Assembly (NCBI RefSeq): GCF_003550065.1
Contig: NZ_QXDC01000003.1
Coordinates: 682,001 to 746,000 of the forward strand
Direction of reading: 5' to 3'
Origin: Hephaestia caeni
GTDB taxonomy: Bacteria; Pseudomonadota; Alphaproteobacteria; Sphingomonadales; Sphingomonadaceae
Length of the DNA stretch: 64,000 nt
Shown here: positions 1 to 64,000 of the stretch, piece by piece
Layout: each line of letters begins with the position of its first letter
How positions within the stretch are numbered: position 1 is the stretch's first letter
Made by a program: the position numbers and the translations under genes
Notes under the pieces: model-generated
Database searches by the model: none
Told to the model about the DNA's origin: nothing
The model's input: only the letters and a program-made list of their open reading frames with translations

Positions 1-987
1 GCAGGAGACTATGCCATCGCCGATCCGGCGAGCATGAAGCCGATCGTCGGCCGCGTCGTCGAGCGTGGTCTGTCGGACGAGGCGAACGATCGCCATTATC
101 TGATCGTAGATGGCACCGATGGGCGCAGCCACTATGTCGATATCGGCCGGGGTGATGCGACGGCCTACATCCCCGAAGGCGCGGTGGTGCGGATCGCGCC
201 CAAGCCGGTCGAGGCCCGCGCCGTCGATCGCACCGTGGCCGAGATCGCCGCCGCCCATGACGGGCGCTATTCGATCGATATTCATTTGCGTCACGATTCC
301 ACCGCGCGCGAATCTTTTGCCGAAACCCATGTGCGTCGGCTTGAGGCGATACGCCGGGTGATGACCAAGGGCGGTAGCATAATCGAGCGCGAGGCGGACG
401 GAACATGGCTCATCGCCCCCGATCATGTCGATGTCGCCGCCGCCTATGAAGCACAACGCGCCAAAGCCGCGCCGGTCATCGTGGATACGCTCTCTACGCT
501 TCCCTTGGACCGACAAACCGGGGTGGATGGCGCGACCTGGCTAGACCGGGAATTGATTGCGGCCGATCCCGAGCCGTTGCGCGATGCCGGGTTCGGCCGG
601 GAAACCCGCGCAGCGCTCGTCCAGCGGCGGCAATGGCTGATCGCCGAAGGGCTGGCACAAGAAGAACAGGGCCGCATCATCTATCGCGAAAACCTGCTGG
701 CCATGCTGCGACGGCGCGAATTGAACCGGGTCGCGGGCCAGCTCTCCGACGAACTGGGTATCGTCTATGCCGAAGCCAAACCCGGCGAGCGGATCGATGG
801 CATCTATCGCCGTCCGGTGGAACTGGCGTCAGGCCGTTATGCGCTGATCGAAAAGAGCCGCGAATTTACCCTGGTGCCGTGGCGCCCGGTGCTCGATCGC
901 CATCTGGAGAAGCAGGTGTCCGGCATCATGCGCGGCGACACGATCAACTGGACGATCGGTCGTCAGCGCGGCCCGTCGATTTCGTGA
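1..987 (+). CDS. rlxS: Relaxase / mobilization nuclease, C-terminal part (DUF3363), 5' end outside window
   Basis: The reading frame is open from the first base, so this is the last 328 residues of a larger protein; the ATG at 34 is internal. The segment resembles the DUF3363 region found C-terminal to a VirD2-like nicking domain in ICE relaxases. The end, with a VRGD-like MRGDTINW block followed by GRQRGPSIS, is typical of that family. The missing N-terminus should carry the catalytic Tyr and His residues that nick oriT and pilot the strand to the TraG coupling protein encoded downstream. The symbol is assigned by family and context only. Confidence is good for the family; activity cannot be judged from the fragment. 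Confidence 0.85.
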   Translation, partial: AGDYAIADPASMKPIVGRVVERGLSDEANDRHYLIVDGTDGRSHYVDIGRGDATAYIPEGAVVRIAPKPVEARAVDRTVAEIAAAHDGRYSIDIHLRHDSTARESFAETHVRRLEAIRRVMTKGGSIIEREADGTWLIAPDHVDVAAAYEAQRAKAAPVIVDTLSTLPLDRQTGVDGATWLDRELIAADPEPLRDAGFGRETRAALVQRRQWLIAEGLAQEEQGRIIYRENLLAMLRRRELNRVAGQLSDELGIVYAEAKPGERIDGIYRRPVELASGRYALIEKSREFTLVPWRPVLDRHLEKQVSGIMRGDTINWTIGRQRGPSIS

Positions 988-1007
988 AGGCGCGCAATGC
1001 TCAGAAA

Positions 1008-2294
1008 TTACTCGGAGGTCGGATTTGCCCAATCCGGCAGTGCATCCAGATAGGCAAGCTCCTCCCGCAACACCGGGTCGAGGGCTTCCGGCAACAGCTT
1101 TCGTAACAGAATCCATTCAGGGGATTCGTTCGTGGCCTGTATCGCGTCTCGATAGCGGCGGAGGTGATCGTGAACGGATGCCTTGATTATGCTGCTGCTT
1201 CGCGTGTTCTCGATAATCTGCTTCAGTAGGTCCGAGTAGGGCGAAAGAACTTTGGTGCTCAGATAGGTATTGAGCATCGCAGAAATGTTTGAATGTTCAC
1301 TCGCATAATTTCGCCCCTTCCCGTTCGTGGCGGCAACGATCGAGAAGGCAGCCGCGAGAAGCAGACTTTGCGGACGCGCCAGATCGCGAAGGGGTTTGTA
1401 GCGATCCTCCCATTGAGCAAGCGCGTTGAACCAAGGCCGACGCACTTTTTCGATCTCTGCTAGTCGCGAGCCAACGATTCTGTCTTCGTGATAGGGAATC
1501 TTTGAGCGCGGAACCGTAAGCGCGTCGAACCGAACCAGCTTGGGCGCGTCCAGTCGTCCATCGGGCTTGCGAAGGTAACAGGACAGCACAAGGGTTTTCT
1601 GCTCCCGCGATGCGGCTACCGCTGCTTGATCGAGAACGAAGGCGTTGCCGCGGTGACGGCGGATAACATCGATGAAGCTCTGCGGAAGCGCGGTGGCGGT
1701 ATCAAGCCCGAACAGAATCCATAGCAGAGGTATGCCTTCACGTTCGTAGTGCTTGCAGCGCGCCGAGATTTCCGTCTGGAACGTGCCGGACATCTGGAAC
1801 TCAACGACGAACGGGCCGAAGTCGTCCCACTCGACATAGGTATCGGGATAGCGACCATGCTCATTCTCAGTTGGGGAACGATACTGGCCGACGGTATGCT
1901 TGATGTAACGAGAATCGAGTGCGGCAAGCTCTCCCACCAACTCGCACATCAGACGATGAAAGTTTGATTCCTGCTTCCCCTGATATTGTGCGGCCCGAGC
2001 GGCATCGGGTTTGATATTCCGTCCCTGAAACCAGGGGCAGTCCGGATCGCTCCCGTTATAATGCTGAAACAGAGGGCGAGCGATGCCGCGCGTCTTGGAC
2101 GTGCGGATATACACTTCGCATTCACACGCTAGGCATCGGGCGACGAGACCGTCTTTTCCGTTGCGACGATCCGTAATCTGATCGCGGATCAAGCCCCAGC
2201 TATCGTCCGACATCGCCATCAGATCTTGCGCCGTCACCGGACCGATCCGTTCGATGATAGCTGCTTCGACAATCCGTTGTAGTTTCCGCCCCAT
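1008..2294 (-). CDS. CoiA/DUF6035-like putative nuclease (ICE cargo)
   Basis: This is a 428-residue protein on the strand opposite the relaxase and convergent with it. Residues 54-86 contain Cys54, Cys57, Cys59, His78 and Cys86, which look like a small zinc-binding site. They are followed by a possible PD-(D/E)xK core with Pro150-Asp151 and Glu165-Phe-Gln167. CoiA-like and DUF6035 proteins have this plan of an N-terminal zinc site followed by a nuclease-like fold. The C-terminal half is helical and shows no motif I recognise. Its position between relaxase and coupling-protein genes, next to toxin-antitoxin genes, suggests cargo such as defence or DNA processing. The nuclease role is inferred from motifs only. 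Confidence 0.55.
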   Translation of the reverse strand: MGRKLQRIVEAAIIERIGPVTAQDLMAMSDDSWGLIRDQITDRRNGKDGLVARCLACECEVYIRTSKTRGIARPLFQHYNGSDPDCPWFQGRNIKPDAARAAQYQGKQESNFHRLMCELVGELAALDSRYIKHTVGQYRSPTENEHGRYPDTYVEWDDFGPFVVEFQMSGTFQTEISARCKHYEREGIPLLWILFGLDTATALPQSFIDVIRRHRGNAFVLDQAAVAASREQKTLVLSCYLRKPDGRLDAPKLVRFDALTVPRSKIPYHEDRIVGSRLAEIEKVRRPWFNALAQWEDRYKPLRDLARPQSLLLAAAFSIVAATNGKGRNYASEHSNISAMLNTYLSTKVLSPYSDLLKQIIENTRSSSIIKASVHDHLRRYRDAIQATNESPEWILLRKLLPEALDPVLREELAYLDALPDWANPTSE

Positions 2295-2418
2295 GAGCCG
2301 ACTGTATCCTCGATTGGGAACGGATCAAGAACCTTGCTCCCCGAGGCACGCTGGCCAGGCATTGCCAGGTAATGAGAGTGTATATATCTTGTCAGTATGA
2401 ACTTGAATGGAGTCGTCC

Positions 2419-2712
2419 ATGTCCAAGGATGCCGTTTTCACGATGAAACTGGAACCCGATTTGCGGGATGCGTTCATGGCCGAAGCCGAGGCTACCCATC
2501 GCCCGGCCTCCCAGATCGTGCGGGATTTCATGCGCGAATATGTCCAGCGACAGCGCGAAGCGCGGGATTATGACGAGTTCCTGCGCCGAAAGGTCGAAGC
2601 TGCCCGTGTGTCGGTTCGTGCTGGTCGTGGCCGCCCAAACGAGGACGTCGAAGCCGACTTTGCGGCCCGTCGGGCAGAATTGCGCCGCAGGGCCGATGAG
2701 GCAGAGGCGTGA
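2419..2712 (+). CDS. ParD/RHH-type antitoxin
   Basis: This small protein of about 97 residues has a ribbon-helix-helix N-terminus (VFTMKLEPDLRDAF, then ASQIVRDFMREY) and a charged, Arg/Glu-rich C-terminal tail, as in antitoxins that bind a RelE/ParE toxin and repress their own promoter. The ATG at 2419 is preferred over the in-frame ATG at 2407 because a GGAG lies just before it. It overlaps the toxin gene by 4 bases (GTGA), so the two are translationally coupled. A possible promoter lies upstream, with TTGCCA at 2362 and an AT-rich TATATAT at 2381. It probably stabilises the element. Confidence 0.8.
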   Translation: MSKDAVFTMKLEPDLRDAFMAEAEATHRPASQIVRDFMREYVQRQREARDYDEFLRRKVEAARVSVRAGRGRPNEDVEADFAARRAELRRRADEAEA

Positions 2713-3002
2713 GCGTCAAGTGGACGCCGGAAGCTGAACAGGACCGTATCGAGATCATCGCATACATCGCTGGCGATAATCCGCGTGCTGCGTTGCGGAT
2801 GGATGAACTTTTCGGAGATGCGGCGGCGCGTCTGGCCGATTTTCCACACATGGGCCGGACAGGCAAGATCGCGGGAACGCGCGAGTTGATTCCCCATGAG
2901 AATTATCGGCTGGTGTATCAGATCGAAGATGGGACGGTCTGGATTCTCACGCTGGTCCACACGTCGAGGCAATGGCCGCCATTGGTTTCGGAGGAAGGAT
3001 GA
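2709..3002 (+). CDS. RelE/ParE family toxin
   Basis: This 97-residue protein starts with GTG at 2709, inside the antitoxin stop. It has the ParE pattern: WTPEAEQDRIEIIAYIA at the N-terminus, a DFPHMGR segment, ELIPHENYRLVYQI, and a terminal strand ending LVHTSRQWPP. Members of the family inhibit gyrase (ParE) or cleave mRNA (RelE); sequence alone does not decide which. It is the partner of the preceding ribbon-helix-helix antitoxin. The next gene starts inside its stop region, so all three may be co-transcribed. Confidence 0.85.
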   Translation: MSVKWTPEAEQDRIEIIAYIAGDNPRAALRMDELFGDAAARLADFPHMGRTGKIAGTRELIPHENYRLVYQIEDGTVWILTLVHTSRQWPPLVSEEG

Positions 3003-3688
3003 ACGACAGGACAGACATGGTCGAGCGGGAGCATTGCAACAAATGCTTGCAATGGAACAACCATGCGATCGTTCATACGGAAAAGACTTCGTGGCAGGAA
3101 GAGTTGGACGATCAGCGGGGTATCTATATCGAGGGTGGAGACAGTTGGGCGCTGATGCGCTGTCTCGGTTGCGATTCCGTCAGGCTACGCCATAGGCACT
3201 GGTTCTCCGAAGACTCGGACGAACACGGGCAGCCGGCGATTTACACCGAGTTCTTTCCGCCGTCGATCACGCGCCAGAAACCGCAATGGCGCCGCCAAGC
3301 CTTCCCGTTCAATGCCTATCTTCAATCCTATAACGGCCTTTGCGACGAGATATATGGGGCCATGGCGATAGGGGCGCACCGGCTCGCCACGATGGGAATC
3401 AGGGCGCTGGTGGAGCGCTTGATGATCGACCAAGTGGGAGATCAGGGAAGGTTCGAGAAGAACATCGAAAAGTTCTTCGACGCAGGACACGTCGCCCCCA
3501 ACCAGCAGGCCATGTTCAAGGATACGCTGATCGAAGCTGGCCATGCCGCCATGCACCGGGATTTCGAACCTAGCGCTGATACGGTGAACACTCTGCTCGA
3601 TACAGTCGAGGGTATCCTTCACGCTATTTACTACGCGCCGATGTTGGCGGACAAAGTGCGAAAAACTATCCCGCCACGCGTTCGCTGA
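2999..3688 (+). CDS. DUF4145 domain protein
   Basis: The start is the ATG at 2999, which overlaps the toxin stop and follows a GAGGAAGG ribosome site; an upstream in-frame ATG at 2972 lacks this. The product has 229 residues. Its N-terminus holds two CxxC pairs (CNKC and CLGC), probably a zinc ribbon. The C-terminal half matches the DUF4145 pattern: helices around YNGLCDEIYGAMAIGAHRLATMGIRALVERLM and a late DAGHVAP and AAMHRDFEPS. DUF4145 proteins occur in defence islands and beside restriction genes, but their activity is not established. Translational overlap with the ParDE pair suggests a three-gene unit. Confidence 0.7.
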   Translation: MNDRTDMVEREHCNKCLQWNNHAIVHTEKTSWQEELDDQRGIYIEGGDSWALMRCLGCDSVRLRHRHWFSEDSDEHGQPAIYTEFFPPSITRQKPQWRRQAFPFNAYLQSYNGLCDEIYGAMAIGAHRLATMGIRALVERLMIDQVGDQGRFEKNIEKFFDAGHVAPNQQAMFKDTLIEAGHAAMHRDFEPSADTVNTLLDTVEGILHAIYYAPMLADKVRKTIPPRVR

Positions 3689-3712
3689 CTGTGAGCATAT
3701 GATGTTGCCTCT

Positions 3713-4324
3713 CTACGACAGGCTTTCCAAATAAGGCCGCATGACATTGTGCATCCGGCAGATGGCGCCATAGCGCCGAAGGTCGGCACGGGTTACCTTC
3801 CGCTGGCGCAGCCCGTCGCGCAGGGCTTCAATCGCTACATCGAGGCCGACCCGGCTGCGATATTTGAAACAATCGACAATGGTTTTGGCGGGGTCGTAGA
3901 TCGATACAGCAACCCCTTCGATTTCAACCGTCATGCGCCCGGCCGTGAAGGCGTCGCCTGATGCACGCACCGCCTCGACACGGAAAGGCAGCGTGCGCGG
4001 AATCCGCGCCTTGTGGTGGAAGCAAATCCATACCGCATGGGGAAGCTGCGAGGTCAGCCCATGATATTGCAGGGCGGACAGGAGCACGATGACACCATGC
4101 GGTGCGAGCCGTGCGGCTTCGGCGAGGCTATGGGCTGCGTCGATGTCATCAGCATCGGCGAGTTGATACAGTCCTCGCGCAAGCCGCACGAGTTGTCCCT
4201 GCTCGCAAAGCCGCGCGATGATTGCCGGGGGTATGCCTGCCTCGCGAAAGTCCCGCGCGCGCGCGATCCCACGCCAACGCGCAAAGGCAATGGCCTGATC
4301 CGATAGGGTTCCAGCGAGTTCCAT
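3713..4324 (-). CDS. AbiEi-type antitoxin / transcriptional regulator, apparently orphan
   Basis: The protein resembles COG5340, the predicted regulator related to the AbiEi antitoxin of type IV AbiE systems. It has an N-terminal winged helix (RARDFREAGIPPAIIARLCEQGQL, then LARGLYQLAD), a central VLLSALQYHGLTSQLP block and the typical YDPAKTIVDCFKYR segment near the C-terminus. The ATG at 4324 (203 residues) is preferred over one at 4372, because the upstream one lies inside a near-palindromic operator. The AbiEii nucleotidyltransferase toxin normally follows directly, but here the next gene downstream is a convergent DUF4145 gene. No partner is visible in the window. Confidence 0.75.
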   Translation of the reverse strand: MELAGTLSDQAIAFARWRGIARARDFREAGIPPAIIARLCEQGQLVRLARGLYQLADADDIDAAHSLAEAARLAPHGVIVLLSALQYHGLTSQLPHAVWICFHHKARIPRTLPFRVEAVRASGDAFTAGRMTVEIEGVAVSIYDPAKTIVDCFKYRSRVGLDVAIEALRDGLRQRKVTRADLRRYGAICRMHNVMRPYLESLS

Positions 4325-4341
4325 ATAGCTTGATGTTATCA

Positions 4342-4373
4342 AATGTCGGTATTTGTCAATAAGTGCCGACATT
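4342..4373. promoter_or_regulatory. Near-palindromic operator upstream of the AbiEi-type gene
   Basis: The two arms AATGTCGG and CCGACATT begin and end this 32-bp near-palindrome, with further partial symmetry inside. On the minus strand it contains TTGACA (4359 to 4354), a good -35 element. A weak -10 (TAACAT, 4338 to 4333) follows after 15 bp. AbiEi proteins are known to bind inverted repeats and repress their own promoter, so this is probably the autoregulatory site. Confidence 0.6.
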
Positions 4374-4513
4374 TTGAATGGATCATGCAGAGCGATGGAG
4401 CCTGTCCGGTAGCAACGCGCCTTCCCCAGCAGTCCAAGCGCTTTGCCGCTCTTGTTACCTTGGCGGCATCCGGCCCGCCTGCTAAGCAGTCAACCGCGCT
4501 GCGAAGTGGCAGC

Positions 4514-4644
4514 GCCGGGCTTCACAACCCGACGAAACGAAAACGTCTCGGAAACTTCGGTTTCCGGGGTGCCGTCGTATATGTCCAAGTCCTCGGACTA
4601 AAAACGGCGGCGCATGTCGTTTCGTCATGTTGTGAAGCCCCGGC
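4514..4644. ncRNA. Candidate structured RNA or DNA element in the ICE cargo region
   Basis: Two arms of about 27 nt (4514-4540 and 4617-4644) are complementary apart from two mismatches and one bulge. The enclosed 76 nt form two further hairpins. The first is CGGAAAC-TTCG-GTTTCCG at 4549-4566, a classic UUCG tetraloop. The second has the stem GCCGTCGT/ACGGCGGC at 4571-4578 and 4604-4611, with an inner GTCC/GGAC pairing. Together they make a three-way junction. No coding frame here looks real. It could be a small RNA, a mobile palindromic repeat or an oriT-like element; I do not recognise a known family. Confidence 0.5.
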
Positions 4645-4646
4645 GG

Positions 4647-4669
4647 CTCCCGCGTCCAGTGCGCGGGAG
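4647..4669. terminator. Strong 8-bp hairpin, possible terminator or end of the structured element
   Basis: CTCCCGCG at 4647-4654 and CGCGGGAG at 4662-4669 pair perfectly around a 7-nt loop. No U-run follows on either strand, so a rho-independent terminator is not certain. It directly follows the larger structured element and may be part of it. Confidence 0.35.
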
Positions 4670-4693
4670 TTCGGTGCTGATGACAGTATAGAT

Positions 4694-4736
4694 CGTCCCG
4701 ACTGAACCTATCGACTGCAACTATTCGATCGGGACG
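4694..4736 (+). promoter_or_regulatory. Inverted repeat overlapping the ribosome-binding region of the next gene
   Basis: CGTCCCGA (4694-4701) and TCGGGACG (4729-4736) form an 8-bp stem with a 27-nt loop. The 3' arm contains the only Shine-Dalgarno-like GGGA before the GTG start at 4741, so folding would hide the ribosome site. It could equally be a protein-binding operator. Confidence 0.4.
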
Positions 4737-4740
4737 CGCT

Positions 4741-5172
4741 GTGAACGAGCAATCGGATTTTTCGAACGATATTTACGACCCTATCGCCATGATGGCGCGT
4801 GTCGGGCATCTTCCGGTTCAGGCGCAGCAGGAAATTGAGCAAATCAGCCGGATTGTCCGCGCCGCTTTTGGCTATGGAGAGGGCGGAATGCCCGAACAAG
4901 GCCGGATCGTCCTTATCGCATTGACCAACCCGTATGCCATCTGCCCATCCAGCGGTGACATCGCAGGCTATGATTTTCATATTACGGTCAACCTGTCGGA
5001 ATGTGTTGATGACGCGCATTGGTGCCTCGTGCGCCGATTGATTGCCGCCGAAATCCCGCATCGCACGGTCACGCTGACCGTGACCGTAGAGGACTGCCCG
5101 TCCGGTATCGTCCTCTATGATGCGGAGGCAGATTTGCCGCTTAACATGCGGGAGCTGTCTGTGCGACCTTAG
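4741..5172 (+). CDS. Hypothetical protein, 143 residues (ICE)
   Basis: The frame opens with GTG directly after the inverted repeat and lies on the same strand as traG, 143 bp downstream. The protein is soluble, with no signal peptide or membrane segment. An acidic N-terminus is followed by a helical part (ARVGHLPVQAQQEIEQISRIV), a central strand pattern (GRIVLIALTNPYAICPSSGD) and a C-terminal strand-rich part (RTVTLTVTVEDCPSGIVLYD). I do not recognise the family. Its position just before the transfer operon suggests an ICE accessory or regulatory role, but that is only contextual. Confidence 0.55.
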   Translation: MNEQSDFSNDIYDPIAMMARVGHLPVQAQQEIEQISRIVRAAFGYGEGGMPEQGRIVLIALTNPYAICPSSGDIAGYDFHITVNLSECVDDAHWCLVRRLIAAEIPHRTVTLTVTVEDCPSGIVLYDAEADLPLNMRELSVRP

Positions 5173-5315
5173 CCTTCACTTCCCTGCTCCCAAGACAGCG
5201 GGGACGCCCAAGGACATTCCGGGACCACTGGGGGTATCACGCTGCCTTCCTGACCTGACGCAGCTTGAGTTCCGTTCGCGCCGCACTCCGCGGCCGGCGA
5301 GTCGGAACCAGGAAC

Positions 5316-7421
5316 ATGACCCCCACAAAGCTGCTTCTCGGACAGATTTTCGTTGTCTTCGCTATCGTCATCCTCGGCCTTTGGGCAGCGACCCAATGGG
5401 CCGCATCAATGCTCGGCTATCAGGCGCAGCTTGGCGCGCCGTGGGCTACCCCGTTCGGCGTGCCGGTCTATCGGCCGTGGCAGCTTTTCGGCTGGTGGTA
5501 TCATTATGATGCCTATGCCCCGCAAGTCTTCGACAAGGCGGGGATGCTGGCGGGCGCGAGCGGATTCCTCGGCTGCGCTTCCGCCATTATCGGCTCGCTC
5601 TGGCGCGCCAGGCAGAACCGGAACGTCACCACCTATGGTTCCTCCCGCTGGGCGGAACGCGGCGAGATCGCGAAGGCCGGGCTGTTCGACAATGCCGGCG
5701 TGTTTCTTGGCCGCTATCGCGGTAATTATCTGCGCCATGACGGTCCCGAGCATGTCATGGCCTTCGCGCCGACCCGTTCGGGTAAGGGCGTCGGCCTCGT
5801 CGTGCCGTCGCTATTGTCCTGGACCGGCAGCGTGGTGGTCCATGACATCAAAGGGGAGAACTGGACCCTGACTGCCGGCTGGCGGTCGCGCTTTTCGCAT
5901 TGCCTGCTGTTCAACCCGACCGATCCCCGTTCGGCGCGTTACAATCCGCTGCTGGAGGTCCGCAAAGGGCCGGATGAGGTCCGCGACGTTCAGAACATCG
6001 CGGATATTCTTGTTGACCCCGAAGGCGCGCTGGAACGCCGCTCGCATTGGGAAAAGACTTCGCACTCGCTGCTAGTCGGCGCGATCCTGCACGTCCTCTA
6101 TGCGGAGGAAGAAAAGACCCTCGCGCGCGTCGCGACCTTCCTCTCCGATCCGCAGCGGTCGTTCGCCCACACGCTGCGGCGGATGATGGCGACCAACCAT
6201 CTCGGCACCAAGGAGCATCCGCAGGTCCACCCCGTCGTCGCATCGGCCGCGCGCGAGGTGTTGAACAAGAGCGAGAACGAACGCAGCGGCGTCTTGTCGA
6301 CCGCCATGTCGTTTCTTGGCCTCTATCGCGACCCGATTATCGCGCGGAACACGGCGGCGTGCGACTGGCGCATCGCCGATCTTGTCGACGCCAAATCGCC
6401 GGTGTCGCTCTATCTGGTCATTCCGCCCAGCGACATTTCCCGCACGAAACCGCTGGTTCGTCTGGTGCTGAACCAGATCGGCCGCCGGCTTACCGAACGG
6501 CTCGAAGGCGACCCCAAAAAGAGCCGCAAGCATCAACTGCTGATGATGCTGGACGAGTTTCCGGCGCTGGGACGGCTCGACTTCTTTGAGACCGCGCTCG
6601 CCTTCATGGCCGGCTACGGCATCCGCGCCTATCTGATCGCGCAATCCCTCAACCAGATCAGCAAAGCCTATGGCGAGAACAATGCCATATTGGACAATTG
6701 CCACGTCCGCATCGCGTTTTCGTCCAACGACGAGCGCACTGCCAAGCGGATCAGCGACGCGCTCGGCACCGCGACGGAATTGCGTGCCCAGCGCAACTAT
6801 GCCGGCCATCGCCTCGCGCCCTGGCTCAGCCATGTCATGGTGTCGCGGCAGGAGACCGCCCGTCCGCTGCTGACGCCCGGCGAGGTGATGCAGCTTCCGC
6901 CTGCCGACGAACTTGTGCTGGTATCCGGCCTGCCACCGATCCGGGCGAAGAAGCTTCGCTATTATCAGGACCGCAATTTCACATCGCGGGTGCTGCCGCC
7001 GCCCGATCTTGATGGCGGCGGCAGTGGGGGAGCCGGCAGCGGCGATGGGAATGATGGTGGGAATGGCGGCGTCGGCGGTGCGGCATATCACGACCGGCCC
7101 GCTCCGCGCCCCGATGACTGGGGTGGTGAGGTGCGCGGCCTCCATGACGGGTTGATCCCCGCCGCCGAGGACGAAGGCGCCGCGCTCGATGAAGATTCCG
7201 AAGGCGGCTTGCAGCAGCAGCGGCATCCCGGCCTCGAAGAACAGGCGGAGACGCCGTCCGAGCGCGAACCAGAGCTGACGCCGGGAGATGACGATGATGG
7301 CGATCCCGTCGCCGACCAACGCGCAATGACCGGCCTTGGCACTGTCGCTCGTGCCGTCGCCATCAATGAAGGGAAGTCGCGCGGCGACGATCTTCTCCCC
7401 GGCTTCGACGGGGACGAATGA
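5316..7421 (+). CDS. traG: Type IV coupling protein TraG/VirD4
   Basis: This 701-residue hexameric ATPase links the relaxosome to the mating channel at the inner membrane. Two N-terminal membrane segments (about residues 8-28 and 76-94) precede the NTPase domain, with Walker A APTRSGKGVG at 151-160 and Walker B LLMMLDEFP near 407. The ATG at 5316 follows an AGGA and starts the expected membrane segment; an earlier in-frame start at 5265 would add residues without similarity. The last 130 residues are unusual, a Gly-rich run followed by an acidic, disordered tail, possibly a substrate-recognition region. The stop overlaps the next gene by 4 bases. This is the first gene of the transfer operon. 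Confidence 0.95.
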   Translation: MTPTKLLLGQIFVVFAIVILGLWAATQWAASMLGYQAQLGAPWATPFGVPVYRPWQLFGWWYHYDAYAPQVFDKAGMLAGASGFLGCASAIIGSLWRARQNRNVTTYGSSRWAERGEIAKAGLFDNAGVFLGRYRGNYLRHDGPEHVMAFAPTRSGKGVGLVVPSLLSWTGSVVVHDIKGENWTLTAGWRSRFSHCLLFNPTDPRSARYNPLLEVRKGPDEVRDVQNIADILVDPEGALERRSHWEKTSHSLLVGAILHVLYAEEEKTLARVATFLSDPQRSFAHTLRRMMATNHLGTKEHPQVHPVVASAAREVLNKSENERSGVLSTAMSFLGLYRDPIIARNTAACDWRIADLVDAKSPVSLYLVIPPSDISRTKPLVRLVLNQIGRRLTERLEGDPKKSRKHQLLMMLDEFPALGRLDFFETALAFMAGYGIRAYLIAQSLNQISKAYGENNAILDNCHVRIAFSSNDERTAKRISDALGTATELRAQRNYAGHRLAPWLSHVMVSRQETARPLLTPGEVMQLPPADELVLVSGLPPIRAKKLRYYQDRNFTSRVLPPPDLDGGGSGGAGSGDGNDGGNGGVGGAAYHDRPAPRPDDWGGEVRGLHDGLIPAAEDEGAALDEDSEGGLQQQRHPGLEEQAETPSEREPELTPGDDDDGDPVADQRAMTGLGTVARAVAINEGKSRGDDLLPGFDGDE

Positions 7422-7831
7422 TGCGGAACCGAGACAAGGTGCGTTATCAGCTTTTCCTCGAACCGCGCCTCGCGGAGCGGCTGGAGGAGATCGCCGCCAA
7501 GCCCGGCGTGGCGCGCTCCGACATATTGGTGGCTGCTCTCGATGCCTGGCTGACCCGGCAAGGCAGTCACGAACTGGACGATCGCTTTGGCGGCCGGCTC
7601 GACCGGATGAGCCTTCAGATCGGCCGCGTCGGGCGTGACGTTCAGGTGCTTCTGGAAAGCCTCTCGCTTTTCATCCACCAGCAATATTGCCTCAATGCCC
7701 AGCTTCCCGAACCCGATGCCGCTGCCCGCGCCATCGGCCGGGACCGCTTCGACCGCTTCATCGCGCAAGTCGGCCGCCAGATGGCGACCGGTGCGAAACC
7801 ACTCGCACCTGCAAGCGAGGCGGCACGGTGA
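7418..7831 (+). CDS. CopG/RHH-type regulator between traG and trbB
   Basis: The 137-residue protein starts at the ATG that overlaps the traG stop. Its N-terminus is a ribbon-helix-helix: VRYQLFLEPRLAERLEEIA, then ARSDILVAALDAWL. A helical region of about 80 residues follows. A CopG-like gene at this position is characteristic of Tn4371-like transfer operons. It probably represses or tunes the operon, or helps the relaxosome, but its target is not shown by the sequence. It overlaps trbB by 4 bases. Confidence 0.8.
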   Translation: MMRNRDKVRYQLFLEPRLAERLEEIAAKPGVARSDILVAALDAWLTRQGSHELDDRFGGRLDRMSLQIGRVGRDVQVLLESLSLFIHQQYCLNAQLPEPDAAARAIGRDRFDRFIAQVGRQMATGAKPLAPASEAAR

Positions 7832-8805
7832 CTGCTTCCGCCAATATGACGGCGCAGGGCCGCCGCCGCGCCATGCTCCGCACGGCGATGGGGCCGGCGA
7901 TTTCCGCGGCGCTCGGCGATCCTCGTGTGATCGAGATCATGGTCAACCCCGATGGCACGCTCCGGCTCGACCTGCTCGGCGAAGGCCGCGTGGATACCGA
8001 ACTGCGGGTCGAGCCTGCCGAAGCCGAACGCATCATTCGCTTGGTCGCCTCGCATATTCGGGCGGAGGTTCATGCCGGCGCGCCGATCGTCAGCGCCGAG
8101 CTGCCTGAAGGTGGCGAACGCTTCGAGGGGCTGTTGCCTCCGGTCTCGGCCGCGCCCTGCTTCTCGATCCGCAAGCCCGCCGCCCGCATCCATCGGCTGA
8201 TGGACTATGTTGCCGACGGCATCATGCGCGCAGAGGTCGCGCTGGCGCTGTCGATGGCCGTGGTCGAGCGCAAGAATATCCTGGTTGCCGGCGGCACCTC
8301 ATCGGGTAAGACGACGCTGGCGAATGCGCTTCTCAACGAAATGGCGACGCTCGACGAGCGGGTCATCATCATCGAAGACACGCGCGAACTGCAATGTGCC
8401 GCGCCCGATACCGTGGCGCTGCGCACCAAGGCCGGCACCGTGTCGATGGCCGATCTGGTGCGCTCGACGCTGCGCTTGCGCCCGGACCGGATCATCGTCG
8501 GCGAAGTCCGGGGCGGCGAAGCCCTCGACATGCTCAAGGCGTGGAATACCGGCCACCCCGGCGGCATCGCCACCGTCCACGCCAATAGCGCTCGCTCCGC
8601 GCTCTACCGGATCGAGCAGCTTGTCGCCGAGAGCGTCATCACCGTTCCGCGCCGCCTGATCGCTGACGCGATCGACCTTGTGGTGTTCATCTCCGGCCGG
8701 GGCACCGGCCGCAGAATCGAGACCGTTACCGAGGTCAGCGGTCTCGACGCCGACGGCGATTACGCCGTCACCGACCTTGCCATCCCCCATTGCTCTGGAG
8801 ATTGA
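7828..8805 (+). CDS. trbB: Conjugal transfer ATPase TrbB (VirB11 family)
   Basis: TrbB is the hexameric cytoplasmic ATPase that powers pilus assembly and substrate transfer. The GTG at 7828 (325 residues) is chosen because it overlaps the preceding stop and gives the usual family length. An N-terminal domain with LGDPRVIEIMVNPDGTLRLD is followed by Walker A GGTSSGKTT near residue 155. The acidic Asp box (VIIIEDTRELQC), Walker B-like RPDRIIVGEVRGGEALDML and His box (GHPGGIATVHANS) follow. All catalytic blocks are present. It is in the middle of a tightly packed operon; trbC starts one base after its stop. Confidence 0.95.
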   Translation: MTASANMTAQGRRRAMLRTAMGPAISAALGDPRVIEIMVNPDGTLRLDLLGEGRVDTELRVEPAEAERIIRLVASHIRAEVHAGAPIVSAELPEGGERFEGLLPPVSAAPCFSIRKPAARIHRLMDYVADGIMRAEVALALSMAVVERKNILVAGGTSSGKTTLANALLNEMATLDERVIIIEDTRELQCAAPDTVALRTKAGTVSMADLVRSTLRLRPDRIIVGEVRGGEALDMLKAWNTGHPGGIATVHANSARSALYRIEQLVAESVITVPRRLIADAIDLVVFISGRGTGRRIETVTEVSGLDADGDYAVTDLAIPHCSGD

Positions 8806-8806
8806 A

Positions 8807-9142
8807 ATGCATATCACACCTCTGCCCGCATTCGCGCGCCTGCCGCACCGGCTTACGCTTGCCGCGAGTGCCGTCCTCATCCTCCCCGCCGCCGCGATGG
8901 CGGCCGGATCGGGAATGCCCTGGGAAGAACCGCTTCAGCAAGTGCTGGAATCGGTCCAGGGTCCGGTCGCCAAGATCGTCGCCGTTATCATAATCATCAC
9001 CACCGGGCTGGCACTGGCCTTCGGCGAAACCAGCGGCGGCTTTCGCAAGCTGATCCAGATCGTATTTGGCCTGTCGATCGCCTTCGCCGCCAGTTCCTTC
9101 TTCTTGTCCTTCTTCAGTTTCGGCGGCGGGGCGCTGGTCTGA
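8807..9142 (+). CDS. trbC: TrbC pilin (VirB2 family)
   Basis: This 111-residue protein starts at the ATG at 8807 with GGAG just upstream. A long signal peptide (residues about 1-37, ending AAMAAG) is followed by two hydrophobic helices separated by a short polar loop (GETSGGFRKLIQ), the VirB2/TrbC prepilin plan. The mature subunit probably polymerises into the conjugative pilus after processing; TrbC of RP4 is cyclised. The trbD start overlaps its stop by one base. Confidence 0.9.
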   Translation: MHITPLPAFARLPHRLTLAASAVLILPAAAMAAGSGMPWEEPLQQVLESVQGPVAKIVAVIIIITTGLALAFGETSGGFRKLIQIVFGLSIAFAASSFFLSFFSFGGGALV

Positions 9143-9429
9143 TGGTGGTGGCCGCTTCCATCGCGCCCGCCACCTCCATCGAGGGCTTCGAGGTGCCGCT
9201 GCATCGCGCACTTACCGAACCGATCCTGCTCGGTGGTGCTCCCCGAGGGATCGCGATCCTCAACGGCACACTGGCGGCCGCGATGGGACTTGGCCTCCAG
9301 CAATGGATCGGGGGCCTGCTGCTCTGGCTGGTCGGGCACAGCCTCGCCGTCTTCGCGGCCAAGCGCGACCCCGATTTTGCGCCCGTCCTTGCCCGCCACC
9401 TCCGGCAAAAGGCGTATCTCTCATGCTGA
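9142..9429 (+). CDS. trbD: TrbD (VirB3 family)
   Basis: This 95-residue inner-membrane protein has the family pattern EVPLHRALTEPILLGGAPR, then a hydrophobic stretch at about residues 40-65 that can hold two membrane helices. The end is a basic DPDFAPVLARHL motif typical of TrbD/VirB3. It helps assemble the pilus with TrbC and TrbE. It overlaps both neighbours. Confidence 0.92.
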   Translation: MVVAASIAPATSIEGFEVPLHRALTEPILLGGAPRGIAILNGTLAAAMGLGLQQWIGGLLLWLVGHSLAVFAAKRDPDFAPVLARHLRQKAYLSC

Positions 9430-11891
9430 ACCTGAAGGAATATCGTGGACTATCCGACCGACTGGCCGATCATTTGCCGTGGGCTGCGTTGGTGGCGCCT
9501 GGCGTGGTGCTCAACAAGGATGGGAGCTTCCAGCGGACGTTCCGTTTTCGCGGTCCCGATCTGGAATCCGCTACCGAAGCCGAACTGGTCTCGGTCTGCG
9601 CGCGGGCGAACAACGCGCTGCGCCGGCTGGGGTCGGGCTGGGCCTTGTTCTTCGACGCCGAGCGCGCGCCCGCATTGGGTTATCCCGACAGCCAGTTTCC
9701 TGATGCGGCCTCCTGGCTGGTCGACGAGGAACGGCGTGGACATTTTGACGGCCGCAAGGGCGAGCATTTCGAGAGCCGCTATCACCTGACCCTCTGCTAC
9801 CTGCCGCCCGCCGATCAGATCAGCCGGGCCGAACGGGCATTGCTGGAGCGCGAGCAGCCGCAACAGGATCGCGACTGGCGCACCGAACTGCGCGCCTTCA
9901 TCGCCGAGAGTGATCGGCTATCCGACCTCCTGACCGGCATCATGCCGGAGGTTCGCGCGCTGGACGACAGCGAGACGCTGACCTTCCTGCACGGCTGCAT
10001 TTCACCCAAAAGGCATCCCGTCGCGGCCCCTGAGACGCCGATGTATCTCGACGGGCTGCTGGTCGATACGCCGCTGTCCGGCGGCATCGAGCCGATGCTG
10101 GGGAACGGACACCTTCGCACGGTGACGGTGCTGGGATTTCCGAACGTAACTCGACCCGGCATCCTCGACGCACTCAATCGTCAGGGGTTCGCTTATCGCT
10201 GGGCGACACGCTTCATTGCGCTCGACAAGACGCAGGCCAACAAGGCGCTGACCCGCATCCGGCGGCAATGGTTCAATAAACGCAAGTCGATCGCGCAGAT
10301 CATGCGCGAGGTAATGATGAACGAGCCGGTGCCGCTGACCGACAGCGATGCCGATAATAAGGTGGTCGATGCCGATCTCGCCTTGCAGGCGCTGGGCGGC
10401 GATCATGTCGCGTTCGGTTATTACACGGCGACGATCACCGTGTCCGATGAGGATAGCGCGGCGGCTGACGAAAAGCTCCGCATCGTCGAGCGGATCGTCA
10501 ATGGCATCGGTTTCACCTGCATCCGGGAAACGGTGAACGCCGTGGAAGCCTGGCTCGGCAGTCTGCCCGGCCACGTTTATGCGAATGTCCGCCAACCGCT
10601 GGTCCACACGCTGAACCTCGCGCATCTGATGCCGCTGTCGTCAGTATGGGCAGGGCCGTCGCGCAACGATCATCTGGATGGGCCGCCGCTGCTCTATGCG
10701 GAGACCTGGGGTTCGACGCCGTTCCGCCTTTCCACCCATGTCGGCGACGTTGGCCATATGCTGGTTGTCGGCCCGACCGGAGCGGGCAAATCGGTGCTGC
10801 TGGCACTGCTCGCCTTGCAGTTCCGGCGCTATCCCGGCGCTCAGGTCTATATCTTCGACAAGGGGCTGTCTGCGCGCGCCACCGTGCTGGCGATGGGCGG
10901 CGAACATCATGCTCTGGGCGAGAGCGACGCACTGGCATTCCAGCCCTTGCGCAACATTCACGATGACGGCGAGCGGGCATGGGCGGCCGACTGGATCGCG
11001 GCCTTGCTCGCCCATGAGCGGGTCGATGTGACGCCGGAGGTCAAGGAAGCGCTTTGGTCGGCGCTCACCAGCCTTGCCAGCGCGCCGCCCGAACAGCGCA
11101 CGCTCACCGGCCTTGCGGTTCTACTCCAGTCCAACGCGCTCAAGGCCGCGCTCATGCCCTATACGCTCGAAGGGCCATTCGGGCGGCTGCTCGATGCGGC
11201 GGAAAACGCCCTGGACCTGTCGGATGTTCAGTGCTTCGAGACCGAAGCGCTGATGAACTCAGGCAGCGTCGTGCTGCCGGTGCTAACCTATTTGTTCCAC
11301 CGGCTCGAAGAACGCTTCGACGGGCGGCCGACGCTGCTCATTCTCGATGAAGCCTGGGTATTTCTCGACAATCCACTGTTCGCCCAGCGCATCCGCGAAT
11401 GGCTGAAGGTTCTGCGCAAGAAGAATGTCAGCGTCATCTTCGCCACGCAGAGCCTCGCGGACATTGCCGACAGCAGCATCGCGCCCGCGATCATCGAAAG
11501 CTGCCCGCAACGCATCCTGCTTCCCAATGACCGGGCGATCGAGCCGCAGGCCCGCACCACCTATGAGCGGTTCGGCCTCAACGACACGCAGATCGAACTG
11601 ATCGCCCGCGCCACGCCGAAGCGGCATTATTATCTGCAATCCCGGCGCGGCAATCGCCTGTTCGAGCTGACGCTGGGGCCGATCGCCGTGGCGCTGTGCG
11701 GCGCCTCCGATCCCGACACGCAAAGCCTGATCGATCGTCTGCTCGCGGAACAGGGCGAGGTCGGGTTCGCCGCTGCCTTTCTTGAAGCGCGCCGCCTCGG
11801 CTGGGCGGCCGGTCTTCTCCGAGACTTCCCCGGCGCGAACAGCGCCGGGGGAGACCCCTTCATCCCCCAGCAGAAGGAGCTACCCTCATGA
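9423..11891 (+). CDS. trbE: Conjugal transfer ATPase TrbE (VirB4 family)
   Basis: This 822-residue protein is the largest ATPase of the channel, needed for pilus biogenesis and DNA transfer. The ATG at 9423 gives the typical start MLNLKEYRGLSDRLADHLPW and overlaps trbD; the open frame upstream lacks similarity. The N-terminal CagE/TrbE domain spans about residues 1-420. Walker A GPTGAGKS lies near 450 and Walker B LLILDEAWVFLD near 638, followed by the VSVIFATQSLADIADS block. All expected motifs are intact. The stop overlaps trbJ by 4 bases. Confidence 0.95.
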   Translation: MLNLKEYRGLSDRLADHLPWAALVAPGVVLNKDGSFQRTFRFRGPDLESATEAELVSVCARANNALRRLGSGWALFFDAERAPALGYPDSQFPDAASWLVDEERRGHFDGRKGEHFESRYHLTLCYLPPADQISRAERALLEREQPQQDRDWRTELRAFIAESDRLSDLLTGIMPEVRALDDSETLTFLHGCISPKRHPVAAPETPMYLDGLLVDTPLSGGIEPMLGNGHLRTVTVLGFPNVTRPGILDALNRQGFAYRWATRFIALDKTQANKALTRIRRQWFNKRKSIAQIMREVMMNEPVPLTDSDADNKVVDADLALQALGGDHVAFGYYTATITVSDEDSAAADEKLRIVERIVNGIGFTCIRETVNAVEAWLGSLPGHVYANVRQPLVHTLNLAHLMPLSSVWAGPSRNDHLDGPPLLYAETWGSTPFRLSTHVGDVGHMLVVGPTGAGKSVLLALLALQFRRYPGAQVYIFDKGLSARATVLAMGGEHHALGESDALAFQPLRNIHDDGERAWAADWIAALLAHERVDVTPEVKEALWSALTSLASAPPEQRTLTGLAVLLQSNALKAALMPYTLEGPFGRLLDAAENALDLSDVQCFETEALMNSGSVVLPVLTYLFHRLEERFDGRPTLLILDEAWVFLDNPLFAQRIREWLKVLRKKNVSVIFATQSLADIADSSIAPAIIESCPQRILLPNDRAIEPQARTTYERFGLNDTQIELIARATPKRHYYLQSRRGNRLFELTLGPIAVALCGASDPDTQSLIDRLLAEQGEVGFAAAFLEARRLGWAAGLLRDFPGANSAGGDPFIPQQKELPS

Positions 11892-12619
11892 AAACCAATA
11901 TCCTTGCCGCGTGCTGTGCTGCGACCGCCATGATCGGCACCGCCATCGTGCCGACCGCACCCGCGCACGCGCAATTTGGCGGCGTGGTGTTCGATCCGTC
12001 GAACTACGCACAGAATGTCCTGACCGCGGCGCGCACCCTCCAGCAGATCAACAATCAGATCCGGGCGCTCCAGAACCAGGCGACGATGCTCACCAATATG
12101 GCGAAGCACCTCCAACGCCTCGACTTCTCATCGTTGGCGCAGATCACCCACTCAATGCAGCGCATCGACACGCTGATGATGCAGGCGGAGGGCATCGCGT
12201 TCGATCTCGGATCGACCGATAACGCGCTGCGGACACAATTTCCCGCCGACTTCGATCAAACGCTGTCGACCAGCGACATCATCGCCCAGGCGCGCGCGCG
12301 GTTGCAGGCGTCGATGAAAGCCTACCGGCAGACCATGCGCGTTCAGGCGCAGGTCGTGGAGAATGTCCAGGGCGACGCCGCACTGCTCTCGGAACTGGTA
12401 TCGCAAAGCCAATCAGCGACTGGCGACTTGCAGGCGCAACAGGCGACCAACCAGCTCATTGCGCTGTCCACCAAGCAGCAGCTCCAAATCCAGAACATGA
12501 TGGCGGCCCAGTATCGTGCCGATGCGATCGAGCGCGCCCGCCAGCAACAGGCGCTCGAAGCCGCGCGTGAGACCACGCGGCGCTTCATCGGCGAACGCGA
12601 CATCTACACGCGCAACTGA
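11888..12619 (+). CDS. trbJ: TrbJ (VirB5 family) periplasmic transfer protein
   Basis: The 243-residue protein starts at the ATG overlapping the trbE stop. A clear signal peptide of about 29 residues ends in PAHAQF. The mature protein is mostly helical and Gln-rich (ARTLQQINNQIRALQNQATML and similar), as expected for TrbJ/VirB5, a minor pilus component. RP4-type operons have the small entry-exclusion gene trbK after trbJ. Here only 27 bp separate trbJ and trbL, so trbK is absent. Confidence 0.92.
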   Translation: MKTNILAACCAATAMIGTAIVPTAPAHAQFGGVVFDPSNYAQNVLTAARTLQQINNQIRALQNQATMLTNMAKHLQRLDFSSLAQITHSMQRIDTLMMQAEGIAFDLGSTDNALRTQFPADFDQTLSTSDIIAQARARLQASMKAYRQTMRVQAQVVENVQGDAALLSELVSQSQSATGDLQAQQATNQLIALSTKQQLQIQNMMAAQYRADAIERARQQQALEAARETTRRFIGERDIYTRN

Positions 12620-12646
12620 CGGCGACCGGAAAGGCGGCACACGGCC

Positions 12647-13984
12647 ATGAACCCCGATCTCAACATCATCGACAACTTCCTGGCCGTCTTCACGACCTAC
12701 ATCGACAGCGGCTTTGGCCTCCTGTCCGGGGATGTCGCCTTTCTTACCACCGTCCTGATCGGCATCGACGTGACTCTGGCCGCGCTCTGGTGGGCGATGG
12801 ACAATGATTCTGACGTGCTTGGCCGCCTTATCAAGAAGACACTCTATGTCGGTGCCTTCGCCTTCATTATCGGCAATTTCAACACGCTTGCCGACATCAT
12901 CTTTCGCAGCTTTTCCGGGCTTGGCATCACCGCGTCGGGAGGCGGTATGTCGGCCGCCGACCTGCTCCGTCCGGGCGCGATCGGGGGCACGGGGTTCAAA
13001 GCAGCGTGGCCGCTTCTGGTTAAGGTCGGGACGCTTTCCGGCTTTCCCGAGTTCTTCGGCAACTTCCTCACCATCGCCGTTCTGCTCGTGTGCTGGTTTC
13101 TGGTGGTGCTGGCCTTCCTGGGCATGGCCGTGCAGGTCTTCATCACCATCATTGAGTTCAAGCTGACGACGCTCGCCGGGTTCGTGCTGGTGCCGTTCGC
13201 ACTGTGGAATAAGACCAGCTTCCTCGCCGAGCGGGTGCTGGGCGGTGTCATATCGTCAGGCATCAAGATCATGGTGCTGGCGGTCATTATCGGCATCGGC
13301 ACCAACTTCTTCGCGCAGCTCAACAGCCTGGTCGGAGCCGATCCCGGTATCGCGGAAGCCTTGAGCCTGTTGATGGGCGCGCTGACGCTGGTCGGCCTCG
13401 CCATCTTCGGTCCCTCAATTGCCTCCGGTCTCGTTACGGGCGCACCGCAACTCGGCGCGGGTGCGGCCGTCGGCACGGTGGCGGGCGCAGCGCTGGCCAC
13501 TGGCGGCGCGGCGATGCTCGGCACTCGCGCTGCGATGGCTGGCGCCTCTGGCGGCATGGCTGCGATCCGGGCCGGAACCGCGATGGGCTCCGCCGGCGCC
13601 ACCGCTTATCGGCTCGGGCAGGAAACTTCCGGCAGCAGCACGATGCGCGCCGGTATGGGTGGCATCGGCACCGCAATCGGTGGCGCGACATCGCAAGGAT
13701 TGAAGGCAGCGGCCGCGCGCGTCACGGCACCATTCAGGGACGCTGCCGGTCGCGGGCAGCAGGCTGCATGGCATGCCGGCCGCACGTCTTCGCCGTCTAG
13801 CGCATCGCCCGGCGCTTCGGTTGCGGGCGCGGCCGCCGGAGCAGCCGGTGGCGCTCCGGCCTGGGCGCGCAATCTGCGCTCCGAACAGGCTGCACGTCAT
13901 CGCCGCCACATGGCGATGCAGACGGTCAAGGACGGCGATCGTCCCGGTGGCTCGGCCAATCCCGACCTTAGCGACAAGGAGTGA
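12647..13984 (+). CDS. trbL: TrbL (VirB6 family) polytopic membrane protein
   Basis: This 445-residue protein forms part of the inner-membrane channel. Several hydrophobic segments lie between about residues 25 and 270, including VLLVCWFLVVLAFLGMAVQV and LAVIIGIGTNFF. The family block TLAGFVLVPFALWNKTSF is present. From about residue 270 on the sequence is a low-complexity, Ala/Gly-rich and then Ser/Pro/Arg-rich tail, as is common in TrbL. A GGAAAGG-like site precedes the ATG. Confidence 0.93.
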   Translation: MNPDLNIIDNFLAVFTTYIDSGFGLLSGDVAFLTTVLIGIDVTLAALWWAMDNDSDVLGRLIKKTLYVGAFAFIIGNFNTLADIIFRSFSGLGITASGGGMSAADLLRPGAIGGTGFKAAWPLLVKVGTLSGFPEFFGNFLTIAVLLVCWFLVVLAFLGMAVQVFITIIEFKLTTLAGFVLVPFALWNKTSFLAERVLGGVISSGIKIMVLAVIIGIGTNFFAQLNSLVGADPGIAEALSLLMGALTLVGLAIFGPSIASGLVTGAPQLGAGAAVGTVAGAALATGGAAMLGTRAAMAGASGGMAAIRAGTAMGSAGATAYRLGQETSGSSTMRAGMGGIGTAIGGATSQGLKAAAARVTAPFRDAAGRGQQAAWHAGRTSSPSSASPGASVAGAAAGAAGGAPAWARNLRSEQAARHRRHMAMQTVKDGDRPGGSANPDLSDKE

Positions 13985-13990
13985 TTTTTC

Positions 13991-14818
13991 ATGATCTTCA
14001 AGCGATCCATCCAGCGTTACGGGCGCACGCCCGAACCGGAAACCCCATATCAGCGTGCCGGCCAGCTCTGGGACGAGCGCATCGGCTCGGCGCGCGTGCA
14101 GGCGAAGAACTGGCGGCTCGTCGCCTTCGGATGTCTTGGTCTGACCGGCATCCTGATCGGCTCGAACGTCTGGCAATCGATGCAGAGCCGCGTCGCCCCC
14201 TACGTCGTTGAGGTGGATCGGCTCGGTGAAGCCCGCAGTGTAGCGCCGGCGATCCAGAACTATCAGCCCACCGACGGGCAGATCGCCTGGTTCCTGAGCC
14301 GGTTCATATCGAACGTGCGGTCGGTCTCCACCGACCCGGTATTGGTCAAGCGCAACTGGCTTGATGCATACGACTTCGCTACCGACCGCGCGGCGATTTT
14401 CCTCAACGAATATGCCCGTAGCAACGATCCGTTCGCGGGTATCGGCCAGCGCAGCGTATCGGTGCAGGTGACGAGTGTGGTCCGCGCCTCCGACACCAGC
14501 TTTCAGGTTAAGTGGACCGAAAGCATCTACGAGCGTGGCAGCTTGGCCAGAACCGAACGCTGGACCGCCATGCTGACGGTGAAGATGCAGCCGCCCAAAA
14601 CTGCCGATGCGCTCCGCAAGAATCCACTCGGCCTGTTCGTCAACGCTATCGACTGGGCACGGGAACTCGAAGGCCCGCCGGCGACGGCGGACCAGCAGCC
14701 TCCGCAGCAGCCCATCGTTCCGGCTCCAACAACGCCGACCGCAATGCCCGTGCAGGATAGCGCGCCGGTTCAGGCCGCGTCGGCCAGTCCCGCCAATGAA
14801 GGAGATTCCGCCCCATGA
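13991..14818 (+). CDS. trbF: TrbF (VirB8 family)
   Basis: This 275-residue bitopic inner-membrane protein has a cytoplasmic N-terminus ending in TPYQRAGQLWDERIGSARVQ, a membrane helix at about 42-60 (VAFGCLGLTGILIGSNVW), then a periplasmic NTF2-like VirB8 domain to about residue 220. The last 50 residues are Pro/Gln/Ala-rich and probably disordered. It nucleates the channel with TrbG and TrbI. The start follows an AGGAG six bases away, and the stop overlaps trbG by 4 bases. Confidence 0.93.
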   Translation: MIFKRSIQRYGRTPEPETPYQRAGQLWDERIGSARVQAKNWRLVAFGCLGLTGILIGSNVWQSMQSRVAPYVVEVDRLGEARSVAPAIQNYQPTDGQIAWFLSRFISNVRSVSTDPVLVKRNWLDAYDFATDRAAIFLNEYARSNDPFAGIGQRSVSVQVTSVVRASDTSFQVKWTESIYERGSLARTERWTAMLTVKMQPPKTADALRKNPLGLFVNAIDWARELEGPPATADQQPPQQPIVPAPTTPTAMPVQDSAPVQAASASPANEGDSAP

Positions 14819-15792
14819 CCCGGATCATTGTCCTGTCCGTCTCGGCACTGGCGTTGTCCGCCTGTGCCGGCAAGACGACACCGCCGGCGATCAGCTATGA
14901 CACCGCTGACTTCCAGCCCGCGCACCAAGAAGCCGAACCGCCCAGGCCGGTCGAGATCGTCGAACAGCCAGTGCCGCTTCCCTTGCCGGGGCAGCTATTG
15001 CCGCCGCCATCGGTGAAGGCCGACAACAGCCCTCCCACCGCACGGGTGGAAGCCGCGAACCGCGCCGCCACGCGCGAGCCGTCGAGAGCGGGTTATATTA
15101 ATGCCGTGCAGGTCTATCCCTGGACCGAAGGAGCACTTTACCGGCTCTATGCCGCACCCGAACGGGTGAGCGACATCGCGTTGCAGCCTGGCGAGAAGCT
15201 GGTGGCGGTTTCGGCCGGTGACACGGTGCGTTGGGTTATCGGTGACACTGCAAGCGGCGCTGGAGATCAGGCCCGCGTGCATGTGCTGGTCAAGCCGTTT
15301 GCGCCGGGGTTGGCGACCAACATGGTCATCACCACCGATCGCCGCGCCTATCATCTGGCGCTCGAAAGCACCGACAGGACGGCGATGGCCGCTATAAGCT
15401 GGACCTATCCGCAAGACCGGCTTGTGGCGCTTCAGCGCCAGAACCAACAGGCCGAGCAGGCGCAGCCGGTGGCCGATGGCATATCGCTCACCAACCTGCG
15501 CTTCCGCTACGAGATCACGGGTGACAGCCCGCCGTGGCGGCCGGTTCGCGCCTGGGATGACGGGAATAAGGTCTATATCGAGTTTCCCGCGCGACTCGAT
15601 CAGGGGGAAGCGCCGCCGTTGTTCGTGGTCGGCCCGCTCGGTGACAGCCAGCTCGTCAACTACCGCGTCAGCGGCAACCATTACATCGTCGACCGCCTGT
15701 TCGCGGCGGCTGAATTGCGTCTCGGCGAAAACCCGCAAGCCGTCGTGCGGATCAGCCGAACTGACGGTCAGGCCGGGAGGACGCGGAAATGA
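14815..15792 (+). CDS. trbG: TrbG (VirB9 family) with a lipobox
   Basis: This 325-residue outer-membrane core-complex protein belongs to the VirB9/CagX family. The N-terminus has a lipoprotein signal, with lipobox Leu14-Ser-Ala-Cys17, so the mature protein is probably acylated. A Pro-rich linker follows (PLPLPGQLLPPPS). The VirB9 domain starts near residue 90 and includes the VYPWTEGALYRLYAAPERVSD block and the C-terminal FVVGPLGDSQLVNYRVSGNH block. No separate VirB7/TrbH lipoprotein gene is present in this operon. It overlaps trbI by 4 bases. Confidence 0.93.
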   Translation: MTRIIVLSVSALALSACAGKTTPPAISYDTADFQPAHQEAEPPRPVEIVEQPVPLPLPGQLLPPPSVKADNSPPTARVEAANRAATREPSRAGYINAVQVYPWTEGALYRLYAAPERVSDIALQPGEKLVAVSAGDTVRWVIGDTASGAGDQARVHVLVKPFAPGLATNMVITTDRRAYHLALESTDRTAMAAISWTYPQDRLVALQRQNQQAEQAQPVADGISLTNLRFRYEITGDSPPWRPVRAWDDGNKVYIEFPARLDQGEAPPLFVVGPLGDSQLVNYRVSGNHYIVDRLFAAAELRLGENPQAVVRISRTDGQAGRTRK

Positions 15793-17063
15793 GCGAGCCG
15801 CCCGTTGATCCGATCGCGCCGGAGCCGGAAGCGCAAGCCGCGTCGCCCGCGCCGCCCTCAAAAGCCGCGCCCGACACCTTGGTTCTGCGCGCCAGCCCCC
15901 GCCGTGTGGTGCGCTTCCGGCGGGGCGTCATCATCGGCGGCGCGGCCGTCGGTTCGCTCGCCATTGCCGGCGTCGCCTGGATGGCGCTGGGGCCGAAGAC
16001 GCTCCAGATCGTCGCGGCCGGCGAGGACAAGGCCATCACCGACCGGCATACTCCCGCCGATCAGGTGATGAACCTGCCGGGCAGCTATGGCGAGGTCGCG
16101 CGCGGCGTCCCGGTGCTGGGAGCGCCGCTCCCCGGAGACCTGGGTAAGCCGATCCTTGATCGCCAGCGCCAGCTTGCAGGCGATGACCCCACACCGGCGA
16201 TGACCCCTGAGGAACAGGCCGCAGAAGCCGAACGCCAGCGTCTCGCTGGGCAAGCCGCGCAGGCCCGCGAGGCCGGCGTCATGGTGCAGTCGTCGGGCCG
16301 TTCGACGGGCACTGCCATGGCCTTCAGCCAGAGCGCCGCTGACGTCCCTATCGCTCCGGAGCCACCGGCCGCGAGCGATCGCCTCGCGCTCGACCCGGAG
16401 CACGATCAGAACAACCAGCAGCGCAAGCTGGATTTTGTCGGGCGGCAGGCGTCGGGCGGGATCTATAACGCCCATGTGCTGGAGACACCGGCATCGCCCT
16501 ATCAGGTGATGGCGGGGAGCGTCATCGCCGCCAGTCTGCTCACCGGGCTTAATTCCGACCTGCCGGGCATGGTCATCGCGCAGGTGACGGAGAATGTATT
16601 CGACACCGTGACGGGGCGGACCCTGCTCATTCCCCAGGGCGCCCGTCTGATCGGTAGCTATGATAGCGTCGTGGCGTTTGGACAGAGCCGTGCGCTGCTC
16701 GTCTGGCAGCGGATCATACTGCCCGATGGCTCCTCCATCCAGATCGACAATCTGCCTGCTACCGATGCGGCGGGCTATGCCGGCCTTGAGGACAAGGTGG
16801 ATTTCCACACCTGGCGCCTGCTCAAAGGTGTGGCGCTCTCGACGCTGCTCGGCGTCGGCACCGAAGTGTCGATCGGCGACGATGAAAGCGATCTTGTCCG
16901 CGCCGTCCGTCAGTCGACCCAGCAGTCCGCCAATCAGGCAGGGCAGCAGATCGTCACCAGGAATCTCAACATCCAGCCCACGATAACCGTCCGCCCCGGA
17001 TGGCCGCTCCGCGTGATCGTTCACAAGGATTTGCAATTGCGGCCCTGGGGTGGCGCTCGCTGA
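15789..17063 (+). CDS. trbI: TrbI (VirB10 family)
   Basis: This 424-residue protein spans the envelope. A Pro/Ala-rich cytoplasmic N-terminus precedes one membrane helix (about residues 50-68, GVIIGGAAVGSLAIAGVAWM), then a variable periplasmic linker. The C-terminal VirB10 domain has the signature SPYQVMAGSVIAASLLTGLNS, then VTGRTLLIPQGARLIGSYDS. It is the last channel gene of the operon, and the order trbBCDEJLFGI is complete apart from trbK and trbH. Confidence 0.95.
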   Translation: MSEPPVDPIAPEPEAQAASPAPPSKAAPDTLVLRASPRRVVRFRRGVIIGGAAVGSLAIAGVAWMALGPKTLQIVAAGEDKAITDRHTPADQVMNLPGSYGEVARGVPVLGAPLPGDLGKPILDRQRQLAGDDPTPAMTPEEQAAEAERQRLAGQAAQAREAGVMVQSSGRSTGTAMAFSQSAADVPIAPEPPAASDRLALDPEHDQNNQQRKLDFVGRQASGGIYNAHVLETPASPYQVMAGSVIAASLLTGLNSDLPGMVIAQVTENVFDTVTGRTLLIPQGARLIGSYDSVVAFGQSRALLVWQRIILPDGSSIQIDNLPATDAAGYAGLEDKVDFHTWRLLKGVALSTLLGVGTEVSIGDDESDLVRAVRQSTQQSANQAGQQIVTRNLNIQPTITVRPGWPLRVIVHKDLQLRPWGGAR

Positions 17064-17077
17064 CAGGAGAACGCCCC

Positions 17078-17299
17078 ATGCTCAAACTCGCCAAACTTCC
17101 AGACCGCACGCCGGTCAAGATCGCGATCACGGTGACACCGGACCTAGCGCACACCCTTGCCGACTACGCCGCGATCTACAATCGGGCCTATGCCGACAAG
17201 GCGGCGGTGGCCGACCTGATACCGGCGATGCTCGAAACCTTCCTCGCCAGCGACCGCGCATTTGCGAAAGCGCGCCGTGATGTGGAGAGCGGGACGTGA
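17078..17299 (+). CDS. DUF2274 domain protein
   Basis: This 73-residue protein starts at ATG 17078 after an AGGAGA site. The block LAKLPDRTPVKIAITVTPDLAHTLADYAAIYNRAY and the end DLIPAMLETFLASDRAF match DUF2274, a small RHH-like family regularly found directly after trbI in Tn4371-like elements. Its function is unknown; the fold suggests DNA binding. The next gene overlaps its stop. Confidence 0.85.
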   Translation: MLKLAKLPDRTPVKIAITVTPDLAHTLADYAAIYNRAYADKAAVADLIPAMLETFLASDRAFAKARRDVESGT

Positions 17300-17640
17300 G
17301 GCGCCGCAGAGTCATCGGCCGTTTCAAGCGGTCGAAGCAAGGCGGTTGGGAGGGCGAAATCACCACGCTCACCATCCAGCGAAAAATCCGTCTCGTCCCC
17401 AACGACAATCGGGTCAGCGACAACGCGCCCGCGTTTCGTGTGATGCTGGGGTGGCAGACGGTTGGCGATGCCTGGGAGAAGGAATCGCGGAGCGATCCAC
17501 CGCGCGATTATCTACGCGTCGAAATTGACGACCCATTTTATCCGCTCAAAGTCATGCTGTTCCCGGACGCGGAAGGCATGACCGCGCAGATGGTGTTGCC
17601 CTTTGCCCATGCATCCGCCGTTCCCCCGAATATGGGTTAG
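17296..17640 (+). CDS. DUF736 domain protein
   Basis: This 114-residue protein starts with a GTG that overlaps the DUF2274 stop. The pattern IGRFKRSKQGGWEGEITTLT, then APAFRVMLG and RDYLRVEIDDPFYPLKVMLF matches DUF736, small proteins found on plasmids and ICEs of alphaproteobacteria. The function is not established. The start is basic (MRRRRV), and the C-terminus (about 15 residues after MVLPF) is extra compared with typical members. Confidence 0.75.
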   Translation: MRRRRVIGRFKRSKQGGWEGEITTLTIQRKIRLVPNDNRVSDNAPAFRVMLGWQTVGDAWEKESRSDPPRDYLRVEIDDPFYPLKVMLFPDAEGMTAQMVLPFAHASAVPPNMG

Positions 17641-17642
17641 AT

Positions 17643-17867
17643 ATGACGGAGTTTTCCGAGCCTCCCGAACGCCTCCTGAAACTGGAAGAAGTCACGCGGC
17701 GCGTTGGTCTTGGAAAGTCGATGATCTACCGGCTTATCACCCAGGGACGTTTCCCCGCCCCCTACAAAATATCGCCTTATGCTTCCCGTTGGAGCGAGCA
17801 TGAGATTGTCGCATGGATCGACAAGGTGAAAGATGGCTTTGAAGGGAAACGCCGCAAGTTCTGGTAG
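17643..17867 (+). CDS. AlpA-like helix-turn-helix regulator
   Basis: This 74-residue protein follows the preceding stop by two bases. LLKLEEVTRRVGLGKSMIYRLITQGRFPAP followed by SRWSEHEIVAWID is the AlpA/excisionase-type winged helix. In phages and ICEs such proteins activate integrase genes or act as recombination directionality factors. As the last gene of the transfer operon it may connect transfer-gene expression to excision. The integrase is outside the window. Confidence 0.85.
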   Translation: MTEFSEPPERLLKLEEVTRRVGLGKSMIYRLITQGRFPAPYKISPYASRWSEHEIVAWIDKVKDGFEGKRRKFW

Positions 17868-17881
17868 GGGCGTCGATCATG

Positions 17882-18628
17882 CTACCGCTTGCAAACCGCG
17901 ATGCTTGAGATGTCGCGCGCCGGGTCAATGACAATATCGGCGGATTTGCGTTCGGAATAGCGATCTACGAGTTGATCGGCATGCGGCCGTAACAGGATAG
18001 TGAACCGTATCAATTCCTCCATCACATCCACGATGCGATCATAATAGCCTGACGGTTTCATTCGACCCGTTTCGTCAAACTCCTGAAACGCCTTGGCTAC
18101 GCTCGACTGATTGGGGATCGTGAACATCCGCATCCAGCGGCCGAGCAGGCGCAGCGTATTGACCGCATTGAATGACTGCGAGCCGCCGGACACTTGCATC
18201 ACCGCGAGAGTGCGTCCTTGCGTGGGGCGCATACCTTTCATTTCGAGCGGTAGATGGTCGATTTGCGCTTTCATGATGCTGCTTATCTGGCCGTGACGCT
18301 CCGGGCTGCACCACACCATGCCTTCCGACCACATGGCATGGTCGCGCAATTCGTGAACGGCGGGATGATCGTCCCCCTTCACCTGATCGGGCAATGGCAG
18401 ATCAGCCGGATCGAAAATCCGCGTTTCCGCGCCGAACAATTGGAGCAGCCTTGCGGCTTCCTCGACAGCGTGGCGCGAGAAGGACCGTTCGCGCAAGCTA
18501 CCATACAGGAGCAGGATGCGCGGCGGCGGATCGCCCGCACCAAGACCAACGGCGGGCCGCTCACGGATATAGCGGAGATCGAGGGCGGGCAGATGACGCG
18601 GATCGGAAAGCGCGCGGAGACGGGTCAA
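17882..18628 (-). CDS. arsH: ArsH, NADPH-dependent FMN reductase / organoarsenical oxidase
   Basis: This 248-residue flavoprotein is the last gene of the minus-strand arsenic operon. The flavodoxin-like fold begins near residue 36 with [21 protein letters not shown], and the ArsH blocks [22 protein letters not shown] and [17 protein letters not shown] are present. ArsH enzymes oxidise trivalent organoarsenicals to less toxic pentavalent forms. It overlaps acr3 by 4 bases. It converges on the AlpA-like gene, with only 14 bp between. Confidence 0.93.
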
Positions 18629-19701
18629 GCGATGGCTCCTTTCTCATACCAGCCGCGAGTCCGCTTCACGATGGCGACCACGGAGAGCATGACCGGAACC
18701 TCGACCAGCACCCCGACCACGGTTGCGAGCGCCGCCCCCGACTTGAGGCCGAACAGGCTGATTGCGGCGGCCACGGCCAGCTCGAAGAAATTGGATGCGC
18801 CGATGAGCGCGGAGGGCGCGGCGACGCACCACGCGACGCCAAAGCGGCGGCTTAGCCAATAGGCCAGCCCGGCGTTGAAATAGACTTGGATCAGAATGGG
18901 GACGGCCAGCAGGCCGATGACCAATGGCTGTTCAATGATCGCCTCGCCCTGAAAGCCGAACAGCAACACCAGCGTTGCCAGCAAGGCGACCAGCGACACA
19001 GGCCCAAGGCGAGCCAGCAGGCCGTCTAGGGCGGATTGCCCGCCTGCCGCCAACACAGCGCGCCGGACGAGCTGCGCGACGACCACCGGCACCACGATAT
19101 AGAGGCCGACCGAAAGCAACAGCGTATCCCACGGCACCGTCACCGAAGCCACGCCGAGCAACAGCCCGACCAGCGGCGCGAACGCAAAGACCATGATGAG
19201 GTCATTCAAGGCGACCTGACTCAATGTGTAAGTCGGCTCACCGTCACACAGGTTGGACCAGACGAACACCATTGCCGTGCAGGGTGCGGCGGCAAGCAGG
19301 ATCAGCCCGGCAATATATGACGATGCTTCGCCCGCTGGCAGTAGCGGCGCGAACAGCCAGCCGATGAACAGAGTGCCGAGCAGTGCCATCGAGAAGGGCT
19401 TGACCGCCCAGTTGATGAACAGGGTGACACCGACACCCTTCCAATGCTGCCTGACGCTTCCAAGCGCCCCAAAGTCGATTTTGAGCAGCATTGGCACGAT
19501 CATCAGCCAGATCAGCACCGCGACCACGAGATTAACGCGGGCGACTTCGGCCGCTGCGATCACGCTGAACAGACCGGGTAGCGCATGGCCGAGCGCAATG
19601 CCCGCCACGATGCACAGCGCCACCCACAGGCTTAGATACCGCTCGAAAAAGGAAATGCCGGGACGAGACGGCACCGTGGCCGCAAGGGGAGCCGTTGACA
19701 T
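18625..19701 (-). CDS. acr3: Acr3-type arsenite efflux permease
   Basis: This 358-residue membrane protein has about ten hydrophobic segments. The ATG at 19701 gives [10 protein letters not shown]; a start at 19752 would place 17 extra residues inside the intergenic region before arsC. The Acr3 signature is clear: [18 protein letters not shown] holds the conserved Cys needed for arsenite transport, followed by [15 protein letters not shown]. It exports As(III) produced by the two reductases upstream. arsH overlaps its end. Confidence 0.95.
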
Positions 19702-19708
19702 ATTCGCC

Positions 19709-20137
19709 TCAGATGACCCGTTGGCCTTGTTCATCCACGACCCGTTCGCCATCTTCCTTGGCGAACGCGCCCTGTTGCGGCACAGGCAACAGGTCCAGCA
19801 CCGCTTCCGAAGGGCGGCACAATTTCACACCGAGCGGCGAGACGACCAGCGGCCGGTTGATAAGGATTGGATGCACCATCATCGCGTCTAACAAGGCGTC
19901 GTCGGTTAGGCTTTCGTCGCCCAAGCCAAGTTCAGCGTATGGTGTGCCTTTCTCGCGCAAGAGGTCGCGCGGCGCGATTCCCGCGCGTTCGATAAGCTGG
20001 ACGAGCAAGGCGCGCGCAGGCGGCGTTTTCAGATACTCGATAATGTGCGGCTCGATCCCGGCATTGCGGATCAGGCCCAACACGTTCCGCGAGGTGCCGC
20101 ACTCCGGGTTGTGATACACGATAATGTCAATCGGCAT
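19709..20137 (-). CDS. arsC: Arsenate reductase, glutaredoxin-coupled type
   Basis: This 142-residue protein has the thioredoxin-like ArsC fold. The catalytic Cys13 sits in YHNPECGTSRN, and the Arg-containing block NRPLVVSPLGVKLCRPSE that binds arsenate is intact. It reduces As(V) to As(III) with glutathione and glutaredoxin. It overlaps the upstream phosphatase-type reductase by 11 bases, so the operon carries two unrelated reductases side by side. Confidence 0.95.
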   Translation of the reverse strand: MPIDIIVYHNPECGTSRNVLGLIRNAGIEPHIIEYLKTPPARALLVQLIERAGIAPRDLLREKGTPYAELGLGDESLTDDALLDAMMVHPILINRPLVVSPLGVKLCRPSEAVLDLLPVPQQGAFAKEDGERVVDEQGQRVI

Positions 20138-20654
20138 TGTTGCTTGCTTTCGGATGGGTAGTGCCTTCGGCTTGGCCGATTTCGCGGAGCTTGGCGGCGA
20201 GCGTCATGCGGTCGATGCTGTCATGGGGCAGCGCGAGGAACAGCGTGATACGATTCAGCATGTAGCGAAGGGCGCGGACAAAGGCTTCCCGCTGGCCTTC
20301 CCCTTCGACCTTGGCAGGATCTTCGATCCCCCAATGGGCCGTGATCGGCCGCCCCGGCCAAACCGGGCAGGTTTCGCCCGCAGCGTCGTCGCAGACAGTG
20401 ATAATGAGGTCGATCTTCGGCGCACCCGAAGCCGCAAACTCATCCCAACTTTTGGAACGCAGCCCATCGGTCGGATAGCCGAGCGAGGCCAGCACGTTCA
20501 ATGTCATCGGATGCACGTCGCCTTTCGGGAAGCTGCCCGCCGAGAAGGCCCGGAAGCGGCCTTCTCCCAGCTTGTTGAGCGCGCTTTCCGCCAAGATCGA
20601 ACGGGCCGAATTGCCGGTGCAAAGGAACAGGACGTTGTAAACCTGATTGCTCAT
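20127..20654 (-). CDS. arsC: Arsenate reductase, low-molecular-weight phosphatase type
   Basis: This 175-residue protein starts at ATG 20654 (MSNQVYNVLFLC), which overlaps the arsR stop. The P-loop Cys12-Thr-Gly-Asn-Ser-Ala-Arg-Ser19 and the later Cys pair in ITVCDDAAGETCPVW are the catalytic relay of LMW-phosphatase ArsC enzymes, normally coupled to thioredoxin. The C-terminal 30 residues after the LFLALP block are an extension common in sphingomonad and rhizobial members. Confidence 0.93.
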   Translation of the reverse strand: MSNQVYNVLFLCTGNSARSILAESALNKLGEGRFRAFSAGSFPKGDVHPMTLNVLASLGYPTDGLRSKSWDEFAASGAPKIDLIITVCDDAAGETCPVWPGRPITAHWGIEDPAKVEGEGQREAFVRALRYMLNRITLFLALPHDSIDRMTLAAKLREIGQAEGTTHPKASNNAD

Positions 20655-21004
20655 GCACAACCCTCCTGTCCGCACCGGCTGTCCAGCGCGACCTTGACGA
20701 GAGGCGCGCAGATTTCAGGATGCCCGGCGCAGCAATCCTGCATCAGATATTCGAGCAACGCGGTCATGTTCTCATATCGTGCGGTGTAGATAATCGACCG
20801 CCCATCCCGCCGACTTTCGATAAGGCCCGCGTGGGACAAGATGCTCAGGTTTGACGAAAGCGTGTTCGGCGGCACGTCGAGGCGACGGGCTATTTCGCCC
20901 GCCGCCATGCCTTCGTGGCCCGCTTGAACCAACATGCGGAAAGCAGCGAGACGCCCTTCATGGGCGAGAGCGGCGAGCGCGGAGAGGGCGTTCTTAAGTT
21001 CCAT
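20651..21004 (-). CDS. arsR: ArsR family arsenic-responsive repressor
   Basis: The start at ATG 21004 (117 residues) fits the family; an upstream ATG at 21067 would read through the promoter. The winged helix is AAFRMLVQAGHEGMAAGEIARRLDVPPNTLSSNLSIL, followed by the beta wing RRDGRSIIYTA. Cysteines cluster in the C-terminal part (QDCCAGHPEIC, then SRCGQEGC), which probably bind As(III), a distinct site from the classical ELCVCDL type. It controls the whole operon. Confidence 0.92.
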   Translation of the reverse strand: MELKNALSALAALAHEGRLAAFRMLVQAGHEGMAAGEIARRLDVPPNTLSSNLSILSHAGLIESRRDGRSIIYTARYENMTALLEYLMQDCCAGHPEICAPLVKVALDSRCGQEGCA

Positions 21005-21031
21005 ATTTCGACTATATAGGAAATTTCGATT
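21004..21031 (-). promoter_or_regulatory. Probable ars operator/promoter
   Basis: Reading on the minus strand, two copies of TCGAAAT lie 18 bp apart and flank CTATATAG, an AT-rich -10-like core, just before the arsR start. TTGCTC further upstream could be the -35. ArsR repressors typically bind symmetric AT-rich sites over the -10. The very short leader implies tight repression. Confidence 0.5.
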
Positions 21032-21345
21032 CGAGCAACCTTCGGATGGCGTCGTAAATTGGCGCAAGTCCCGCTACCGAATATCAAATGCCCTGCGGCA
21101 CCTCCGAGAATGTCTGCTCACATTGCGCCGTCGCAGGAGTTGCAGCCCAATTCAGGGACGCAGAACAAGCGATCGGTTAGTTGCTCAAAGGAGCCGGATT
21201 CATTATAGAAAGGGAGCCGATGATTTGATCGCCATGCGTTCGGATCAAGTGGAAGAACGGCAAAACTGCCCTGCGTGGTTTCCAGCGTGGCTTTCTGGAT
21301 TTGGCGAGTAAATTAGGGTTCGTAAAACAGCAACATATCGCCTGA
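21032..21345. other. Intergenic right end of the ICE, no gene seen
   Basis: About 310 bp between the ars promoter and the tRNA fragment. Frames are short and have no recognisable coding pattern. GC content is clearly lower than in the flanking chromosome. Integrase or excisionase arm-type sites might lie here but none can be identified by eye. Confidence 0.5.
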
Positions 21346-21369
21346 GTTCGAATCCCTCCCGCTCCGCCA
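21346..21369 (+). repeat. attachment site: 3' fragment of a serine-type tRNA gene
   Basis: The 24 bp from GTTCGAAT to GCTCCGCCA are the T-loop, 3' T-stem (CCCTC), 3' acceptor strand (CCGCTCC), a G discriminator and an encoded CCA of a tRNA. The G discriminator points to tRNA-Ser. The 5' side of the T-stem does not pair (CTGAG against CCCTC), and no anticodon or D arm lies upstream, so this is not a whole tRNA. It is best read as the duplicated att core at the ICE end; the intact tRNA should lie at the other end, left of the window. Confidence 0.75.
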
Positions 21370-21538
21370 TTTACCGCCGATCACCGCATCGCCGCCAAGC
21401 GGCTATACGCCCCGCAAATCACCGCCGTTCTTACGCTACAGCCTGATGATCAGCGACGACAGGCACCGACCTGATTGCGGCTGTTGGAACCGCTTAGCTC
21501 ACTGATTACAACCAGATCACAAGACAAGGGCGGTGACG

Positions 21539-21961
21539 ATGGCCGAAGTACTAGACGAGGGACCGTTCTTTCACGGTACAATCGCGAATTTGTGCGTGGA
21601 TGATTTCCTCACCGCAGGATACCGGTCGAACTATCGTCCCGACGTGGTGATGAACCACATCTACTTCACTGCCATTGTGGACGGTGCCGGGCTTGCCGCT
21701 GAAATCGCGGCGGAGCTCGCCGGAGGCGACGCAGCCCCGCATGTTTATGTCGTAGAGCCGACCGAGACATTCGAGAACGACCCGAACGTGACCGACAAGA
21801 AATTTCCCGGCAACCCCACTCGGTCGTATCGCAGCAGCGCACCGCTCAAGATCATTGGCGAAATCACGCATTGGACCAGATTGACGCCCGAAGCATTACG
21901 ATTGTGGAGAGAACGTCTGACCGCACTGCGTTCAGACGAACGAGGCGACATCATCAACTGA
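21539..21961 (+). CDS. arr: NAD+-rifampin ADP-ribosyltransferase
   Basis: This 140-residue enzyme is about the usual Arr length. It has GPFFHGTIANLCVDDFLTAGY with His12, then HIYFTAIVDGAGLAAEIA, and YVVEPTETFENDPNVTDKKFPGNPTRSYRS with the catalytic acidic residue. It ADP-ribosylates the hydroxyl of rifamycins and inactivates them. The start may be ATG 21539 or the GTG two codons earlier. It lies 170 bp beyond the att fragment, so outside the ICE as drawn, upstream of and convergent with katG. Confidence 0.9.
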   Translation: MAEVLDEGPFFHGTIANLCVDDFLTAGYRSNYRPDVVMNHIYFTAIVDGAGLAAEIAAELAGGDAAPHVYVVEPTETFENDPNVTDKKFPGNPTRSYRSSAPLKIIGEITHWTRLTPEALRLWRERLTALRSDERGDIIN

Positions 21962-22134
21962 TGCGCGGCGGCGCGCAGCTCATGCTCATCACACGATCGA
22001 ATCGCTAAAGGGAGACGGTCAGCAAACCACCCCATCATAGCGTTCCTCTTTGCCTCAATGTCGGAGGGCTATAGCGCAGATGTAGTTCTCCGTTTCGTCG
22101 GCTTCGGCCCGCCAGCGTCCTCGCCTGCGAAAAG

Positions 22135-22171
22135 CGCCCCGGTGCCGCGTCAGGGCGGCAGCACCGGGGCG
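22135..22171 (-). terminator. Rho-independent terminator of katG
   Basis: CGCCCCGGTGC at 22135-22145 and GCACCGGGGCG at 22161-22171 form an 11-bp GC stem. On the minus strand it is followed by CTTTTC, a short U-run, 12 bp after the katG stop. Confidence 0.8.
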
Positions 22172-22182
22172 TGCCCTGCCGG

Positions 22183-24462
<2,280 letters not shown>

Positions 24463-24566
24463 TCAGGTTGAGCGAGAAAATCGATTGATCGGCACCGCGC
24501 GATCACGCCCTCGACCAAAGCGGCCGGGCCTGTGATATGGGACGGCGCAACGAAAGGATGATCGCT

Positions 24567-25679
24567 ATGAAGACCCGTGCCGCCGTCGCGTTCGAGGCGA
24601 AACAGCCGCTGGAGATCGTTGACCTCGATCTGGAGGGGCCGAAGGCGGGAGAAGTGCTGATCGAGATCATGGCGACGGGCATCTGCCACACCGACGCCTA
24701 TACGCTCGACGGGCTGGACAGCGAGGGGCTGTTCCCCTCGGTGCTGGGGCATGAGGGGGCGGGGATCGTGCGTGAGGTGGGCGCGGGCGTGACCAGCGTG
24801 GCGCCGGGCGATCACGTCATCCCGCTCTACACCCCCGAATGCCGCCAGTGTAAATCGTGCCTGTCGGGCAAGACCAATTTGTGCACCGCGATCCGCGCCA
24901 CGCAGGGCAAGGGGTTGATGCCCGACGGCACCACGCGCTTTTCGTACAAGGGCCGGCCGATCTTCCATTACATGGGCTGTTCGACCTTTTCGAACTTCAC
25001 CGTGCTGCCCGAAATCGCAGTGGCGAAAATTCGCGAGGACGCGCCCTTCAAGACGAGTTGCTATATCGGCTGCGGCGTCACCACCGGGGTGGGCGCGGTG
25101 GTCAACACCGCCAGGGTGCAGGCCGGCGAGAACGTCGTCGTGTTCGGGCTGGGCGGGATCGGGCTCAACGTCATCCAGGGCGCGAAGATGGTGGGCGCGG
25201 GGCGGATCATCGGCGTCGACATCAACCCCGACCGCGAGGCATGGGGCCGCAAGTTCGGGATGACGCATTTCCTCAATTCAAAGGGCCTGTCGCGCGAGGA
25301 GACGATCGCGAAAGTGATCGAACTGACCGACGGCGGCGCCGATTACAGCTTCGATGCGACCGGCAACACCGAGGTGATGAGGACGGCGCTCGAATGCTGC
25401 CATCGCGGCTGGGGCGAAAGCATCGTCATCGGTGTGGCGGAAGCCGGCAAGGAGATCGCGACGCGGCCCTTCCAGCTCGTCACCGGGCGGGTGTGGAAAG
25501 GCACCGCGTTCGGCGGCGCGCGCGGGCGCACCGACGTGCCGAAAATCGTCGACTGGTACATGAACGGCCGAATCGAGATCGACCCGATGATCACCCATGT
25601 GCTCAGCCTCGACGAGATCAACAAGGGCTTCGATCTGATGCATGCGGGCGAAAGCATCCGCAGCGTCGTGGTGTACTGA
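24567..25679 (+). CDS. frmA: S-(hydroxymethyl)glutathione dehydrogenase (class III alcohol dehydrogenase)
   Basis: This 370-residue zinc enzyme oxidises S-hydroxymethylglutathione, the adduct of formaldehyde and glutathione, to S-formylglutathione with NAD+. The catalytic zinc motifs are [12 protein letters not shown] and LGHEGAGIV; the structural zinc site is [15 protein letters not shown]. The Rossmann motif [16 protein letters not shown] follows. ATG 24567 is chosen because of AAGG eight bases upstream and the normal start MKTRAAVAF. First gene of a five-gene formaldehyde operon divergent from katG. Confidence 0.96.
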
Positions 25680-25695
25680 AAAGGGGAGGGAAACG

Positions 25696-26076
25696 ATGTT
25701 CAGCCATGTGATGGTCGGCGCCAATGATGTCGCGGCGTCGAAGGCGTTCTACGATGCGATCCTCGGCGCGCTCGGCGCGAAGCCGGGGATGACCGACGCC
25801 AAGGGCCGGGTGGTCTATGCGCACAACGGCGGGCTGTTCATGATCACCGCCCCGATCGACGGCGCGCCTGCCTGCCATGCCAATGGCGGCACGATCGGGT
25901 TCGCCGCCGCTTCGCCGGCGCAGGCCGACGCCTGGCACGCCGCCGGCGTCGCCAACGGCGGCACGACCTGCGAAGACCCGCCCGGCGTGCGCGAGGGCGG
26001 GTTCGGCAAGCTCTATCTCGCCTATCTGCGCGATCCCGCGGGCAACAAATTGTGCGCCGCGCACCGGATGGAGTGA
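25696..26076 (+). CDS. VOC superfamily (glyoxalase-like) protein
   Basis: This 126-residue protein starts at ATG 25696 after a GGGGAGGG site. The N-terminus MFSHVMVGANDVAASKAFYDAILGAL and the end KLYLAYLRDPAGNKLCAAHR are the two halves of a vicinal-oxygen-chelate fold. A metal ligand is likely His4, with a C-terminal acidic position not obvious. The substrate is unknown. Its place inside the glutathione-dependent formaldehyde operon suggests action on a glutathione adduct or another aldehyde, but this is inference. It overlaps purU by one base. Confidence 0.85.
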   Translation: MFSHVMVGANDVAASKAFYDAILGALGAKPGMTDAKGRVVYAHNGGLFMITAPIDGAPACHANGGTIGFAAASPAQADAWHAAGVANGGTTCEDPPGVREGGFGKLYLAYLRDPAGNKLCAAHRME

Positions 26077-26939
26077 TGGACGCAGCCCGCTGGATCCTCA
26101 CGCTCGCGTGCGAGGATCGCGTCGGCATCGTCGCGGGGGTCAGCGGCTTCCTCGCCGAGCGCGACGGCTTCATCACCGACAGCCAGCAATATGCCGATCT
26201 GGAGACCGGGCGATTCTTCATGCGCGTCGTCTTCCAGGCCGGCGGGGCGCACTTCCCGGCCGATACGGCCGCGCTGCGGGCGGCGTTCGCGCCAGTCGCC
26301 GCGCGGTTCGCGCTCGATTGGGGGCTGGTCGAGGCGGCCGCGAAGCCACGCGCGATCATCGCGGTATCGACGGGTTCGCACTGCCTTGCCGATCTGCTCC
26401 ATCGCCGCCGCTCCGGCGCGCTTTCGATCGAGATCGCCGGCGTCGTCGGCAACCATGACAATCTGCGCGCGCTGACCGAATGGCACGGCATCGCCTTCCA
26501 CCACCTGCCCGTCACCGACGCCAATCGCGCCGAACAGGAAGCCGCGATCGAGGCGGTGATGGCGGAAACGCAGGCCGATTACCTGGTGCTCGCGCGCTAT
26601 ATGCAAGTGCTGTCGGCGGATATGACCGCGCGGCTCGCGGGGCGCTGCATCAACATCCACCACAGCTTCCTGCCCGGCTTCAAGGGCGCGCGGCCCTATC
26701 ACCGCGCGCACGAACGCGGGGTCAAGCTGATCGGCGCGACCGCCCATTTCGTGACCGGCGATCTTGACGAGGGGCCGATCATCGAACAGGCGGTCGAGCG
26801 CGTCGATCATCGCGCCTCGGTGGACGAGATGATCCGCACCGGCCGCGACATCGAGGCACAGGTGCTCGCGCGCGCCGTGGGGGCAGTGGGCGAGCGGCGC
26901 GTTTTCCTCAACGACGGCAAGACGGTGGTGTTCCGGTGA
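26076..26939 (+). CDS. purU: Formyltetrahydrofolate deformylase
   Basis: This 287-residue enzyme hydrolyses 10-formyltetrahydrofolate to formate and tetrahydrofolate. The N-terminal ACT domain (WILTLACEDRVGIVAGVSGFLAE) spans about 1-80. The formyltransferase-like catalytic domain carries the Asn and His of INIHHSFLPGFKGARPYHRA and the Asp of GDLDEGPIIEQ. The start overlaps the VOC stop. Within this operon it can supply formate or recycle folate after formaldehyde enters the one-carbon pool. Confidence 0.95.
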   Translation: MDAARWILTLACEDRVGIVAGVSGFLAERDGFITDSQQYADLETGRFFMRVVFQAGGAHFPADTAALRAAFAPVAARFALDWGLVEAAAKPRAIIAVSTGSHCLADLLHRRRSGALSIEIAGVVGNHDNLRALTEWHGIAFHHLPVTDANRAEQEAAIEAVMAETQADYLVLARYMQVLSADMTARLAGRCINIHHSFLPGFKGARPYHRAHERGVKLIGATAHFVTGDLDEGPIIEQAVERVDHRASVDEMIRTGRDIEAQVLARAVGAVGERRVFLNDGKTVVFR

Positions 26940-27775
26940 CGATCGAGACGGTTTCGCAGAACAAGGCGCACGGCGGCGTGCAGGGCGTCTATCGCCATCG
27001 ATCGACGGCGACGGGCACCGACATGACCTTCGCAGTATTCGTGCCCGCGCACGAAAAGGGCGCACGACTGCCGGTGCTCTGGTACTTGTCGGGGCTCACC
27101 TGCACCCACGCCAATGTCACCGAGAAGGGTGAGTATCGCGCCGCCTGCGCCGCGCACGGCGTGGTCTTCGTCGCCCCCGACACGAGCCCGCGCGGCGAGG
27201 ACGTGCCCGACGACGAGGCGTATGATTTCGGGCAAGGCGCGGGCTTCTACGTCGATGCGACCCAGTCCCCCTGGGCCACCGGTTTCCGCATGAAATCCTA
27301 TGTCGAGGACGAATTGCCCGCGCTGGTCGCGGCGCATTTTCCGATCGATCCCGGCCGGCAGGCGATCACCGGCCATTCGATGGGTGGGCACGGCGCGCTG
27401 ACGATCGGCTTGCGCAACCCGGCGCGGTTCCGCAGCATCTCCGCCTTCGCGCCGATCGTCGCCCCCGGCCGCGTGCCGTGGGGCGAAAAGGCGCTTGCCG
27501 CCTATCTGGGCGACGATCGCACGGCGTGGCGCCCCTATGATGCCTGCGCGTTGATCGAGGATGGCGCGCGCGTGCCCGAAATGCTGGTCGATCAGGGCGA
27601 CGCCGACCCGTTTCTCGCCGAGCAGCTTCGGCCGGAGCTGTTGCGCGTGGCGTGCGACGAAGCGGGAATCGCCCTGACGCTGAGGATGCAGCCGGGCTAC
27701 GACCACAGCTATTATTTCATCTCCAGCTTCATGGCCGATCATGTCGCCTGGCACGCCGAAAGGCTCGGCGCATGA
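26936..27775 (+). CDS. fghA: S-formylglutathione hydrolase
   Basis: This 279-residue serine esterase completes formaldehyde detoxification by releasing formate and glutathione. The nucleophile Ser is in [12 protein letters not shown], the acid is Asp in DQGDADPFL, and His is in [16 protein letters not shown]. The GTG start overlaps the purU stop by 4 bases, and the stop overlaps the next gene by 4 bases, so expression is coupled with frmA and purU. Confidence 0.96.
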
Positions 27776-28989
27776 CCTACGATGTGCTGATCGTCGGCGG
27801 CGGACACGGCGGCGCGCAGGCCGCGATCGCGCTGCGCCAGAACGGCTTTTCGGGCAGCATCGCCATCGTCGGCGACGAGCCCGAATTGCCTTATGAACGC
27901 CCGCCGCTTTCCAAGGATTATCTCGCGGGCGACAAGCCGTTCGAGCGGCTGCTGATCCGCCCGCCCGCCTTCTGGGAAGAGCGCGCGGTGACGATGCTCA
28001 CCGGGCGCCGTGTCGTTACGGTCGATCCGGCCGAGCGCGCGGTGATGACCGCGGACGGCGCCACGATCGGCTACGGCACACTCGTCTGGGCGACGGGGGG
28101 CACGCCGCGGCGGCTGACGTGCGCGGGACACGATCTTGCGGGCGTCCACGCGATCCGCGCGCGCGCCGATGTCGATCGGCTTGCCGCCGAACTGCCGGAG
28201 ACGGCGCGCATCGTCGTGATCGGCGCCGGCTATATCGGGCTTGAGGCAGCGGCGGTGCTGAGCAAGTCGGACAAGCAGGTGACGGTGCTCGAAGCGCAGA
28301 ATCGGGTGCTCGCGCGCGTCGCCGGCGACGCCCTTTCCGAATTCTACGCCGCCGAACACCGCACGCACGGCGTCGATCTACGGCTTGGCGTCGGCGTCGA
28401 ATGCCTGGAGGGCGATCGCCGGATCAGCGGCGTCCGGCTTGCCGACGGCACCGTCATCCCCGCCGATCTCGCGATCGTCGGCATCGGCATCGAGCCCGCG
28501 GTCGCGCCGCTGATCGACGCCGGCGCCGCAGGCGGCAACGGGGTCGCCGTCGACGCGCAATGCCGCACCAGCCTGCCGCACGTCTTCGCGATCGGCGATT
28601 GCGCGCGCCACGCCAACGCCTTTGCCGACGGCGCCGAGATCCGGCTCGAATCGGTGCAGAACGCCAATGACATGGCCAATGTCGCCGCGCGAACCATCCT
28701 CGGTGAGCCGGCAAGCTACGACGCGGTGCCGTGGTTCTGGTCCAACCAATATGATCTCAGACTCCAGACGGTGGGGCTGTCGATCGGCCACGACACCGTG
28801 ATCGTGCGCGGCGACCCCGCCACGCGGCGCTTCTCGGTGATCTATCTGCGCGGCGACCGCGTGATCGCGCTCGATTGCGTCAACATGGTCAAGGATTACG
28901 TCCAGGGCCGCAAGCTCGTCGAAGCCGGCGCCGCGCCCGACCGGGCCGCGCTTGCCGATCCGGCCGTGCCGCTCAAGGAACTGATCTGA
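27772..28989 (+). CDS. FAD/NAD(P)-dependent oxidoreductase, ferredoxin-reductase type
   Basis: This 405-residue flavoprotein has an N-terminal FAD motif ([14 protein letters not shown]), the [12 protein letters not shown] block, an NAD-binding motif ([18 protein letters not shown]) and the FAIGDCARH motif near residue 280, followed by a C-terminal reductase domain. This is the putidaredoxin/rubredoxin reductase family. The electron acceptor is not encoded nearby. Its coupling to fghA by a 4-base overlap suggests that it belongs to the formaldehyde operon, although the role there is unknown. Confidence 0.88.
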
Positions 28990-29019
28990 CCCTAGCCGCC
29001 TTCCGCGTCAAACCTGAAC

Positions 29020-29108
29020 CGTTCGCCCTGAGCTTGTCGAAGGGTCGTTCTTGCTTCCGCGCCCGAGGGGCAAAGAAGAACGGTGCTTCGACAAGCTCAG
29101 CACGAACG
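29020..29108. repeat. Palindromic REP-like repeat (family C)
   Basis: CGTTCGCCCTGAGCTTGTCGAAG starts at 29020 and its near inverted copy CTTCGACAAGCTCAGCACGAACG spans 29086-29108. Loop of about 42 bp. Such palindromes are frequent in sphingomonad intergenic regions. It sits between the converging ends of the reductase gene and ubiG and may serve both as a terminator. Confidence 0.75.
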
Positions 29109-29125
29109 GGGGATTGAAACGGTCT

Positions 29126-29851
29126 CTACGCCCGCACCGCGGCGAGGAAATAATCGAGTCCGAGATCGTCGCTGAGCACGAACCCCTTGGCGGGCGACAA
29201 GGCGAGCCCGCGCCGGTCGATCACGCGCAAACCGGCCTCAGCGAGCGAAGCTGCCAGCTCATCGGGGGTGATGAACTTGTTCCAGTCGTGCGTGCCGCGC
29301 GGGATCTGGCCTGTGCCCTCGCCGATCGTGATCAGTGTCAGCTTCGATCGCGCAGTGCGATTGGGGGTCGAGACGATCAGCAGACCGTCATCGGCGAGCA
29401 CATCGACAAGCCCGCGCACGAACGCCGCGACATCGGCGACGTGTTCGATCACCTCGAGACAGGTGACGAGATCGAAGCGCGTGCCGGCAAGCGCGGCCAG
29501 CTCGCCCGCGCGATAGGCGATGTCGAGCCCCGACTGGCCGGCGTGCGCGGCGGCGGCGGCGATATTCTCAGGCGCGGCATCAAGCCCCGTCACCGCCGCG
29601 CCCAGCCGCGCGAGCGGCTCGGCGAGCAGGCCCGCACCGCAGCCGACGTCGAGCGCGGTCCTGCCGGCGAGCGGGGTGAAGCCTTGCCCGTCGCCGCCCC
29701 AATGCCGGTCGATCTGCTCGCGGATAAAGCCGAGCCGCGCCGGATTGAGCCGATGGAGCATCGCCGACGAGCCGTTGGGATTCCACCAATCGGCCGCGAG
29801 CGCCCCGAAATGCGCGGCTTCGGCCGCATCGATCGTCGTCGCGTCTGTCAT
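29126..29851 (-). CDS. ubiG: Ubiquinone biosynthesis O-methyltransferase UbiG
   Basis: This 241-residue class I methyltransferase catalyses both O-methylations in ubiquinone synthesis. The SAM-binding motif is TALDVGCGAGLLAEPLARLG, and the UbiG-specific N-terminus (HFGALAADWWNPNGSSAMLHRLNPARL) and EVIEHVAD and HDWNKFITPDEL blocks are present. ATG 29851 starts the conserved MTDATTIDAAEAAHF; the frame stays open far upstream, but that part overlaps lysC antisense and is not real. It diverges from lysC. Confidence 0.95.
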   Translation of the reverse strand: MTDATTIDAAEAAHFGALAADWWNPNGSSAMLHRLNPARLGFIREQIDRHWGGDGQGFTPLAGRTALDVGCGAGLLAEPLARLGAAVTGLDAAPENIAAAAAHAGQSGLDIAYRAGELAALAGTRFDLVTCLEVIEHVADVAAFVRGLVDVLADDGLLIVSTPNRTARSKLTLITIGEGTGQIPRGTHDWNKFITPDELAASLAEAGLRVIDRRGLALSPAKGFVLSDDLGLDYFLAAVRA

Positions 29852-30028
29852 TCCCGCTCCATAGCCGACCCACCGCATGGCGTCGATTGCGCAGCGGGCG
29901 AGGGGGGCGAAACAAAGGGTAACTTTCGCCGGCCCAAGGCGACATGATCGGCGCGTCGCTTGCCTTTGCGGGGCGGCGTTTCTATCAGGCGCCGTCTTCT
30001 CCCTCCGGTACAGGAAGTTTCTCCCCCG

Positions 30029-31282
30029 ATGGCGCGCATCGTGATGAAGTTCGGCGGCACCTCGATGGCCGGCATTGAGCGCATCCGGAGCGTGGCGGCG
30101 CGCATCAAGCGCGAGGTCGAGGCCGGCAACGAGGTCGCGGTCGTCGTCTCGGCGATGGCGGGCGAGACCGACCGGCTGGTCAATTTCTGCCGCGAGGCGA
30201 GCTCGCTCTACGATCGCCGCGAATATGACGTGGTGGTCTCCTCGGGCGAGCAAGTGACGAGCGGGCTGCTCGCGATCGCACTCCAGGCAGTGGGCGTGCG
30301 CGCACGAAGCTGGATGGGCTGGCAGCTCCCGATCCGCACCTCCGACGGGCACGGCTCGGCCCGGATCGCCGAGATCGACACCCGCGCGCTCGGCGCGGCG
30401 CTGTCGAGCGGTGAAGTGGCGGTGATCCCCGGTTTCCAGGGCGTCGCGATGGGCGAGCGCGTGACCACGCTCGGGCGCGGCGGATCGGATACCTCGGCGG
30501 TCGCGATGGCGGCGGCGATGCAGGCCGATCGCTGCGACATCTACACCGATGTCGACGGGGTCTACACCACCGATCCGCGCATCGTGCCCAGGGCGCGCAA
30601 GCTGAAGCGCGTCACCTATGAGGAAATGCTCGAACTCGCCAGCGTCGGCGCCAAGGTGCTCCAGACGCGCTCGGTGGGGCTGGCGATGAAGGAAAAGGTC
30701 CGCGTTCAGGTGCTGTCGTCGTTCCTCGACGAGGACGGGGGCTCGGAGCCCGGCACGCTGATCGTCGGCGAAGAGGAACTGGAAAACATGGAACAGCAAC
30801 TGATCACCGGGATCGCGCACGACAAGAACGATGCGAAGATCACGCTGACCGCGGTGCTCGATCAGCCCGGTTCGGTCGCGGCGATCTTCTCGCCGCTCGC
30901 CGATGCGGGCATCAACGTCGACATGATCGTCCAGAACGTGGCGCATTCGGGCGATTCGACCGACGTCACCTTCACCGTGCCGACCGCTGATCTCGCGCGC
31001 TCGATCGAGGTGCTCAACGCCGCGCGCGAGCGGATCGGCTTCATCGACCTCAAGCACGACACCCGCGTCTCCAAGATCTCGGTGGTCGGCGTCGGCATGC
31101 GCAGCCACGCGGGTGTCGCCGCGACGATGTTCCAGACGCTGGGCGAACGCGGCATCAACATCCAGGCGATCACCACATCGGAGATCAAGGTCAGCGTGCT
31201 GATCGAGGAGGATTATACCGAGCTTGCGGTGCGCGTGCTGCACACCGCCTACGGCCTCGATGCGGAAGAAGATCCGGCGTAA
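30029..31282 (+). CDS. lysC: Aspartokinase
   Basis: This 417-residue kinase phosphorylates aspartate, the first step toward lysine, threonine and methionine. The kinase domain begins MARIVMKFGGTSM and contains VVSAMAGETDRL and TLGRGGSDTSAVAMAAA. Two ACT domains follow from about residue 265, with VLDQPGSVAAIFSPLADAGINVDMI and VGVGMRSHAGVAATMFQTLGERG, the allosteric binding region for lysine and threonine. ATG 30029 is preferred over 29960 because it gives the normal N-terminus. No leader peptide or riboswitch is seen upstream. Confidence 0.96.
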   Translation: MARIVMKFGGTSMAGIERIRSVAARIKREVEAGNEVAVVVSAMAGETDRLVNFCREASSLYDRREYDVVVSSGEQVTSGLLAIALQAVGVRARSWMGWQLPIRTSDGHGSARIAEIDTRALGAALSSGEVAVIPGFQGVAMGERVTTLGRGGSDTSAVAMAAAMQADRCDIYTDVDGVYTTDPRIVPRARKLKRVTYEEMLELASVGAKVLQTRSVGLAMKEKVRVQVLSSFLDEDGGSEPGTLIVGEEELENMEQQLITGIAHDKNDAKITLTAVLDQPGSVAAIFSPLADAGINVDMIVQNVAHSGDSTDVTFTVPTADLARSIEVLNAARERIGFIDLKHDTRVSKISVVGVGMRSHAGVAATMFQTLGERGINIQAITTSEIKVSVLIEEDYTELAVRVLHTAYGLDAEEDPA

Positions 31283-31397
31283 GGTTCCGCCGCGCCGACC
31301 ACCCGCCCCCCAAGCATCTCTGCAATGCCCCCAAGCAACGCTTGCTGGCCCCGCTGGCCGCGAGGTTCCATCATAAGGGCGTAAAGGAGATTCACGC

Positions 31398-32036
31398 ATG
31401 TCGATCCAGCTTGGCCAGATTGCCCCCGATTTCGAGGCTGACAGCACGCAAGGGCGTATCCGTTTCCACGAATGGCTCGGGTCGTCCTGGGGCCTGTTCT
31501 TCAGCCACCCCAAGGATTTCACGCCGGTCTGCACGACCGAACTGGGCGAAGTCGCGCGGCTGCGCCCCGAATGGGACAAGCGCGGGGTGAAAACGATCGG
31601 GCTGTCGGTCGATCCGGTCGATTCGCACCAGGGCTGGGAAAAGGACATCGAATCGACCCAGGGGCAGAAGCTCGATTATCCGATGATCGCCGACACCGAT
31701 CAGAAGGTCTCGACGCTCTACGACATGATCCACCCCGAGGCCGATCCCACCGTCACCGTGCGTTCGGTGTTCGTGATCGATCCCAACAAGAAGGTGCGGC
31801 TGATCCTCACTTATCCGCCGAGCACAGGGCGCAACTTCGCCGAGGTCATCCGCGCGATCGACAGCCTCCAGCTCACCGACACGCAATCGGTCGCGACTCC
31901 GGTCAACTGGAACCAGGGTGAGGAGGTCATCATCTCGCCCAAGCTTTCCGACGAGGACGCGCACGCGCGCTTCCCGCAAGGGTTCCGCACGCTCAAGCCC
32001 TATCTGCGCTACGTCGATCTGAACCAGAGCGCCTGA
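31398..32036 (+). CDS. 1-Cys peroxiredoxin (Prx6 type)
   Basis: This 212-residue peroxidase has the peroxidatic Cys45 in HPKDFTPVCTTELGE, and the Prx6-type VDSHQGWEKDIE and RLILTYPPSTGRNFAEVIRAID blocks. No resolving Cys is seen. It reduces peroxides with an external thiol. A GGAG site precedes ATG 31398. It follows lysC by 115 bp, which contains no gene, and is probably transcribed alone or with the next gene. Confidence 0.95.
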   Translation: MSIQLGQIAPDFEADSTQGRIRFHEWLGSSWGLFFSHPKDFTPVCTTELGEVARLRPEWDKRGVKTIGLSVDPVDSHQGWEKDIESTQGQKLDYPMIADTDQKVSTLYDMIHPEADPTVTVRSVFVIDPNKKVRLILTYPPSTGRNFAEVIRAIDSLQLTDTQSVATPVNWNQGEEVIISPKLSDEDAHARFPQGFRTLKPYLRYVDLNQSA

Positions 32037-32075
32037 ACCGCATGGCCCCCGGCCCGCGGGGATGAATGGAAACTT

Positions 32076-32105
32076 GCCCCGTGGTGCCCGCCGGCGCTAC
32101 GGGGC
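32076..32105 (+). promoter_or_regulatory. Hairpin just before the nitronate-monooxygenase-like gene
   Basis: GCCCCGT (32076-32082) and ACGGGGC (32099-32105) pair, with a GC-rich loop that can extend the stem. The 3' arm ends 4 bp before ATG 32110 and contains the only GGGG near the start. It could terminate the peroxiredoxin transcript in part or hide the ribosome site. Confidence 0.35.
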
Positions 32106-32109
32106 AAAG

Positions 32110-33141
32110 ATGAACGACATGCATTCGATCGGCGCCGAGCGCCTGCACCGCCGCATGGCGCGGGGCTGCGATTTCCTGGGCTGCGAGGTCGCGATTCTCG
32201 GCGGTGCGATGTCGTGGGTTTCGGAACGTCACCTCGTCGCGGCGATCTCGAATGCGGGCGGGTTCGGCGTGATCGCGTGCGGCGCGATGACGCCCGAACT
32301 GCTCGACGCAGAGATCGCGGGCACCAAGGCGCTCACCACCAAGCCGTTCGGCGTCAACCTGATCACGATGCATCCGATGCTGTTCGATCTGATCGCGGTC
32401 TGCGCGAAACATGACGTCAGCCATGTCGTGCTCGCGGGCGGCTTGCCACCGCGCGGCAGCCTCGAGGCGATCAAGGCGGGCGGCGCGAAGCTGATCTGCT
32501 TCGCCCCCGCGCTCAGCCTCGCCAAGAAGCTGATCCGATCGGGCGTCGACGCGCTAGTGGTCGAGGGCATGGAGGCCGGCGGCCATATCGGCCCGGTCTC
32601 GACCAGCGTGCTCGCACAGGAGATCCTGCCCGAGGTCGCCGCCGAGGTGCCCGTGTTCGTCGCCGGCGGCATCGGCCGAGGCGAGGCGATCGCCGGCTAT
32701 CTCGACATGGGCGCCGCCGGCGTCCAGCTCGGCACGCGTTTCGTGTGCGCGACCGAATCGATCGCGCACGAGAATTTCAAGAAGGCGTTCATCCGCGCGT
32801 CGGCGCGCGATGCCGTCGCCAGCGTCCAGATCGACCCGCGCCTGCCCGTCATCCCGGTCCGCGCGCTTCGGAACAAGGGCGGCGAATTGTTCACCGCCAA
32901 GCAGCGCGAGGTGGCGCAGGCGCTCGACGACGGCGCGGTCGCGATGGGCGAGGCGCAGCTTCAGATCGAGCATTACTGGGCAGGCGCGCTGCGCCGCGCA
33001 GTGATCGACGGCGATGTCGAGCACGGCAGCGTCATGGCGGGCCAATCGGTCGGGATGGTCACCCGCGAAGAACCCGTCACCGAGATCATCGCGGCACTGA
33101 TGGCAGAGGCCGCGACGGCGCTCGCCAAGCGCGCGGCGTAA
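32110..33141 (+). CDS. NAD(P)H-dependent flavin oxidoreductase / nitronate monooxygenase family
   Basis: This 343-residue TIM-barrel FMN enzyme has the family blocks EVAILGGAMSWVSERHLVAAISNAGG, GMEAGGHIGPVS and VFVAGGIGRGEAIAGYLDMGAAGVQLGTRF. The family includes nitronate monooxygenases and FabK-like enoyl reductases; the GGHIG block fits both, so the substrate is not decided. ATG 32110 is favoured over 32062 because it starts the conserved region. Length is normal. Confidence 0.88.
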   Translation: MNDMHSIGAERLHRRMARGCDFLGCEVAILGGAMSWVSERHLVAAISNAGGFGVIACGAMTPELLDAEIAGTKALTTKPFGVNLITMHPMLFDLIAVCAKHDVSHVVLAGGLPPRGSLEAIKAGGAKLICFAPALSLAKKLIRSGVDALVVEGMEAGGHIGPVSTSVLAQEILPEVAAEVPVFVAGGIGRGEAIAGYLDMGAAGVQLGTRFVCATESIAHENFKKAFIRASARDAVASVQIDPRLPVIPVRALRNKGGELFTAKQREVAQALDDGAVAMGEAQLQIEHYWAGALRRAVIDGDVEHGSVMAGQSVGMVTREEPVTEIIAALMAEAATALAKRAA

Positions 33142-33152
33142 GAGGTTGTTTG

Positions 33153-33176
33153 GGAAATCGCGAAAGGGCGATTTCC
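33153..33176. terminator. 9-bp hairpin after the flavin oxidoreductase gene
   Basis: GGAAATCGC and GCGATTTCC pair perfectly around the 6-nt loop GAAAGG, starting 11 bp after the stop codon. No U-run follows, so termination efficiency is uncertain. Confidence 0.5.
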
Positions 33177-33317
33177 GTTGCGGCACCCAAAGGCGCATTT
33201 CCGAACGGGCTCTGAGTCCCATCGCGCTTCGGACTCGCCTCGCCGCAAAACAAGCCTAACGCCTCGTTAACCTTATTAGGCCAGCTTCTGCCGTGCATTG
33301 CCACGTAAGGAGTTGTT

Positions 33318-34055
33318 ATGACGCGCAATCGTCTGCTGCTGATCGCGACCGCCGCGGGGCTCGCGCTCGCGGGCTGCGCGTCCAAACCCAAGGAGGTCGC
33401 GGTCGCGCCACCGCCGCCGCCCGCCCCGGCGCCGCAGCCGATGCCCCAGCCGCCCGCGGGAACCGCCGCGGGAATCGCGGTGCCGCCGCGGCTCGCCGAC
33501 GGCCGCTATGCGACGCCCAATACCGGGCTGAATGCGGCGTCCGCGCTATGGCACGTGCGCACCGGGCTCAACGTCGCCGCGCTCGGATGCCGCGGCGCGA
33601 ACGAGGCGACGATCATCGCGGGGTACAATGCGCTGCTCGACAGCCAGGAAACCGCGCTCGCCAAGGCACACAAAGCGCTCGTCGCCGCCGCCGGCGAGGC
33701 GCGCTTCGACGATGCGATGACGCGGCTCTACAACTATTGGGCGCAACCCGGCGCGCAGGCCGAATTCTGCGCCGCCGCCAGCCGCGTGCTGGCGCGCGTG
33801 CCGGGCGTCGGCCCGGCGACGATCGACAGCTTCGCGGCCGGCGCGATCGCCGAACTCGACCAGCCGTTCGTCGATCTGTTCCGCGCCTATGACAGTTATC
33901 GCGTCGCGCTGGCGCAATGGCAGGCGAACCGGACCGCGGTGGCGCTCCAGCCGATCGAAACCAGGACCGTGCTCGGCGCGGCGGCCGCCCCGGTGACCAC
34001 GCCCAAATCCACGCCCGAAATCGGCTACGATCCCGCCATCTTCACCATGCCCTGA
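33318..34055 (+). CDS. Putative lipoprotein of unknown function
   Basis: This 245-residue protein has a lipoprotein signal with lipobox Leu17-Ala-Gly-Cys20, then a Pro-rich linker (about residues 30-50). The mature part is a helical domain with no recognised motif; it contains GLNAASALWHVRTGLNVAALGCRG and an FCAAASRVLARVPG block, with two Cys that could form a disulphide. AAGGAG precedes the ATG. It lies directly before ptsP on the same strand, but the 58 bp between them do not prove co-transcription. Confidence 0.75.
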   Translation: MTRNRLLLIATAAGLALAGCASKPKEVAVAPPPPPAPAPQPMPQPPAGTAAGIAVPPRLADGRYATPNTGLNAASALWHVRTGLNVAALGCRGANEATIIAGYNALLDSQETALAKAHKALVAAAGEARFDDAMTRLYNYWAQPGAQAEFCAAASRVLARVPGVGPATIDSFAAGAIAELDQPFVDLFRAYDSYRVALAQWQANRTAVALQPIETRTVLGAAAAPVTTPKSTPEIGYDPAIFTMP

Positions 34056-34113
34056 ACGCGCCCAGGCGTTTTGCCGATTGGCGCGGGCAGGGCCGATCTG
34101 GTAGCGCATCCAC

Positions 34114-36387
34114 ATGCCGCTTTCCGCGCCCGCCGCCGCCCGCGAGATCCTGACGCGCCTTCATGACGTGATGGGATCGCGCAGCGCGACACCGGCGAAG
34201 CTGGGCGCGGTCGTCCAGATCATCGGCGAGGCGCTCAACAGCGAGGTCTGCTCGATCTATCTGCTGCGCGACGGGCTGCTCGAATTGTTCGCGACGCGCG
34301 GTCTTTCGCAAGCCGCGGTCCATGTCACCAAGCTCGCGCCCGGCGAAGGACTGATCGGCGTGATCGCCGCCAATGTCGAAACGCTCAACCTCGACGAAGC
34401 CGCCGCGCATCCCGATTTCGCCTATCGCCCCGAGACCGGCGAAGACAGGTTCCACAGCTTCGCCGGCGTGCCGATCATCCGGCGCGAACAGGCGGTCGGT
34501 GTGCTCGCAGTCCAGCATACCGAGCCGCACCGGTACGAGGATGTCGAGATCGAGGCGCTGCAAACGGTGGCGATGGTGCTGTCCGAGTTGATCGCCAACA
34601 CCGGCCTGGCCGACGAGGCCGGCGCCTCGCCGACGCGCGCCCAGACGACCGCGGCCAAGACGATCCTGGGGCTGCGGCTGGTCGACGGGATGGGCGCGGG
34701 CCACGCGGTCTATCACCAGCCGCGGATCACGATCGAACACACCGTCGCGGAAGATACCGAGGCCGAGCGTCACCGCGTCTACGGCGCGTTCGACAAGATG
34801 CGCGAACAGATCGACCGGATGACGAGCCAGGCCGAATTCGGTGTCGACGGCGAGCATCGCGAGGTTCTCGAGACCTACAAGATGTTCGCCTATGACGAGG
34901 GCTGGTCGCGCCGGATCAACGAGGCGATCGATTCGGGGCTGACCGCCGAGGCGGCGATCGAGCGCGTCCAGCAGCGCACGCGGATGCGGATGCGCCAGAT
35001 CGACGATCCGCTGCTCGCCGATCGCATGCACGATCTGGAGGATCTCTCCAACCGGCTGCTGCGGATCGTGTCGGGCCAGATGGGCACCGCCGCACAACTG
35101 GGGCTGCGCAAGGACACGATCCTGATCGCGCGCAATCTGGGGCCGGCCGAGTTGCTCGAATATGATCGCCGGCGGCTGAAGGGCGTCGTGCTCGAGGAAG
35201 GATCGCTGACCGCGCACGTCACGATCGTCGCGCGCGCGATGGGGGTGCCGGTGCTCGGCCGGATGCGCAACGTGCGCCGCGAGGTCAGCGAAGGCGACCT
35301 GCTGCTGCTCGATTCGAATTCGAGCACCCTGCTGGTGCGGCCGACCGCGGCGATGGAGGAGGTGTTCGAGGCCAAGCTCGCGCTGCGCCAGAAGCGGCGC
35401 GCGGTCTTCGCGGCACTCAAATCCGAACCGCCGGTGACGAAGGATGGCCATCGCCTCGCCGTGATGGTCAATGCCGGGCTGCGCGACGACGTCGCCGCGC
35501 TCGATCTGACCGGCGCCGACGGGATCGGCCTGTTCCGCACCGAATTCCAGTTCCTCGTCTCGGCGACGCTGCCCCAGCGCGAGCGCCAGCAGCGGCTCTA
35601 TCGCGACGTGCTCGATGTCGCGGGCGATCGGCCCGTTACCTTCCGCACCGTCGATATCGGCGGCGACAAGGCATTGCCGTATCTGAACGGCGACGGCGCC
35701 GATGAGGAGAACCCGGCGATGGGCTGGCGCGCGCTGCGCCTCGCGCTCGAACGCGACGGGCTGATGAAAGCGCAGGCGCGCGCGCTGATCGACGCCGCGG
35801 GCGGCCGCGCGCTCAACATCATGTTCCCGATGGTGTCCGAACCCTGGGAGTTCGACGAGGCGCGGGCGCTGTTCGAAGCGCAGCGGGACTGGATCGCGTC
35901 GCGCAACCGCATGCTGCCGTCGCAGATCCGCTATGGCGCGATGCTCGAAGTGCCCGCGCTCGCCGAGCAGCTCGATCTGCTGCTGCCCAAGCTCGATTTC
36001 CTGTCGATCGGCACCAACGATCTGACCCAATTCCTGTTCGCCGCCGATCGCGCCAATCCCAAGCTCGCCGAGCGCTACGACTGGCTGAGCCCGTCGATCC
36101 TGCGGTTCATCCGCCGCATCGTCGACCCCGCAAGAGACGCCGGCGTCGACCTCGCCGTGTGCGGCGAGATGGGCGGACGGCCGCTCGAGGCGCTGGCGCT
36201 GATCGGGCTGGGAATCGACCGGCTGTCGATCACCCCCGCCGCGGTCGGCCCGATCAAGGCGATGATCCGATCGATCGACCGTTCGGCGGTGATGGCGGAA
36301 ATGGAAACGCTGCTCGCCCGCCCGCCGCGCGACCTGCGCGGCGCGCTCGCGCATTGGGCGGGCGAACACGGCGTCGAACTGGCGTAG
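34114..36387 (+). CDS. ptsP: Phosphoenolpyruvate-protein phosphotransferase, nitrogen type (EI-Ntr)
   Basis: This 757-residue protein has an N-terminal GAF domain (about 15-165), then the PTS enzyme I part. The phosphorylated His is in LEEGSLTAHVTIVARAMGVPVLG. The PEP-binding barrel has DGIGLFRTEFQFL, TFRTVDIGGDKALPYL, SIGTNDLTQFLFAADR and the end LAVCGEMGGRPLEAL. It takes phosphate from PEP and passes it to NPr and then to EIIA-Ntr, regulating nitrogen, potassium and stress responses. The His context TAH is changed from the common SHAAI form but the residue is present. Confidence 0.96.
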   Translation: MPLSAPAAAREILTRLHDVMGSRSATPAKLGAVVQIIGEALNSEVCSIYLLRDGLLELFATRGLSQAAVHVTKLAPGEGLIGVIAANVETLNLDEAAAHPDFAYRPETGEDRFHSFAGVPIIRREQAVGVLAVQHTEPHRYEDVEIEALQTVAMVLSELIANTGLADEAGASPTRAQTTAAKTILGLRLVDGMGAGHAVYHQPRITIEHTVAEDTEAERHRVYGAFDKMREQIDRMTSQAEFGVDGEHREVLETYKMFAYDEGWSRRINEAIDSGLTAEAAIERVQQRTRMRMRQIDDPLLADRMHDLEDLSNRLLRIVSGQMGTAAQLGLRKDTILIARNLGPAELLEYDRRRLKGVVLEEGSLTAHVTIVARAMGVPVLGRMRNVRREVSEGDLLLLDSNSSTLLVRPTAAMEEVFEAKLALRQKRRAVFAALKSEPPVTKDGHRLAVMVNAGLRDDVAALDLTGADGIGLFRTEFQFLVSATLPQRERQQRLYRDVLDVAGDRPVTFRTVDIGGDKALPYLNGDGADEENPAMGWRALRLALERDGLMKAQARALIDAAGGRALNIMFPMVSEPWEFDEARALFEAQRDWIASRNRMLPSQIRYGAMLEVPALAEQLDLLLPKLDFLSIGTNDLTQFLFAADRANPKLAERYDWLSPSILRFIRRIVDPARDAGVDLAVCGEMGGRPLEALALIGLGIDRLSITPAAVGPIKAMIRSIDRSAVMAEMETLLARPPRDLRGALAHWAGEHGVELA

Positions 36388-36393
36388 GGTTTA

Positions 36394-36490
36394 TTCCACT
36401 TACGTGGGAGCCGCACCAACCCGCTCCCCACCCCGCCTCCCATTCAGGATGCTGCCGTTGGGAGGCAGGGTGGGGAGCGGGCCGGTGCGG
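36394..36490. repeat. Dispersed palindromic repeat (family A, copy 1)
   Basis: The element has long inverted arms around a short loop: CCGCTCCCCACCCCGCCTCC from 36421 pairs with the GGGAGGCAGGGTGGGGAGCGG part ending at 36480, and the ends CCGCACC and GGTGCGG also pair. A second copy with the same arms and loop core lies at 57103-57206. It begins right after ptsP and may act as a terminator. Confidence 0.75.
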
Positions 36491-36636
36491 CCTTGCGTAT
36501 CTAAACAGAGTCACACGCCGGCGCACAAACCTGGCCGTGATCGCGCACGAGACGTTGACAGCACGCCCCCGCTTTGAAACACCTTGCGCCCAAGCGGGAG
36601 AAAAACAGGGTCGCATCCCTCCCGCCGGAGAACCGG

Positions 36637-37458
36637 ATGACCGACACCCCGCGTGAGGACGCGTCGCTGTTCCCCGCATCCGCCGGAGACAGGTTGCGCG
36701 AGGCGCGCGAGAAACAGAAGCTGTCGATCGCGGACATCGCGCAGCGCACACGCGTGCCGATCCGCCATCTCGAGGCGATCGAGCAGGGAAATTACGGCGA
36801 ACTTCCCTCGCCGACCTATGCGATCGGCTTCGCCAAGGCGTATGCGCGCGCGGTGGATACCGACGAGGTCGAAATCGGCGGCCTCGTGCGCACCGAGGCC
36901 GGAGTGCCCCGCCGCCCCACCGCCGAAACTCTGCCCTACGAGCCCGCCGATCCCGCCCGCCTGCCGCCGGCCGGCATCGCCATCGTCGGCGTGGTCCTGG
37001 CACTGGTGCTCGTGATCGGCGCCGGGGTATGGCTCGGCACCGATTGGTTCCGCGGCGGCAGCGCGCAGCCCGCTTCGGTCGCCGCGACCACCCCGGCCGC
37101 CGACGGCACCGCCGCGCCGGCGCCCGCGCCTGTCCCCCGCGTCGACCAGGTGACGCTGACCGCGACCGACGCGGTGTGGCTACGCGTCTACGATGCCGGC
37201 GGCAACAGCCTGTTCCAGAAGACGATGCAGGCGGGCGAGCGCTATCAAGTGCCGACGGACGCCGATAATCCGATGATCAACGTCGGCCGGCCCGACAAGC
37301 TCGAGGTTCGCCTGAACGATACGCTGCAACCCCCGCTCGGCGACGGATCGCGCGCGCTCAAGGACATCGGCGTCAGCGCCGCCGCGGTCAAGGCGCGCCA
37401 GCCGGCGGGCACGGGCACGACGGCGGAATCGCCTGCGTCGACGGCAGCCACGGGCTGA
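36637..37458 (+). CDS. RodZ-like membrane protein with helix-turn-helix and DUF4115
   Basis: This 273-residue protein has an N-terminal HTH_25 domain (GDRLREAREKQKLSIADIAQRT, then RHLEAIEQGNYGELPSPTYAIGF). A membrane helix follows at about 108-130 (GIAIVGVVLALVLVIGAGVWLG), then a Pro/Ala linker and a DUF4115 domain (VWLRVYDAGGNSLFQKTMQAGE, to about 245). This is the cytoskeletal RodZ layout, which anchors MreB. ATG 36637 is favoured by CGGAG upstream. The role in shape control is inferred from the domain order. Confidence 0.9.
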   Translation: MTDTPREDASLFPASAGDRLREAREKQKLSIADIAQRTRVPIRHLEAIEQGNYGELPSPTYAIGFAKAYARAVDTDEVEIGGLVRTEAGVPRRPTAETLPYEPADPARLPPAGIAIVGVVLALVLVIGAGVWLGTDWFRGGSAQPASVAATTPAADGTAAPAPAPVPRVDQVTLTATDAVWLRVYDAGGNSLFQKTMQAGERYQVPTDADNPMINVGRPDKLEVRLNDTLQPPLGDGSRALKDIGVSAAAVKARQPAGTGTTAESPASTAATG

Positions 37459-37569
37459 CGGCGGCACGGATCCCCCGCGAAATGCGTTGATCCGCTATCC
37501 TTAATACTGGCGACAGCATCGCTGTGTCAGCTATAGCGCGGTCAATGGAGATCAGCTCGGGGGAGAGCC

Positions 37570-38505
37570 ATGCGCCGCACCATCATCATCGCCGCCGCCA
37601 CGGCCAGCCTCGGTTTCGGGGCCGGTGCGGCCAATGCGCAGGATAGCGGCGCGATCACGCAACGCGTCGACCGGCTCGAGGGCCAGATGCGCGCGGTCCA
37701 GCGCAAGGTGTTTCCGGGCGGCTCGGCGCAGTGGGTCCAGCCGCAGATCACCCCCGCGGAGACGCCGACCATTGCCGGGCCGGGGTCGACCAACCCGGTC
37801 ACCGACCTCACCGTGCGCGTCAATTCGCTCGAGATGCAGCTCCAGAGCCTGACCAACCAGGTCGAGGAAGGTCAGCACCAGTTGCGCCTGCTGCGCGACG
37901 AGGTCGACGCGCTGAAGCGCGAGCGCGCCGCGCCGCCGCCCGTCGCCCCGGCGGCGAACCCCGATCTCGGCGCCGCTGCCGACGCCGGGCTGGGCGGAAG
38001 CGTCGCGGCGGCGGGTGCGTCGCCCGCCGGGGGCAGCGGGCTGCAACTGCCCGCCAGCCAGGGCGGCCCGACCCGCGCCGATCGCGTCGCCGCGGTCGAG
38101 AAACCGGCAAGCGGCGATCCGGCCGAGGATGCCTATATCTACGGCTACCGCCTGTGGCTGGCGAAACTCTATCCCGAGGCCGAGGCGCAATTGAAAACGG
38201 TCGTCCAGAAATATCCGCAGCATCGCCGCGCCAGCTTCGCGCAGAACCTGCTCGGCCGCGCCTATCTCGACGAGGGCAAGCCCAGCCTCGCGTCGATCGC
38301 TTTCTACGACAATTACAAGAAGATGCCCGATGGCGAGCGCGCGCCCGACAGCCTCTATTATCTCGCCGACGCGCTCGTCCAGCTCAAGAAGCCGCAGGAT
38401 GCGTGCAAGGTCTATGGCGAACTGACCGACGTTTATGGCAGCAGGATTTCGGGGACGATGAAGGTCGATATCGCGGCGGGCCGTGACCGCGCCGGCTGCA
38501 AATAG
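37570..38505 (+). CDS. cpoB: CpoB / YbgF-like Tol-Pal associated protein
   Basis: This 311-residue periplasmic protein has a signal peptide of about 23 residues (ending ANAQD), a coiled-coil region (about 26-125, ITQRVDRLEGQMRAVQRKV), a low-complexity Pro/Ala/Gly linker and C-terminal tetratricopeptide repeats (from about 185, EDAYIYGYRLWLAKLYPEAEAQLK). CpoB coordinates peptidoglycan synthesis with outer-membrane constriction through the Tol-Pal complex. tol and pal are not in the window. The GAGAGCC before the ATG contains GGGGGAG further up. It overlaps tilS. Confidence 0.92.
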   Translation: MRRTIIIAAATASLGFGAGAANAQDSGAITQRVDRLEGQMRAVQRKVFPGGSAQWVQPQITPAETPTIAGPGSTNPVTDLTVRVNSLEMQLQSLTNQVEEGQHQLRLLRDEVDALKRERAAPPPVAPAANPDLGAAADAGLGGSVAAAGASPAGGSGLQLPASQGGPTRADRVAAVEKPASGDPAEDAYIYGYRLWLAKLYPEAEAQLKTVVQKYPQHRRASFAQNLLGRAYLDEGKPSLASIAFYDNYKKMPDGERAPDSLYYLADALVQLKKPQDACKVYGELTDVYGSRISGTMKVDIAAGRDRAGCK

Positions 38506-39499
38506 CGCGCTGACCCCCGACGCGGCGCTGGTCGCGCGCTTTCGCGAGGATATCGCCGCCCTGTGCGACCCCGCGAACACGAAGGTGCTGCTCGCGGTCT
38601 CGGGCGGGGCGGACAGCACCGCGCTGCTGCTGCTCGCCCACGCCGCGCTGGGCGGCCGATGCCAGGCCGCCACCGTCGACCACGGCCTGCGGCCCGAAGC
38701 CGCCGCCGAAGCCGCGGCGGTTGCCCGGCTCTGCGCGACATTGGGGGTCGAGCACGCGACACTCACTGCCCCGATGCCGCCCCGCGTCAAGCGCACCGCC
38801 AATCTGTCGGCGCGCGCGCGTGCGCTGCGCTATCGGCTGCTCGAAGATCATGCGCGCGCGATTGAGGCGACGCGCATCGCCACCGCGCATCACGCCGACG
38901 ATCAGCTCGAAACGCTCATCATGCGGCTCAATCGCGGCTCGGGGGTGGCGGGGCTGGCGGGGATCAGGCCCGCCGGCGGGATGACGATCCGTCCGCTACT
39001 CGGCTGGCGCCGCGCCGAGCTTGCCGCGCTCGTCACGCAGTGCGGCATCACCGCTATCGAGGACCCGAGCAACCTCGACGACCGGTTCGATCGCGCGCGG
39101 CTGCGCAAGGTGCTCGCCGAGGCGGGCTGGCTCGACGCCGACCAGTGGCGCCGGAGTGCTGCCGCGCTCGGCGATGCCGACGCGGCGCTCGAATGGGCCA
39201 CGCGCGATGTCGCCGCGCGGTTCTGCCGGCTTTACGAGGGCGGCGCGACGCTGCGTGTCCACGATCAGCCGCGCGAAGTGCTGCGGCGGCTGGTGTTGCT
39301 TTGCCTCGTCCATGTCGATCCGGCCGCCGATCCGCGCGGCGCGCAGGTCACGCGGCTGGTGGCGGCGATCACAGCGGCGCGCGCGACCGGCGCCGATTTC
39401 CGCGCGACGCTCGGCAATGTCCTGATCGAAAGTCACGCGCATCGCGAAACGGGGCCGACGATCGCCTTCACCCGCGCCCCACCCCGGCGCGGCACCTGA
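38483..39499 (+). CDS. tilS: tRNA(Ile)-lysidine synthetase
   Basis: This 338-residue enzyme changes C34 of the CAU-anticodon isoleucine tRNA to lysidine, so that it reads AUA. The PP-loop ATPase motif SGGADS lies at 40-45, followed by VDHGLRPEAAAEA, and ATAHHADDQLETLIMRLNRGSG is the conserved catalytic block. The GTG start lies 23 bp inside cpoB. It is shorter than the E. coli enzyme because the C-terminal domain is reduced, as is common in alphaproteobacteria. Confidence 0.94.
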   Translation: MTAPAANSALTPDAALVARFREDIAALCDPANTKVLLAVSGGADSTALLLLAHAALGGRCQAATVDHGLRPEAAAEAAAVARLCATLGVEHATLTAPMPPRVKRTANLSARARALRYRLLEDHARAIEATRIATAHHADDQLETLIMRLNRGSGVAGLAGIRPAGGMTIRPLLGWRRAELAALVTQCGITAIEDPSNLDDRFDRARLRKVLAEAGWLDADQWRRSAAALGDADAALEWATRDVAARFCRLYEGGATLRVHDQPREVLRRLVLLCLVHVDPAADPRGAQVTRLVAAITAARATGADFRATLGNVLIESHAHRETGPTIAFTRAPPRRGT

Positions 39500-39566
39500 C
39501 TCGCTTTTGTTCCATTGCCATTAACCTGCCCGCTCTTATCTTGGGCCAGGAAAGGTACCAGCGTTC

Positions 39567-41531
<1,965 letters not shown>

Positions 41532-41536
41532 AGCTG

Positions 41537-41564
41537 GCGCCGGGCGCCCGACGGCACCCGGCGC
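41537..41564. terminator. Bidirectional hairpin between convergent genes
   Basis: GCGCCGGG (41537-41544) and CCCGGCGC (41557-41564) pair perfectly around a 12-nt loop. It lies exactly between the ftsH stop and the stop of the minus-strand gene, without clear U-runs. Confidence 0.5.
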
Positions 41565-41565
41565 G

Positions 41566-42036
41566 TTACTGCTTGGCCGGAATTGCGCGCGCTGCCGCCT
41601 GCGCAAAGATCGCCCGCAGCAACGGCCCCTTGCGCTTCACATACCATGTCGCGGCAATACACTCCGAAAAGACATAGCCGCTGTCGACCTTTCGCAGCGC
41701 CGCGAACGCGAGATCACCGTCCTCGGCCTGGATTGGACCGTAAGCATCCGTATGCGTGCCCACCCGCCCGATGCGCGTCGGGATCAGCTCGAACCTGCTC
41801 CCCTCGCCCTTCGCAAGCACGACCGGCTCGAAAATTTGCTGCTTGCGTTCGGCGTTGTCGATCGTCGTGACATAGCCGATCCCGACGACATCGGCATATC
41901 TCAGGATATAGGCTGCACTGTCTTCGATGCTGCGGTTCTCGATCATACGCATGTCGCACATCGCCCACGCGGGCGATGGCGCGGCGGCGGCAACGGCCAC
42001 GACCAATTCGAGCCACGCCACGCGATGCGTCGTCAC
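41566..42036 (-). CDS. Secreted hypothetical protein, 156 residues
   Basis: A GTG start at 42036 overlaps the stop of the DUF3667 gene by 4 bases (GTGA), so the two are coupled. The N-terminus is a signal peptide (ELVVAVAAAAPSPAWAMC, cut before about residue 26). The mature part has paired Cys (AMCDMRM and SECIAATWYV) and a strand-rich pattern without recognised motif. The reading frame is open further upstream, but that overlaps the DUF3667 gene and is a shadow. Confidence 0.65.
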   Translation of the reverse strand: MTTHRVAWLELVVAVAAAAPSPAWAMCDMRMIENRSIEDSAAYILRYADVVGIGYVTTIDNAERKQQIFEPVVLAKGEGSRFELIPTRIGRVGTHTDAYGPIQAEDGDLAFAALRKVDSGYVFSECIAATWYVKRKGPLLRAIFAQAAARAIPAKQ

Positions 42037-43061
42037 CCCATCAGGCCCATGCCGAGCATCAGCATGATGAAGAACAGCAGCGCGATCAGCGCGAAGACGA
42101 GCAGCACGAAGGTGCGCCACAGCGCCGAAAATCGCCGCAGTTCGTAGGCGCCGCGCAACTGCTTGTAGATGTGGATCGGCGGCAGCAGCATCGCCGCGAA
42201 GGCGATCAGATCCGAACCAAGACCGATCGCGCCGAGCAGGCTGAGCGCGATCACCAGCAGCGTCATGAAATCGAGCGAATAGATCACGAAGATCGCGTGG
42301 TCGTAGAGCTTGTACCGGCGCCGCCACAGGAACAGCAGCGCCACAAAGGGCACCGAGATCGGGATCAGCGCCCACGAGAATTTATAGGCGCTCATTTGCA
42401 GCTTGTAGAGCGCGAGGCCGGGATTCTCGTTCGCCTTCTTGATCCCGTGATCGAGCCGCGCCCAGCCCGTCTTCATGTTGGAGCCGAAATGCTCGCCTTC
42501 ATCCGCCACCGCCGCCCGCGCCCGCTCGAGGCTTTGCTCGGTCGTCTCGAGCGCCTTGCGCTCGTCGGCCGACCCGGCGGCGGCGATCGCCTTCTTGGTC
42601 TGCGCGATCTGTCCGTCGAGCTGGTGGACTGCTTCGCTATCGATCGTCGCCGACACGCCGGTCGCCTCGAACTCGCCGGCGAGCACGTGGATCATCGCGA
42701 ACATCACGAAGACGAGGAACAGGAACAGCGCCAGCGGCGACACGAAACGCGCGCGCTCGCCCGCGATGTAGCGGCGCGTCAGCGCGCCGGGCCGGAACAG
42801 CAGCATCGGCAGCGTGCGCCAGATCTTGCCTTCGAAATGGGCCACGCCATGCGCGAGATCGTGCAGAATCGCCGCGAGCGACCGGTGAACATGCCCCGCC
42901 TGCCCGCATTCGTGGCAGAAATCACCGATCAGCGCGGTGCCGCAATTGAGGCACAGGCGCGGATCCTCGCCATGCCCCGGCTCGCCCGCGCGCGGCTCCG
43001 CGGTGCGACTCCACAGCGCGCCGGTGGCGAAATCGCCTGCTGCCTCGATGCCCCCTGTCAT
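42033..43061 (-). CDS. DUF3667 membrane protein
   Basis: This 342-residue protein has two N-terminal CxxC pairs (CLNCGTALIGDFCHECGQ at about 37-54), a probable zinc ribbon. The DUF3667 pattern (HDLAHGVAHFEGKIWRTLPMLLFRPGALTRRYIAGERARFVSPLALFLF) leads into the first membrane helix. A soluble coiled-coil-like part (about 130-215) and four further membrane helices follow. Function is unknown; it may be regulatory or chaperone-like in the membrane. It diverges from proA, with 79 bp between. Confidence 0.8.
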   Translation of the reverse strand: MTGGIEAAGDFATGALWSRTAEPRAGEPGHGEDPRLCLNCGTALIGDFCHECGQAGHVHRSLAAILHDLAHGVAHFEGKIWRTLPMLLFRPGALTRRYIAGERARFVSPLALFLFLVFVMFAMIHVLAGEFEATGVSATIDSEAVHQLDGQIAQTKKAIAAAGSADERKALETTEQSLERARAAVADEGEHFGSNMKTGWARLDHGIKKANENPGLALYKLQMSAYKFSWALIPISVPFVALLFLWRRRYKLYDHAIFVIYSLDFMTLLVIALSLLGAIGLGSDLIAFAAMLLPPIHIYKQLRGAYELRRFSALWRTFVLLVFALIALLFFIMLMLGMGLMG

Positions 43062-43140
43062 GCGCGGCGACGATAACGGCTATGCGGCCCCCAAGCGACC
43101 GTTTTTTGCGGTGCGGCAACCGCCATGATAGAGTGCGGCC

Positions 43141-44418
43141 ATGCTCGACACCACCAAAGACCCCGCCCATCTGCCCACTCAACTGATCGCCGACATGGGT
43201 GCGCGCGCCCGCGCCGCGGCCGCCGCCCTCGCGCGCAAGACCAGCGCCGAGAAATCGGACGCGCTGCGCGCCGCCGCACGCGCGCTGCGTGCCGCCGTGC
43301 CCGCGATCGTCGCCGCCAACGGCAAGGATATGCAAAGCGGCCGCGACAAGGGGCTGAGCGATGCGATGCTCGATCGTCTGCGGCTCGACGCGGGCCGGAT
43401 CGAGGGGATCGCCGCCAGCCTCGAGTCGATCGCCGATCTGCCCGATCCGGTCGGCGACGTGATCGACACGATCGCGCGCCCCAACGGCATGACGCTCAGC
43501 CGCGTGCGCATTCCCATCGGCGTCATCGGCATCATCTACGAAAGCCGCCCCAACGTGACCGCGGACGCCGCGGCCTTGTGCATGAAGGCGGGCAATGCCG
43601 TCATCCTGCGCGGCGGCTCGGAAGCGATCGAGAGCAACCGCGCGCTCCACATTGTGCTCGCCGAGGCGCTGGCGAGCGCGGGCATCCCCGCCGACGCCGT
43701 CCAGCTCGTCCCCACCACCGATCGCGCCGCGGTGGGCGCGATGCTTCAGGCGGCGGGCCTCATCGACATGATCGTGCCGCGCGGCGGCAAAAGCCTGGTT
43801 GCGCGCGTGCAGGCCGAAGCGCGCGTCCCCGTGCTCGCGCATCTCGACGGGATCAACCACCTCTATGTCCATTCCTCGGCCGATCCGGCCAAGGCCGAGG
43901 CGATCGCCGTCAATGCCAAGATGCGCCGCACCGGCATCTGCGGCGCGCTCGAAACACTGCTGATCGACGCGGCCTATCCCGGTGCGCGCGCGCTTCTGGC
44001 GGCGGTTGCGGCAACCGGATGCGAGCTGCGCGGCGATGATGCGGTGCGCGCGCTGGCGCCCGAAGCGACACCCGCGACCGCCGAGGATTGGGATACCGAA
44101 TATCTCGCGCCGGTGCTGTCGGCGGCGATCGTCGACGGCCCCGAGGCCGCACTCGACCATATCGCACGGCACGGCTCGGGCCATACCGACGCGATCGTCG
44201 CCGAGGACACCGAGGTGGCCGAGACATTCCTCGCCCGCGTCGATTCGGCAATCGTGATGTGGAACGCCTCGACCCAGTTCGCCGACGGCGGCGAATTCGG
44301 GCTGGGCGCCGAGATCGGGATCGCGACGGGGCGCCTCCACGCCCGCGGGCCCGTCGCGCTCGAAGGGCTGACGACCTACAAATGGCAGGTCCGCGGCACC
44401 GGCCAGACGCGGCCTTGA
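43141..44418 (+). CDS. proA: Glutamate-5-semialdehyde dehydrogenase
   Basis: This 425-residue enzyme reduces gamma-glutamyl phosphate in proline synthesis, using NADPH. The block SRVRIPIGVIGIIYESRPNVTADAAALC binds the cofactor, and the catalytic Cys lies in MRRTGICGALETLL. FADGGEFGLGAEIGI completes the family pattern near the C-terminus. Full length is normal. proB is not next to it. The stop overlaps a possible TTG start of the following gene. Confidence 0.96.
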   Translation: MLDTTKDPAHLPTQLIADMGARARAAAAALARKTSAEKSDALRAAARALRAAVPAIVAANGKDMQSGRDKGLSDAMLDRLRLDAGRIEGIAASLESIADLPDPVGDVIDTIARPNGMTLSRVRIPIGVIGIIYESRPNVTADAAALCMKAGNAVILRGGSEAIESNRALHIVLAEALASAGIPADAVQLVPTTDRAAVGAMLQAAGLIDMIVPRGGKSLVARVQAEARVPVLAHLDGINHLYVHSSADPAKAEAIAVNAKMRRTGICGALETLLIDAAYPGARALLAAVAATGCELRGDDAVRALAPEATPATAEDWDTEYLAPVLSAAIVDGPEAALDHIARHGSGHTDAIVAEDTEVAETFLARVDSAIVMWNASTQFADGGEFGLGAEIGIATGRLHARGPVALEGLTTYKWQVRGTGQTRP

Positions 44419-45104
44419 ACAGGCGAGGTCGCTTACTGGCTGTGGGCGCAGGCTCTGCGATCCTGGGGGCTGTCGTCGCCATCGTGGCGATCGCTGCGCC
44501 GCAGCGGACGCGCGATCTCGACGGCGTGCGGCTCGCCGTGCCCGCCAGCGTCACCATCGAGAAGGTGCCGCTATGGCTTCGCACGATTCCCGGATTGGAC
44601 CAAGGTGCAGCGGAGCTTCTGGTCAGAATACCCGCAGAGCAGGTTGCGGCTCACGTGCCGGGTTATGCCGTTCTGGACGGCAAAGTCCGTTAGGATCAAT
44701 CGCTTGTTATCAAAGTACTGGATGCTGACGAGAAGCGCAGATGCCGGCTCCACCCATTGATGGACGACCTGATCGCACATCAAGGCCGCTATTCCGGCGC
44801 GACCGTAGAGGTTTATCCAAAAACGGGTGTCTGGAGGCTCGGAACCGGACCGATGTTCGACCTTTTCCGTGCCGATCCGGCAACCTTCAGGAATTCCATG
44901 GATGCCCAGACCGCCTGGATGGGGATGTGCCAGGAAATGTCGATGGTTCAGACGGCGAGCGGCGTTGACTGGTTGTGCAACGACTACGCCTTGACCGGCA
45001 GATTGCTGATCAGCTTTCATTACGGCCGGAAGAATCTGCTCCGATACGGCGCGCTTCGCCATTATCTCTCGCAAGAGGTCGCTTCTTGGGTCGTGACGGA
45101 CTGA
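44415..45104 (+). pseudogene. Hypothetical gene, probably split by an in-frame amber codon
   Basis: From a TTG at 44415 (overlapping the proA stop by 4 bases) a frame runs 92 codons to TAG at 44691-44693 and then continues in the same frame without any further stop to 45104. The first half has a membrane or signal segment (LAVGAGSAILGAVVAIVAIAA); the second half, readable on its own from ATG 44760 (114 residues), is soluble. No family is recognised. Either the TAG is a disabling mutation or sequencing error in one gene of about 229 codons, or there are two small genes. Third-position GC is lower than in neighbours. Confidence 0.4.
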
Positions 45105-45135
45105 TCTACCTCCTCGACCCGCAAGATTGACACCA

Positions 45136-45163
45136 ATGTATCGGATGTATACATTCGATACAT
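45136..45163. promoter_or_regulatory. 28-bp palindromic operator overlapping the ParD start
   Basis: ATGTATCG and CGATACAT flank a central ATGTATACAT; only one base pair breaks the symmetry of the 28 bp. TTGACA at 45127-45132 is a good -35 and TACATT at 45150-45155, 17 bp away, a possible -10 inside the palindrome. The antitoxin ATG (45162) lies at its end, so mRNA would be nearly leaderless. Autorepression by the antitoxin or toxin-antitoxin complex is likely. Confidence 0.7.
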
Positions 45164-45416
45164 GAGCAAGACGTCGGTCATCACCGCGCGCGTCGATACC
45201 GACACACTGGCATTGGTCGACCGGATCGCGGCCGCGCAGGGGAGAAGCCGCTCCTGGTTCGCGGCCGAAGCCGTTCGTCGCATGGCCGAAGAGGAGGCCG
45301 CGTTTCTCGCGTTCGTGCAGGCGGGGATCGATTCCGCCGATCGCGGCGAACTCATCCCGCAGGAAGAGGTTTTCGCGCATCTCCGCGCCCGCCGGATGAA
45401 GCGTCACGCAGCATGA
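45162..45416 (+). CDS. RHH-type antitoxin (ParD/CopG-like)
   Basis: This 84-residue protein has an N-terminal ribbon-helix-helix (VITARVDTDTLALVDRIAAAQGRSRSWFAAEAVRRMA), then an acidic tail (EEEAAFLAFVQAGIDSADRGELI) that probably wraps the toxin. It starts at the end of a palindromic operator and overlaps the toxin gene by 4 bases (ATGA). The pair differs in sequence from the ParDE pair at 2.4 kb, so they are independent modules. Confidence 0.88.
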   Translation: MSKTSVITARVDTDTLALVDRIAAAQGRSRSWFAAEAVRRMAEEEAAFLAFVQAGIDSADRGELIPQEEVFAHLRARRMKRHAA

Positions 45417-45700
45417 GCCGCATCGTCTGGACGCCGCTCGCCAACGGCGATCTTGAGGCGATCGACGATTATTGGGCGAATTATTCGCTCGAATCGGCAG
45501 AGGAGGTCGCGGCCAAGATCGAGGCCGCCGCGTCCTTCCTGTTGACCGTACCGCACGCGGGCACGCCCCTCGACAGCCAGAAGGCACGTAAATGGCGCGT
45601 CGCGAGCACGCCCTACCTTCTGGTCTATCGCCCGGCCGCCGATCACATCGAAATCCTGCGCGTCTACCACGCCCGCATGAACTGGCGCGAAGAACCGTGA
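45413..45700 (+). CDS. ParE-type toxin
   Basis: This 95-residue protein has the RelE/ParE pattern: [51 protein letters not shown] and [18 protein letters not shown] at the end. Its stop overlaps the GTG start of nadD by 4 bases, so a toxin-antitoxin module is translationally coupled to an essential NAD-synthesis gene. A ParE toxin would poison gyrase. Confidence 0.9.
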
Positions 45701-46311
45701 ACCGCCGCATCGGCCTGCTCGGCGGTTCCTTCAACCCGGCGCATTCGGGGCATCGGGCGATCAGCCTTGCGGCGATCGACGCGCTCGATCTCGATGAAAT
45801 CTGGTGGCTGGTTTCACCCGGCAACCCGCTCAAGCCCGAAGCCGGCATGGCGCCGCTCGCCGTCCGGCTGGCCTCGGCGCGGGCGATGAGCCGCCACGCG
45901 CCGATCCGCCCGACCGACATCGAAGCCCGGCTCGGCACGCGCTACACCGTCGATACGCTCGTGGCGCTGGTGCGGCGCTACCCCAATCACCGTTTCGTCT
46001 GGCTGATGGGCGGCGACAATCTCGCCCAGTTCCACCGCTGGCGCGACTGGCGGCGGATCGCGCGGATGATGCCGATTGCGGTGATCGCGCGACCGGGATA
46101 TGATCGCGCGGCGTATCGCGCGCCCGCGATGCACTGGTTGCGGCGTTTCGTCCATCCCGCGGCCACGGCTCGACACTGGACGACGTGGAGATTGCCGGCG
46201 CTCGTGCTGTTGCGCTTTCGCCCCGATCCGACTTCCGCGACCCGGCTGAGAGAGGCCGACCCCGCGTGGCAGCGCCGTTTCCTGCCGCGCCGAGCCCCCG
46301 ACGCACCCTAA
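45697..46311 (+). CDS. nadD: Nicotinate-nucleotide adenylyltransferase
   Basis: This 204-residue enzyme joins nicotinate mononucleotide to AMP in NAD synthesis. The nucleotidyl-transferase motif [11 protein letters not shown] lies at the start, [19 protein letters not shown] in the middle and the SATRLRE block, which is the ISSTxxR-type phosphate site, near the end. The GTG at 45697 gives [12 protein letters not shown] and overlaps the parE stop. It is followed by rsfS, the usual partner. Confidence 0.94.
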
Positions 46312-46325
46312 ACCCAGGAGTTCCC

Positions 46326-46709
46326 TTGCCCGCACCCGTTTCCGTCCCGCGTACGCCCGACACCGAAGGTGGCGCGGCGCTGCATCGGCTCGTCCTCGCC
46401 TCGCTCGACGACGACCAGGCGGTCGACACGATCTCGATTCCGCTCGCGGGCAAATCCTCGATCGCGGATCACATGGTGATCGCAAGCGGTCGCTCGACGC
46501 GCCAGGTCGCATCGATGGCGACCAAGCTGGCTGAGAAGATCAAGGCCGAGACCGGCCAGACCGCGCGGATCGAAGGCTTGCCGACCGCGGATTGGGTGCT
46601 GATCGACGCCGGTGACGTCATCATCCACCTGTTCCGCCCCGAAGTGCGCAGCTTCTACAATCTCGAACGGATGTGGGCGTTCGGCGATACGCCGGCCGGT
46701 GCCGCCTAG
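46326..46709 (+). CDS. rsfS: Ribosomal silencing factor RsfS
   Basis: This 127-residue protein binds ribosomal protein uL14 and blocks joining of the subunits in starved cells. The blocks ASLDDDQAVDTISIPLAGKSSIADHMVIASGRSTRQV and ADWVLIDAGDVIIHLFRPEVRSFYNLERMW match the family. The start is TTG at 46326 because AGGAG lies 5 bases before it and no ATG is suitably placed. It is next to nadD and rlmH, as in most alphaproteobacteria. Confidence 0.92.
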   Translation: MPAPVSVPRTPDTEGGAALHRLVLASLDDDQAVDTISIPLAGKSSIADHMVIASGRSTRQVASMATKLAEKIKAETGQTARIEGLPTADWVLIDAGDVIIHLFRPEVRSFYNLERMWAFGDTPAGAA

Positions 46710-46719
46710 CTGAAGCACC

Positions 46720-47142
46720 ATGCTGCTCCACATCGTCGCGAGGGGCCGCATTGGTCGCGGGCCCGAGGCGGACCTCGTCCAGCGCTACGCCAAACGGCTG
46801 TCATGGCCGTTCAAGATCACCGAACTGCCCGATACCGGCGGCAAGATGCCCGCGCTGGAGCCACACACCAGATTGGTGCTGCTCGACGAGACCGGCGCCG
46901 TGCTGCCGTCGCGCGACATCGCCGCGACGCTCGGTCGCTGGCGTGACGACGGCGTGCGCGAGGTGCGCTTCCTGATCGGCGCCGCCGACGGTTTCGACGA
47001 TGCCGAGCGGGCCGGGGCCGACCTGCTGCTCTCATTCGGCCGCGCGACCTGGCCGCACCTGCTTGCGCGTGCGATGCTCGCCGAGCAATTGTGGCGCGCG
47101 ACCAGCATCCTTGCCAACCACCCCTATCACCGCGAAGGATAG
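46720..47142 (+). CDS. rlmH: 23S rRNA pseudouridine-1915 N3-methyltransferase
   Basis: This 140-residue SPOUT methyltransferase modifies the decoding-linked helix 69 of 23S rRNA. The N-terminus MLLHIVARGRIGRGPEADLVQRYAKR is typical, and the knotted C-terminal part has EVRFLIGAADGFDDAERAGADLLLSFGRATWPHLLARAMLAEQLWRA. Length is slightly shorter than that of E. coli. It starts 10 bp after rsfS. Confidence 0.95.
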   Translation: MLLHIVARGRIGRGPEADLVQRYAKRLSWPFKITELPDTGGKMPALEPHTRLVLLDETGAVLPSRDIAATLGRWRDDGVREVRFLIGAADGFDDAERAGADLLLSFGRATWPHLLARAMLAEQLWRATSILANHPYHREG

Positions 47143-47147
47143 CCGCC

Positions 47148-48344
47148 ATGCGCGGCTGGATGATCGCCACGATCGGGATTGCAGGCGCGGCGATCGCCGC
47201 ACCGCCCGCGGTTGCACCCGCCGCCGGCCCGCACGCACAGCGCCTCGCCGACGCACGCCGCGCCTCGGCCGCCGCCGAACAGCGATCGCTACGCCTCGAT
47301 GCCGAGGCCGCGGCGCAGCGCGACGCCGCCGCGAGGGCACGCACCGAGCAGGCCGCGACGGTCGCGCGCCTCCAGGCCGCCGAAGCCGACATCGCCGCCG
47401 CCGAGGCGCGTGCCGCGATCGTCCGTACCGCGCTCGACCGGCAGCGCGCCCGGCTCGCCGCGCGGCAAGGCCCGGTCGTCCGGCTGCTCGCCGCGCTGCA
47501 ATCGCTGGCGGCGCGGCCCGCGATCGTCGCGGTCGCGCAGCCGGGATCGGTCGACGACATGGTCCATATCCGCGCGGTGCTCGGCTCGGTGACACCGGTG
47601 ATCCGGGCGCGCACCACCGCGGTGCGCCGAGACCTTGCCGATACGCGCGCGCTCGAGGCCGATGCCGCCGCCGCGCTCACCGCGCTCGAGGCGGCGCGCG
47701 GCCGGCTCGACGAGCGCCGGCTCGCGCTCGCCCGGCTCGAAGCGACGCATCGCGCCCGCGCACGCACGCTGGGCCGCGGCGCGCTCGCGGCATCGGATCG
47801 CTCGATCGCGCTCGGCGAACGCGCGCGCGCCTTGGTCGATCTGATGGATCAGGCGCGCGACGACGCCGGCACCCGCGCCGCGCTCGCCGCGTTGCCCGGC
47901 CCCGAACCCCGGCCGCCGCGCCCAGGCGAGGTCGCCTCGACGCTCGATGCGCCGCCCTGGACCGCCGCCGACGCGCCTTATCGCCTCCCGGTGACCGGGC
48001 AGCTCGTCACCGGATTCGGCGCGGTATCGGCGGCGGGCATCCGCTCACGCGGGCTGACGCTGGACGCCGCCGACGGCGCGGTAGTGACCGCGCCCGCTGC
48101 CGGGACGGTCGCTTACGCCCGCGCATTCCGCGATTACGGCCCGATCGTGATCATCGATCACGGCGGCGGCTGGACCACGCTCGTCACCGGGATCGGCACA
48201 CTGGCGGTGCGCCCCGGCGACAGCGTGGTGCAGGGGGCACCGATCGGCCGCGCCGGCACCGCGCACGACGGCGCCACCCCGCGCATCACGGTCGAGCTGC
48301 GCCGCAAGGGCCGCCCGATCGACCTCACCGCGCTGCTCGGCTGA
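47148..48344 (+). CDS. envC: EnvC-like murein hydrolase activator
   Basis: This 398-residue periplasmic protein has a signal peptide (to about residue 25), a long Ala-rich coiled coil (about 28-255) and a C-terminal LytM domain (from about 275). The LytM metal ligands of true M23 enzymes are missing: RSRGLTLDAADG stands where HxGxD should be, and the HxH pair is absent (ITVELR). It should therefore activate an amidase at the septum rather than cut peptidoglycan itself. ATG 47148 is chosen to place the signal peptide at the N-terminus. Confidence 0.92.
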   Translation: MRGWMIATIGIAGAAIAAPPAVAPAAGPHAQRLADARRASAAAEQRSLRLDAEAAAQRDAAARARTEQAATVARLQAAEADIAAAEARAAIVRTALDRQRARLAARQGPVVRLLAALQSLAARPAIVAVAQPGSVDDMVHIRAVLGSVTPVIRARTTAVRRDLADTRALEADAAAALTALEAARGRLDERRLALARLEATHRARARTLGRGALAASDRSIALGERARALVDLMDQARDDAGTRAALAALPGPEPRPPRPGEVASTLDAPPWTAADAPYRLPVTGQLVTGFGAVSAAGIRSRGLTLDAADGAVVTAPAAGTVAYARAFRDYGPIVIIDHGGGWTTLVTGIGTLAVRPGDSVVQGAPIGRAGTAHDGATPRITVELRRKGRPIDLTALLG

Positions 48345-48453
48345 TCCCGGCGCACGGCGCAGGCCGCGGATTCTCGGCGACTTTGCTTTGCTCGCCCGCG
48401 CGAAAGGCGTTATCGTGGCGGAATCCGTCGTCTATCGGAAGATCAGCGTGCCC

Positions 48454-49833
48454 ATGCGTTCCCTTCTCCAGGCCACCGCGATCGTCGGCGCGCTTGCTCT
48501 CGTTCCCGCCGCGACCAGCGCGATGGCCGAGGTCGATACCCAAAGCTACCGCGAACTCGACACCTTCATGGACGTCTTCAACCGGGTGAAGGCGAATTAC
48601 GTCGACAAGGTCACCGACGAACAGCTCATCAAGGGCGCGATCGATGGCATGCTGGCCTCGCTCGACCCGCATTCGAGCTATGAGGACGCGCTCGATTTCG
48701 AAAATCTGCGGATCCAGACCGAGGGCAATTACGGCGGCCTGGGGCTGACGGTGACCGAGGAAGACGGCGTGGTGAAGATCATCGCGCCGCAAGAGGATAC
48801 CCCCGCCGATCGCGCCGGAATCAAGGCCGGTGACTATATCACCCATATCGACGGCAAGCTGATCTACGGCTCCTCGCTCGACGACTCGATCAAGCTGATG
48901 CGCGGCAAGCCCGGCACCAAGATCGCGCTGACGCTGGTGCGCCCCGGCCGCGACAAGCCGATCGAGGTGACGCTGACGCGCGAGGTGATCGTCCAGAAGC
49001 CGGTCAAATGGGAGGTGCGTGGCGATGTCGGCGTGATCAACATCAACACCTTCTCCGAATCGACCGGCGCCGACACCAAGGCGGCGATCCTGGCGATCGA
49101 CAAGGCGCTCGGCCATCGTCCGCTCGGCTATGTCATCGATCTGCGCAACAATGGCGGCGGCCTGCTGACCGAGGCAATTTCGGTGTCGGACGCCTTTCTC
49201 GATCACGGCGAGATCGTGTCGCAGCGCGGGCGTGAGGCGACCGATATCGAGCGCTATTACAGCGAATCGGCGATTCCGGGCGACCTGACCCATGGCCTGC
49301 CGCTGATCGTGCTGACCAATGCCGGCACCGCCTCGGCCTCCGAGATCGTCGCCGGCGCGCTCCAGGATCAGCATCGCGCGCTGGTGATGGGCGAGCGCAG
49401 CTTCGGCAAGGGATCGGTGCAAACGCTGCTGCCGCTCGGCCCCAAATCGGCGCTGCGGCTGACGACCGCGCGCTATTACACGCCCTCGGGCCGATCGGTG
49501 CAGGAAGGCGGGATCGTACCCGACGTCGCCGTGCCGCAATTGAGCGACCCCGATTACAAGACGCGGCCGGTGTTCCGCGAGAACGACCTGCGCCGCCACC
49601 TGATCAACGAGGTCAAGGCCGACGACCCGATCCTGACCGAGGACACCAAGGACGATCCGCGCTTTTCGGCGACCGCCGAGGATCTCGAAAAGAAGGGCGT
49701 CGACGACTTCCAGCTCGAATATGCGGTCAAGACGATCGCCCGGCTCGGCGGCCCGGCACAGGTCGCCGCGGCCAGCTCGAAGCCGCCCGCGCCGGCCGCC
49801 GCCAAGGCCGCCACGCCGAAGAAGAAACCCTGA
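48454..49833 (+). CDS. ctpA: C-terminal processing protease (S41)
   Basis: This periplasmic serine protease (459 residues from ATG 48454) has a signal peptide (ALALVPAATSAMAE), a PDZ domain (about 85-165, with YGGLGLTVTEEDGVVKI) and the S41 core with the catalytic Ser in NAGTASASEIVAGALQD and the Lys in GERSFGKGSVQTLLPL. Two further starts upstream (GTG 48415 and an ATG-like 48388) are possible, but would lengthen the signal region. C-terminal about 30 residues are Pro/Ala/Lys-rich. Confidence 0.93.
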   Translation: MRSLLQATAIVGALALVPAATSAMAEVDTQSYRELDTFMDVFNRVKANYVDKVTDEQLIKGAIDGMLASLDPHSSYEDALDFENLRIQTEGNYGGLGLTVTEEDGVVKIIAPQEDTPADRAGIKAGDYITHIDGKLIYGSSLDDSIKLMRGKPGTKIALTLVRPGRDKPIEVTLTREVIVQKPVKWEVRGDVGVININTFSESTGADTKAAILAIDKALGHRPLGYVIDLRNNGGGLLTEAISVSDAFLDHGEIVSQRGREATDIERYYSESAIPGDLTHGLPLIVLTNAGTASASEIVAGALQDQHRALVMGERSFGKGSVQTLLPLGPKSALRLTTARYYTPSGRSVQEGGIVPDVAVPQLSDPDYKTRPVFRENDLRRHLINEVKADDPILTEDTKDDPRFSATAEDLEKKGVDDFQLEYAVKTIARLGGPAQVAAASSKPPAPAAAKAATPKKKP

Positions 49834-49844
49834 GCCCCCGCGCG

Positions 49845-50330
49845 ATGGGCGAAACCTTTCTCCGCCCCGCGCGCTGGATCGCGCTGCTGCTGCCCGCAGC
49901 ACTGGTCGGCGGCGCGTGGATCGGCCAGCTCTTCTTCGGGCTCTATCCGTGCGAGATGTGCCACTGGCAGCGCTGGCCGCATTATGCCGCGATCGTGCTG
50001 GCGCTGCTCGCCTTCGCGGTGCCGGGGCGCGTCAACCAGCGCTGGCTGGTCGGGCTGGCCGCGGTCGCGATCGCACTGAGCGGGGCGATCGGCGTCTATC
50101 ACGCGGGGGTCGAATATCATTGGTGGGCGGGCGCGACGGCATGCACCGCGACCTTTTCCGGCACCGGTGACGACGTGCTGGCGCAGATCATGAACGCGCC
50201 GCTGGTGCGCTGCGACACCGCGCAATGGACGCTGTTCGGCATCTCGCTCGCCGGCTTCAACGCACTCTTTTCGCTGGCCGGCGCGGGTCTGATCCTCGTA
50301 CTGATGCGTCAGCGGAGACCGCGAATATGA
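49845..50330 (+). CDS. dsbB: Disulphide bond formation protein B family
   Basis: This 161-residue inner-membrane protein has four membrane helices. The first Cys pair is Cys36-Glu-Met-Cys39, in the loop after helix 1, and the second pair is Cys100 and Cys123 in the second periplasmic loop (ATACTATFSGTGD and PLVRCDTAQW). DsbB reoxidises DsbA, using ubiquinone; the coq7 gene follows directly. Its stop overlaps coq7 by 4 bases. Confidence 0.92.
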   Translation: MGETFLRPARWIALLLPAALVGGAWIGQLFFGLYPCEMCHWQRWPHYAAIVLALLAFAVPGRVNQRWLVGLAAVAIALSGAIGVYHAGVEYHWWAGATACTATFSGTGDDVLAQIMNAPLVRCDTAQWTLFGISLAGFNALFSLAGAGLILVLMRQRRPRI

Positions 50331-50860
50331 GCTGGAAGCCCGGCGACCGCAAACCCGTGACCGAGGCGATGATCCGCGTCGATCAGGCGGGCGAATACGG
50401 CGCGACGCGCATCTATGCCGGCCAACTCGCGGTGATGGGGGATCGCACGCCGATGGCGCGATCGATCGCGGGCATGGCGGCGCAGGAGGATCGCCACCAG
50501 GCGTTCTTCGACGCGATGATCGCGCGTCGCGGCGCGCGCCCGACCCTGCTCCAACCGTTCTGGAACGTCGCCGGCTTCGCGCTCGGCGCCGCCACCGCGG
50601 CGATCGGCCCCGAAGCCGCGATGGCCTGCACCGCGGCGGTCGAAACCGAGATCGACAAACATTATAGCGAACAGCTCGACGCGCTGGGCGACGACGATCC
50701 CGAGCTGTCGGCGGCGATCGCGGAATTCCGGGCCGAGGAACTCGAACACCGCGATACCGCACTGGCCAGCGGCGCGGAACGCGCACCTGCTTATCCGCTG
50801 ATGAGTGGGCTGATCCGCCTCGGCTGCCGGATCGCGATCGCGACCGCGAAACGGATCTGA
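50327..50860 (+). CDS. coq7: Demethoxyubiquinone hydroxylase Coq7
   Basis: This 177-residue diiron monooxygenase hydroxylates the quinone ring in ubiquinone synthesis. The carboxylate-His ligands are in DQAGEYGATRIYAGQL, AQEDRHQAFF, TEIDKHYSEQL and FRAEELEHRD, the four-helix-bundle pattern of the family. ATG 50327 overlaps dsbB, so the two membrane and quinone genes are coupled. Confidence 0.95.
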   Translation: MSWKPGDRKPVTEAMIRVDQAGEYGATRIYAGQLAVMGDRTPMARSIAGMAAQEDRHQAFFDAMIARRGARPTLLQPFWNVAGFALGAATAAIGPEAAMACTAAVETEIDKHYSEQLDALGDDDPELSAAIAEFRAEELEHRDTALASGAERAPAYPLMSGLIRLGCRIAIATAKRI

Positions 50861-50922
50861 CCCGTTCAGCGCATGGACAAGTCCGCCGCTTCATGCGTTG
50901 ATGACGGCCAAAGGAGTGGACA

Positions 50923-51336
50923 ATGATGGCTCGATTCATCGGCAAGGGGCTGATCGCGATCGTCGTCGCCGGCACCGGTCTGACCGTGGCGGCAACGCCG
51001 GCCGCCGCGCAGAATGCGGCGCAAAACGGCGTGCTGGTGATCTATGGCGACCAGAAATGCCCAACCGATTCGAACGGCAGCGAGATCGTCGTCTGCAAGC
51101 GCCGCAACGCCGATGAGCAGTTCCGCATCCCCAAGGAATTGCGTGAACTCAAGATCACGCCCGAGAACGAAAGCTGGGTGAAGAACAACGAGGCGGTGCT
51201 CGAAACCGGCGGCTCGGGAATCGGCAGTTGCTCGGCGGTGGGCGTGGGCGGGGCGACCGGCTGCTACGCACAGCAGGCCCGCCGCGCCAAGCGCGAGAAT
51301 CGCGAACGCGCGGCGGAGGAACGGCAGACGCCGTAG
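50923..51336 (+). CDS. Secreted hypothetical protein, 137 residues
   Basis: This protein has a signal peptide ending near residue 29 ([14 protein letters not shown]), a mature domain with four Cys (DQKCPT, VVCKRRN, GSCSAVG and GCYAQQ) and an Arg/Glu-rich tail. It has no recognised domain. Similar small proteins occur in sphingomonads, so it looks conserved and real. AAAGGAG lies before the ATG pair at 50923. Function unknown. Confidence 0.7.
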
Positions 51337-51365
51337 ACGCGCGCGGCGCCGTGTTTGGGGGGACG

Positions 51366-52712
51366 ATGACCGCAGCTTCTGACGATCGCGTATTTTTCGG
51401 CCACCCGCGCGGCCTCGCCTATCTCGTCTTCACCGAAGCGTGGGAGCGCTTCTCCTACTACGGCATGACGTCGCTGGTCGTGCTCTACATGGTCCAGCAG
51501 CTCTTTCTGCCGGGGCATGTCGAGCATGTCGTGGGGCTGGCGGCGGTGCGCGGAATGCTTGGGCTCGGGCCGGGTGTCGCGGATCAGGCGCTCGCCTCGA
51601 TCATCTTCGGCTGGTATTCGGGGCTGGTCTATTTCACGCCCATCATCGGCGGGTTCGTCGCCGATCGCTGGCTCGGCACGCGCAACACCGTGATCCTGGG
51701 CGCGGCGCTGATGAGCGCGGGCCATATCGCGATGGCGTTCGACCGCAGCTTCTTCGTAGCCCTACTGCTGCTCATCCTCGGATCGGGCGCGCTCAAGGGC
51801 AATATCTCGGCGCAGGTCGGGCGGCTCTATCCGGCGGCCGAGGAATCGCGGCGGACGCAAGGCTACACGATCTTTTCGGCCGGCATCAATGTCGGCGCGG
51901 TCGCCGGGCCGCTGGTGTGCGGGCTGCTCGCGGCGCGGTTCGGCTGGCATATCGGCTTCGGCACCGCGGGCGCGTTCATGCTCGTCGCGATGCTGACCTA
52001 TCTCGCCGGGGTCCGCCACCTGCCCACCGATCGCGGCCCCGCGACGCGCATCGTCCACCCGCCGATGACCGCCGCCGAGCGCCGCCGCACCCGCGTACTG
52101 ATCGGGGTGATCGCGCTGACGGTGCTGCCCAACATCGCCTATCCGATGATCTGGAACGTCGGCATCCTGTGGGCCGATCAGCACGCCTCGCTGGCGACCC
52201 CGATCGGCGCGATCCCGGCGTCGTGGTTCAATTCGATCGACGCCTTCGTCAGCATCGTCGCCGTGCCGCCACTGGTCGCGTACTGGCGCTGGCAGGCGCG
52301 GCGCGGGCGCGAACCGGGCGATATCGGCAAGATCGCGATCGGATCGGCGCTTGCTGGGGCATCGGCGGCGCTGTTCGCGCTCGCCTCCGCGCTCTATCTG
52401 CCGGGTCGGGTGCCCGCGTGGTTCGCGGTGCTGCCCTTCGCTGGGATGGGGGTCGCCTTTCTCTATTTCTGGCCCACCCTGCTCGCGCTGATCTCGCAGG
52501 CCGCGCCGCCCAAGGTCAACGCGACGCTGATGGGTGGCGCGTTCCTCTCGCTATTCGTCGGCTCAGTCGCGATGGGGTGGGTAGGCAGCTATTACGAAGC
52601 GCTGGGGCCGACCGCCTTCTGGCTGCTCGACGCCGCGATCGGCGTTGCCGGCGCGCTCATCATCCTCGCCGTCCACCGGCCGCTGACGCGCGCGCTCACG
52701 CCGGGCGGGTGA
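51366..52712 (+). CDS. POT/PTR2 family proton-coupled peptide transporter
   Basis: This 448-residue membrane protein has about 12 helices. The POT signature EAWERFSYYGMTSLVVLYM near the start and FYTPIIGGFVADRWLGTRN-like YFTPIIGGFVADRWLGTRNT are present, with FGWHIGFGTAGAFMLVAMLT later. It imports di- and tripeptides with protons. ATG 51366 is chosen because the preceding frame overlaps the upstream gene; no strong ribosome site is visible (GGGGGGAC). Confidence 0.9.
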   Translation: MTAASDDRVFFGHPRGLAYLVFTEAWERFSYYGMTSLVVLYMVQQLFLPGHVEHVVGLAAVRGMLGLGPGVADQALASIIFGWYSGLVYFTPIIGGFVADRWLGTRNTVILGAALMSAGHIAMAFDRSFFVALLLLILGSGALKGNISAQVGRLYPAAEESRRTQGYTIFSAGINVGAVAGPLVCGLLAARFGWHIGFGTAGAFMLVAMLTYLAGVRHLPTDRGPATRIVHPPMTAAERRRTRVLIGVIALTVLPNIAYPMIWNVGILWADQHASLATPIGAIPASWFNSIDAFVSIVAVPPLVAYWRWQARRGREPGDIGKIAIGSALAGASAALFALASALYLPGRVPAWFAVLPFAGMGVAFLYFWPTLLALISQAAPPKVNATLMGGAFLSLFVGSVAMGWVGSYYEALGPTAFWLLDAAIGVAGALIILAVHRPLTRALTPGG

Positions 52713-55295
<2,583 letters not shown>

Positions 55296-55320
55296 TCACG
55301 GAAAAATCAGGAGGGGCCCC

Positions 55321-56088
55321 ATGAAGCTGCCGACCATCGCCACCGTCACCGCCTGCGCGATCCTCGCGCTCGGCGCCTGCACGGGGCAGACCACCGACAA
55401 TGTCGCAACGCCGGCAGCAGCAGCGGCCGACGCCATCACGGCGGCGCTCGCCGATCCCGCACGCGCCGATCAGGCCGGCGACGATGCCCGCCGGCAAGCC
55501 GCCGCGGCGCTCGAATTCTCGGGCGTCAAGGCGGGCGACACGGTGATCGATTACATCCCCGGCAGCGGCTATTGGTCGCGGATCTTCACTCGCGTCGTCG
55601 GGCCCGAGGGCAAGGTCTACGCGATCTGGCCGGACAGGGACGGCAAGACTCCGCAGGGCTTGAGCGATCTCAAGGCGAAGAACCTCGCCAACGTCACCGC
55701 CGAGACGCTGGCGCCCGATCAGCCGCTGCCGGCCGATGCCGACCTGTTCTGGACCGTCCAGAATTATCACGACATCGCCAATAACGGCGGCGCCAACGCG
55801 CTGACAGCATTCGACAAGCGCGTGCTCGCGGCGCTCAAGCCCGGCGGCATCTATGTCGTGATCGATCACGCCGCCGAGGCCGGATCGGGGCTGCGCGACA
55901 CCGATACGCTGCACCGGATCGATCCCGCGATCGTCAAGCAGCAGATCGTCGGCGCCGGCTTCGAGTTCGTCAGCGAGAGCCCGGTGCTCGCCAACGCGCA
56001 GGACGATCACACGCTCAAGGTGTTCGATCCCAAGGTGCGCGGAACGACCGACCAGTTCATCTACAAATTCCGCAAGCCCGCGGAATAG
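55321..56088 (+). CDS. Secreted methyltransferase-like lipoprotein (COG4798-like)
   Basis: This 255-residue protein has a lipoprotein signal with lipobox Leu17-Gly-Ala-Cys20. Its mature part looks like a class I SAM methyltransferase (ALEFSGVKAGDTVIDYIPGSGYWSRIF, then VLAALKPGGIYVVIDHAAEAG), although the usual glycine-rich motif is altered. Such proteins, annotated as predicted methyltransferases, are found in the periplasm, where SAM is not expected, so the activity is unclear. A GGAGGGG site precedes the start, 25 bp after gyrB. Confidence 0.82.
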   Translation: MKLPTIATVTACAILALGACTGQTTDNVATPAAAAADAITAALADPARADQAGDDARRQAAAALEFSGVKAGDTVIDYIPGSGYWSRIFTRVVGPEGKVYAIWPDRDGKTPQGLSDLKAKNLANVTAETLAPDQPLPADADLFWTVQNYHDIANNGGANALTAFDKRVLAALKPGGIYVVIDHAAEAGSGLRDTDTLHRIDPAIVKQQIVGAGFEFVSESPVLANAQDDHTLKVFDPKVRGTTDQFIYKFRKPAE

Positions 56089-56100
56089 GTTGACCCCAGC

Positions 56101-56190
56101 ATCGTCATGCCGGACTGGTTCCGGCATCCAACCCTCCACGAGCGGTAGCGCTCGAGGCCCGTTGGGCCCCGGAACCAGTCCGGGGTGACG
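56101..56190. repeat. Double-hairpin REP-like repeat (family B, copy 1)
   Basis: Two GC-rich hairpins: ATGCCGGACTGGTTCCGGCAT near the left end and CCCCGGAACCAGTCCGGGG near the right, with about 40 bp between. The outer parts repeat, with only one or two mismatches, at 61051-61147. It sits after the lipoprotein gene and before the minus-strand exonuclease stop. Confidence 0.8.
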
Positions 56191-56221
56191 GGGGGAGGTG
56201 TGGCGGTGGCCGCACTCGGGC

Positions 56222-56977
56222 CTAAAGCAGCGCGCCCTGCACCGTCTGGCGGCCGACCGCGCCGCCGCCGTGGCGCCGGGCGAGTTCCTGTTCGGCGGTG
56301 TAGCGGACGTCGGGGTCGCGATCGTAGGTGAAGCCCTCGACCACGTCCTCGTCGATCTCGCGCCAGTCCTTGCCGCGATCGGGGCCGCTGCGCACGCGCG
56401 GCAACAGCCCGGGCAGGCGCGACCATTCGAGCAATTGTGCGAGACTCGCCTCACCCAGCATGTCGCGCAGATGGTGCGCAGTCACATAAGCGTCGGGAAA
56501 GGCGCGATGAACGGGCAGGCCGCGTTCGTGCACCAGCCCCTCGGGCTTGCGCCAGTAGCGCAGCACCTGGTTCGAGAAGCTGGGCGAATCGGGCCATAGC
56601 CTGAGCGCGCATTTCCACGTGCAGATCCAGTCGGCGCCGTGGGTCAGCGGCGGGGTGCAGAATTGCTGCTCGAAATCCGCGCGGTGCGCCGCGAGCGCAA
56701 GCCGGCGCGGCCACGGATCGAGCACCTGGCGCGCGATATCGTGCCACCACGGCGCATCGGCCACCTGCTCTTCGAGGATATGGTGCACGGCTTGCGTGAT
56801 CGGCGGAATCGGGCGGCCGGGGTTGACGAGGATCGATCCGCCCTCGCCCTCCAGCGCCCAGCGACCGTCCTCGCCGAGCGCGACGTCCTGCCAGCCGATC
56901 TCGCACACGCCATGCGCGGGCGGTGCCGATCCGGTGGTTTCGAGATCGACGACGCGGATGATCTGACGCGAGGACAT
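56222..56977 (-). CDS. DnaQ-like 3'-5' exonuclease
   Basis: This 251-residue protein has the DEDD exonuclease motif near the start (IIRVVDLETTGSAPPAHGVCEIG, with Asp and Glu), and later PDAYVTAHHLRDML, the ExoIII motif with Asp. ATG 56977 follows AGGGGC; the earlier start at 57058 would add 27 residues without similarity. The C-terminal 60 residues (WREIDEDVVEGFTYDRDPDVRYTAEQELARR) resemble the tail of exodeoxyribonuclease X-like proteins. Likely role in repair or nucleotide turnover. Confidence 0.85.
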   Translation of the reverse strand: MSSRQIIRVVDLETTGSAPPAHGVCEIGWQDVALGEDGRWALEGEGGSILVNPGRPIPPITQAVHHILEEQVADAPWWHDIARQVLDPWPRRLALAAHRADFEQQFCTPPLTHGADWICTWKCALRLWPDSPSFSNQVLRYWRKPEGLVHERGLPVHRAFPDAYVTAHHLRDMLGEASLAQLLEWSRLPGLLPRVRSGPDRGKDWREIDEDVVEGFTYDRDPDVRYTAEQELARRHGGGAVGRQTVQGALL

Positions 56978-57077
56978 GCCCCTAAATGGGCGCGTCGGCG
57001 CGCGATTGCCACCCCATTCGCGCGGGTCGCAAGAAACGCCATTCTCGCGGCTGCGCAAAAGCCCTTATCGATTGTAG

Positions 57078-57102
57078 GCCGTTTCAGTGGCACTGAAACG
57101 GC
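57078..57102. repeat. Perfect 12-bp inverted repeat
   Basis: GCCGTTTCAGTG and CACTGAAACGGC are exact complements separated by one base. It directly abuts the family A repeat, between pgmG and the exonuclease start. It may be an operator or extruded cruciform; a terminator role is unlikely because no U-run follows. Confidence 0.6.
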
Positions 57103-57206
57103 GGCGGCCCCGGCCCGCTCCTACACCCCACCTCCCATTCAGTATACCACCGTTGGGAAGGGGGTTGGGGAGCGGGCCGGGGCCGCCTCCACGCAAGTGA
57201 AGGAAG
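57103..57206. repeat. Dispersed palindromic repeat (family A, copy 2)
   Basis: Arms CGGCCCCGGCCCGCTCC-like on the left pair with GGAGCGGGCCGGGGCCG on the right around a loop containing CTCCCATTCA and CCGTTGGGA, both present in the copy at 36394-36490. The outer CACTTGCGTGG (minus strand) also matches CACTTACGTGG at copy 1. It follows the pgmG stop by 2 bp. Confidence 0.75.
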
Positions 57207-57208
57207 CT

Positions 57209-58591
57209 TTAATGCCCGGCTTGCGGGCCGCGGGCGACGCCCGATTGCGCGAGTTGATCGTCGATTTGCGCCACCAGCCGGTCGAGCCCTTGCTGGCTAT
57301 GCGATTCGGCGCGCGCGACGAGCACGTCCTGCGTGTTCGACGCACGCAGCAGCCACCAGCCGTCGGGCGTGGTCACGCGCGCGCCGTCGGTGCGGTTGAC
57401 CTCCGCCCCCGCGGTCTCGAGCCGATCGAGCACCTCGTCGATGATCGCGAATTTGCGCGGTTCGTCGACCTGGAAGCGCATTTCGGGGGTGTTGACGAGG
57501 CTGGGCATCTCGCCGCGGATCTGCGTCAGCGATTTGCCGATCATATGCACCGCGCGGATCAGGCGGACGGCGGCATATTGCGCATCGTCGAAGCCGTAAT
57601 AATCGTGCGCGAAGAAGATGTGGCCGCTCATCTCGCCGGCCAGCGGCGCGCCGGTTTCGCGCATCTTGGTCTTGATCAGGCTGTGCCCGGTTTTCCACAT
57701 CAGCGGCTCGCCGCCCAGTTCGGCGATGCGATCGTAGAGCATCTGCGAGGCCTTCACATCGGCGATGATCGTCGCGCCGGGCTCCTCGCGCAGCACAGGC
57801 TCCGCCAGAATGGAGAGAAGCTGATCGCCCCAGATCACGCGGCCCTCGCCGTCGATCGCGCCGATCCGGTCCCCGTCGCCATCGAAGGCCAGTCCGAAAT
57901 CGAGGTTCTTGTCCGCGACGAGCCGCTTCAGATCGGCCAGATTCTTCTCTTCGGTGGGATCGGGATGATGATTGGGAAAATGACCGTCCACCTGGGTGAA
58001 GATCGTATGGTGCTCACCCGGGAGCAATTTTACGAGCTTCTCGATCACCGGGCCGGCGGCGCCGTTGCCCGTGTCCCACCCGATCCGGTACGCGCCGCCC
58101 GCATAGCCGACCATCAGCCGGTCGACATATGCATCGACGATATCGGCCGACGAGACTTCGCCCACGCCCTCGTCCCAATCGCCCTCGGCCGCCATTGTGC
58201 CGAGCTTCTGGATGTCGTCGCCGAAAAACGGCTTGTGCTGCAACACCATCTTGAAACCGTTATACTCGGCGGGATTATGGCTGCCGGTTATCTGGATGCC
58301 GCCATCCACCTCTAGCGTCGCCTCGGCGTAATAGAGCATCGGCGTCGGCCCCATGCCGATGCGGATGACGTCGACGCCCGATGCCGTCAGCCCTTCGATC
58401 AGCGCCTGTTCGAGTTCGGGCGACGAAACGCGTCCGTCATAACCAACCGCGACGCGGCGCCCCCCTGCGCGGCGGACGCAGGTCGCAAAGCCGCGCCCGA
58501 TCGCGGTCGCGTCGGCGGCCCCCAGTGTGGTGCCGACGATGCCGCGGATGTCGTATTCGCGAAGGCTGGTGGGATCGAAACGGTGGGTCAT
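57209..58591 (-). CDS. pgmG: Phosphomannomutase/phosphoglucomutase (PgmG/AlgC type)
   Basis: This 460-residue alpha-D-phosphohexomutase interconverts mannose and glucose 1- and 6-phosphates, feeding exopolysaccharide and LPS synthesis; it resembles PgmG of the gellan producer. The phosphoserine is Ser104 in TGSHNPAEYNG, the metal-binding loop is GLAFDGDGDRIGAID, and the sugar-binding loop GEMSGHIFF is present, with the phosphate site RASNTQDVLVARAE at the end. A GGAGTTTCC precedes the start. Length normal. Confidence 0.94.
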   Translation of the reverse strand: MTHRFDPTSLREYDIRGIVGTTLGAADATAIGRGFATCVRRAGGRRVAVGYDGRVSSPELEQALIEGLTASGVDVIRIGMGPTPMLYYAEATLEVDGGIQITGSHNPAEYNGFKMVLQHKPFFGDDIQKLGTMAAEGDWDEGVGEVSSADIVDAYVDRLMVGYAGGAYRIGWDTGNGAAGPVIEKLVKLLPGEHHTIFTQVDGHFPNHHPDPTEEKNLADLKRLVADKNLDFGLAFDGDGDRIGAIDGEGRVIWGDQLLSILAEPVLREEPGATIIADVKASQMLYDRIAELGGEPLMWKTGHSLIKTKMRETGAPLAGEMSGHIFFAHDYYGFDDAQYAAVRLIRAVHMIGKSLTQIRGEMPSLVNTPEMRFQVDEPRKFAIIDEVLDRLETAGAEVNRTDGARVTTPDGWWLLRASNTQDVLVARAESHSQQGLDRLVAQIDDQLAQSGVARGPQAGH

Positions 58592-58642
58592 GGAAACTCC
58601 TTGGGTCGAACCCTTCGCCTAATCGGTCAGCGCCGATAAAGT

Positions 58643-58921
58643 TCAATCGCGGCGCGCGAGGAGGGTATCGCGCGCCACGTTGATGCGCCGCGCAAGCTCG
58701 GTCGAGCCGCCGCGATCGGGATGGAGGGCGACCATCAGCCGTCGGTGCGCGGCGCGGATCGTATCGGCATCGGCATCGGCATCGACCCCCAGCACTGCGC
58801 GCGCCTCGGCCTCGTCGAACACCGGCGCGAACGGCCGTGCCGGCTTGCGCCGGGGCAGGCCCTTCCACCAGCGCCAGCCGAGATAGCCGATCAGAAGCGA
58901 GATCAGGAGCTTGAGGATCAT
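58643..58921 (-). CDS. Membrane-anchored J-domain protein
   Basis: This 92-residue protein has one N-terminal membrane helix (about 3-19) and a C-terminal J domain (from 35) with His67-Pro-Asp69 (ALHPDRGG), which activates a DnaK-type chaperone. The layout is that of a type III J-protein, for instance TIM14-like or DjlA-like small forms. It follows mipZ by 15 bp on the same strand. Confidence 0.88.
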   Translation of the reverse strand: MILKLLISLLIGYLGWRWWKGLPRRKPARPFAPVFDEAEARAVLGVDADADADTIRAAHRRLMVALHPDRGGSTELARRINVARDTLLARRD

Positions 58922-58936
58922 GCGCGCGTGCTCACC

Positions 58937-59737
58937 TCAGGCGGTCGCGAACATCGGGATCGTCGGCTCGGGCAGCGCGAGCCCCGCCATCATCTCGCGC
59001 AGTTCCTGCCGCGCCGCGACGTGGCTCAGCCCCATGTCGCCGAAATCCTTCGAATCGAGCATCGTCAGCCCCTTGGGGAATAATTCGCGGTAGATCACCC
59101 GCTCGCCCAGCCCCGGAATGATGCGAAAGCCGACGCGCTTGGCGAGCTGTCCCAGCGCCTCCGACACGCGCCGCATGTTGCGCGCCTCGATATGCTGGAG
59201 GCGGTTCCTGAGCACGACCCAGTCGATCGTCGAGCCGTCCGATTTCGCGCGCACCTTGCGCGCATCCCAGATCAGCTCCGAATAGAAGCTCGGCCGCGTC
59301 ACCTTGTAGCTGTCGGGGTCGACCTGCCCGATCAGATCGAAATCGACGAAGCTGTCGTTCATCGGGGTGACCAGGGTGTCGGCACGCGTGGCGGAAAGGC
59401 GCGCGAAATGATCGTCGCGGCCCGGCGTGTCGATCACCAGATAATCGGCATCAGCCGCAAGCCGGGCATAGACCTGCTCGAACCGGTCCTCGCTCACACC
59501 GTCATGCGTTTCGTGGATCGGCATCGGCAGCGCGCGGCCGGTGCGCGCGATCGTCGCGGCGCGATTGTCGAGGTAGCGCCCCGTGGTGCGCTGGCGGTGG
59601 TCGAGATCGAACGCGGCGACGCGCGCGCCCTTGGCGGCAAGCGCGATCGCGACATGGACCGCGGTCGTCGATTTGCCGGTGCCGCCCTTTTCGTTCGCGA
59701 ACACGATGATGTGCGTCTTTTCCCTCCCTTCAGACAA
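58937..59737 (-). CDS. mipZ: Division plane positioning ATPase MipZ
   Basis: This 266-residue ParA-like ATPase forms a gradient from the poles and blocks FtsZ assembly away from midcell in alphaproteobacteria. The deviant Walker A KGGTGKST lies at 17-24; AAFDLDHRQRTTGRYLDNR and the Walker B-like DYLVIDTPGRDDH are typical. The MipZ-specific C-terminal block LFPKGLTMLDSKDFGDMGLSHVAARQELREMM is present. It diverges from panC, with 80 bp between. Confidence 0.95.
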   Translation of the reverse strand: MSEGREKTHIIVFANEKGGTGKSTTAVHVAIALAAKGARVAAFDLDHRQRTTGRYLDNRAATIARTGRALPMPIHETHDGVSEDRFEQVYARLAADADYLVIDTPGRDDHFARLSATRADTLVTPMNDSFVDFDLIGQVDPDSYKVTRPSFYSELIWDARKVRAKSDGSTIDWVVLRNRLQHIEARNMRRVSEALGQLAKRVGFRIIPGLGERVIYRELFPKGLTMLDSKDFGDMGLSHVAARQELREMMAGLALPEPTIPMFATA

Positions 59738-59817
59738 AGCCTGTCAACGCTCCATGTTGCTCGAACCGCTCGCTCCCCATAGATGGCGCGCCTGATCTTG
59801 TCGAAGGATAGTGACGC

Positions 59818-60672
59818 GTGCTGACGATCCGTGACCTCCCCGCGCTGCGCGAAACGCTCGCCGCCTATGTTTCGGCCGGGGAGCGAATCGCGCTCGTACC
59901 GACGATGGGGGCGCTCCACGCCGGGCACATGGCGCTGATCGAGGCGGCCAAGCCGCTTGCAACCCGGATCGTCGTGTCGATCTTCGTCAACCCGACGCAA
60001 TTCGGCGCGGGCGAGGATCTCGATCGCTATCCTCGCCGCGAGGGCGCCGACGTGCGGATGCTCAAGGCGGCGGGGATCGACCTGCTGTGGATGCCCGACG
60101 CCGAGACGATGTACCCCGCCGGCTTTTCCACGACGATCACCGTCTCGGGCGTCAGCGACGTGCTCGACGGCGCCGCGCGGCCCGGCCATTTCGATGGTGT
60201 CGCGACCGTCGTCGCCAAATTATTCAATCTGGTGCGCCCGGACGTCGCGCTGTTCGGCGAAAAGGATTTCCAGCAGCTCGCGGTGATTCGCCGGATGGCG
60301 GCCGATCTCGATACCGGGATCGAGATCGTCGGGGTGCCCACCCAGCGCGACGACGACGGTCTCGCGCTCTCATCGCGCAACGTCTATCTCGACGACGAGG
60401 ACCGCCTGCGCGCGGTGGCGCTGCCGCGCGCGCTCGGCGTCGCGGCACGCGCGATCGGGCGCGGCGTCGACGCTGAGGATGCGCTCACCGCTGCGCGCGA
60501 GATGATCCTCGCCGCCGGGTATGAGACGATCGATTACGTGACGGTGGTCGATGCCGAAACGCTTCAGTCCTCGGCCGATCTCGCGCGGCCGCTGCGCGTG
60601 CTTGCCGCCGCGCGGATCGGCGGCACGCGGCTGATCGACAATGTTTCCGTGGACCTGCCCGAACAGGGTTAA
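59818..60672 (+). CDS. panC: Pantothenate synthetase
   Basis: This 284-residue enzyme joins pantoate and beta-alanine in pantothenate synthesis. PTMGALHAGHMALIEAA holds the ATP-binding HIGH-type site, FVNPTQFGAGEDLDRYPR binds pantoate, and FGEKDFQQLAVIRRMAADL and the RDDDGLALSSRNVYL KMSKS-like loop follow. GTG 59818 gives the usual N-terminus. Length normal. Confidence 0.95.
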   Translation: MLTIRDLPALRETLAAYVSAGERIALVPTMGALHAGHMALIEAAKPLATRIVVSIFVNPTQFGAGEDLDRYPRREGADVRMLKAAGIDLLWMPDAETMYPAGFSTTITVSGVSDVLDGAARPGHFDGVATVVAKLFNLVRPDVALFGEKDFQQLAVIRRMAADLDTGIEIVGVPTQRDDDGLALSSRNVYLDDEDRLRAVALPRALGVAARAIGRGVDAEDALTAAREMILAAGYETIDYVTVVDAETLQSSADLARPLRVLAAARIGGTRLIDNVSVDLPEQG

Positions 60673-60742
60673 TCGCGTTAACCATTTGTTGAAACCATCC
60701 CGCCAGATTGCCGAGCAAGGGGTAATCCTGGGGGGTTTGATC

Positions 60743-61039
60743 ATGGCCAACAGCCTGAAGACCGCACAATTTCTGGTGGAAAGCCGGTTGCGCGATGCGG
60801 CGCGTGGAGACAGCAACGCCTGTTTCGATCTCGGCATCCTTTATTCGACCGGCACCGGCGGCGAGACGATCGATCTCATCGAGGCGCACAAATGGTTCAA
60901 TCTCGCTGCCGTCCACGGCAGTGAGGAAGCCCAGATGTGCCGCGCCGAAATCGCCGAGGACATGAGCGCGCGCGAGATCGCCGAAGCCCAGCGCCAGGCG
61001 CGCGCATGGCTGACCGCCACCGAGTGCCGCGCGGCCTGA
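60743..61039 (+). CDS. Small Sel1-like repeat protein
   Basis: This 98-residue protein begins MANSLKTAQFLVESRLRDAA and holds one or two Sel1-like helical repeats (GDSNACFDLGILYSTGTGG, then IDLIEAHKWFNLAAVHGSEEAQ). No signal peptide. GGGGGG lies a few bases before the ATG. Similar short repeat proteins occur in sphingomonads; the function is unknown, and the repeat implies protein binding. Confidence 0.8.
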   Translation: MANSLKTAQFLVESRLRDAARGDSNACFDLGILYSTGTGGETIDLIEAHKWFNLAAVHGSEEAQMCRAEIAEDMSAREIAEAQRQARAWLTATECRAA

Positions 61040-61050
61040 GCCCGGTACCC

Positions 61051-61147
61051 ATCGTCATGCCGGACTCGTTCCGGCATCCAACGTGCCGCAGAAAATAACG
61101 GTCGCGGTGTGCGGCACCTTGGACCCCGGAACAAGTCCGGGGTGACG
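61051..61147. repeat. Double-hairpin REP-like repeat (family B, copy 2)
   Basis: It starts ATCGTCATGCCGGACTCGTT and ends GGAACAAGTCCGGGGTGACG, the same plan as the copy at 56101-56190, in the same orientation. The central stretch differs and forms its own stem, GTGCCGCA with TGCGGCAC. It lies between the Sel1 gene and the topA stop and may terminate both. Confidence 0.8.
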
Positions 61148-61169
61148 GATATGGCGCTGATGTCTCCCT

Positions 61170-63749
61170 TTATTCCGCTGCGACCTTGTTGGGGGCGGCC
61201 TTCTTCTTCGCCGGCGCTTTCTTCTTCGCCGCGGGCTTTTTCGCGGCCTTGCGGCCCTTCTTCGCCGGCCCGGCCGCCGCGCGCGCATCGATCAGTTGCG
61301 CCGCTTCCTCGAGCGTCAGCGCTTCCTTCTCGATCGACTTGGGCAGCGTCGCGTTGGTCGTGCCGTCGGTGACATAGGCACCGTAGCGGCCTTCCATCAG
61401 CCTGATCTCCGCCTCGGTGCGCGGATGCTTGCCGAGCACCTTGAGCGGCTCGCGGCTGCCGCGCGCGCGCGGCCCCTTTTCGGCGGCCTCGGCGAGCTTG
61501 ACGACGGCGGCGTTCATGCCGGTTTCAAACACCTCGGCGGTGGAGCCCAGTCGGGCATATTTGCCGTCATGCTTGAGATACGGCCCGTAGCGCCCGATCG
61601 CTGCCTCGATCGGCAGCCCCGTCTCGGGATGATTGCCGATCACGCGCGGCAGGCTGAGCAGCTTGAGCGCGATCTCGAGATCGAGGTCGCCCATATCCTT
61701 GGGGATCGAGGCGCGCTTGGCCTCCTTGCCCTCACCCAACTGGAGATACGGCCCGAACCGGCCGACCTTGCGCTCGACCGGCAGCCCGGTTTCGGGATCA
61801 CTGCCGAGCGCTTCGGGGGTGCTGTCCTCCGCCCCCGGCCCGCCGGGCTGCGCGAAGGCGCGGGTATATTTGCACTCCGGGTAGTTCGAGCAGGCGACGA
61901 ACGCGCCGTAGCGGCCGCCGCGCAGCGCCAGCCGGCCCTCGCCGCAATTGGGGCACAGGCGTGGATCGCTGCCGTCGGCATTGGCCGGAAACAGGTAGTT
62001 TTCGAGGAACTTATCGAGTTCGGCGGTCACTTCGGAGGGCTTGAAATCCATCACCTCGCTGGTGCGGGGCTTGAAATCGCGCCAGAACGATTCGAGCACC
62101 GCCTGCCATGCCGCACGCCCGCCCGAAACATCGTCGAGTTCGTCTTCGAGGTCGGCGGTGAAATCATACGCCACATATTTCTCGAAGAAGCGTTCGAGAA
62201 ACGCCGTCAGCAGCCGGCCCGATTCCTCGGCGAAGAAACGGTTCTTCTCGATCCGCACATAGGCCCGATCCTTCAGGACCTGGATGATCGAGGCATAGGT
62301 CGACGGGCGGCCGATCCCCAGTTCTTCCAACCGCTTGACGAGGCTCGCTTCCGAAAAGCGCGGCGGCGGCTGGGTGAAATGCTGCTCGGCATCGACGCCC
62401 TTCTTCGCCGGCTTGTCGCCCTCGCGCAGCCGCGGCAGGCGCTTGCTGTCGTCATCCGCGGCGTCGGCCTGTTGGCCAGAGCCGCCAACAAAACCCTTGT
62501 CGTCGCTGCCCTCTTCGTAGAGCGCGAGATAGCCGGGGAAGAGCACGACCTGCCCGGTCGCGCGCAGCGCGGTGCGGCCGGTTCCCTCGGCAAGTTCGAC
62601 GGTCGTGCGTTCCATCCGCGCCGACGCCATCTGGCTCGCCAGCGCGCGTTTCCAGATCAGATCGTAGAGCCGCGCATGGTCGCCCGACCCGGCGCGATCC
62701 TTGCCGAAATCGGTGGGGCGGATCGCCTCGTGCGCTTCCTGCGCATTCTTGGCCTTGGTCTGATATTGACGTGGCTTGTCGGGCACGTAGCTCGCGTCAT
62801 AGCGATCGGCGACCGCGCGGCGTGCCGCGGAGATCGCGCTGCCGTCCATCTGGACGCCGTCGGTCCGCATATAGGTGATCGCGCCGTCCTCGTAGAGGCC
62901 CTGCGCGATCCGCATCGTGTGGCTGGCCGAGAAACCGAGCTTGCGCGCGGCCTCCTGCTGGAGTGTCGAGGTGGTGAAGGGCGGCGGCGGGTTGCGCGTC
63001 GCGGGCTTGGTCTCGACGCTCTCGACGGTGAAATTGCCGTCGAGCACCGCCTGTTTCGCGGCCTTTGCCTGCGCTTCGTCGCCGATCGTCAGCCGATCGA
63101 TCCTGTCGCCGTTCCAGCGCACCAGCCGCGCGTCGAACCCTTGCCCGTCGGCTTCCAGATGCGCAGTGATCGACCAATATTCCTGGGGGCTGAACCCCTC
63201 GATCTCGCGCTCGCGCTCGACGATCAGCCGGAGCGCGACCGATTGGACGCGCCCCGCCGATTTGGCGCCCGGCAGCTTGCGCCACAGCACCGGCGAGAGC
63301 GTGAAGCCGACCAGATAATCGAGCGCGCGGCGCGCGCGATACGCATCGATCAGATCGGTATCGAGCGCGCGCGGCGCCTTCATCGCCTCGGTCACCGCCT
63401 GTTTGGTGATCGCGTTGAAGGTGACGCGATCGACCGTCTTGGGCAGCGCCTTCCTTTTGGCGAGGACTTCCTGGACGTGCCACGAAATCGCCTCGCCCTC
63501 GCGATCGGGGTCGGTCGCGAGGATCAGCCGATCGGCCTTCTTGGCCTCGTCGGTGATCGCCTTCAATTGCTTCGCCTTGTCGGCGTAATTTTCCCAATCC
63601 ATCGCGAACCCGTCGTCGGGGTTCACCGAGCCGTCCTTGGCGGGCAGGTCGCGGACATGGCCGTAGGAGGCGAGGACGCGATAATCGCCGCCCAGGTATT
63701 TTTCGATCGTTTTGGCCTTGGCGGGCGATTCGACGATGACAAGCTGCAT
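61170..63749 (-). CDS. topA: DNA topoisomerase I
   Basis: This 859-residue type IA enzyme relaxes negative supercoils. The TOPRIM domain is at the N-terminus (LVIVESPAKAKTIEKYLG, then LILATDPDREGEAISWH). The active Tyr293 lies in GAITYMRTDGVQ. The C-terminal part has one zinc-ribbon-like motif (CPNCGEGRLALRGGRYGAFVACSNYPEC), two or three Toprim-like repeats without Cys, and a Lys/Ala-rich tail (KKPAAKKKAPAKKK) that probably binds DNA. The stop follows the family B repeat. Confidence 0.96.
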   Translation of the reverse strand: MQLVIVESPAKAKTIEKYLGGDYRVLASYGHVRDLPAKDGSVNPDDGFAMDWENYADKAKQLKAITDEAKKADRLILATDPDREGEAISWHVQEVLAKRKALPKTVDRVTFNAITKQAVTEAMKAPRALDTDLIDAYRARRALDYLVGFTLSPVLWRKLPGAKSAGRVQSVALRLIVEREREIEGFSPQEYWSITAHLEADGQGFDARLVRWNGDRIDRLTIGDEAQAKAAKQAVLDGNFTVESVETKPATRNPPPPFTTSTLQQEAARKLGFSASHTMRIAQGLYEDGAITYMRTDGVQMDGSAISAARRAVADRYDASYVPDKPRQYQTKAKNAQEAHEAIRPTDFGKDRAGSGDHARLYDLIWKRALASQMASARMERTTVELAEGTGRTALRATGQVVLFPGYLALYEEGSDDKGFVGGSGQQADAADDDSKRLPRLREGDKPAKKGVDAEQHFTQPPPRFSEASLVKRLEELGIGRPSTYASIIQVLKDRAYVRIEKNRFFAEESGRLLTAFLERFFEKYVAYDFTADLEDELDDVSGGRAAWQAVLESFWRDFKPRTSEVMDFKPSEVTAELDKFLENYLFPANADGSDPRLCPNCGEGRLALRGGRYGAFVACSNYPECKYTRAFAQPGGPGAEDSTPEALGSDPETGLPVERKVGRFGPYLQLGEGKEAKRASIPKDMGDLDLEIALKLLSLPRVIGNHPETGLPIEAAIGRYGPYLKHDGKYARLGSTAEVFETGMNAAVVKLAEAAEKGPRARGSREPLKVLGKHPRTEAEIRLMEGRYGAYVTDGTTNATLPKSIEKEALTLEEAAQLIDARAAAGPAKKGRKAAKKPAAKKKAPAKKKAAPNKVAAE

Positions 63750-63823
63750 ACGGGCTGGCTTTTCTCTCTCGTGTGTACGCGTGAAGATGGGGGGCGGCGC
63801 GCGAGATCGTCAAGCCGTGCTGA

Positions 63824-64000
63824 TCAGCCGAGGCTCACGCGGCCGCCCGCATGGCGTTCGAGCCGCCCGGCAAGCTCGAGTTCGAGCAGCACCGTCTGCA
63901 CCGCGGCAGGCGCGAGCCCGGCCTGGCGGATGATCTCGTCGACCGCCACCGGCACCGGCCCGAGCAACGCGCCGACGATGCGACGCTCGGCGTCATCGGC
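63824..64000 (-). CDS. dprA: DprA, C-terminal end (gene continues past the window)
   Basis: The last 58 codons of a minus-strand gene run from the window edge to a stop at 63824-63826. The reading is a winged-helix domain ([25 protein letters not shown], then [24 protein letters not shown]), which is the C-terminal domain of DprA. It lies just upstream of topA, as is usual. DprA loads RecA on incoming single-stranded DNA. The rest, with the Rossmann domain, is outside the window. Confidence 0.85.

Follow-up and report, generated by a model that had tools for sequence, protein, structure and literature searches.

A structured RNA on a scaffold shared with sRNA-Xcc1 as a probable cis-acting leader in an ICE of Hephaestia caeni

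Introduction

The closest described relative of the element considered here is sRNA-Xcc1 (Rfam RF02221), a small RNA that a 2011 paper reportedly terms trans-acting in its title. In Xanthomonas campestris it has been reported as a single band of about 100 nt, and its mapped ends are 88 nt apart (PMC2996969). It is also reported from integron cassettes, and in the Xanthomonas cassette that is most widespread it lies upstream of symE, as its companion (PMC12444791).

Here, we analyze an element in a 64,000-nt stretch of Hephaestia caeni DNA (contig NZ_QXDC01000003.1, positions 682,001 to 746,000 of the forward strand), referred to as the window, in whose coordinates positions are given. A preliminary description, made from the letters alone, had singled out positions 4514-4644 as a three-way junction of RNA or DNA within an ICE, and had offered a regulatory RNA, a transfer-related site or a small mobile palindrome as explanations. 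Our analysis points to a cis-acting leader switch, placed here before a cargo gene (4741-5172), and we give this reading a probability of about 0.72. The window element is a genuine RNA, and a search of the open PMC literature gave no description of its type among the papers listed; an earlier description may exist, both of this type and of the extended sRNA-Xcc1 structure reported below.

Results

Extent and fold of the element

The element occupies positions 4496-4673 of the forward (+) strand, as do all of its parts given below, and is longer than the stretch first singled out. Its most visible feature is an arm at 4514-4540 (GCCGGGCTTCACAACCCGACGAAACGA) that pairs with 4617-4644, interrupted by one extra C and one CC/AT mismatch pair; a repeat search recovered the inner part of the arm as a 24-nt inverted repeat with 92% complementarity. 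The stretch 4494-4664 folds at -103.1 kcal/mol, compared with a mean of -61.6 (sd 4.0) for dinucleotide shuffles (z -10.3), and none of 200 shuffles folded equally well. The initial impression that long complementary arms with nested hairpins are hard to obtain by chance was thus correct, and the arms, their mismatches and bulge, the UUCG hairpin and the second stem with its G-U pair can all be read directly from the sequence as described. The same account had the pattern free of any coding frame, which is nearly right: a mechanical 120-aa frame (4343-4705) does cross the element. We do not consider this frame coding, because relatives retain base pairs across insertions and deletions, unlike a coding frame. 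A three-way junction, formed by P3, P4 and P5, is indeed present in the fold, but the crossing helices had been overlooked, and the supposed arms are partly engaged with the further partners P2, P6 and P7.

Alignments place the parts in the 5' to 3' order H0, P2a, Sa, P2b, P3a, P4, P6a, P5, P7a, P3b, P7b, Sb, P6b. Aligned relatives and direct reading identify H0 as a 5' hairpin (GCGCTGC/GCAGCGC, 4496-4515), which takes the compensatory form GCGCCAC/GTGGCGC in one relative (L019). P2 is a hairpin (4516-4531) with a CGGG/CCCG stem, and its loop contains the strand Sa (4520-4527), whose partner Sb lies at 4630-4637. The 5' strand of P3 (P3a, 4531-4540) pairs with P3b (4617-4626). P4 is the hairpin CTCGGAAAC-UUCG-GTTTCCGGG (4547-4568), seen in the fold, by direct reading and through covariation in 14 relatives, and the 5' strand of P6 (P6a, CCGGGG, 4564-4569), which pairs with P6b (CCCCGG, 4638-4643), overlaps its base. 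The P5 arm (4569-4613), evident from the fold and by direct reading, has a stem with G-U pairs (4569-4578/4604-4613), an internal loop made of AUGUCCA (4581-4587) and UAAA (4599-4602), conserved in relatives, and an apical hairpin (4588-4599). P7 (4613-4629) is a hairpin with a CATG/CATG stem whose loop is P3b. P3b, Sb and P6b were each identified by the swapped-partner test described below and by direct reading.

Two more hairpins follow on the same strand. One, CTCCCGCG/CGCGGGAG (4647-4669), lacks a T-run and is kept in the plasmid/ICE subfamily. The other, CGTCCCGA/TCGGGACG (4694-4736), is read directly before the start codon of the next gene, whose ribosome site it could hide. A terminator scan of 4300-5330 found no terminator-like site with a T-run.

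Compensatory changes and conserved unpaired bases

The preliminary description had proposed that compensatory substitutions in relatives would support a selected RNA, and such changes are abundant. In 14 close relatives, both bases have changed in 20 of 51 pairs, a count reached in none of 500 shuffles; the 3' hairpin was taken one column out of register here, so that helix's own figure is meaningless. A larger set was examined with a swapped-partner test, in which each strand is compared with its own partner and with the partners of other sequences under equal offset freedom. Of 102 model matches, one weak match was dropped and the remaining 101 were reduced to 98 sequences, which are less than 85% identical to one another, yet not independent by descent. 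All five helices stood out (P2, z 8.4; S, z 20.7; P3, z 22.1; P6, z 13.7; P7, z 14.2), each with 0 of 2000 permutations; the model used to collect the sequences includes S and P3, but not P2, P6 or P7. Helix S is complete in 91/98 sequences and P3 in 94/98, compared with 12% and 11%, respectively, when partners are swapped.

The resulting topology is reciprocal. P2 and P7 are hairpins, and the loop of each pairs with the strand just 3' of the other, while P6 crosses both long helices. In the window copy P6a overlaps the P4 base, and P3 shares single bases with P2 and with P7. P2, S, P3, P6 and P7 may either all coexist or represent alternative states.

The P5 loop is the conserved unpaired core. 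ATGTCCA occurs in 95/98 relatives and AAA[AG] in all 98; 27 of these sequences were picked by a pattern containing ATGTCCA, and the motif is present in 68 of the 71 others. A short reading frame starting at the conserved AUG was considered and rejected: the distance to AAA falls in all three phases (43, 38 and 13 of 94), and 30/98 frames stop after six codons while 41/98 stay open.

A promoter-like motif and the position relative to genes

Alignment with plasmid relatives revealed a motif, TTGGCG ... TGCTAAG (4460-4486, + strand), that ends 9 nt 5' of H0. TTG[ACG] is found in 72, 77 and 77 of 98 relatives at -50 to -30, -45 to -25 and -40 to -20, and in only 16-23 of them in seven other intervals; TTG-N15-22-TA fits 48 of the 98 upstream regions, compared with a shuffled mean of 7.5. 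Since a generic sigma-70 scan did not list the 4460-4486 motif, we call it only promoter-like.

The element lies upstream of genes in a strand-specific manner. Among the matches listed, 80 loci were scored with a home-made gene caller: 68 of them have their nearest downstream gene on the same strand, 7 have it on the opposite strand and 5 have none called, whereas the upstream neighbor is on the same strand in 35, on the opposite strand in 37 and not called in 8. These loci come from at least 120 stretches in named genomes that match a degenerate pattern containing ATGTCCA; going by the genus names in their titles, all are presumably Sphingomonadales, except for one "uncultured bacterium". Independently of the home-made caller, a same-strand gene starts 47-67 nt past the RNA in 8 of 9 annotated plasmid loci, with L012 as the exception, L011 lacking annotation and several plasmids sharing their surroundings; the corresponding distance in the window is 68 nt. 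Two traits expected of a riboswitch are therefore present, a fold backed by compensatory changes (in the 14- and the 98-sequence tests) and a same-strand 5' leader position (68 of 75 scorable loci among the matches listed; 8/9 plasmid loci). A MITE or other small mobile palindrome, with terminal inverted repeats and target-site duplications, would be oriented independently of genes; orientation instead tracks the next gene and the copies carry the promoter-like motif, so that part of the earlier proposal finds little support.

At L223, two copies stand back to back (2473-2649, - strand; 2817-2999, + strand), each with an ORF on its own strand.

Distribution of relatives

Searched by blastn with the window element, 26 of 72,556 plasmid records match, all of them from sphingomonads and at 72-84% identity. 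Sequenced phage records gave no blastn match with either the window element or L320, and spread by sequenced phages was rejected on this ground. In IMG/VR, two narrow patterns matched 0 and 2 contigs; full copies precede a small lipoprotein-like gene on the IMG/VR contigs L316 and L317.

Covariance models extended the range. Model R1 (14 sequences) found the RNA at E<=1e-4 in 114 of 397 Sphingomonadaceae genomes, the window's own included. Model R2 (56 sequences) found it in 30 of 385 sampled Alphaproteobacteria genomes and in 14 of 349 genomes of the phylum, again with the own genome included in both counts; three of the latter hits are non-alphaproteobacterial. In the class to which these three belong, hereafter class two, 9/48 genomes match at E<=1e-3, and the motif ATGT(C/A/T)(C/A)A is present in all ten class-two matches reported. 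One class-two locus (L324) also bears a match to the Hammerhead type II ribozyme (2911-2975, - strand; 66.4 bits, cut-off 37), well apart from its copy of the RNA.

The window's own genome holds five strong copies (model R2, E<=6e-10) and two partial ones. Besides the window copy, the strong ones are G000:C1:901942, 530812, 608403 and 1119291 (loci L083-L086). Two of these precede proteins of about 180 aa; the other two precede 49-aa proteins, which on visual inspection look like the small proteins found behind plasmid copies. In the partial copies (L087, G000:C1:1394478; L088, G000:C2:840330), the P5 arm sits between long complementary P6-like strands, possibly representing a minimal variant or a decayed copy.

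Relation to sRNA-Xcc1

That the element was not recognized as a known family was a fair assessment. The Rfam covariance search suggested at the outset yielded no credible family for the window copy: Rfam 15 gave 0 gathering matches in the window, and the best sub-threshold match at the element was the MIR5274 miRNA model (E 0.002-0.004, 26/100 bits). A scan of the window copy and 19 relatives returned no Rfam family at E<=0.5, and RF02221 did not match window positions 4440-4760 at E<=10. The relation to sRNA-Xcc1 becomes visible only through relatives. RF02221 matches 6 of 20 relatives inside the element below its cut-off (L118, L328, L113, L322, L330, L109), the best at 37.2 bits with the Rfam cut-off at 53 bits, so by score the window type is not a member of that family. 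In these alignments the outer stem of RF02221 falls on P6, the second stem on P5 and the third on P7, and Sb is covered.

Of 150 genomes sampled from the phylum, 25 have an RF02221 match over the cut-off; of 14 control genomes, none has. Taking one locus per positive genome, we searched upstream of the Rfam model for a counterpart of the 5' half. A P2-type hairpin whose loop pairs at the Sb position was found in 19/25 loci (swapped mean 3.8, maximum 9 in 2000 permutations). The P7 loop has a longest complement of 6.9 nt on average, versus 2.6 nt when swapped (maximum 4.9). In the 19 loci with P2/S, a pairing of 6 nt or more between P3a and the P7 loop is present in 17, compared with 1.8 when swapped. 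Thus, the P6-P5-P7 scaffold with its 5' half (P2/S and P3) occurs in both types, and P2/S and P3 lie just upstream of the Rfam model. The P5 loop differs. Across the 25 RF02221 loci, ATGTCCA is found in none, ATACAA or AATAC in 20 and GGAA in 23; the AUACAA...GGAA loop of sRNA-Xcc1 is not present in the window type, which has AUGUCCA...AAA.

Since sRNA-Xcc1 members carry the same 5' half yet lack ATGTCCA, the window type and sRNA-Xcc1 are sister types on one scaffold with different P5 loops, and Rfam models only the 3' part of sRNA-Xcc1. A sub-threshold copy of the sRNA-Xcc1 type with its own P2/S candidate lies at G000:C3:275860-275973 (L337, 33.8 bits), so the window's genome holds both P5 loop types.

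Alternative partners in the two types

The sister type carries duplicates of its 5' strands near the ribosome site. A start codon with a ribosome site lies no more than 75 nt from the match in 20/25 RF02221 loci. Among the 19 loci with P2/S, to which the strand-copy figures are confined, Sa is repeated downstream over at least 6 nt in 13 (3.1 when swapped) and P3a in 12 (4.2 when swapped); for the Sa copies, the P3a copies and the P3a/P7-loop pairing, none of 5000 permutations reaches the respective mean. In L332, L346, L350, L351, L358 and others, these copies lie on either side of the ribosome site, giving the order Sa, GGAG, P3a, ATG. Two partner sets are thus available to Sb and P3b in RF02221 loci, and one of the sets covers the ribosome site. 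A crude test of word sharing over 80 nt in RF02221 loci gave 6.92 versus 6.15, equal to the permutation maximum.

Copies of the window type outside sphingomonads go part of the way towards such a choice, as far as terminators or duplicate Sa strands in some of them suggest. A hairpin with a T-run, counted without a shuffled control, follows in 12/32; ten of these 12 start 6-9 nt after Sb, and the hairpin ends 28-32 nt from the start codon in 4 of 6 measurable cases. The Sa 6-mer recurs downstream in 7/32 (swapped mean 1.0, maximum 6 in 1000). In class two it recurs in 6 of 8 scorable copies (swapped mean 1.5, maximum 6), a figure that equals the permutation maximum and includes three identical Sa strings. 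A looser pairing test outside sphingomonads gave a small excess for Sb (4.06 versus 3.88, sd 0.14) and a modest one for P6b (4.41 versus 3.96, sd 0.17); a longest-shared-word test of the whole 5' module gave none (4.47 versus 4.59). In L326, L330 and L331 of class two, and in L122 and L123, a second copy of the P2-loop sequence follows P6b within a stretch resembling a hairpin; in several class-two copies, CCGGAG/CTCCGG encloses it.

Among sphingomonads, including the window's subfamily, a hairpin with a T-run is rare (3/66), Sa is not repeated (1/66; 0.75 when swapped), and P6b and Sb show no excess of other partners. A switching partner of the window copy's own was looked for and not found.

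Downstream genes

The gene behind the window copy, ORF143, is an open reading frame of 143 aa (4741-5172, + strand) with no Pfam or PADLOC hit. It has matches in 12/249 genomes, its own included, and the RNA is absent from ten loci with ORF143 relatives, drawn from 13 non-identical matches.

Across the family, downstream ORFs could be scored for 135 of 155 elements and form 55 clusters, with some ORF picks uncertain. The largest comprises 42 ORFs, and both of its representatives that were scanned match sigma-70 regions; the next comprise 10 (small proteins) and 9 (SHOCT and DUF805 representatives). Pfam matched 31 families in 54 representatives, and the 25 families listed include GGDEF, DUF4268, ORF6N and Mrr_cat as well as phage integrase, CagX and TraM. 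PADLOC matched single downstream representatives to PDC-S11 (E 1.5e-96) and UzuA (E 6.9e-72).

ORFs that follow class-two copies have matches to P22_AR_N (E 8e-43 and 3e-46) and AntA (E 4e-26 and 3e-12); one of the five scanned matches nothing, and a fragment matches BRO-N (E 4e-18). The c4 RNA of phage antirepressor regions (RF01695) acts as an antisense RNA, and several class-two copies resemble it in preceding antirepressor-type genes. However, the class-two loci scanned (8/10) contain no c4 match at E<=0.5.

The ICE context

The RNA lies in a stretch of 13,851 nt (window 1876-15726; L278 150-14000) that is 100% identical in another genus (G240), which is a very recent transfer. Upstream stands an orphan AbiEi-type regulator (3713-4372, - strand; PF13338, E 1.2e-11). 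With the N-terminal 300 residues of traG as query, seven matches are found in the window's genome, which thus has several related conjugation systems in addition to the ICE in the window.

The RNA is absent from all 29 related traG loci, and in 28 of these the sequence extends 830 nt or more upstream, far enough for a copy to be seen. On this count, we rejected conserved control of the transfer operon. Most copies also lie elsewhere in genomes, and the transfer-related site put forward in the preliminary description is not supported. The RNA is missing from these 29 loci as well as from the ten loci with ORF143 relatives. Together with ORF143, it looks like cargo carried by this ICE lineage and not like a conserved regulator of transfer.

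Discussion

A cis-acting leader switch accounts best for the window element. The reading draws on sequence comparisons that show covariation-backed helices, an upstream motif, a strand-consistent position and, in RF02221, duplicate partners. Transcription would probably start at a promoter a few bases upstream of the RNA, which would then fold into a compact scaffold comprising the P2-loop/S and P7-loop/P3 pairings, the crossing P6 and a P5 arm with its AUGUCCA/AAA loop. The 3' strands P3b and Sb would choose between their 5' partners (P3a and Sa) and a second partner set downstream, and whatever stabilizes one of the two states, probably a factor bound at the P5 loop, would switch the next gene. 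We infer the switching itself, the role of the P5 loop as sensor and the control of ORF143 in this ICE. The element resembles riboswitches and orphan candidates in being a structured leader between a promoter-like motif and a same-strand gene, with a conserved unpaired core and with alternative partners in the sister type; it differs from them in that the downstream genes share no pathway and no switching partner was found in the window's subfamily. Points against a leader switch are the scarcity, in sphingomonads, of hairpins with a T-run and of Sa copies, the mixed test results outside sphingomonads, the discrete RNA published for sRNA-Xcc1 and the ten other loci in which ORF143 relatives lack the RNA.

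That very diversity of downstream genes (55 clusters), together with the promoter-proximal position and the hairpin with T-run that follows the RNA in part of the family, would suit a leader, such as an antiterminator, that responds to a protein or to RNA polymerase and not to a small molecule. We consider such a leader unlikely, though deserving of attention, as the duplicates at the ribosome site of the sister type point to a local pairing choice and not to a modified polymerase. A stand-alone small RNA, perhaps trans-acting, as published for sRNA-Xcc1, is improbable in our judgment. The single band with ends 88 nt apart and the wording of the 2011 title speak for it, as do the promoter-like motif that the window type has of its own and the 3' hairpin of the plasmid/ICE subfamily. 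A stable 88-nt RNA could also be a processed or prematurely ended leader, however, and against a stand-alone RNA count the lopsided orientation of the following gene (same strand in 68 and opposite in 7 among the matches listed), the 47-67 nt spacing on plasmids and, in RF02221 loci, both the nearby start codons with ribosome sites (20/25) and the Sa and P3a copies around those sites. The 28-32 nt from hairpin to start codon in 4/6 terminator cases also leave little room for a second promoter.

Crossing helices within a compact fold and unpaired bases that hardly vary could also belong to a self-cleaving or otherwise catalytic RNA, but no catalytic Rfam family matches at the element in the loci scanned, and we hold this to be very improbable. 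Hardly credible at all is a DNA element such as an integron attC, a transfer origin or a small mobile palindrome. It would fit a long inverted repeat inside an ICE, surroundings shared without a difference by another genus, and the occurrence of sRNA-Xcc1 in integron cassettes (PMC12444791). Against it stand the compensatory changes, the strand-specific place upstream of genes and the absence from the 29 related traG loci, and neither attC core pattern (R' GTTRRRY, R'' RYYYAAC) occurs on either strand of 4496-4673.

Beyond the leader switch in the window, a broader picture can be sketched tentatively, as something possible that we would at present sooner doubt than accept. A single widespread scaffold, a reciprocal loop/tail pseudoknot with interchangeable sensing loops (AUGUCCA/AAA here, AUACAA/GGAA in sRNA-Xcc1), may have been recruited by hosts and mobile elements before genes for ECF sigma factors, candidate phage defense, antirepressor-type proteins and conjugative cargo to sense signals perhaps tied to stress or infection, and sRNA-Xcc1 itself may be a cis switch at the ribosome site. 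The presence of two loop types on one scaffold suggests that the loop sets what is sensed.

The tie to sRNA-Xcc1 extends the model of that family by a whole 5' half and leads to the prediction that an RNA published as trans-acting works in cis. The putative partner genes span ECF sigma factors, candidate defense, antirepressor-type genes, and cargo of plasmids and the ICE. With copies in over 25% of the Sphingomonadaceae genomes sampled (114/397), although no Rfam model recognizes the one in the window, such a structured leader RNA would be a ready target for ligand discovery.
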